This document shows, piece after piece, positions 1-64,000 of a stretch of DNA of 64,000 nt; the first letter of the stretch is position 1; each line of letters starts with the position of its first letter. Source of the DNA: Albula goreensis (lineage: Eukaryota > Chordata > Actinopteri > Albuliformes > Albulidae). The position numbers were made by a program, and so were the translations under genes. Location: positions 21,797,332 to 21,861,331 of the forward strand of contig CM040746.1 of the NCBI GenBank assembly GCA_022829145.1. The letters are read 5' to 3'. Below the pieces are notes generated by a model, which was not told the DNA's origin, searched no databases, and was given only the letters and a program-made list of their open reading frames with translations.

Positions 1-3000
1 GAAGTTTAACAGGTTCCTATTAACCTTTTTTGACAGAAGGTTCATTGTATTGTGGACAATACAAAAACATGAAAATAAAAAGGAAAGGAAAAGGCAATAA
101 AACAAAACCCAAAGGGTACAAAATGAATACCCAAGTTTTCATTAATTGAAACAGGCAGAGGAGGTGACATGCAAAAAGCCAAGTATGCATTAAAAGCAGA
201 ATAAGAGCCAAGCTGTCTCTGGCCTTGAAATGAACCCCTCAGCAGGTTGGCAAATATCCTGAGTGAGGTCTTGCACCCTCAGAGCTGGACTGCAAATGAC
301 GCCTCTGGAGGGGGTCAAAGCACCCAAAGGAGAATTGAAACTGTTCAGGACAGTGGGTGGGGGATGGGGGCAGGGCCAAGATCCACCTTAAGGACACCAG
401 GTCTCCCTGGGGACACTACCATGATCCATTTTATGGTGTCACTCATGTGCTAGGTGAGCATGAACTTCAGTGCTATCTTAAAATAAGGTGGCAATCCAGG
501 GACTGCCCAGGACCTTCAGTTTCTTTTGACCTACATAATGCCTGCACAGCCAGGGGAAGATTGAATTGAATCAAATTACTGCTGTGCAGGGGGAGTTTAT
601 TCCCCAGCCTTCAATGTGCAGTTCCATCAAAAGAGCATAGAGATGGATGAAACGGAAATTCATCAATCAAAGAACCTTGAAATAGCTCTACTTTTCATGA
701 TGTTAATTGTTGCTAATGGTATTCCACATCTTAAGAGAAGTATTACGTCAAAATGAATACCTGAAAAACATTTTTGGTCGATAAAACTGCCCACAAAGAT
801 GAGAATCTTTTAAACAATTTCATTGTCAGTTTGATGAGGCATTCAATAAAATTTGACATGTTATAAAGCCACCTAGCTCTGTACATTGCTTCAAAATACT
901 ATCTGGTAGGAAAAGATCAAAGGACTTTTGCAGCTATATGATAACTTCCTGGAGTATACCGAAAAAACCCAACATCAACTCCTGTGCTTAGCACTGTGGG
1001 GAGGTGGTATGGGGTGGGTCAGAGTGGGGATTTGAGTGACAGAACAGAATAGGCATCCCTTTCTGGGGGGAGGTTGTCAGGATCTACTTAAAGTGGCATT
1101 TTATATCACAGTTTATATCACATCAAAAAGGGACAGGATCCTATTTCAGGCCAACTGTATTGCACAAATCATAGGACAGTAGGGAAGTGGGGGTAGGCAA
1201 GGAGAGGGCATTATGGTTCTTTTGCAGTCCCAACTGATCTGTAGGTCTTGGGTAAGGGAGAGAGAGGCACGAGAGAGGGATGGAGCAAAACAGCAGCAGC
1301 CCAGCAAGAGAGAAAGAGACAAGGGACAGCAAGGGACAGATTGAAATAGAGGGATAGAGAAAGGGAGATTGAAAGCGCAGGAGAGAGCAGGCGAGCAGAG
1401 TAAGAGAGAGAACCATACACTTGCCTTGAGGAGACTGAATGAGAGATACAGGCGAAGAGGAAAGAAAGGAATCTGAAAAAATAAAAAGGACAGGAGAATA
1501 AGAATCCTACAGCAATAAGACTCTACCCCCAATAACTCCTCACCCACCCTCTCATCTCCCAAAGAGTCCAGCCCCTCTGTAACCGCCACCTTCCCAAAAT
1601 AAAAAAAAAAGACATTACAACAGCACCTGACGGGAAGAGGGTCATTTTGTTAGCAAAAACCGCCCTGCCACATCCAGCCGATTCATTCTGAGATTGTTTT
1701 TGCACTATTCTCACACATCATCACTTCATTTTACAGCTTCAAAGGCATACTACAGGCCAAGCCAGTCTAGAGTCAATACATTTCAACAATGCCACTAAAC
1801 CATTCTTGAAAAATTAAGGCAATAATGGTACTTTTTCTATATATAATCTATATATCAAATAAGGAGGCAAATAATCTCACAAGATAACCAAGATAAGTAG
1901 TTTACGATGCTGAAAACCTGAAAGAATGGATTGCACTATTCACATACATACCCTTTTTGGATATTTTCTTTCATGGTTTAGGTTCTTTTACACTACATGA
2001 TCAGATTACTCTCACTGAGCACTGTATAGCCAAGCAAACTAAAATCAGCCACATCTCAAAATAAAAAATAATCTTTAGGGGGGAAAACAAATTAGCATGT
2101 TACTACAACTAACTCCTGGTACAAATTCCAGTGAAGAATGCATGTCCGAAACTAAATTCCTGGGTAGTGCCAAGGTCTTGACTGTGGAAGTGGGTGCTCC
2201 ATGACATGACAGCGCCCAGGCACTTCTGGGGAGACAGGCCAAGCCGGTTGCTGCAGTTGTAATCCATTAGAGGTGAGTGCTCTCAAGATCTACCACATTC
2301 CTACAAGTCAGACTCACAACTCTTTCACATCTTTTCATGGGAGTGCCCTATACACACCCTGTAACACACCCCAAAAAATCAACAATTAATCCAGTCAGGA
2401 GCAGAAATGGGAATTTCTCACATTCACTGCTTTGGGTAGGATTGTCTTTTGGAAAGCTGCTTCTACAAGTCACCCATTATGTTCTGCAAAGGTGCATGAT
2501 TTGAGGAAAATGAGAAATGTGCCATAACATTGAATAATATTGCCATGACAATGCAGCTTGTGATAATTACATGTTACAATGTAAAACAGACCAAGGAAAA
2601 AAAATAGACTATTGAATTAAAAAATGAAAAAGATTTCCAATATACTTTAATTGATCAAAACATCAATTTAGAACAATGGTAACATTTAAAGTGTGGATTT
2701 CCTCTTCCAGCACCCTCCCTACTATTGCTCCTCCTGCCTCCTTCTCTCTAAATCAGTTAATAATAGAAAAAGAAAATCTCTAACAATCTTGATTGTTAAA
2801 ACAAAAAAATGTAAAAAGAAGTAGCTATGTACATATGTTGTTAAACATACAGTTGTAAATCTATCCAAAGGAAGATATCACAGTCTTTTGGCATGCGTTT
2901 ATTGCTCAAGTTGATATCTTGATGACAATACAAAAACAACAGCTTGTGCAGCCCTACTGCAAAGGAAAACCATTTCCAAGATTTAAGTGGGGGAAATTCC

Positions 3001-4107
3001 AAATGGCAGGTCCATTTCATAGATCTTATTTACAGAAACCAAGCAACACAAAGTGAGTTACCAGTGTTTTTTTTTTTTTTTTTTTAAACCTCTTCCATCC
3101 TGAGAATAAGTTACCATACACAGAATGCTATGCGTTTTAAATTATTTAGAGCTGCAGAACCAGGAAAGAAGTCTTGTCGGGAGAGAGGTCACACATCGAG
3201 CAGTAAATGGTGTAACAGACACACAGACATGATACACATGTCCCAGTGCACCCACCCCCCCCCATGAGCCATCCAGACAAAATCCCCCTGGGACTCATCC
3301 AAGTCATGCTAACTGTTCCAGGGGGTGTTCAATTTTGACATTCAAGCTTGGGGGAAGGGGGGGGGGGGAGTGCTGTCTCAGCCCAATCTCAGATGACCCG
3401 AGATGCCCGACTGCAAAGTCAGGGACAGTGGTGAGGCCAAAAGCCGCCATTACCCCCTACCCACCCCCTTCCCCCAAAAGACATGAGACATGCCACGACA
3501 TCATCTTCAAGACACTCTGCTGCACACCCTACACTTTCCAGATCATTCTTTACCCATGAGCCACTTGCATTACATTACAGTATTCACTTGCGTACGCGAT
3601 GGCCTTATTCAGGATGATTTACATAGCTTACATTTTGTACATAATATTCACATATACAACTGGATAACTGTCATAGCAGTTCAGTCAATTACTCAAGGGT
3701 ACAGCAGCCTTGGATGACCTGGAATCCCACTATCTTGTTTTCGAGGCCAACTTCGTAACAACCAAGTCTGCCTTCGCCTTGTTATAAGATATAATGAGAC
3801 AAATATTAAAAGATAATAGCTTGTCAGAAAATAAGCTGTTGCTGGTAAAGAACTGCACTGCATCTCCTATGATTACTGATTCAAGATATATACCACATAA
3901 ACTACACAGCTGTATTGAACACCTGTTTCTTTTATAATACAGTTCAAACTAACATATACATTCCTTGTCTTGTTTCTGACCTTCTTCGGTATTATGTCCA
4001 AACTGAAGACAGGTGGTAACCAGATCAGATGTCTATAGCCTATGAAATCAGAGATTGTGCAAAGTAATGACTTCAGCTGAGAGAGAGAGAGACAGAGAGA
4101 GAGAGAC

Positions 4108-4152
<45 letters not shown>

Positions 4153-6612
4153 TCCAATTATGAATAATACATTCCTACCAGTACATTTGAATTTGTTTCA
4201 GTGTAACATTATTGGATAACCAAAAAGGGTGCTACCAAAATAGAAGGCCTGAGAAAAGCCAGTGGGAGTATAAAAATACTCTGCTTGTTCTAATAAAAAT
4301 GCAGCATATATGGGTGCCAGACCTTGTATGTCACCACAAGGACTTCAGCATACCAGGTGCAACAACTGGTCTAATCGATAAGAGACATTGAGACCAAAAG
4401 ATGACCTGGCAGCTGCAGTCCTAAATGCTGTTTCTTTCAGATTGTAATATCAAGCAGCTACATAAAATGTGAGCTTTTAAAGAGCTGTACCAATGTAAAG
4501 AGGCTCTCGATCTATGCTGAAACTAGGCCGCCAGCATTTCTACTTCTCTTTATACTGAAGTGTGCCACCTCCTCAGTGACCAGTACACCCCACCCCCCGC
4601 CATGTTCTCTTGGGCACAGCCATGCAAGGGCAGTCTGCCAGTGAGCCCAGGCAGTTCAAGCCACCTGGAACTGTACCAAGGGGTTCCAGATGGCAGAGTT
4701 GCTGCACATACAAACTATGTCTGACAGTTTGGTGGCCCCCTTGATCACCACCATCAAATAGGTGGTTGCCTCATTGGAACAAACCTGCCACTAAAGATGA
4801 TAATTCCTCATTGACCAGAAATGCCAATATGTTAAACTGCACAAAAAGTGCACTGAACAAAAGTGTACCCCAGATTCCAGATTTCACAGGTCACAGAGCT
4901 AAAGGTATGTCTTCAATAACAATACATGCCAATTACATGACAGAATCCCATGCTCTGCATACAGTCATGGAACCTTTCTGGATTTATTGTAAACAACTAA
5001 CCCCAGTCACACTACATTTGCCCTTGAGGTTTTTAAAGACTTGTGTGAACTCACAAGCAGCACACAAACAAAAACAACAAGATTTCACATATTTTATGAT
5101 TTTACACATAACCAAAATAAATAAATAAAGATTTACCATACCAGTTTGGTTTCACAGTTTCATATAAAATCATTTTGTATAACTGCTGCTCGATTGTTGT
5201 ATCTTTGTGCACTATCACCGGAGTTCAGCTTTCTGCTGAAAGCATTTCGGGAATCTTAACAGGACTAGAATTTTACACTGAAAATGGGTTACTGGAACCT
5301 ACATGCACCAACATGTCTTGTAAGAACTACCATATAAAATCAGGATTAATATTGTAATGTAATGTAGCCAGTAACACCGAATCAGCTCCGCATACATATT
5401 CGGTAATAGTTTTCAATTCCACGGACTATAACTTTGAAGTGGGTTACAAAAAACAACAATTTATTAAATACCAGACAGTAGTTGAGCATTAAAGGGGAGC
5501 CCTCCACAGATCCCATGCTCTACTTGATAACAATAACGACCTCAACAAATAAAAAATCCTTCAGAACAGTTGAGTGCCTGTGTGATCTATTCTTGCATGT
5601 GCAGCATTTAAAGGAAACCTCGTAATTATTCAGCCTGGTATTCAGTGATCATTACATTGGCAATAAATATAATTACACTTGAAACTATCATGAAGGTTTT
5701 TTTTCCAGGATATACGCCACATATAGTGGACGTAACCAGTTGCAATATGCAATTTCACATTAATAATAACAATGGTCGAAATTATCGAAACTGGTGTCGA
5801 ATACTTCTTAAATAAACGTATCCATTCATAGTATGTCACTGTTGTTTTGTATACAGTACATGTAGTGCCGCGCCTTTAAGAGGTCCTCCCTTCAATTGCA
5901 GTTGCCCAGTAACAATGCATCTGCAGTGCAGATCGCCGTCGCCGCAACATGTAGCCATTTCATCAAGGGCCAGTGAGGGAATAAAAATGTGTCACCATGT
6001 TTTTTCTCCTTTACAAGCTATACATTGAAAACAGAAATAAGCGCAACAATAGCTGTCAAAACAAGTCAGTAAATGCAAGGATGGCCTATACATGCGCAAT
6101 TACGTCTGTAAACCAACTTGTTTATATTTTTCCATTAGCACACACCAAAATCGATGTCCTAGTTTCTAAGATACAGCTGGCTTAGTTACAAATTGAGTAT
6201 TACGACATACAGCGCTTTGAAAAGGCGTCGTGTTGTTTAGTTACTTTTAACACATTGGCTAAATGAGACACTAAATAGTAATACGAAGGATCTGTAAAAA
6301 TACCCAAAGGACGGCAAGTCTCAGGTTATTTATGAGCAACATACTTACAAGAAGAAATACATCTTTTTCCTGAATGCAAACGGATTGCTAAAGATTTCAC
6401 CCTGAGAAAAGATTGGTCAATACAGAACGCAGTCAAATAATACAAAAAAACCGACAAACCAAGGCAAATGGGTATATTAACCAATCTAATACGTTACAGG
6501 TGGCAGAGGTATAGACATTATGACAAAATTTGGAAATTACTGGCAAAACGACGCATCGGTGAATACATTAGATTATGCATATTTAACTTTGTGACACAGA
6601 AGCTCTTCTTAC
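1..6612 (-). other. Presumed first intron of the minus-strand gene; no coding exon seen
   Basis: No frame on either strand shows a recognisable protein domain. The stretch contains a purine-rich segment at about 1195-1500, a poly(T) run near 3068-3085, C- and G-runs at 3246-3262 and 3345-3369, and a GA microsatellite at 4081-4150. If the exon at 6613-6712 is real, this is intron sequence. Confidence 0.45.
4081..4150. repeat. (GA)n microsatellite
   Basis: Seventy bases of GA repeat interrupted by three GACA steps near its left end; the right 30 bases are pure GA. Confidence 0.9.
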
Positions 6613-6712
6613 CGGAGAACTTGGAGTCTTTAGACAAGACAGAGGAGTTCTGTCCATCGACAAGCCCCTGAGACGAAGAGATTTGTGAAGACTGGGTCAT
6701 CGGATCTGCCAT
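6613..6712 (-). CDS. rtn3: First coding exon, probably reticulon 3 (rtn3), 5' end only
   Basis: An ATG at 6712 (minus strand) opens 33 codons plus one base, then a good donor (GTAAG at 6612-6608), so the exon ends in phase 1. The peptide starts MADPMTQSSQISSSQG and is rich in Ser and Gln. Human RTN3 starts MAEPSAATQSHSISSSS, which has the same length class and composition, and its short isoform also joins a small first exon to the reticulon homology domain. RTN3 lies on human 11q13 near MEN1, which supports the call. Reticulons are ER hairpin membrane proteins that shape tubules. No reticulon homology domain exon is visible on the minus strand in 1-6612, so the rest would lie left of the window. 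The name is an inference from a short peptide and synteny; the exon itself is well supported by start and donor. Confidence 0.5.
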
Positions 6713-8471
6713 TTTTTCGTACTGTTTAAATTCGGCGGTGGGAAGAACAACCTACTTAGACTATTGCCGTTAATTTGATTGGTATCGCTATTCTCCTATT
6801 GCTTTCTTCGGACTTGCCTTGTACTCCCCACAGGCTAGACGCAATGCCACGGGAGTGTTGATCGTGCACCTACTCACACTCAAGCTCTGTGCTATGATGA
6901 GAGCTTGCGTTTTGAACCTGAGAGAGTGAAACAAGGCGGGCACAGTCCAGGAAAAAAAAAGCCAAACGATATCAGGGTGAGAGGTTGACGTTAGCTCATT
7001 TAAAGGCATAGGCTTCATCAAAAATGTGTTTGTGAAGCCAATGGATAGTTTAAAGAAATCCGGCCCATTATCAAACTTTATTTAAATACATAAGGCAAAC
7101 ATATAGGTCTACTTGTAAATAGATACTTATAAATAGGAAATCCATGTGATCATTGTTGGAAAAAAAATAAATGGATGTGCTTAGACATATCATAACCATC
7201 GATATGAGAGCTAGGCCTCCTTTCTGTAGGTTATTAATTGTCCCAAGAGCAGCCGAATTTTAAACCCAATAATAATGATGCAACTGAAATTTTTGAGGAA
7301 CCCAAAAGTGCAGGAAGGAGTAAAGAAATCGTATTCTCTCCACCATTTTCCATCATTGGTTTTGGCCGTTAACTGACTGGCAGTGTAGGGTAGACAACAA
7401 CATGGAGTTGCATAACACCTGGGATATTTTTTCGGGCTGTTTACAAAAAAAAACTTTTGTAAGATTTGCCGTCATCGTCTTAATTTTGCACTTGCCATAA
7501 TTGTTACTTTTCACAAATATTGATTTTCACAAGCATGCGGAACTGGTTGTATGTGGCATCCTACGTTACCAACATTACAAGGGTTTGGTTTTTTCTGTAA
7601 CTTAAACAGTTTTCTTGAGCAAGTGAGTAATGTGAATCAGACACTTAATACGTCCTCCATACCTACAGAAATCTAATATGCGTGCTTTGAGGAATAAACA
7701 CAGTTAGGCCTACACAGTCATACCTTTACTTGCTATATCGCATAGCAAATAATTAGCCTACCCTAGATCTCACTATAGCGTCCATTTAAGTAGGGCTCGT
7801 TCCCGTATTTTCTCAAATATTGCTGCTGGTTAGTACATGGAGCATGCAGGCCTAATAGATTTGGTAATAATTTGTCATAACAGGTGAAATTGCACAAGAA
7901 TGCCATATTATGAACGAAACGTGGTTATGTTCTCAATTTTGTATCTAATTTATTTTAAAATAACACCGATTTTGTCAGCGCCAGTTGATTTGTCTTGTCA
8001 TTTTTTAAATGAATGTTAGACTATTTTCAGAAATTAAGAAATTTAAATTTGACCAAAACCCAGCATGCGTGAGGACGCTTCAGATCTCATGAGAACCCCG
8101 GATGTGGAGTGATGTTTAATGTCATACATATACTATTTTAAATCAGCTAAATAAAATTTAAAAACACAGCAGCACTTGTATACGGTATGTGTTGTAAATA
8201 GGAGGGCTTGGATTGATCCAAACGTCACAATGATGAAAACAATCACACAGCGTAGGCCCCTGCTTACAGGACGGGAAACCCTGTGCTGTAGCATGAACAG
8301 ATACGTAAAAAATGATGTCGTTTCCTAGCAACAGTATTTATTGCAAAGGTACTCGATCTTGTGGGAGGTCACAAATGAACTACACACCCACTGATAATGG
8401 ATTTGTAGCCTATAATTTTATGTTTAAGTCGAAGTTTCAGTTGGCAATGTCCCCCATTTGCTGCATTAGAG

Positions 8472-8511
<40 letters not shown>
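8472..8511. repeat. (ATT)n microsatellite
   Basis: About 13 uninterrupted trinucleotide copies, ending in AATAAG. Confidence 0.9.
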
Positions 8512-8513
<2 letters not shown>

Positions 8514-8869
8514 AAGAAATGCGAATTCCCCGTGTCACTGTCTGTAGGCTACATTAACCACATAATTATGCAACTAATTGTACAAAGCTTGTCATTACTC
8601 AGGTTAACACTCAAAGAATTTATAGGTACGTCAAAGCAACATTTTATTTGTACTTTCTGCAGACGAAATGGTCGTAGGTGTAACAATCCCCTTATCTACC
8701 CTGCAGGCGATTATATAATCTGGTTAAATACAATGGAAGTGTCATCGTGTTTTGCTGTTTTGTAACAAAGAATATATTGTATCTTTGTACCAATGGCGCC
8801 CACTGGTGGTGGTCTGTACAAAAAATAACAAAACACTACATTTCCACTAATGCATTGCTTAACACTTCG

Positions 8870-8993
8870 GAGTTCAAACGCGACGAAAACGAGTAAAGGC
8901 GAAACCTCCAGTGCGCGGCAAAAGCAAGAAATGATGGTATAGTACTAGCTAGCTACACAACAAAAACACGTGGGCAAAGTTATGATATGCCAG
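8870..8993 (+). promoter_or_regulatory. Candidate non-coding first exon / promoter of men1
   Basis: A CpG-bearing patch (several CG steps between 8878 and 8918) in otherwise AT-rich DNA leads to a donor-like CCAG|GTATGTG at 8990-9000. The men1 coding exon begins with a splice acceptor at 10937-10938, so an upstream untranslated exon is required; this is the best candidate I see. There is no direct proof of a start site. Confidence 0.3.
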
Positions 8994-11003
8994 GTATGTG
9001 ATTGCAATTTTATTTTTAAAATTGAAAACAACAAGTATATATCAATGGACTACGTTCAGTTTTAAAGAAAAGGGAAATCGCCAGTATAATGTTTCATAAC
9101 CAGTTGCTTGCTTAGCTAGCTACTTAGCCAAGGTTAACTAATGCGTATGGCAAAGGATGTTCATTGCTAGCAGCTGATGAGACGTATATGAAAAAAAATT
9201 ACCTTTATCCCATGCGTTCGCTGATATCGTTCATATACAGCATGCAAAGTACAACTATGCTAGCTTGCGAGCTAAATATTACGGCGTGATATGGGCTTGT
9301 TAGCCTGTTTGTACCAGTAGTATGTTATTGTCATTTTCCTTCATAGTAGGTTAGATTGACGGTAAACGTTCCAAACTTATTTTATTACATCATTGCAGCT
9401 CCCAGCAGTAAAGCTAAATTGATAATTACATTGACCACGTAAGCTCCTTGCCAAGCTTTGTCTGTATGGCTTACCTTGCATTTTAATTTCAGTGGCTAAC
9501 TGGAAGAGTGGCAATATGGTGTGTAATGTGCAATGGTGGCGTATTGTAGTACCTGGCCAGCTAGCCTCTTTTTTTATCCCACACCAGTTGCCACACAGAC
9601 GAGGGATGCATTAATGATAATTTCAGTAGAAATCGGTAACCCAAGCAAGCAATATGCAAAACATAACGCGCATGCATTTCCAGAATTTATTAACCAAATG
9701 CTTCGAAGCAAGTGTCGTATCAGATCTAGAGAAGATCGATGACATTGTTGCAGCTCTGAAGGAAAGACCACTGTCATTACGTAGTACGTATGTGTTCCAG
9801 ACGGAGGCCACAGCCACTTCTGATAGGTGGCTTCCTCGCACCAATATCCTCGTCTATTTATTCGCATTTACTTTCCTAAATGTGAGGAAACAATGAGTAG
9901 AAGGTTATGATACTGGATAAAATAGAAATAACGCTCCATAACCTATCAGACAAAAGCCAATGCAACTTCTCTGATTTCCCTGTTTGTGTTAAGAAACACA
10001 GATTTCTTTGGATTGTGTACAGCTCTCCACTGAAATTTCATTGTCTTTTCAGTGAAAACAAGCACAACTACAAACAACTACAATTCAGGAGTGTGCTGTT
10101 TAACTTTGCAAGTTTCTGGAAAATTTGTCTTAATTTTAGATGTCAATTAAAAAACAAAACAAAAACGTACTGTACAATTCAAAGATACCCTTGGCCAATA
10201 CATGTAATTTTTAGCTGAATTTTACATTTTGTGCAGTGCACAACACAGCACATGCATTTTTCTTCCATGTTTTTAGACTTGAATTTTCTTTGCTCTGCAT
10301 GTCTCATTAATAACCATTGTATTACTTTTGTTTATTTCCTTGTCTTTATTTATATAGAGCTGCACAATATATCTTTTATTGTCATCACAGTATCAACTTG
10401 TGTGATGTACCCATCATGAAAGACTGCAATATCTGACTTAGAATAGACCTATAGCCATAGCGTATTTAACAATATATGAACATGGCTACTACTTTTTAAA
10501 AAATATTTTGTTGTACAACTCAAGATAGTTAGGGATATTTTTTATATTGTGAACTGCTTTAGAGAGGAGGAGCAGGGATAAGCAATAGTAGTGAGGGAAC
10601 TGGAGGACAGCAGGAAACCCAATGTTAAATGGTATTTATCATTTTTATGATTCTTTATGTTCAATGAAAGGATATTGGAAATAAATTATTGTAATTGTTC
10701 AATTCAAAAGGCTATTAATTGAGTGGGTTTGTTTTAGCAGTTTACGTAGCAGAAAGACAAAACTGTATGTTTAAATACCCATTTTTCACAAGGCATATTA
10801 TCACAATATGCAGCAGTGTTAATGTACATCATGCATATTCCTTGTATTTGCTGGCTTATTAAATCATAAACCATTGTATATGTAACTATAATATGCTTCC
10901 CTTGGGCTCGCTTTTCTGATTGCTGTGTGTCTTTACAGAGGGTTTTGTGAGGGTTGGAAGACCAGCACCTGTGGAAGAGCGACTGGGAGCAGGGGAAGAA
11001 GGA

Positions 11004-14000
11004 ATGATGGGTCTGCGCTCAGCCCAGAAGAAGTTCTTCCCCCTGCGGGGTATTGATGGGATTGTGAGGCTGTTTGAGGCAGAGCTGCAGAAGCCTGAGC
11101 CAGACCTGGCCCTGCTCTCTCTGGTCCTGGGCTTTGTTGAGCACTTCCTGGCGGTGAACCGTGTGGTTCCTGCAAACGTACCTGGGGTCCACTTTGAACC
11201 ACTGGAGCCCGGCTGCCCTTCCTCCTGCTTCCCTACCGTGGAGCTGGGTCTTCTGTCTGCCATGTATGAGCGCTTCACCGCTCAGATCCGCGGAGCGGTG
11301 GACATGTCCCAGTACCGCCGGCCCGCAGGCGGGTCCAGCCGGGAGCTGGTAAAGAAGGTGTCTGATGTCATCTGGAACAGCCTGAGCCGATCCTACTTCA
11401 AGGATCGTGCACACATCCAGTCCCTGTTCAGCCTCATCACAGGTGACCATGAGATGATAGAGTAATCACTGAACGTGTAAAAGATTCAAAAAAGGACTAT
11501 GGTGGTTCATCCTCTTATTTATTTTTTGTGTCACAGCCTCTCTTTAAATGGAAAACATGTCAGAAGTACAAAAATGTCTTCTGAGAGAATGTGTTGAGCA
11601 GATATTTTATGTGGTTGATTAAATCATTGGAATTGTAGTATCAGTTGTTTTTGATGTGCCCTGTCATGGAAACAGTTTGGTATTGGCAGAATTGATAAAC
11701 TTGAATGGGGTATTTTATTTTATCAAAATTGAATGTAATTTCTGTGGAAAACAGACATTGGTTCCCAAACATTGCGCTGATGGCAAGCACAATCTGCTCT
11801 TCACCCTGTTATTTGTGACCAGGCACAAAGCTGGACAGTTCGGGGGTGGCCTTTGCAGTGGTGGCAGCATGCCAGGTCTTAGGGCTGCGGGACGTGCATC
11901 TGGCACTATCAGAGGACCACGCCTGGGTCATATTTGGCAAGGGTGGAGAAGAGACAGCAGAGGTCACGTGGCATGGCAAGGGTAATGAGGATCGGCGCGG
12001 TCAGACTGTCAGCGCGGGTGTTAGTGAAAGGGTGAGGCTCCCAATTTCCTCATGCAAAAGACTTGTATACCTGTATGTACACAGCTGTACCAGTCTGGAG
12101 TAATCTGCTAATGCACTTCATCTGTATGCCACACTGTATCTACAACTGTAAGCTGCATACAAACTGTACAGTACAGCTACACAGCTATACTTTTCCCCAC
12201 CATTGTATTATATACCTTAAGCATCTGTATGAAACAGAAACAGACACCTTGTGTTGACACACAACACAATTTACAGCTACAAACTGACAGACAGAAAACT
12301 CAAGATGGGTGATCCCGATTTCCATAACTGTGCAGGACTTTATATTCATGGACCTGTTTCATGTCCATATTTTCATACAAAACTATTTGACTACACAGTG
12401 TAACTGTGCTCAGTGATTATCATCTTACAGTAGTACTTGATGTAGGACACAGTCCTCAATGTATATGTTTGTTGTCTGGTTTTTTGGTGGTGTTTATATT
12501 TTTAGATCTGTGTTTCTATTGACTGAGCTTTGGATGTGGATTTCCTCATAATTGTAAATGTGAATCTGAATGTAATTTTGTGATGGTGATGTCAGAGCTG
12601 ATGAGAGACCCTCCTGTTGTACGATGGGGTTTAGATGACCACAGCATTTTCATAATGGTTCTTTTGTGTCTTTCCAAAAAAGAGTTGGCTTTACCTAAAG
12701 GGCTCCTACCTGAAATGCAATAGGAACATGGAGGTGGCCTTCATGGTGTGTGCCATCAACCCATCTGTGGACCTGCACACAGACAGCACAGAACTGCTCC
12801 AGCTCCAGCAGGTAGAGGCACTACACCACCTCACATTGCTGTATGAATCTGGAGTGAGGTCAACAGAATGAAAAACACTTTTTAATATACTCCTGTGCAC
12901 AGTAATGACAGGATTATAAAATATCGGTGACCACATATAACACTCGGGAAGCCATCTAAAAACATTAACTCACTATCTTTGAACAGTCTAAAAAGACGTT
13001 ACATTGATCTGTTGTAAGACATGCCTTTAACCCTGACTAGACACTGGACCTTATTCTCAACAGAACACAGCTTGATTGACTTATTTAAACAATTTGGTTA
13101 TTGACAAAATGTAATATAAATTCCTTTTTTAGAGTGTCGTAATACAGTCTTCACACAGCCCTAATGCAGTAATGTTCAATTATAGTTACATTCTTCAAAG
13201 TGCAATTACTTCAAACTGTATTATGTACTGATACTGTTAATAGCAATTCAATCTGACTTCAGATGGAATAAACTCAATTTCAGAAGGACAGGAGTTAACT
13301 CCTTAGACCCCTATTCAAAACTGCTTGTTTTTGTGATTAGTAGAACTGCTTTAAAAAGGGAATTCCTGCAGGACTTGACACTACAGTTGTCCTCATTGTA
13401 ACTGTACTGTGTGAGTAGGACTGTATTTAAAGTAAAACAGGGATACATAAACAGTATTTAGTTTAAGAGTGATTAAAGCCTTACTGATCCAAGGCTGGTT
13501 TCCTTCTCTTGTTCACCTTCTGCTGTGTGTTGTTTCTCTCTGCTCTTGTGCCCTGTCTCTGCACAGAGGCTGCTGTGGGTACTTTATGAGCGAGGAGATC
13601 TGGACAGGTGAGGAATGAAGGCTGCTGAAAGAGCCCATACACTTAATGCGTCTCTCCAGTGTCTGGACATAATTCCCAATCAGGCTGCCTTAACCTGCCA
13701 CCTAATATTCCCCTAGTTCCATTTGCTAATGAGTCCCTCCCTTGAAACTTCTGCTTATGTGTGGTGAGTGTAATGCTGCCAAATGGCTGCTATGAATAGG
13801 AAGGGTGGCTGAGGTGAGTTTCCCACCTTTGCTGTAAAGCATTGAAATGATTAAAATGCAGTCCATCATGCTTCCGTTATTTTTAATCTAGGATATAGTG
13901 AACAGTTATGTCAGTCAGAAATCCACAGTACATCCTAAAATGAATCATACAGTTTCTTCAAAAGATGGTGTCAGTATGTATACTTTGGAGATATGTTGTT

Positions 14001-17000
14001 TCATCATATGAGTTAGGATCTAGCCAGACGTTCAATGTTGAGGTAAACAAATTGCTCTTTGTTCAGGGAATGCATTTGAGATGACATCTTCCTCCTCAAA
14101 TCTTATCTTGGCAAAGCTACAATAGCTACTACAAAGTTGGAAAAGCTAGAACAACTGTCATTTGCCATTTTTTCCACCCTCAAAGCAACCTGGCTGTTTT
14201 GATAATCACCTTTTCAGAATAATGGCCTATACATAGTGTACTGTTATTTCTTGATTTAAAAATGACAAAGATTTGAGCATACAGGTAGCTGCTTATTGCA
14301 GCATTACTTTAACAAAACATACATTGTTTACAAAAAAAAAACTGTTGAACATGACACACTTTCAGGCCAGTTTGCACACATTGCGTGTTCAGGAAGCTAA
14401 TGTCCCTTGGGTCCCCCCCACTCCAGGCTCCAGCTGTTTGGCTTTTGGTCGATCTGTGATGACCTTTGCAAGAGCCTTCACGTTTGTGCCCACTTATATG
14501 TACACACACAGACTTGGGTGTTAGTGGACACTCCATGCTAGCGCCACATATTTCTGCTTTTAAAAGACTGACAGATAATTTACCAGTAAGTTACTGGTGC
14601 TTTCTAAAACCTGAAAAGTCTTCTCAGCTTGTAGTTTACCCACTTATCCACATATGTGCTCTTATGACTTACTGACTTCCAGTTATGTTTGCTATTCCCT
14701 CATGTCCTGCAGATACCCTATGGCCCTGGGAACTTTAGCAGACTTAGAGGACCAGGACCCAATACCAGGCAAAGACAGCCCCCTATCAATCCACCTCAAG
14801 GTGAGGCTATGGCTGCTCACTTAGGCAGGAAGTGCATGCTTTTATTTTTTGTGATGTGAATGTGTTCTCACTACAGTGGGAGGTCCACGAGCTAGAGGCT
14901 GGAATGGAACTTTTGTGGACCGGGGTAAAAAGTGTGGCTTGTTCACCTTCTGATGCACTGAAGCAATTTTTTTGCTGAATAGTTTTAATAAAACAGACAA
15001 TAAAGAGTAAAATGTCCACCTACATGTTGTCTTTGTGTCCTGTTTCAGGCTGTGAATTCTGCCAAGAAGTACTACAACAACGAGCACATCTACCCCTTCA
15101 TGTTCTTGGCAGGGTACCACTACCGGCACAGGAACGTGAGAGAGGCTTTGGGGGCATGGGCCGAAGCCTCCTCTGTCATGCAGGAGTGAGTTTTAAACCC
15201 TGATGAAAGCCACATCTAACATCTAACACTGGCAGCCTTTTTATGGCTGCAACAGTACGTATGTACAACATAGAGAGATTAGGAATTGGCTTCTGGCAAA
15301 TTGTGAGCGGAACACAGGATGAAAATTACAGCGATTACTAATCATTACCAACCAGCTGTATGGATTAAGCATGCTTCTGTGATACGACTTATGATTTACA
15401 ATCACAAGTAAATGAATAGATACTCGAGACGGACCAGACCAGTCAATGTAGTCGATGGTTGATATAAAACAAGTGGAACAAAAAAATAGATTCTGGGGTA
15501 TTTTAATACAACATTTATGAGATTCAACCGTTAATTCTCATTAATGTTCTTTATTGTGGTGACCTGTTATAACTTTCAATGACCACAAGGGGTCACTTAA
15601 AGTCAGCTTGAAAACTCCGCTTTAGTTTTTGAGTTGAGATTAGGCTATGTTCTTAGGGTACACTTGGGTATAGAGCAAACAAATATTTCTCTATTTCATT
15701 CATATTGATCTTTGTCTGAAAGGGGGGGATTTCATGTCAAACAATATTTAATTGGAATAAATATTGTTTTAAATGGCCTGTTTAACCCTTGTTGTCAAAA
15801 TCAGTCATGATGGGAAAGGTTTCAGCTGTGCCATGGTTACAGGCCATTCAGCAGGACATAATTGTTGTGAGCAGTGGTAAGAGAAGAAAGGGTCTTTGTT
15901 CAACTGTACAGCTCCCATATCATAGTAAAATAAGCAGAATAAAGCAGCATGTCCAGCATGGTATCATGTGATAGAAAAATAATGGTTCACCCACGGGCAA
16001 TAACAAAAAAAATAAGAGAGTACATATTCATAAAACTTGAAAAGCTGAAATGTATGTTATAACTCTCAGCTTAAATTTGCAACTATATACATGCAAATGC
16101 AGTACTGTGTTCAAACTAGAAATGGTGCACAAACATATTTATTATATGCATGTTTTAATTACATATTTAAAACCAGGAGTTGAATCTGTTTCAAAAGGAG
16201 ACCATGCAAACGTTTTCTTCCATAGAGAATAACCTTAGATAATTACTGGCTTTTCTATCCAATTAGATTGTGCAGTACTGTGATTGAGGCATAGAATCAA
16301 AGGAGTATTCCACTTCCTGATCTCCGTCTTCATTCTTAGCAGGAACTTTTTTCAGAACCCAGCCTGAAACCAGTACTCTGGGGACCGCCAACCTGCACTC
16401 TCCTCCCACTAAACACATATCACAACTGCCGCCAAAGCTAAATATATTGCTGTCGGCTTGATTTCTGGAGCTCTCCTGTCCACATGTCCCTGGAGGCATC
16501 TATACAGGGCACGCCCAGACAGAGAACATTCCCTGTTTCCCTTTCCTTTACTTTTTCCCCTCTGCATTTTTTCCTCTGCTGAGATTCAAATTCAGCAGCC
16601 ATTGGACATGCTTTTTGGGGAACTTTTCTGGGCCTGTCTATGTGTGTGTGTGAGGTAAGGTTGTGCTGAGATAAAGAAGTCTGAAAGACTGAACTGCGAT
16701 GGATAACCTCAGCACCGCCATGCTCAGTGGCCATGGTTTATTTGTGACTGTGCTGTCCAGTGGCAGTCAAAAGATTGCAGCCAGTGATTTGTCGCCACAA
16801 TGGGCGGCCCTTACATTCGCTTTCAAATCAGTTTCAACCATGAACAGCAACATGCTCTGATTGGCTCCAATCTGTCAGCCATTCAAAGCACATGAAACCG
16901 CACTCTCACAGCTAAGGGAACATGGCCCTTCTCACTGTGCTACATGGTGAAACATCACAAATGCAAGAGATTATGCTGAATGCATTAATCCCAGAAACAG

Positions 17001-19136
17001 CTTTCTTAATGGAAAAGGTTGTAGTCCTGATACAAACATCTCTCTTAAAATGTACTCTTGCACTGTGCCATCAAACTTATGGCTAACCCTTCTTTAATTT
17101 GTGTGTTCCCTAGCTACAATTATTTCCGTGAAGATGAGGAAATCTATAAGGAGTTTTTTGACATTGCCAATGATGTGATCCCCACCCTGCTGAAGGAGAC
17201 TGCGGCAGCTGCAGAGAGCAGTGAAGAGGGAGGGGACAGGGATGAGGGTGCAGAGAAGGTGAGCACCCCTTTTACCCCCTCATCACAGATGTTGAAAATG
17301 CATCCCCTCTGCCACAGTCGTCTTCCCTCAGCCCCATTCAGCTCCCTCAATATACTGTGTTCATGTTAAGATGAATATTAAATTGCTTTTTTTCTATTTT
17401 GACAACATATTCTTTGGGAATTAAACTGAGATCTAATATATTTTTCCTCATTTGCTTCATGACCCCTGTCTTACTCTTCTCTTTCCACCTTTTTCCCCCA
17501 TCTCTTTTCTTGTAACCTCATCAACATCTCTCTTCTCTCATGGTGGCATTCTTTCCCTTGTCAATCACTCTTTCACCTTCTCTCCCCCTTTCCTTTCTGT
17601 CCATCATCTTCTCAATTATCCACATCTCTCACTCATTTCTTGTTTCTGTCTAACCTCCTCCTCTCCTCCCTCACTCTCCTCTGCCCTTTCTCTGTATCCA
17701 TGCCTCTCCCTTTCCCCCTCTACCCTTTTATCTATTGCCTGTTCCCTTCACACTCTCCCCTTTGATGTTCCACCCCTGTCTCAGGACCAGCCTCGGCAGG
17801 CAGCTGCCCTCTCTGCTCTCCAAGACCCAGAATGCTTTGCACACCTGCTCCGTTTCTATGACGGCATCTGTAAGTGGGAGGAGGGCAGCCCCACACCTGT
17901 GCTTCACGTGGGCTGGGCAACGTACCTGGTGCAGTCTCTTAGTCGTTTCGAAGCACAGGTAAAATAAGAGCAAATATTTCTTTCTGCAGATGCTCCTACA
18001 TTACAATGATTGCCTTGAGCTATCTTGAAGAGGCAAAGAACTGTGCATGAAATAATATTATCACTGTGTTATTACATTCTTCAAGGGAAAATATGGATAT
18101 GTTTAGAATAAAAAAGAATATGTATTTGATCTTAGGAGACATTAAATGTTAATTTATTGGGATAAAGGATGTTACACCTACCTCTAAGGTTCATTTTACT
18201 TAAAAACATACTAATCAAACATTAGGTTCACTAATGTTACACTAAGGCATGCCAGGCAGATGAGAAGGTACTTCTGAAGATGGACTTTGAATTCAGGAAA
18301 TCCTATGAAAGTAGGGGATATTGTAGATTGAACGTTTTTGGATTGACTCAAAGATGTGCTCCTCTCTTCTACATAATGTGCTGTCCAGTCTGGCATTACT
18401 CTGCCAGATGCTTTGGTATTTATGTGCAACCTTTAAAATTCAAACATACAGGATTACCTTTAATTTTGATGAAAGATCCAGAAAGATTTTATAGGAACTG
18501 TGAAATACAGCAGCATGTGGTAACTACTTTAAGTCTTTGTTTGCACTGTAATAAAACATAGCTGCAGGAAAAAATTAGCATGTTGACAGGTCCCAAGGTG
18601 TCAAGTCCCATTGTTTGTTAATCCTCCCTCTGCAGGTGCGTCAGAAGGTGACCATCATCACTAAAGAGCCAGAGCCCCTGGATGATGATGACCAGTCTAG
18701 TGATGACCCTCGAGAGGGGCGGAGACGTGGCCCAAGGCGGGAGTCCAAAGCTGAAGACCCACCCCCTCCCCCAGCACAGCCTGCAGCACCGCCTGCTCAA
18801 ACGGCCCTGCCCAAGAAGGTTGGGGGAGAGGGTGGGGGACGTCGCCGCTCGTCCACAGGGGTGAGAGCCAGCGATTTGGAAGGGAAGCAGCGAGGGACTT
18901 CGCCCAGCCCTACCCCTTTGGCCCAGCAGCCTCTAGTGCCTGGTGGGCCGGTGGTTACATTCCACAGTGAAAAAATGAAGGGCATGAAGGAACTACTCTC
19001 AGCAGCTAAAGTGAACTCCAGTGCTATCAAACTGCAGCTCACAGCACAGTCACAGGTGCAAATGAAGAGACAGAAGCCTGTGCCAGCTGGGGACTACACC
19101 CTGTCTTTCATGAAACGACAGCGCAAGACTCTGTAG
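11004..19136 (+). CDS. men1: Menin, complete gene, nine coding exons
   Basis: Nuclear scaffold and tumour suppressor that binds MLL/KMT2 methyltransferases, JunD and LEDGF. Exons: 11004-11442, 11823-12031, 12683-12811, 13567-13607, 14713-14800, 15049-15185, 17114-17258, 17785-17958, 18636-19136; all have AG/GT borders and phases agree, giving about 619-620 residues (human 610-615). Hallmarks: [14 protein letters not shown] start, [97 protein letters not shown]. The basic motif [13 protein letters not shown] (about residues 479-491) and the end KRQRKTL match the nuclear localisation signals. Two ATGs lie in tandem (11004 and 11007); the second matches the human start. The frame stays open upstream to the acceptor at 10938. 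The variable acidic and Pro-rich stretch after residue 465 is usual for the family. Confidence 0.97.
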
Positions 19137-20345
19137 AATGTTTTTTTTTGTTGTTGTTGTTGTTTCTGGTTTTGTTATTTTGGCTGGATCAGTTTGAAAT
19201 GACCCAAGTTGCTTTGAGAAGAGGGGTACTTGAGTACTGTACGGCAAAAACACCATAATGGAACAAACTTAATGGATCAAAAGATGACAAACAAGTGGCA
19301 TCCTTTACCTGACACATCAAAGTGCAAACCAGTCAAATCAATAATTTATATTGACATGGGAGGACACAGACCTAACATAGATATTAACACTGATGTTTCA
19401 TATTGTCTGACATAAGTCAGTCATACAAACCAATGTGTTCAGTAAATGTTGGAGTCTGGTCCACATTTTGGTGTGCCAAATAATTGTGCCATTCTCATTT
19501 GCCATAATTTAGATCCACTGTGGTACTTTTTATTTGCCAAATGTGAATTGTACTGTGAGTACAAGTGCAAATATGATCCTCAACTTAACATTTATTTTGG
19601 GGGTGCATTGTATGACCCCAAGGTATTCATCATGGTTAGATGCAGTTATTTCCCAGTCCCTATTGAAATATTTTTAGTTCTGATACAAATGACATGGTTA
19701 AGCATAGCTCAGTGTTGACTCAGGAGGGGTGGGGAGACTGGGACATGGTCTTAAATAATTTTGTTTTAGACAGTACTTTTTGTACCATTCTTATAAATTG
19801 TTGCCTTATTTTGAAAATGTCAACATTAATTCTACACTCAGTCTCAAAGTCAGATGTTGGGTGAAAATGTCATTAATTCAATTTCGGTAATAAGACCTGG
19901 AAAAATGTTTTCATCTAAAATCAAACAGTGTGAATCTGCAAGTCTGCCTTCTGCATATTCATTGAATTCAATGGTCTTCATCAGCTACTAATATTTTTCC
20001 CAGTCCAGCATTTATTTTTTTATGTAACAAAGTTTAATTTAAGAGAAACTGGACTTTGAAGGTTAAACTATTGTAGAAAAAGGCTAGTTGTCATCTACTT
20101 TTCAAACCACTGCCTTCATGTGGTGTTTGTGTTGAATTTTTAGGGCCGTTGCTTTTTAATAATAGCAGGAACTGCAGACGTTGTGATAGGGAATCCTACT
20201 GAGGATTAGAGAATAGAAAGTTGTAAGTGGACCGTATACTATGTAATGGAGGCATAGTTTTAGCGCTTCATAAATAGCTGTTATCTCTAACTGTGTATTG
20301 CCTTATAATTTCACAAAAAATAAAAATGAATAGCAACATTATAAT
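19137..20345 (+). other. men1: men1 3' untranslated region
   Basis: About 1.2 kb of AT-rich sequence between the men1 stop and a clear AATAAA, with a short TTG run at 19149-19163. No coding feature is visible. The extent rests on the first good poly(A) signal and not on transcript data. Confidence 0.6.
20319..20324 (+). terminator. Poly(A) signal AATAAA of men1
   Basis: Canonical hexamer about 1.18 kb after the stop codon, followed within 40 bases by a GT/T-rich stretch (TGTTTGTTTTC), as expected downstream of a cleavage site. Confidence 0.65.
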
Positions 20346-20689
20346 GGCGCTGTTTGTTTTCTTATTCTTGTGTTTCCATTTATTGATGTTTTAAATGACT
20401 CCATGTCTTTAAAATCAAAGGTGCTTTTACTTACTGAGGCACTCTGTCTTGTATGTGCGTATCATCACCACAACACGCGCATTTTCTTCTTCGGACCAGT
20501 AAAATGTAGTCTTGCAGAGAATTGTTCACTGCTTGATATCGTCGGGGTCAGCTTCTATCGGTAGTGTAGGTCTTACATTTCAAAGCACTAGCTTTACTGC
20601 ACAGTTACAAGGAAAGAGGGAGATCTTGGCTTAAATCTCCCTTTACAGTGTATATCAAGGTTTGTTTCATTGTAGCTACCATTTTTTTT

Positions 20690-20808
20690 CGATCAGTTTC
20701 TTTGGAGAGGGCAGGAACGACACGGGAGACGACGTCAGTAGAAGACAGAAGAGCTGTCATATCATGAGTGACTAGGGGCGTGAGAAAGACTACTCAGTCG
20801 GAGCCGTT
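20690..20808 (+). promoter_or_regulatory. map4k2 5' UTR / promoter region
   Basis: Between the men1 poly(A) signal and the map4k2 ATG there are fewer than 500 bases. This part is more GC- and CpG-rich than its surroundings and contains ACGTCA (20731-20736), a CRE/ATF-like half site. No TATA box is obvious. The start site itself cannot be placed from sequence alone. Confidence 0.4.
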
Positions 20809-45408
<24,600 letters not shown>

Positions 45409-45809
45409 CAGGGAGAAAGAAACAGATAAAAAGACAGACCAAGAAACAAGAGTTTGTGAGATAAAGACAGATTCGGAGCATGGGGCAAGAGGGGGACCAA
45501 TGCTGCCTGGAGTCACACAGCAAGTCAACCTTCTCTATGTAGGTGATTACACTCATCATGTTAAATAGACCGAATCAGGACTGGATCTGCAATAGCACTG
45601 TAAAGCAGAGAAGCAGTAAAGCAGATATACAAACCCCACTGTCACAGTGATGAAAAGCAGAAACAGTGGAACAAGAGGCAGGTGCAACAGACTGGACCTG
45701 ATGGAGGAAGTTAAACCTGAGTCTTAAACATTTTATGGTGGGAAAAACATGTGCACAGACACACACACAAACCATCATATAAACAAACATATTCATGAAG
45801 TCATGCATA

Positions 45810-46561
45810 CAAAGGGTTCCCATGCATCCTGGAAAAATTTTGAAATCAACAAAGTAATTTTCCAGCCCTGTAAAACCACTGGAAATTGAGAAAAATGTTG
45901 AATATCCTGGAAAACGCCTGGTAATTAATTGCACATAGAAATATTTTGATGGTATTTTGATTGATGAGAAAAACTTCAGCTAGGGCACAAGCTGGACAGT
46001 GTGCCATGCCACAACATTTGGACACACTTTTGGAAAGGCGACATATTTTTGGCTGTAACTGCCTAGGGAATGAACAGAGATTTCATTGAAAATGAATACA
46101 TCATCTAACAATAGCAAACACTGGGAAAGTTTGAAGCTAGCTAGCTAATAAAAAACCCTCTCAGCACAGCAAATAAGTATTTAACAGACACAATGAACTA
46201 GCCAGCATAAAGATTTGAATGACAATCTTCATAAAAGCAATATATCAAGACTTGTAGTAAGATCATAGTCCACTTCAAACCCTTTGCTTGCAGTGATAGC
46301 ACGGGCACTAACATTAGCTTAGTTTTTGTCAGATACTGTCTTAAGAATACACAACTGCTTACTCCGTCAGAATGATGAACCAGGTAGCTGAACTTATTAA
46401 CCTTAGATAACTAACACTGTTAGCCAACTGACCTCAGCTAATTTTTTTTTTTAAATCTATATTAGCTGCGTGAGAGGAATTACATGCATTACATTAGTTT
46501 TACTTTTAAATTGTCCTGAATATTCTCTGGAAAATTATGTCTTAAAAGTGTGGGAACTCTG
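45810..46561. mobile_element. Possible hAT-type MITE
   Basis: The left end CAAAGGGTTCCCATGC and the complement of the right end (CAGAGTTCCCACAC) are imperfect inverted repeats, and both ends lead into TGGAAAA/TTTTCCAG-rich text seen in fish hAT MITEs. The flanking octamers (ATGCATAC and ATACGCAC) match at only five of eight positions, so the duplication is eroded or the borders are off. Confidence 0.45.
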
Positions 46562-47929
46562 ATACGCACATATTTATACACACACATGCACTCACACACA
46601 GACACACGTGCATCCACACACACACTACTGTATATGAAAACAGACTACTACTTTGCGAAAATCCAACCTGTCTTCTAGCCTGCTGAGCTAAAGCACTTTT
46701 GGAGGGCTCAATAATTAAAGACTGAGTCCAGTCTACAGATGTTTCCTGTTCTCACATTGTGATGTGAGAGTTCTGCTGTTGCTGCAGACCTGACCGTTCT
46801 GCACTACAAAGCCCTTAGTATTACTATGAGTGCACAGGGCACAGCACTTAATCGGATGATAGCTGTTTAATTTATTGACTGATTGAGTAGCTGCTTTGAT
46901 TCTCCCAAGACACTCTGGAATCTGTGAACCCAAGAGATTCTGAAATTTATGAATGGCTAAAGAATTTAGTGAACCTGCAAGGTTCGGAGCCACAGCTACG
47001 CCACTGGATCTGTAACATCTTGAGATGAGAAAACTGGAATTGGATGGGAATGGTTCAGCATGATCACTTCTGTCTTCTCATGCCTCCAAGCATAGGGTGC
47101 CACCAAATTAAAAAGTGCCCATGTGAGACTGAGGTCATGCAATTTTACTTTACCCATGCAAGTAAGAGCAGAGATTTTCTGCCTACCATTCAGTGAAACA
47201 AATGGTGATGGCAGCAATTTTCTAAATGATTCTTTTACATGAAATGTCTTTACAAACTTAGGTGACCAGGGTATTGTTGTCCATGTTTGTAAACAAATTA
47301 AGAAAAAATATATCTGTCAAATGTAACACACCAGCAGAGGTATATGAGGTTGCAGGTAATGCCAAAACATTCAGAAAATTGGCTTTCAAAATTTTTATTA
47401 AGGTCATAAACAGTTAAAACCACTCCTGTAGTTGATATATAGTCCAGGGGTGGGGGACAAACATGAACCTATAGTTGAGCCTCTACATAAAAACTCTGAT
47501 ATTTTTGATCAGGAAAATAAATGCCAGTTGAAATTGTTGCTAAAATTGTGGAGTTGTACATAGGTGTTAATATTATACTAATAAAAATGTATAATGAATC
47601 ATTTAAAACGTGTCCATTTTTTTGTCCTGGTTAATATGACCTAGTTTGTACAGACCAAAATAGCAGTATGAATTGTGCTTTAATATATCTACATTAACCT
47701 ACCCCTTTGTGATTTCTGGAAATTGAATATTCTGAGTGTGAAATCATGAAAAAAAAAAGTTTTAGCTAGAGGTGGAGGGGGGAGCAAGCTCCTCAGCTCC
47801 TCCCATTGTGCTGCTCCAGTCTGAGGGGTACAGCAGAGGCCTTGCTAACAGGCAGGCTCACCTGAGAGTGATTTCTAATCAACTCAGATGGTAGCATTTG
47901 CCATCAATAAGGCCATCTATTTAAGCACA

Positions 47930-48135
47930 GCCTGAAAGGCTGAAGGGGGCTGGGTTTTGTGTGCTTATGTTATGGTTTACCCAGAGCTGTGCTGGTTTTA
48001 GTTTGGACCTTGTGTTCCCTTTTTCCCCAAAAGAGGTTAATAAAAGATCTTTGACCTGTTTTTGTTTAACTGTTGTTAAGTTTTACTTCCACTCACCACC
48101 CGACTCAGTGGCCATACCTGCCACTGTGTCACACC
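47930..48135. repeat. Possible LTR-like remnant
   Basis: A segment with AATAAA (48038-48043) and a TGTGTCACA end at about 48125-48133 resembles the R-U5 side of a fish LTR. No partner LTR or coding part is seen. The call rests on general appearance only. Confidence 0.2.
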
Positions 48136-49031
48136 AGATGTCCGAAATGGAACTACACAAAACAGGCTTTCAGGATTTTGTTATTTATTCATTTCCCTTC
48201 TCTTGTACACAATGATAGAATTGATAATATAGAAAGACAGAAATAACTGGCATGTAGGCAATGCGCACATTGGCACACATGTTATTGTCAATGATGACAC
48301 AAGGGGGCAATGTGAGCCAGTTAGATACAGGCAATGAGGGATCATAAGTTGATATCATTTAGGACGAATAAAGACAAAGTGGCTCTCTGACATGTTTTAT
48401 CAATACATCTTTAAGCAAAAGGAATACATGTGCCAAATATTGTAATCATGGGCTCAGCCATGCAAGACGAATTCTACCTGTTGTCAAAATCTTTGTCCTT
48501 CAGTCTCAGTGTAGTGGAGCCCCAGCTGCACAACTACCCCTGTACTGATGTTATACACAAATCATCAGTGAAACATGATGAATTGCAATACAATGTAACA
48601 AGGCACAATCCCAAGTCATGCTTGGGTTCATTGTCATTGGGAGACATGTTTTGTGTTCATGAATGACCTCGGAGGAAGGGTTTACAGAGGATACATTGTG
48701 AGAAAGAACATTGACAAAACTTATCCCCCTGGATGGTGAGATATTTTTGCATGATTTTCTATGCTATAATAAACAAGCACTGCATAAAAAATGGACTGTT
48801 TCCACTGCACGTAATATTGGATATTGACAATTTCATCAACAAATGTAAATTTATGAAACCATGAACTTTACTGTTTTAACTGTGCTTTTGAAGCTGAAGA
48901 AAACTACACACATTAGGAGAAAGCTGTATTTTCAGGGACCCTGTAACCAAAGTGATTTAAGGGTACTGTAACCTCAATACAACATGCTTGAAAATGATCA
49001 TATGGAGGATGACACATTTAATTCTTTATAG

Positions 49032-49065
49032 CCAATCAGGAGTGAGGGGGGCGTTTCCTATATAT
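49032..49065 (+). promoter_or_regulatory. nitr-A core promoter: CCAAT and TATA boxes
   Basis: CCAAT (49032-49036) is followed 22 bases later by TATATAT (49059-49065). The ATG lies 64 bases beyond, which leaves room for a start site near 49090 and a short 5' UTR. Confidence 0.55.
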
Positions 49066-49128
49066 CTAACTTTACCTTTTGCAAAAGATAGGTCCACCGG
49101 TACGTCTCATTTAACTGAAGTTGGCAAG

Positions 49129-51857
49129 ATGTTCAGTCTGCTCCTTGCTCTTGTAATCCTCGAGAGGTCATGTAAGTCTTGAACTACATCTGTAAAAAAG
49201 AATGAAAAATATGATAACACAAATGGTATACAATATACAAAAAAGTTAATTGTATGATGTACAAAAAGGAAACATATTTTGTAATAGTTTGTAAAATAAC
49301 AGTTTTGGCTCTTTATGGTAAAAGATGATTGATGCACATTTGAAAAACATCTGGAAAGTGTTACTTATGTGTTGCAGGTGTGACACCAGAAAATGCCATA
49401 TTTCAGCCCCAACGGACTGTATCAGCTCAGGTGGGAGACTCTGTCACTTTGGAATGCTGCACACATACAGACAAAGCCAAACGCTGGCTATGGCTCAAAC
49501 ACTCCCCAGGTCAGGCTGCTGAGAGGATCATGTCAACATACTATGGCAATTCACAGCTACATGGGGACCTGAGGGACAGCGGCCGTGCCACAGTGAAGAT
49601 GAATGGCAAAAGCATTAACATGACTCTGTCAGCATTAAGATTCTCAGATGCTGCCATGTATTACTGTGTGCTGGCTGACTATGATGACTTTCTTTTTGGA
49701 GGGGGGACTTTTTTGACAATAACAGGTGAGAATCCAACCTTTTTTTTACTATTTTATTCATATTGATGAGACAGTTGAAGTTTACACTTTAGAATGCTTA
49801 CCTAAGGTTGACTCGGTTGGTGAAAAAACATATTTAAAAATGTTTATTTTTACATTTTCTCCTTTAGGGTCAGAATGCAGCAATGGGACAGTAATACAGC
49901 AGCCAGTGTCTGAGCCACTGCAGCCAGGAGACTCTGTGACTCTGCAGTGCTCTATACACACTGAGACCTGTGCAGGAGAACACAGTGTGTACTGGTTCAG
50001 ACAGGCCTCAGGAGAGTCCCTTCCAGGAATCATTTACACCCATGGAAACAGGAGTGATCAGTGTGAGAGGAGCTCTGGGGCTGGGTCTCCTACACAGAGC
50101 TGTGTCTACAAGCTCCCCAAGAGGAACCTCAGCCGCTCTGATGCTGGGACTTACTACTGTGCTGTGGCCACCTGTGGAGAGATCCTGTTTGGGAACGGGA
50201 CCAAGCTGGATATTACAGGTGATGTGTTGTTTACTGTTTCATGCAGTAAATATCTAAAATTGTACAGAATTGCTTTTACTGTTAATAGTTTATTAAAATA
50301 TTTCACCCCAGCTGCCATTAACATCTGTTCAAATGAGCTTCTCAAATAAAGAGCTGTCAGTCTGATGCGTGCTGTTGGGCAATGAATCACTGTATCTCCT
50401 CAAAATAATCCATAAACTCTCAAATCACACAAGTGAAGAGGACTGAATGATCAGAAATGTGGGCATTTGCACATTGTGTGTCTCTGTGTGCCAATCTGTG
50501 AGCCATGGCCATTTCATACATAGTTATACATGGCTATTTCATGTCATACTTTCAGTGTGATTGTTTCAATTATTATTGGGGGTTTAAATTTTAATGTGAA
50601 CAATGTACAGTAATCTAAAATATGGAAAATATAGAAATGAATAGTGTTTAATAAACTGCTGCACTTACAGCAAAAAGAACTCAAATGACCATTCACAATA
50701 CACCCAAAAATTTGCTCAGAGTTAAAATGAAAGGTCTGATAAGATTGTTTAACTTAAACAATAACTTAAATGTTATTGAACCATCATTCTAACACATATA
50801 CAAAATAAAAAGATGACATTTTTTAATTAATTTATTTAATAAATATGAATGGCAAACATTTTTCTATGATTTTTGTATTGACATTGTATCTCAGCATTCC
50901 TTTGTCCCTAACACATAATTGATTTTGTATTTATGTTTGTATTATATTAAAGAATCCATATCATTGCAATTTTAAGGTTAGGTTATTCGGAAGCCATGTC
51001 ACAACTAAATAATAATCACAGACCATAATCTGTTAAAATGTTTGTAATCCTATAAAGAAGCCCTATTTTGAATCTTTAAATGTACAGAATTTTAGTGGAT
51101 GATTTAAAGTCTTCATAGGGGATAATACAGGATCAGTTTGAACATATATGATATTTCATACTTACCTAATCAGTGACTCAGCGTGTCTGTTTCTCTGTTA
51201 TTATGTTATTTTGCATGCACTGAATACAAAATTAGGTACTGATTGATCTCTGTGCCGTTACTGTGTTCCATCCTGCAGGCTCCCTGGGACAAGATGCTGT
51301 CGTCTTTGGTTTGGTAGCAGTATGCATGTGTTTTCTGATTGTGATTGTGATGCTACTATGCAACTGGATCAGACATTGTCCAGGTCTAATTCAACCCACA
51401 GCGTTTTCTTTGTTATGATTAAAAATATTTTACATTCCTTAAAATGACCCAGTATGAATTTAAATAACCCTATTTTTACTTTGTGTTCAGGCTGTTCACG
51501 AAAGCACAAGCACTCAGACAACACATCTTCAAGCAACCAGGTAAGGACACAACCATGCAGAAGACCCTCAGAATTTGTATTAAACTTACAGCTAAATTGG
51601 GCTGAAATACAGTTAGAACATTAGGAAAATCAGGGGCAAATGTTAGGGGCATACATATATTAAAAGTAGGAGCAAATCATATTATGATTTCTCATAAGAT
51701 ATGATGGTAACACTCTTTTTGTCCATGTTTTTTTTAACAGAACATGGACACAGACGGACTAAATTATGCCGCATTGAATCTTAATCGCAGTAAATCACGC
51801 ACCAGAGGACATACGGAAAGTCACATTTTGTACTCTCATGTAGGAAACCGATTTTAG
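49129..51857 (+). CDS. Novel immune-type receptor (NITR)-like, two Ig domains, inhibitory type
   Basis: Type I membrane immune receptor. Exons: 49129-49171 (leader MFSLLLALVILERS), 49378-49725 (first V domain), 49868-50218 (second V-like domain), 51279-51383 (transmembrane), 51491-51540, 51741-51857; all phases join, giving 337 residues. Domain 1 has VTLECC, a Trp in WLWLKHSPGQ, DAAMYYC, and a J-like FGGGTFLTIT in the same exon. Domain 2 has VTLQCSIH, VYWFRQ, DAGTYYC and FGNGTKLDIT, plus extra Cys pairs. V exons with a fused J-like motif and a second Ig domain of this kind are the NITR hallmark. The transmembrane part (about 254-275) has no charged residue, so no adaptor pairing is expected. 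The tail carries LNYAAL (Tyr 308) and ILYSHV (Tyr 330), both fitting the ITIM consensus. Ligand unknown. The exon 4 donor GTCTAA is weak. Confidence 0.88.
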
Positions 51858-52062
51858 TACTCAATTTCAATGTACACTACAAGACAAATCATTAAAAATC
51901 ATTAGCTATGCAGTTGATCAACAGTTGTAATGATGCCACAGCCACCTTAAAATACACTCACACACACACACACTCACACGCATGCACGCACACACACAAA
52001 CTATATGATTGTACATTTACTTTAATTCATTTTTCTTGTCATATATTTTAAACATTTATTTG

Positions 52063-52068
52063 AATAAA
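52063..52068 (+). terminator. Poly(A) signal AATAAA of nitr-A
   Basis: Canonical hexamer 206 bases after the stop codon at 51857. Confidence 0.6.
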
Positions 52069-53187
52069 GGTATGAAAGTATGCAAACTCAAAGTTTCTGT
52101 AACTGATGGTTGCAAGAAATATTCAATACAATTTAAATATCTTTTTTCATAAACAATGTTTGTGGTATTGGCCCTTTAGAGGTAAAATATTGACACTCTT
52201 TCCAAGGTACCTTATTTATTTTTCTATATTTCATGTTGCAAAATTATTTCATTCAATTGGGAGATTTGTTTTATATGCTCTTATGTGATGCAATCTGGTT
52301 TAATCTGTTATAAAACAGGCATACTTTCTCATAGAAATGAATCATGGTCATACTGATTATAGCTTTAAAATCATGTAACTTAGCTTAAAAATCTCTCAAC
52401 TTATTTTTTATGAGTCTGAGATTAAGTAAGAATTGATGCTATTTTCACAAAAAGTTCATCTTGCAGCAAGAAAACACATGTGCATTCTAGATGTTGTATG
52501 TCATTCACTTATTGACTTATTATTTTACACTTAATTCAAATGTACAAATTATATTCTGATTCTCTATCTTTAACCATTGGTTGGGTGAACATAACCAAAC
52601 TAAATTCCCTTTTTAAAATCTTGAATGTTGTACCCTGTACTAAATTCAGTCAAGTTCTACTTATACAGATGGAAATGTCCAAGTCATAGTATGGAAAATT
52701 GATGATTCCAGGTTTAGAAAATTTTAAATACATTTTTTTGCCATCCATTGACTAAAAATTGTCATCTGAGTCTTTAGCACACTACCACTGCCCACCACTA
52801 GATGTCTATATTTAATCATGGCACCAGGGTCCATCGAGTGTCTTATCACATTTAAACTGGACATCAGACCTGCACTGGAGACATCTTGGTTTATACTGAC
52901 ACAAGGATAGTTTCAAGAACACACATCCATGGCACAGACAGTAATAGCCTCCATGATTTATATAATTTGTGCAAGGATTACAACTTGAGGCTTTGTATTG
53001 AAATGGTAGTTAATTTACCATCATCTTTTTGTGTCAACCTCTAAAGCAGGAGCCACATGTTACTAAAGTTTGTACAAGACTGCTTTTGATTAAATTACAT
53101 TACATTTTAGGTATTTAGCTACTAAAGTATGTAAATCACTCTGGATTAGCAGGTGTGCTTATCCACAGTGATGTAAATACTTATGTA

Positions 53188-53475
53188 CAGGGGGGTCCTC
53201 GACTTATGAACGAGTTCCGTTCCTACGAAGTGTTGTAAGCCAATTTTCGACATAAGTCAGAATTTCTACCTAAATTATACCTAAAATATATAAAATACAG
53301 TAATTAAATGAAACAGTCATAAAAAAGAGAGAACAATTCCTTACCTTTTTTTCTGTGGTTGTATTTACGAACCAAACTGCTTAGGTCGAAACTAGGTTTT
53401 TTAAGTAATTTATGGGAGGGCGTCGTAACCATGAAATGATGTAACTTGAGACCGTCGTAATCCGAGGACCTCCTG
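53188..53475. mobile_element. 288-bp TA-flanked MITE
   Basis: The left end CAGGGGGGTCCTCGACTTAT and the complement of the right end (CAGGAGGTCCTCGGATTACG) are inverted repeats of about 20 bases. TA flanks both sides (53186-53187 and 53476-53477), fitting a Tc1/mariner-superfamily MITE. Confidence 0.8.
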
Positions 53476-53496
53476 TAGTTTTTTTGACAGGAATTG

Positions 53497-53718
53497 GGGC
53501 AGCCTATAGTCTAGTGGCCAAGGTACATGACTGGGACCACTGAGGTTGGCGGTCTAAGTCCTAGCCCAGCCACAGCAAGAACACCATTGCTGTTGGGCCC
53601 TTGAGCAAGGCCCTTAACCCCACATTGCTCCCAGGGGAGACTGGCCCTTGGTTAGTCTAATCAACAGTAAGTCACTTTGGATAAAAGCGTCAGCTAAATG
53701 ACAGTAATGTAATGTAAT
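53497..53718 (+). mobile_element. tRNA-derived SINE
   Basis: The head holds a box A-like TAGTCTAGTGGCCAAGG and a box B-like GGTCTAAGTCCTAG, as in a tRNA-derived pol III promoter. The tail GATAAAAGCGTCAGCTAAATG followed by short GTAAT repeats is the common 3' end of fish SINEs. A perfect six-base duplication, GAATTG, flanks it (53491-53496 and 53719-53724). Confidence 0.85.
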
Positions 53719-54420
53719 GAATTGTCAATTGAATTGAAATCAAGGACATGTCTTGATCAATGGAAATCTCTTTTGGAAGAATAAATTAAACAGTGCCTAT
53801 GCCAGGGTTTTGGCTGATATAATACAGGGGGAATGTTAGTATCTCAGGGTATTGTGTTACATAATCCACTGGGGCTAATACAAAGCTCTGGCACTTCAAT
53901 CAAATGGCCCATAGCAATTCTTTCAAAGGGGGGCTCAGTTAATCGTTGCAGATGCTTGGTAGCAGAACTTTTGGAAAAGTCACCAAGATTACCGTATGAC
54001 ATTTAGGGCACCTCATAAGTCATACATTTGATGAGCTGGTTTATAATTGATTGAATAGTTGATTGTTCCATACATTTGAAGGACTGGCTCATTAACTAAT
54101 TGATGACCTAAGCATAGTGGCTGTTTAGTGTTGAATAATGGAATGGCTCATAAAAATGATTGAATTACAATTGATTCCCTGAATAGGAACCAGGCATGAG
54201 TCTTGCACTGGAGTCGTCTTGGTTTCCACTTACACAAGCACCACTGCCACACAGCCACAAATATTGTCACAGACATTCAACCTATTGTACAATTGACTGA
54301 TCTTATAAAAAAAAAGAAAACACACACAAACACCACATTATCTTACAACATTTGCAGAACTTTAACCACAAATACTACTTTTATGAGAGAGGGGGAGAAT
54401 GTGTGAGACAGCAAATGATA

Positions 54421-54464
54421 TGGAGATGGTGGTGGGTTGGTGGGGGTTGGGGGGGTGGGGGTGG
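54421..54464 (+). other. G-rich tract, G-quadruplex candidate
   Basis: Several runs of three to seven G separated by one or two T or TGGT lie within about 45 bases, fitting the G3+N1-7 pattern. Confidence 0.6.
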
Positions 54465-55876
54465 TACACTTATAACCTCTCCATAACCTAATCATATTTA
54501 ATATTCCACTATTTACAATTATGTATTCTTTACCATTGTCTGTTTTGTAAAATAAATTACAGCTTGAATTGAACTGTAACTCTGTGTAAAATTAAATGCA
54601 TAAGCAGAGTGCCTTTTCATTCTCTTTGTGCTTGCTAAGCATTGCATCTACGTAAACACGACCTATGTAGCTGACATTTCCTTGAAGCTGTACATGTTGT
54701 ACTCTAGCATGTGGAATGGTTGTGTACACTCTTCTATTTAAATAAAGTCAGAAAGATTTAACTTATGAGCTATTAAATCAACAGCTAAATCAACTAACCA
54801 ATAACGTCTATACATTTGGAAGATGAATGTTAGATATATGCCCTACTCATAAACATCCCCCCAAAGGAATGTGATAGTGCTGACCCCCTCATAGAAATAA
54901 GGGTTCATTGCAGTTCCCTAAAGATTCACAACATGCTGAAGAGACTCGGCCTTCTGTGATCATGAGACAGAGTAGTGAACTGTATATTTTTTCTGTCAAG
55001 GAACACCTGGGAGAGGTAAATCTTCCAGGATGAGCTGACACCAGCAATTGCTGCTGAGATGGTGTGCATGCCCATATTCCAGGTGCACACCCTACACCAA
55101 TGGTACATAAACATTCACTGAGATTGATAAAACAATAAGGGTTCTATCTTGCATTTGGTACAAAGTAGCATTAAGCAGTAACATAAGTGCTTTTGCTAGT
55201 TTCCACTCAGCATACTTGTAATTTTAATTTAATTTTAGGCTAAGTGCTGTAACCTAGGCTCAACCTTAGGCCCATTTGGGCATGCAGTTCTTAAGATGAG
55301 GCGTGGTCAGGCCCATTGGCGATGCATTGCTATCTTGCGTGTAACTGAAAGGGATTGCATTTCTACCAACAGAAACCACATCTTAAGTCATATTGCAATT
55401 GTTAATTTCTATTTTAACTGCAGAGTGTCAAGATAGTGATGCACGGGTAGTTGTAAAACCATGTAAGTTACACTTACCCTGTTAAACTGTAACAGACAAC
55501 AAAATCCCACCTCCTTGTTGCACTTAATTCCTTTGTAGGTGGGTAGATACATTCCTGAGTAGATACATTAAATTCCCTATAACACCAGCCAGCCAAGAAT
55601 AGGAGTTCATGGCAAATTTTGGGTTCCCTCAGTCATTCATTTGGTCTTCTGGGGGCGTGGGCCAGTTGAACATTTCACACATGTACACAATTAAATGGTC
55701 TTGTAATAAAAGACATTAAAAAGAGTTTTGATATTTGATCCGTGATCTTTACAGCGTTTTCGCTGAATAAACTAACCCTCATGAATATATTTAAATACTG
55801 ATGTGTATTGCCATGACTGGTCAAATAATTAGGCAGACAGGCAAAGTAGAGGGATCAGAAGATCATAAATCCATCC

Positions 55877-55882
55877 TTTATT
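55877..55882 (-). terminator. Poly(A) signal AATAAA of nitr-B (minus strand)
   Basis: TTTATT on the plus strand, about 350 bases past the nitr-B stop codon at 56234. The intervening 3' UTR would include the CA array. Confidence 0.45.
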
Positions 55883-56016
55883 GACCTTGCACTTGACCAT
55901 GTGCCCATATAATCTCCCATTAAAATAGCAAAAGTGACTTGGTCATGCCCCAAGGTGCACTTCTGACCAAATTTTACCTCCAAGCACTTAGATGGTTACA
56001 AAAATGATTGCATGTT

Positions 56017-56132
<116 letters not shown>

Positions 56133-56233
56133 AGATTTTTAAAAAAATATTTTGTTTTTCCTTTCTGCTGTCCTGGGCAGAGGATGGGTAATTATATTGA
56201 TGGGTTCAAAGCATACAATGAAGTGCAGAGATA

Positions 56234-59231
56234 TCAGTGCTGCTGAACTCTCACTTCTGTATAAAGGACAGAAGTGTCGACGTCCCCCCTGGCTCTCCTT
56301 TCTTTGTTTTTGCTGTGAGTAAATTTCAGAGCAGCATAATGCAATTTATCTGCAGGCTGAAAAATAAGTAAAATATGCAAGTTATAATCAAACACAAATG
56401 TAGCATTTAAAAATACATGTTTAAAAATCTCTGTTCTACCTCTCCACTGGTATTTAATGATGATAGATATCTGATTGATGTCCAAACAATTTAAAACATA
56501 GCCTCTGTAGTTTTAAGCTTTTATTTATATATAAACCTATAGTCTTTCTCTGTTATTTCAATTGTCACTGATTTCCATTATTAATGCTGCTCTTACCTGA
56601 TGTTCAGTTTGTTGGCCCATATTTGTTCTCTTACAGAAAATCAGGACCACAATCACAATGACAGATACTGCATTTGTTGCAGCCAAAACGGGGATCATGT
56701 AATGATATGTGGAGAGTTTTCCTACAATGTAAAAGTAATAAATAATAACTTGTTATTTTTTGTGGGATAATTGTATACTTTTTTGGTAATTTTAATGGAT
56801 GTTAATATAGATTATGTATAGGTAAACTACTTCTGAATAATGTTGATGATACAGAATAAGATTAAGGATATAGAAAAAAAACATACCTGATTTGTCTTTG
56901 GTCCCTTCATCAGTTCTGTTGAAGTGCAAATCTTATTTTGAAACAAACATAGTTAAATCAGAAACATTTCCATATCATCTTATCCAATCAAGTTTAAATA
57001 TGAACTTTCAAAGGCTCTTGCTCATTGAACAAGTAGAGGTAATATTTTTTCTTTACCAAAAGTATTTTCTATTCAGCAGGCTGACAGAATTGCCAAGCAA
57101 TGTGCCCATACACACACACCAATGTTACGGCTCTCCTCACACAATGTGCCCATACACACACACCAATGTTACGGCTCTCCTCACACAATGTGCCCATACA
57201 CACACACCAATGTTACGGCTCTCCTCACACAATGTGCCCATACACACACACCAATGTTACGGCTCTCCTCACACAATGTGCCCATACACACACACCAATG
57301 TTACGGCTCTCCTCACACAATGTGCCCATACACACACACCAATGTTACGGCTCTCCTCACACAATGTGCCCATACACACACACACCAATGTTACGGCTCT
57401 CCTCACACAATGTGCCCATACACACACACCAATGTTACGGCTCTCCTCACACAATGTGCCCATACACACACACCAATGTTACGGCTCTCCTCACACAATG
57501 TGCCCATACACACACACCAATGTTACGGCTCTCCTCACACAATGTGCCCATACACACACACCAATGTTACGGCTCTCCTCACACAATGTGCCCATACACA
57601 CACACCAATGTTACGGCTCTCCTCACACAATGTGCCCATACACACACCAATGTTACGGCTCTCCTCACACAATGTGCCCATACACACACACCAATGTTAC
57701 GGCTCTCCTCACACAATGTGCCCATACACACACCAATGTTACGGCTCTCCTCACACAATGTGCCCATACACACACACCAATGTTACGGCTCTCCTCACAC
57801 AATGTGCCCATACACACACACTCATGTTACGGCTCTGCTCGCACAATGTGCCCATACACACACACTCATGTTACGGCTCTCCTCGCACAATGTGCCCATA
57901 CACACACACTCATGTTACGGCTCTCCTCGCACAATGTGCCCATACACACACACTCATGTTACGGCTCTCCTCGCACAACCATCATTTGAGAAAGCAGATG
58001 ATGAAGTGCTCTCAATTTTCAACAGAGGCACAGACTAGAGTGCCGAACCATTTTATGAAATGCTAAGTCTATGTCTAACAAGCTAGTTTACTTTTTGACA
58101 GGCTACCTATGACCAGACCATCCATAAACTTGCTTGCTATGTATATATATGCTACATATTAGTAAAAATTTCACTTATTAAGCTGGCCTGTAAGGATTTA
58201 TTTAACTAGTTAGTACATATATAATGCCAATTATATACTGTATATTATACTGTCTTTTTAGATCTCTGTAGGAGTGAATTTGTAGAAAGGGATTCTATTT
58301 TAAACAAACTTATTTTTCAGATGTAAACAGATTTAAAACTCAAAAAAGAACATGGATTTTCTGTATTGGGATGAAAGCTGATTGGACAAGGATATCAAAT
58401 TAGATGATGCCCTCTGTAAGCAAATGCACAGGTTTACGCTGTGCCATTGTATCAATATCCTGTGTCGCCTGAACATAAAAATTAATGAATTTAAAGTTAG
58501 AATGAAGGTCTCTGTAAAAGCCAACTGAGAATGTGCTGTGACACACAAACAAGTAATAGGAAAGCAACTCATTCTTTACCATTTGTTCTTTCTTCAAGAA
58601 TCACTCTGGTACCATTTCCAAAGAACACCTTATTAAAGATGTGGGCACCACAGTAGTAAGTACCTACATCTGACTGGTTGGTGTTGAAAAAGTGTAGGTT
58701 GAAGCTGTGTCTGCTCTTCTTTACTTGAAGTCCAGAGTGTTTCTCGAAACCTCCACAAAAATGATAATCTTCCAGATTGGAGGAACCAGTGACTACACAG
58801 TCAGGCACTTTCCCCAAGGAATTTTTAAACCAAAAAACAATGAAGACGTGACTTTGGGACAAGTAGCACTCCAGAGTTACTGAGTCCCCGGGATGAACTC
58901 TGACAGCATGAGTAGATTGTGAGATGAATTCCTCACAATATATGTCTGTAAAGACAAATGTGCAAAACCATTATATAGCATTCTTAAAAAAATGTGTTTG
59001 ATGAAATGAAACAATAACTGGGTTGTTATATTATTATCTTTACTCTGTCTACAGGTTTGTAATGCTTTTTTATGCCTGTTATTTAGAAAAATGCTCAAGT
59101 ATCTCTATTATTTCCCTGAGTTCTTCAAGTATCAAGTATACAATTTTTTACTTACGTAGATCATGGAAAAGAACACAATAAAGAAATAATAAAATGATGT
59201 AAGCTCTGTCAAAAGGAGGAAGCCTTGCCAT
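56234..59231 (-). CDS. NITR-like receptor with one V domain, inhibitory type
   Basis: Exons in reading order: 59231-59156 (leader MARLPPFDRAYIILLFLYCV), 58945-58580 (V domain), 56931-56887 (linker), 56721-56597 (transmembrane), 56356-56234 (tail). Phases join throughout (1,1,1,0), giving about 244 residues. The V domain shows PGDSVTLECYLS, FIVFWFKN, SDVGTYYCGAH and J-like FFGNGTRVIL, all in one exon as in NITRs. The 15-residue linker (LHFNRTDEGTKDKS) has one N-glycosylation site, and its acceptor was chosen because the nearer AG at 56916-56917 would break the frame. The transmembrane part (IPVLAATNAVSVIVIVVLIF) lacks charge. The tail has LHYAAL (Tyr 211) and VLYTEV (Tyr 236), both ITIM-like. 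Unlike nitr-A it has no second Ig domain. Antisense frames in this locus come from a minisatellite. Confidence 0.85.
57099..57976. repeat. 44-bp minisatellite, about 20 copies, in nitr-B intron 2
   Basis: The unit begins AATGTGCCCATACACACAC and ends GGCTCTCCTCACAC. Most copies are identical; three differ by one CA step (42 or 46 bases). The last four copies (from about 57800) share changes: CTCATG for CCAATG and CTCGCAC for CTCACAC. It takes up about half of the 1.65 kb intron between the V exon and the linker exon. Confidence 0.95.
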
Positions 59232-59331
59232 GTCTCTTGTGCGAGCTCAGTTGGAAAAATGGCTCAGTGCTGGACAGATTTTCATGTGAAAGGAGGGGCA
59301 TGTATCAGAAATTTGTAAAAACTGATCCGTG

Positions 59332-59336
59332 ATTGG
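59332..59336 (-). promoter_or_regulatory. CCAAT box upstream of nitr-B
   Basis: On the minus strand CCAATCAC lies about 100 bases before the nitr-B ATG, similar in distance to the CCAATCAG of nitr-A. No clear TATA box follows. Confidence 0.4.
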
Positions 59337-59949
59337 GTGTATTGAGAATAGTTCTTTGACATAGTTACTACTAAACACATTTGTCTAAACTAAGGGCATG
59401 ATTTTCCACTGACAATGGAAAATTTTCCGGTGACAGTATTTAAAAACATGCTGTAGGGAAATGTTTTGTTTTAAAAGTATCAGACAAACATGCAAGTAAA
59501 TATTGCATTTAAGTATTACTACTGCAGCTATTTAAAGTGATGGAATTTAGATTTTGGATGAATGAAAGCTATTTTAAAGTGACTGTCACAGTTGCTGTTG
59601 CCATTGCCTCCAATAAAAAATAGACATCATTTATCATACTTGCAATATTAACATTTAGAAGCAATCCTAATGTAATGTATTTTACTGTGTTAGATAGGTA
59701 AATACCACACTATGTTGAGACTGCATTAAGTTGAGACTACTTATGATAGTGAGTCCCAAAGATGAGGGGTTCCCCCCCTCCCGTAAAGGGAGATACGCCC
59801 TTACAGTGTAAAGTGGTTGGAGAGTGTCCTGTACTGTTTTCCACAGCAGATGAGTCACTGAGGACTTTGCTTCCTCAGACTGTGTCCTGTGCTAAGACAC
59901 CCACAGTTGCACAGTAGCTATTTTCCACTCTATTACCCCCACAGTGGTC

Positions 59950-60475
59950 TACTGTCAGGACAGGGCAAGGGACTCAGGCACAGACAGATGTAAAATAAAC
60001 CATGGTTTATTGCAGCCAAGATCAAAACACAAGTCCAAACTCAGGGTCAAAACCAATGCAGACTTGCCAAAGGTACAGAAACACAATCCAGAAAGGGAAG
60101 ACAAGGAAACAGGCAAAAGGTTCAACGCCGGCAAAATTCAGCAGTCAGACAAAATCAGAATCCAAAAAATCGAAAAAAAGGAAAACAGACAAAGTCACAA
60201 CAGATAGTCAGGAACAGAAAGGTTTGTAACTACGCAGAGAGAATAGCCCAACTGAGACGAACTCGCACAGAACACAGGTCAAAGCAGGATATGAATGCAG
60301 GCAGGTAATGAGCATGAGCGATAAGGGAAACAAGGCCAAAGGTGGGATGGACAGAAAAGGAAACATGGAAACAAAAGCACATGGACTGGGGAAATGAAGG
60401 AAAATCAAAACACACGAAAACAGACGAACAAGACTGAAACAAAAATACATAACAAAACACAGCAACTAACATGAT
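59950..60475. repeat. Probable dispersed repeat of uncertain class
   Basis: A long A/C/G-rich, T-poor stretch with many CAAAACACAAG, AGGCAGG and GGAACAG words looks like a family common in teleost genomes. I see no terminal repeats or coding part that would fix its class. Its strong composition bias differs from the surrounding AT-rich DNA. Confidence 0.35.
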
Positions 60476-62421
60476 CTATCACTCAGTTTGTGTGTGTTAC
60501 ACATACATTTGCAAACTCCACCAGCAAACCAAAAAGGCTGCTCTTTAAATGGCGTAAGAAGGCAAGTATATAAAACTATTTTTTAACAAACCTGTCAGCC
60601 ATTGTTTGATTACATCATTCCAATCCTTTATTTTGGTCTTTGAATAGTTATTTATTAATGAATTTAAACAGAATTTCAGGGGTATTCCAGTACTTCAGGA
60701 GGCAATAATAGCTCCAACACGGAATGTCATAAATAAACAGGAAAGAACAAAACTGTACAAGTTTTGGACATTTTACATGTAAAAGTATGAAATGTTCCTG
60801 ATTTTGTATAAATTTTATATATATTTTTGGCTAATGAGACTGTAGAGGGAGGAATAGATTTCAGTGATTTTGAAAGAGGGACCGATGTGGTTTATTTGAG
60901 TTTCTGTAAACAAAACTGCTGAACTTCCTGTTGTTTTACATGCAACTGTGGTGGAGTGCTGTACAACTACAGAAGAAGCCAGCCACCTCCCACAGCTCCC
61001 CCATATATGAGAAGATATATAATCTCCCCAATCACATACACAAGCCATTATCATACTACTTTGGTTTACTGACACTATTTAGTAATACTCACACATTGAC
61101 AGAATGAACTCTACTTCATTATATCTGAGGAATGGAGGATGGCTACAAAACAAGTGTGACCACAAAACAAAGCAAAGTCTGCACATTACGACCAAATAAT
61201 TGACATACTCAAAATTTTTACAGTAGGATAAATGTATTCAGCGATTTTCTGTTCACCTTTAACAACAAATTTACAACAAACTGGAAAGGAATGTTTTTTC
61301 CAATGTCCAGAGCACAAACACATTCTATGCCTAACACAACATTTTCAATAAGAACTTTACCTGGGGTCTCTAACAACCCTCTCTGGTGGTGTTGGGTATT
61401 AAATTAGGACCACATATAAGTTATTATTTTGGAGAAAGCAGCTAATTCCTTTTAGTTTGCTTGAACAGAAGTATTGTAATTAAGATAAAGAGACAGCACA
61501 ATCTGTGATGTAACAAATTTATTAACAAATAATTTATAAGACAGAGGAATTATAATGTTTTATATACTGTATTATATGTTGATCAAATGATGAAATAGAA
61601 TAGTTATGTCCTTAAATCAAATTTTGTGAATGTTATTCTCAGTTTGTCTGGTTGGTTGGTAACAACAAACTTGAGGGTCCAGCTGGTCTGTTGCAAGAGA
61701 GGCTTACTTTGTCTGCTGTAGAGTGACTGGTTATGTGTCTGAAAGGTGCCCTTTGGCTGCACACTGGGGCCTCAAAAAGAAGAATGCAGGCCACAAGTGA
61801 ACTCAAGAGAAGATACACAAAAGAAGGAGCCAAAGAATCTTCCCTCTCCTCCTTTCTATGGGTGCAGGAAACTATATCCCATCTGACCAATCAGTGTTGA
61901 TTGGCACAGAATGAACAGGACGTCCATCCCACATGTACAGGAGCAAGCCAGCTCTGATATCAGAACAGTCTGTAGAAATGTGGGGCTCTTCCCATTCCTT
62001 CACTTTATTTTGAGGAAAGATGTCAAGCCGCACATACCAGAACACTAATACATCTGTCTGTTGATGGTGTAGAAGGGGAAATGAGAATCTCAAATGGTTA
62101 AGCATTACTCAGCTATTAATGTAACAAGAGTGTATGTTACACTGCTGCATTATGAAAATATACCCAAGGCAACATTTTATATTTGATAGGACTTACATCA
62201 CGTGAAGAAGCACGCATGGCCTTCATATCCTCACTATGTGATGTACAATATTCAGCATAATAAGGCAGATAAACTCATGTTTTTACAATATTTTCCCTCT
62301 TGTGACTATGCAGGCTACGACTCTATCATGAATTATATTGTGTCACCGATGATTTCATATTCAAGATAACATGTACAATATAAATTGTTGTATAATCAAC
62401 AGATACATTCAGATAATATTT

Positions 62422-63270
62422 TCAGTTTTGCTTTTGGCACCTTAAACCAGTATATACAACATGGGAGTCTAACTCACTCCTCTGTGTCCCCTTCTTCATG
62501 TTCTTCCTGGAAAAATTCAGGGCCACATAATTCATCTCCTCCGGACTCTGAGAAGGAGAACCAATGAAACAACCTCGACTAATATGACTGACAGCAGAAT
62601 CTGGAGTTCTTTTGAAGAGTGTGGCATATGATACATAGTTATTTACCATAAATGATCTTTACCATAAATACTATGAATGGTATTTACCACAACATATTTC
62701 TCTCACAAAAGACGTCTCAGCTAAATACAAATGAACAAAAACTCAGAAAAAAAATTGCCAGACACAATCAATTGGGGAGGCTAAACTCTTTTTTGACTGA
62801 ATTATTTTAATTGGGATACAATTTACACAGTAAATATCCTTTATTCATCCAGGACAAAATAAATTAAATAAATGTATTTGAATAATTAATTTGTATAATT
62901 TATATTAATGCTTTATGTCATGGGATTTCAGAGTCATTGTAGGATTGTATATCAGAAATAGAAAATGCTATGATGAGACTATGTTGCCTCAATGTGAGGA
63001 CTATAATCTGACAACTGACTCAAGCATCTGATCAAAGGAGTGTCCAACTGGGGCCATCCCTCCTGGACATTTGCGCTTTACTCCACAGAACTGTCATTGC
63101 TATTAGCACAAGGAGTAAATACTGTATGAAATCATGTCACTTCCGAGTTACGGTTAAATCCAAAACCAACCACACCATAATTTTAGGAAATGAAATAAAT
63201 AAAAAATAGCATACCTCTATGTCTGAGGAGGTGGAATGGGTATAGCCCTGTAGAGTTTGTTGAGGTGTGC
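62422..63270 (-). pseudogene. NITR-like gene, 3' part; partial or decayed
   Basis: Last exon 62547-62422 encodes SPEEMNYVALNFSRK and ends with HVVYTGLRCQKQN and a stop. Its acceptor (CCTTCTCAG), phase 0 and two Tyr motifs (MNYVAL, VVYTGL) match the tails of nitr-A and nitr-B. Upstream, 63270-63215 is a good linker exon candidate (TPQQTLQGYTHSTSSDIE, CAACAG acceptor, GTATGC donor, ends phase 0). Between them, 63121-63082 starts after a TACAG acceptor with YLLLVLIAMTVLW, a possible transmembrane exon, but it is short, its donor (GTAAAG) leaves phase 1, and no exon to restore phase 0 was found. No leader or V exon appears from 63271 to 64000. It could be intact with V exons beyond the window, or a pseudogene. 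Confidence 0.5.
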
Positions 63271-64000
63271 CTGTTGGGAAGAGTTCCTGATTCATCAATT
63301 TACATTTTAAGCAAATATATTTAAAAAGAGGAAAGAGTTTTATATGCTGACACAGTTCAGTTCTATTAATAAACTTACAAATATGACAGATTTTCTAATG
63401 GAATCATGTGGGGGAATTTATTGGTTGCCAAGTAATATATTTCTTTGACATAAAGGTGAGGTTGAGTGAAATATTTGTACTGTCTGTAAAATTGACAGAC
63501 AGAATATCTAAGGTAAGATGAGCTGGCCTTAGCACAATCAAGAGGGCCAGTATTCCCTGCATATGTGTTAGCATGAACCAGTTTATGTCGGAGGTTCCAG
63601 CTCTATGAATAAACAAAAAGGGGAGCATCTGGAGAAACATCCTTGACTTAACCGATGTCAGTGATAAAATATAATGTATTTGATTGGGCCACTCAGGTGA
63701 GAAGAAAGTTTCTTTTCTCCACAACAGTAACAGAGTAGTATGATAAGCTTGTTCAATAGAAGGCTTAAGCCACTTCAGTGGTTGGTTACAAGGGGAAAAA
63801 AGATTGTATAAGCATCCAGACGCTGCATAAAAATCATAAATTTTGTCATAAATGCCCTCCAGCACATCATTTTGTTATTAATAGCCCATATTTTATTCTC
63901 TTTTCATTAAATTGGCGCAGTAGTAAAATTAAAATCCTACATTTATATCAATCCTGACCAATAGCTGTCCCTTCCAATTACATTTCTCATCTCAACATTT
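63271..64000. other. Right edge, no V exon found
   Basis: AT-rich sequence. The longest minus-strand frame (63865-63404) has no Ig features (no YYC, no FGxGT, no WF/WY pattern) and is not called as a gene. If nitr-C is intact, this is its intron. Confidence 0.5.

Follow-up and report, generated by a model that had tools for sequence, protein, structure and literature searches.

A NITR cluster whose border lies in the 64,000-nucleotide stretch of Albula goreensis chromosome C6 analysed here (the window) consists of receptors of a known type; what is unusual is that the DNA of one exon, coding for the I domain, is virtually alike in ten genes and seems to act as a joint at which stop and go signalling ends are swapped. 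That this near-identity is upheld by repeated ectopic gene conversion, together with purifying selection on the protein, is strongly supported by our sequence comparisons. We consider it probable that the exon kept alike by conversion serves as a joint between V modules and differing signalling ends, and that paired receptors arise from it. All comparisons were made within one genome and on its sequence alone.

Three receptor genes are found beside men1 and map4k2 (Table 1), one on the plus and two on the minus strand with genes 1 and 2 converging, as the preliminary description had them. Gene 1 joins six exons into a single reading frame of 1,014 nt (49129-51857) and gene 2 four exons into one of 690 nt (59231 to 56234, minus strand); for gene 3 (minus strand) the window holds the two cytoplasmic exons only, its leader, V, I and uncharged transmembrane parts following at most 2.1 kb past the right edge. 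All three V domains exceed the 26-bit threshold of Pfam V-set, well outside chance. The J-like FGxGT endings described earlier for the V exons of two genes were found in genes 1 and 2, and the V exon of gene 3 (C6:21862717) differs by a variant ending, FENGI. Uncharged transmembrane segments, likewise described, are present in all three genes, that of gene 3 outside the window, and each tail indeed bears two tyrosine motifs; in gene 3, VVYTGL is a canonical ITIM and MNYVAL a variant. Scanning for tails with two ITIMs gave many chance matches, and only matches placed in genes were used.

Table 1. Receptor exons and neighbouring genes, in coordinates of the window
Feature	Position	Strand	Basis
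Gene 1 leader exon	49129..49171	+	in-frame gene model
Gene 1 V exon, FGGGT end	49378..49725	+	in-frame gene model; Pfam V-set
Gene 1 I exon, six cysteines, FGNGT end	49868..50218	+	in-frame gene model; I-core search
I core, 273 bp, inside gene 1 I exon	49915..50187	+	near-identical in 10 genes of the genome; 11th copy truncated
Gene 1 transmembrane exon, span without charged residue	51279..51383	+	in-frame gene model
Gene 1 cytoplasmic exon 1	51491..51540	+	in-frame gene model
Gene 1 cytoplasmic exon 2, ITIMs LNYAAL and ILYSHV	51741..51857	+	gene model; motif scan
Gene 2 leader exon	59156..59231	-	in-frame gene model
Gene 2 V exon, FGNGT end	58580..58945	-	in-frame gene model; Pfam V-set
Gene 2 transmembrane exon, uncharged	56597..56721	-	in-frame gene model
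Gene 2 cytoplasmic exon, ITIMs LHYAAL and VLYTEV	56234..56356	-	gene model; motif scan
Gene 3 cytoplasmic exon 1	63215..63270	-	gene model
Gene 3 cytoplasmic exon 2, MNYVAL and VVYTGL	62422..62547	-	gene model; motif scan
men1	10920..19136	+	menin matches at 10920-11465 and 18579-19136; Pfam Menin E 4.3e-50, 3.4e-28
MAP4K-type kinase exons	26078..28937	+	called map4k2 by synteny

With uncharged spans and ITIMs, genes 1-3 are type I receptors, as NITRs are, and of the inhibitory type. Genes 1 and 3 combine a V with a six-cysteine I domain, which marks them as NITRs, and the earlier naming of the family is supported by this domain together with the J-like motifs, exon layout, ITIMs and synteny. 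In gene 2 an I exon was looked for and none was found, so that it lacks the six-cysteine domain; we file it as a single-V NITR on account of its location, V domain and tail, and because NITRs without an I domain are an already described subset (PMC2442602).

PDB matches of the V and I domains are for the most part antibodies. The NITR10/11 entries, which we take to be from catfish, were matched by the V domain of gene 2 at 51.7 and 45.6 bits and by that of a further unit, A103, at 76.0 and 70.5 bits, antibody entries scoring higher in both cases, and none of them is among the 60 matches listed for the V of gene 1. Within its own genome 23 of the 25 matches of the gene 2 V fall on C6. The ten V proteins compared have a median identity of 28% (45 pairs). 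A V-domain tree, in which two of the four outgroup rows are not V domains, did not resolve the branching and no conclusion is drawn from it. Two units, A87 and B29, were not found to have a V exon upstream and may be pseudogenes or V-less forms.

Menin and the MAP4K-type kinase exons lie left of gene 1, which is the map4k2-men1 location of NITRs. Three putative kinase-exon peptides, joined, gave MAP4K3 and MAP4K1 as best PDB matches, while three of five ORFs had no match in Pfam, including two single ORFs among these exons. The proposed anchoring to a conserved men1-map4k2 block was borne out, Menin by Pfam and the kinase exons by PDB, but we reject this linkage as a novelty, as it has already been described for zebrafish (chr7) and medaka (chr18) in PMC2442602. 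The suggestion that the window shows the border of a larger cluster gains support from more I-core copies, which lie at C6 21.862-21.910 Mb and 23.110-23.123 Mb. Searching the 932-Mb genome at the DNA level, with the core stretch moved by 3 bases (49918-50190), gave 11 copies, 10 intact and 1 truncated, all of them on C6 in two clusters separated by 1.2 Mb, which does not support a cassette scattered across the genome. Weak I-like matches occur on C9 (46 bits) and C20 (37 bits), and a V match on C4 reaches 34 bits, against 32 bits for gene 1's own V.

Among its 10 intact copies the 273-bp core varies in 8 columns, with a mean pairwise difference of 0.79%; all eight are third codon positions, seven of them synonymous and one exchanging Q for H. 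The cysteines of VTLQC, HTETC, SDQC, QSC, YYC and ATC are present in all ten, genes 1 and 3 included. The surrounding DNA is of another kind: in 50-bp bins flanking the core, apparent identity to gene 1 is 0-58% when gaps are scored as mismatches, and introns and V exons of the I-bearing genes are mostly unalignable. GC content is 54.9% in the core, 41% and 48% in two V exons, and 26% and 31% in two introns.

To the inhibitory receptors of the window the C6 clusters add three units, A87, A92 and B39, predicted to be of the activating type, with an arginine in the transmembrane span, a stop in the transmembrane exon and no tail; the view of a purely inhibitory cluster holds for genes 1-3 and is ruled out for the whole by these units. 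Two pairs, A92/A112 and B39/B35, have 98.0% and 99.3% DNA identity over V and I and opposite predicted signalling ends, which were read from the nearest downstream exons rather than from complete gene models. A92 (arginine span) and A112 (uncharged span, predicted LTYAAV tail, two candidate tail exons) have V, intron and I in common; B39 (arginine span) and B35 (uncharged span, LHYAAL tail) share a predicted leader-V-I as a palindrome. As judged from their DNA, both would be paired activating and inhibitory receptors with near-identical ectodomains. In both, homology breaks off where the I exon ends. A third pair, A87 and A92, has I and the arginine-bearing transmembrane part in common, with no homology immediately upstream, and an I-TM intron that differs by 23%.

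It may be objected that, although the I exon does undergo conversion, the pairs are ordinary duplications whose breakpoints fell near that exon by chance. Informative junctions number only three, and B35/B39 homology overshoots the predicted exon end by about 25 bp. A simple duplication broken at the I exon would suit both pairs, since they are recent inverted repeats whose core is hardly better conserved than the remainder (1307/1328 bases identical outside the core in A92/A112, 1772/1776 in B35/B39). Against chance stands the use of the same exon at all three junctions, its 3' side in two cases and its 5' side in the third, and we regard this explanation as rather unlikely, if still a serious competitor.

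Strong purifying selection on the I domain of an ordinary NITR cluster, with no need of conversion, is in our opinion quite improbable as the main cause. Selection clearly has a share in the uniformity of the core, as only one residue of the protein differs, and six highly conserved cysteines are reported for I domains in PMC2442602. However, synonymous sites are nearly frozen too (mean difference 3.4%), and in four pairs whose flanks have diverged yet can still be aligned, the difference amounts to 9-15% in the flanks of these exons, against 0-2 of 273 core bases: A87/A92 (core 272/273, flank 465/539), A92/A97 (273/273, 143/168), A97/A103 (272/273, 74/84) and B29/B35 (271/273, 87/96). Fisher tests, which set coding core against mainly non-coding flank, gave p 5e-13 for the first pair and 1e-11 for the second. 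Even the truncated I exon is preserved (113/115 core against 87/101 flank bases, p 0.001). Gene 3/A112 was omitted from the eight core/flank pairs, as the core was not located there and no split could be made, and B35/B42 also has many short repeat matches, which were not used. It is this difference between flank and core that speaks for ectopic gene conversion acting with purifying selection.

Recent duplication with fast-diverging introns, to which the recent inverted duplicates A92/A112 and B35/B39 lend some colour, is very improbable and, like selection alone, was rejected as the main cause: synonymous sites of the core would need to match the introns in age, and 42 of the 45 pairs among ten intact I-bearing units have in essence the I exon alone in common, three sharing more than this exon with its adjoining intron stretch of less than about 100 bp, and one further pair an extra 115-bp tail match, with V proteins as divergent as stated above. 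An assembly artefact, in which read correction or misassembly homogenised the exons and misjoined haplotypes made the inverted pairs, is equally hard to believe in spite of the short-read cross-mapping trouble reported for herring regions including a NITR cluster (PMC11088111, excerpts), since the 224-kb and 80-kb stretches examined contain zero N, exon ends and introns retain their differences as little as tens of bases away from the core, identity between unalignable genes is beyond what correction can create, and the two members of each pair end differently.

The origin of activating and inhibitory receptors of the same specificity is an old question of NK-receptor biology, and chromosome C6 shows the parts of a possible answer: V exons that diverge on one side, signalling ends of two kinds on the other, and a near-identical exon in the middle. 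In the conversion reading, the divergent V domains probably bind ligand, the membrane-proximal I exon would be homogenised between genes by ectopic gene conversion, and recombination at it would join V modules to different signalling ends; we see a joint here on the grounds of near-perfect identity in genes otherwise mostly unalignable. An arginine-containing span would recruit a Dap12-like adaptor, and an uncharged span with an ITIM tail would recruit phosphatases, the outcome being at least two activating/inhibitory pairs with the same ectodomain. More tentatively, and with somewhat less than even confidence, we may suggest that the I exon is a germline recombination joint in active use, whose identity is kept by conversion, while crossovers re-plug V modules onto go or stop ends and individuals differ in the result. 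The uniformity of the core prevents crossover points from being located. A joint predicts breakpoints at the I exon that vary among individuals. For NITRs of this genome, I-domain trees and short-read mapping to the I exon are misleading.

Activating and inhibitory CEACAM receptors reportedly coevolve (PMC2832619); these are mammalian and belong to another Ig family than the NITRs described here. On zebrafish chr7 and medaka chr18, NITR clusters share with the present one the map4k2-men1 position, V and six-cysteine I domains, J-like motifs, ITIM tails, arginine-bearing activating members (Nitr9/NITR9) and I-less members (PMC2442602). The Results of the medaka paper, where 36 I domains are drawn as a tree, report neither a DNA-identical I exon nor an activating/inhibitory pair with a shared ectodomain, unlike here, and the terms 'conversion' and 'recombination' are absent from the main text of that paper (PMC2442602). 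The zebrafish NLR-B30.2 genes are likewise a large fish immune family in which gene conversion differs by domain, but they are NLR and not Ig genes, and the excerpts of PMC4852459 describe no activating/inhibitory swap at a converted exon. Siglec-11 and Siglec-16 (PMC5701461) are also activating and inhibitory receptors whose ectodomains are kept similar by gene conversion; there conversion between the two genes affects the region with the ligand-binding exon, whereas here it is the membrane-adjacent exon that is common to all ten intact I-bearing units, and the V exons differ.

In the receptor units of C6, the chromosome that carries the window, a 273-bp stretch of the I exon (the I core) is almost invariant at the DNA level. 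Eleven I exons with 600 bp on either side were aligned and compared with gene 1 in 50-bp bins, gaps being counted as mismatches; identity to gene 1 is 94-100% in the five bins within the core of the other nine intact copies, and 0-58% in the flanking bins. Among the 10 copies the core has 8 variable columns, all at third codon positions and 7 of them synonymous, which cluster at its 5' edge (5/8 within the first 36 bases); two copies differ by 2.16 bases on average, 10/45 pairs are identical, and the synonymous difference averages 3.4% of 63.7 sites, with a maximum of 9.4%. For the V proteins, median identity over the 45 pairs among 10 sequences is 28%, the two V exons that recent duplication has copied entering once each. 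GC content is 54.9% in the core; two V exons have 48% and 41%, two introns 26% and 31%.

The family and its location are already known, and the assignment to NITRs, proposed in the preliminary description, is an ordinary one that rests on I domain, layout and synteny. The six cysteines by which the medaka study recognises NITRs (PMC2442602) are present in the I domain of genes 1 and 3; menin exons and MAP4K-type kinase exons lie to the left of the receptors here, and in zebrafish and medaka the larger NITR cluster adjoins map4k2 and men1 (PMC2442602). Genes 1 and 3 have the layout V-I-TM-cytoplasmic and gene 2 V-TM-cytoplasmic; an I domain was searched for in gene 2 and not found, and I-less NITRs are a described subset (PMC2442602). 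Within the window the exon sets of gene 1 (+) and gene 2 (-) are complete and in frame, and gene 3 (-) has there two cytoplasmic exons only, its leader, V, I and TM exons lying within 2.1 kb beyond the right edge. At a Pfam V-set cut-off of 26 bits, the V domains score 50.8 (gene 1), 55.8 (gene 2) and 65.8 bits (gene 3), and the gene 1 I domain 51.7. Searched against its own genome, gene 2 V gives 25 matches including itself, 23 of them on C6; the best besides itself has 77 bits, gene 1 V just 32, and the two off C6 have 34 (C4) and 29 bits (C7). Its PDB matches include NITR10 and NITR11, ranked below multi-domain antibody entries; neither was among the 60 PDB matches listed for gene 1 V or I. 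The uncharged transmembrane segments and paired Tyr motifs described earlier were borne out, the TM spans of all three genes being without charge and the tails carrying LNYAAL/ILYSHV (gene 1), LHYAAL/VLYTEV (gene 2) and MNYVAL/VVYTGL (gene 3).

The larger cluster expected beyond the window is also found, as further I exons occur on C6 in both regions listed in the table. The gene 1 I domain was searched for at the protein level (150 of 455 candidates scored) and its I core at the DNA level (11 of 11 scored). Both searches pick out the same 11 strong I exons, every one of them on C6, of which 10 are intact and one is truncated; the remaining protein matches among those 150 have at most 46 bits, most of them being on C7. 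Of the 10 intact I-bearing units, 8 have V exons, and the scans used detected none upstream of A87 or B29; A79 and A86 are single-V units with ITIM tails. Units are named by kb position (g1, g2, g3, A87, A92, A97, A103, A112, B29, B35, B39) in stretches A and B, each with zero N bases, and the complete gene models are those of genes 1-3 only.

Stretches, receptor features and other arrays and repeats
Feature	Location	Remark
Window	C6:21797332-21861331 (+)	
Stretch A	window and 160 kb to its right	A coordinate = window coordinate
Stretch B	80 kb starting C6:23080001	
I exons, first region	C6:21.847-21.910 Mb	seven
I exons, second region	C6:23.110-23.123 Mb	four
I core	window 49915-50187	
Tandem repeat, gene 2 V-TM intron	window 57098-57978	unit ~88 bp
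NITR-like V match, second cluster	C6:23092903-23093184	internal TAG, probably pseudogene
Tail exons, two single-V units	A 76615-76753; A 83167-83305	
ORFs like Tc1-like transposase and LINE reverse transcriptase	A 189489-190025; A 197628-198209; B 59411-62132	by eye
V-set matches	C7:36.30-41.53 Mb (5.2 Mb)	about 95 (hand count) among 150 scored of 1,603 candidates; possibly an immunoglobulin heavy-chain locus of unusual size
V-set arrays	C17:3.69-3.80 Mb; C17:4.44-4.45 Mb	two members (L005, L007) look like antibody light-chain V genes
Further V-set exon array	C24:12.39-12.52 Mb	

The pattern of sharing between units and the sequence of their ends are direct observations. Each of the 10 intact I-bearing units was compared with every other by blastn (E 1e-6), and in 42 of the 45 pairs the common DNA is the I exon with less than ~100 bp of intron, one of these (A103/A112) having an extra 115-bp tail-exon match at 75.7%; gene 2 has no DNA in common with the 10 units at the same threshold. 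Homology breaks at the I exon in all three exceptional pairs. A92(+) and A112(-) have 1,612 bp in common at 98.0%, from the V splice acceptor to just beyond the I exon end, and their predicted leaders differ; the next TM exon of A92 (LLSIIRIGILISFVL) holds both Arg and stop, and A112 has an uncharged TM exon at this place, downstream of which lie a predicted LTYAAV tail and an alternative candidate for the tail exon, with TNYTAL. B39(+) and B35(-) lie in a palindrome whose arms, ~2.06 kb long and 99.3% identical, span predicted leader, V, intron and I and stop ~25 bp past the predicted I exon end; beyond them B39 has an Arg span (LLSVIRTGVLLCML) with stop, and the span of B35 is uncharged, its tail bearing LHYAAL. 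A87(+) and A92(+) match in both I exon and Arg-TM exon (119/125) and do not match over the 51 bases upstream (17/51). As its V side is common to A112 and its signalling side to A87, A92 looks like a mosaic with the junction in the I core. The cluster, supposed to be inhibitory, would be so in genes 1-3, with uncharged TM and ITIM tails, and not in A87, A92 and B39, with their Arg TM. The pairs may have arisen at the I core, through crossover or conversion; in them the Arg span would recruit an adaptor, in line with what is reported of zebrafish Nitr9L and Dap12 (PMC3463160), and ITIM tails would inhibit.

Wherever a pair retains alignable, diverged flanks (everything outside the core in the local alignment, including exon ends), the core is much more alike than these: 272/273 vs 465/539 in A87/A92 (Fisher p 5e-13), 273/273 vs 143/168 in A92/A97 (Fisher p 1e-11), 272/273 vs 74/84 in A97/A103 and 271/273 vs 87/96 in B29/B35. 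At the flank rate of 13.7%, ~9 synonymous differences would be expected in the 63.7 sites of A87/A92, and the core shows 1 in all. The youngest pairs are uninformative (A92/A112, core 273/273, outside 1307/1328; B35/B39, 272/273 and 1772/1776). The truncated copy, whose I exon lacks its 3' part, has 113/115 in the core vs 87/101 in the flank (p 0.001). Because protein selection alone should not preserve synonymous sites or a broken exon, we infer conversion, and because 7 of 8 core differences are synonymous, selection acts as well; judging from these sequences, both appear to shape the I core. The tail exons of two single-V units in stretch A are 95.0% alike over 139 bp, other matches of this pair being two longer ones at 71-73% and a 52-bp piece at 81%; a second exon-limited conversion is possible there.

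Activating NITRs with an Arg-bearing membrane span are described for one gene in zebrafish and three in medaka (PMC2442602). By title or abstract start, no report of a DNA-identical NITR I exon or of activating/inhibitory NITR pairs was found among the matches listed, from mostly open literature, and within that scope the exon-limited DNA identity and the tail-swapped pairs, seen in one assembly, would be new forms of something already described. Siglec-11/16 are a known case of an activating and an inhibitory receptor whose ectodomains undergo conversion with each other (PMC5701461), and in zebrafish NLRs domain-specific conversion is known (PMC4852459).
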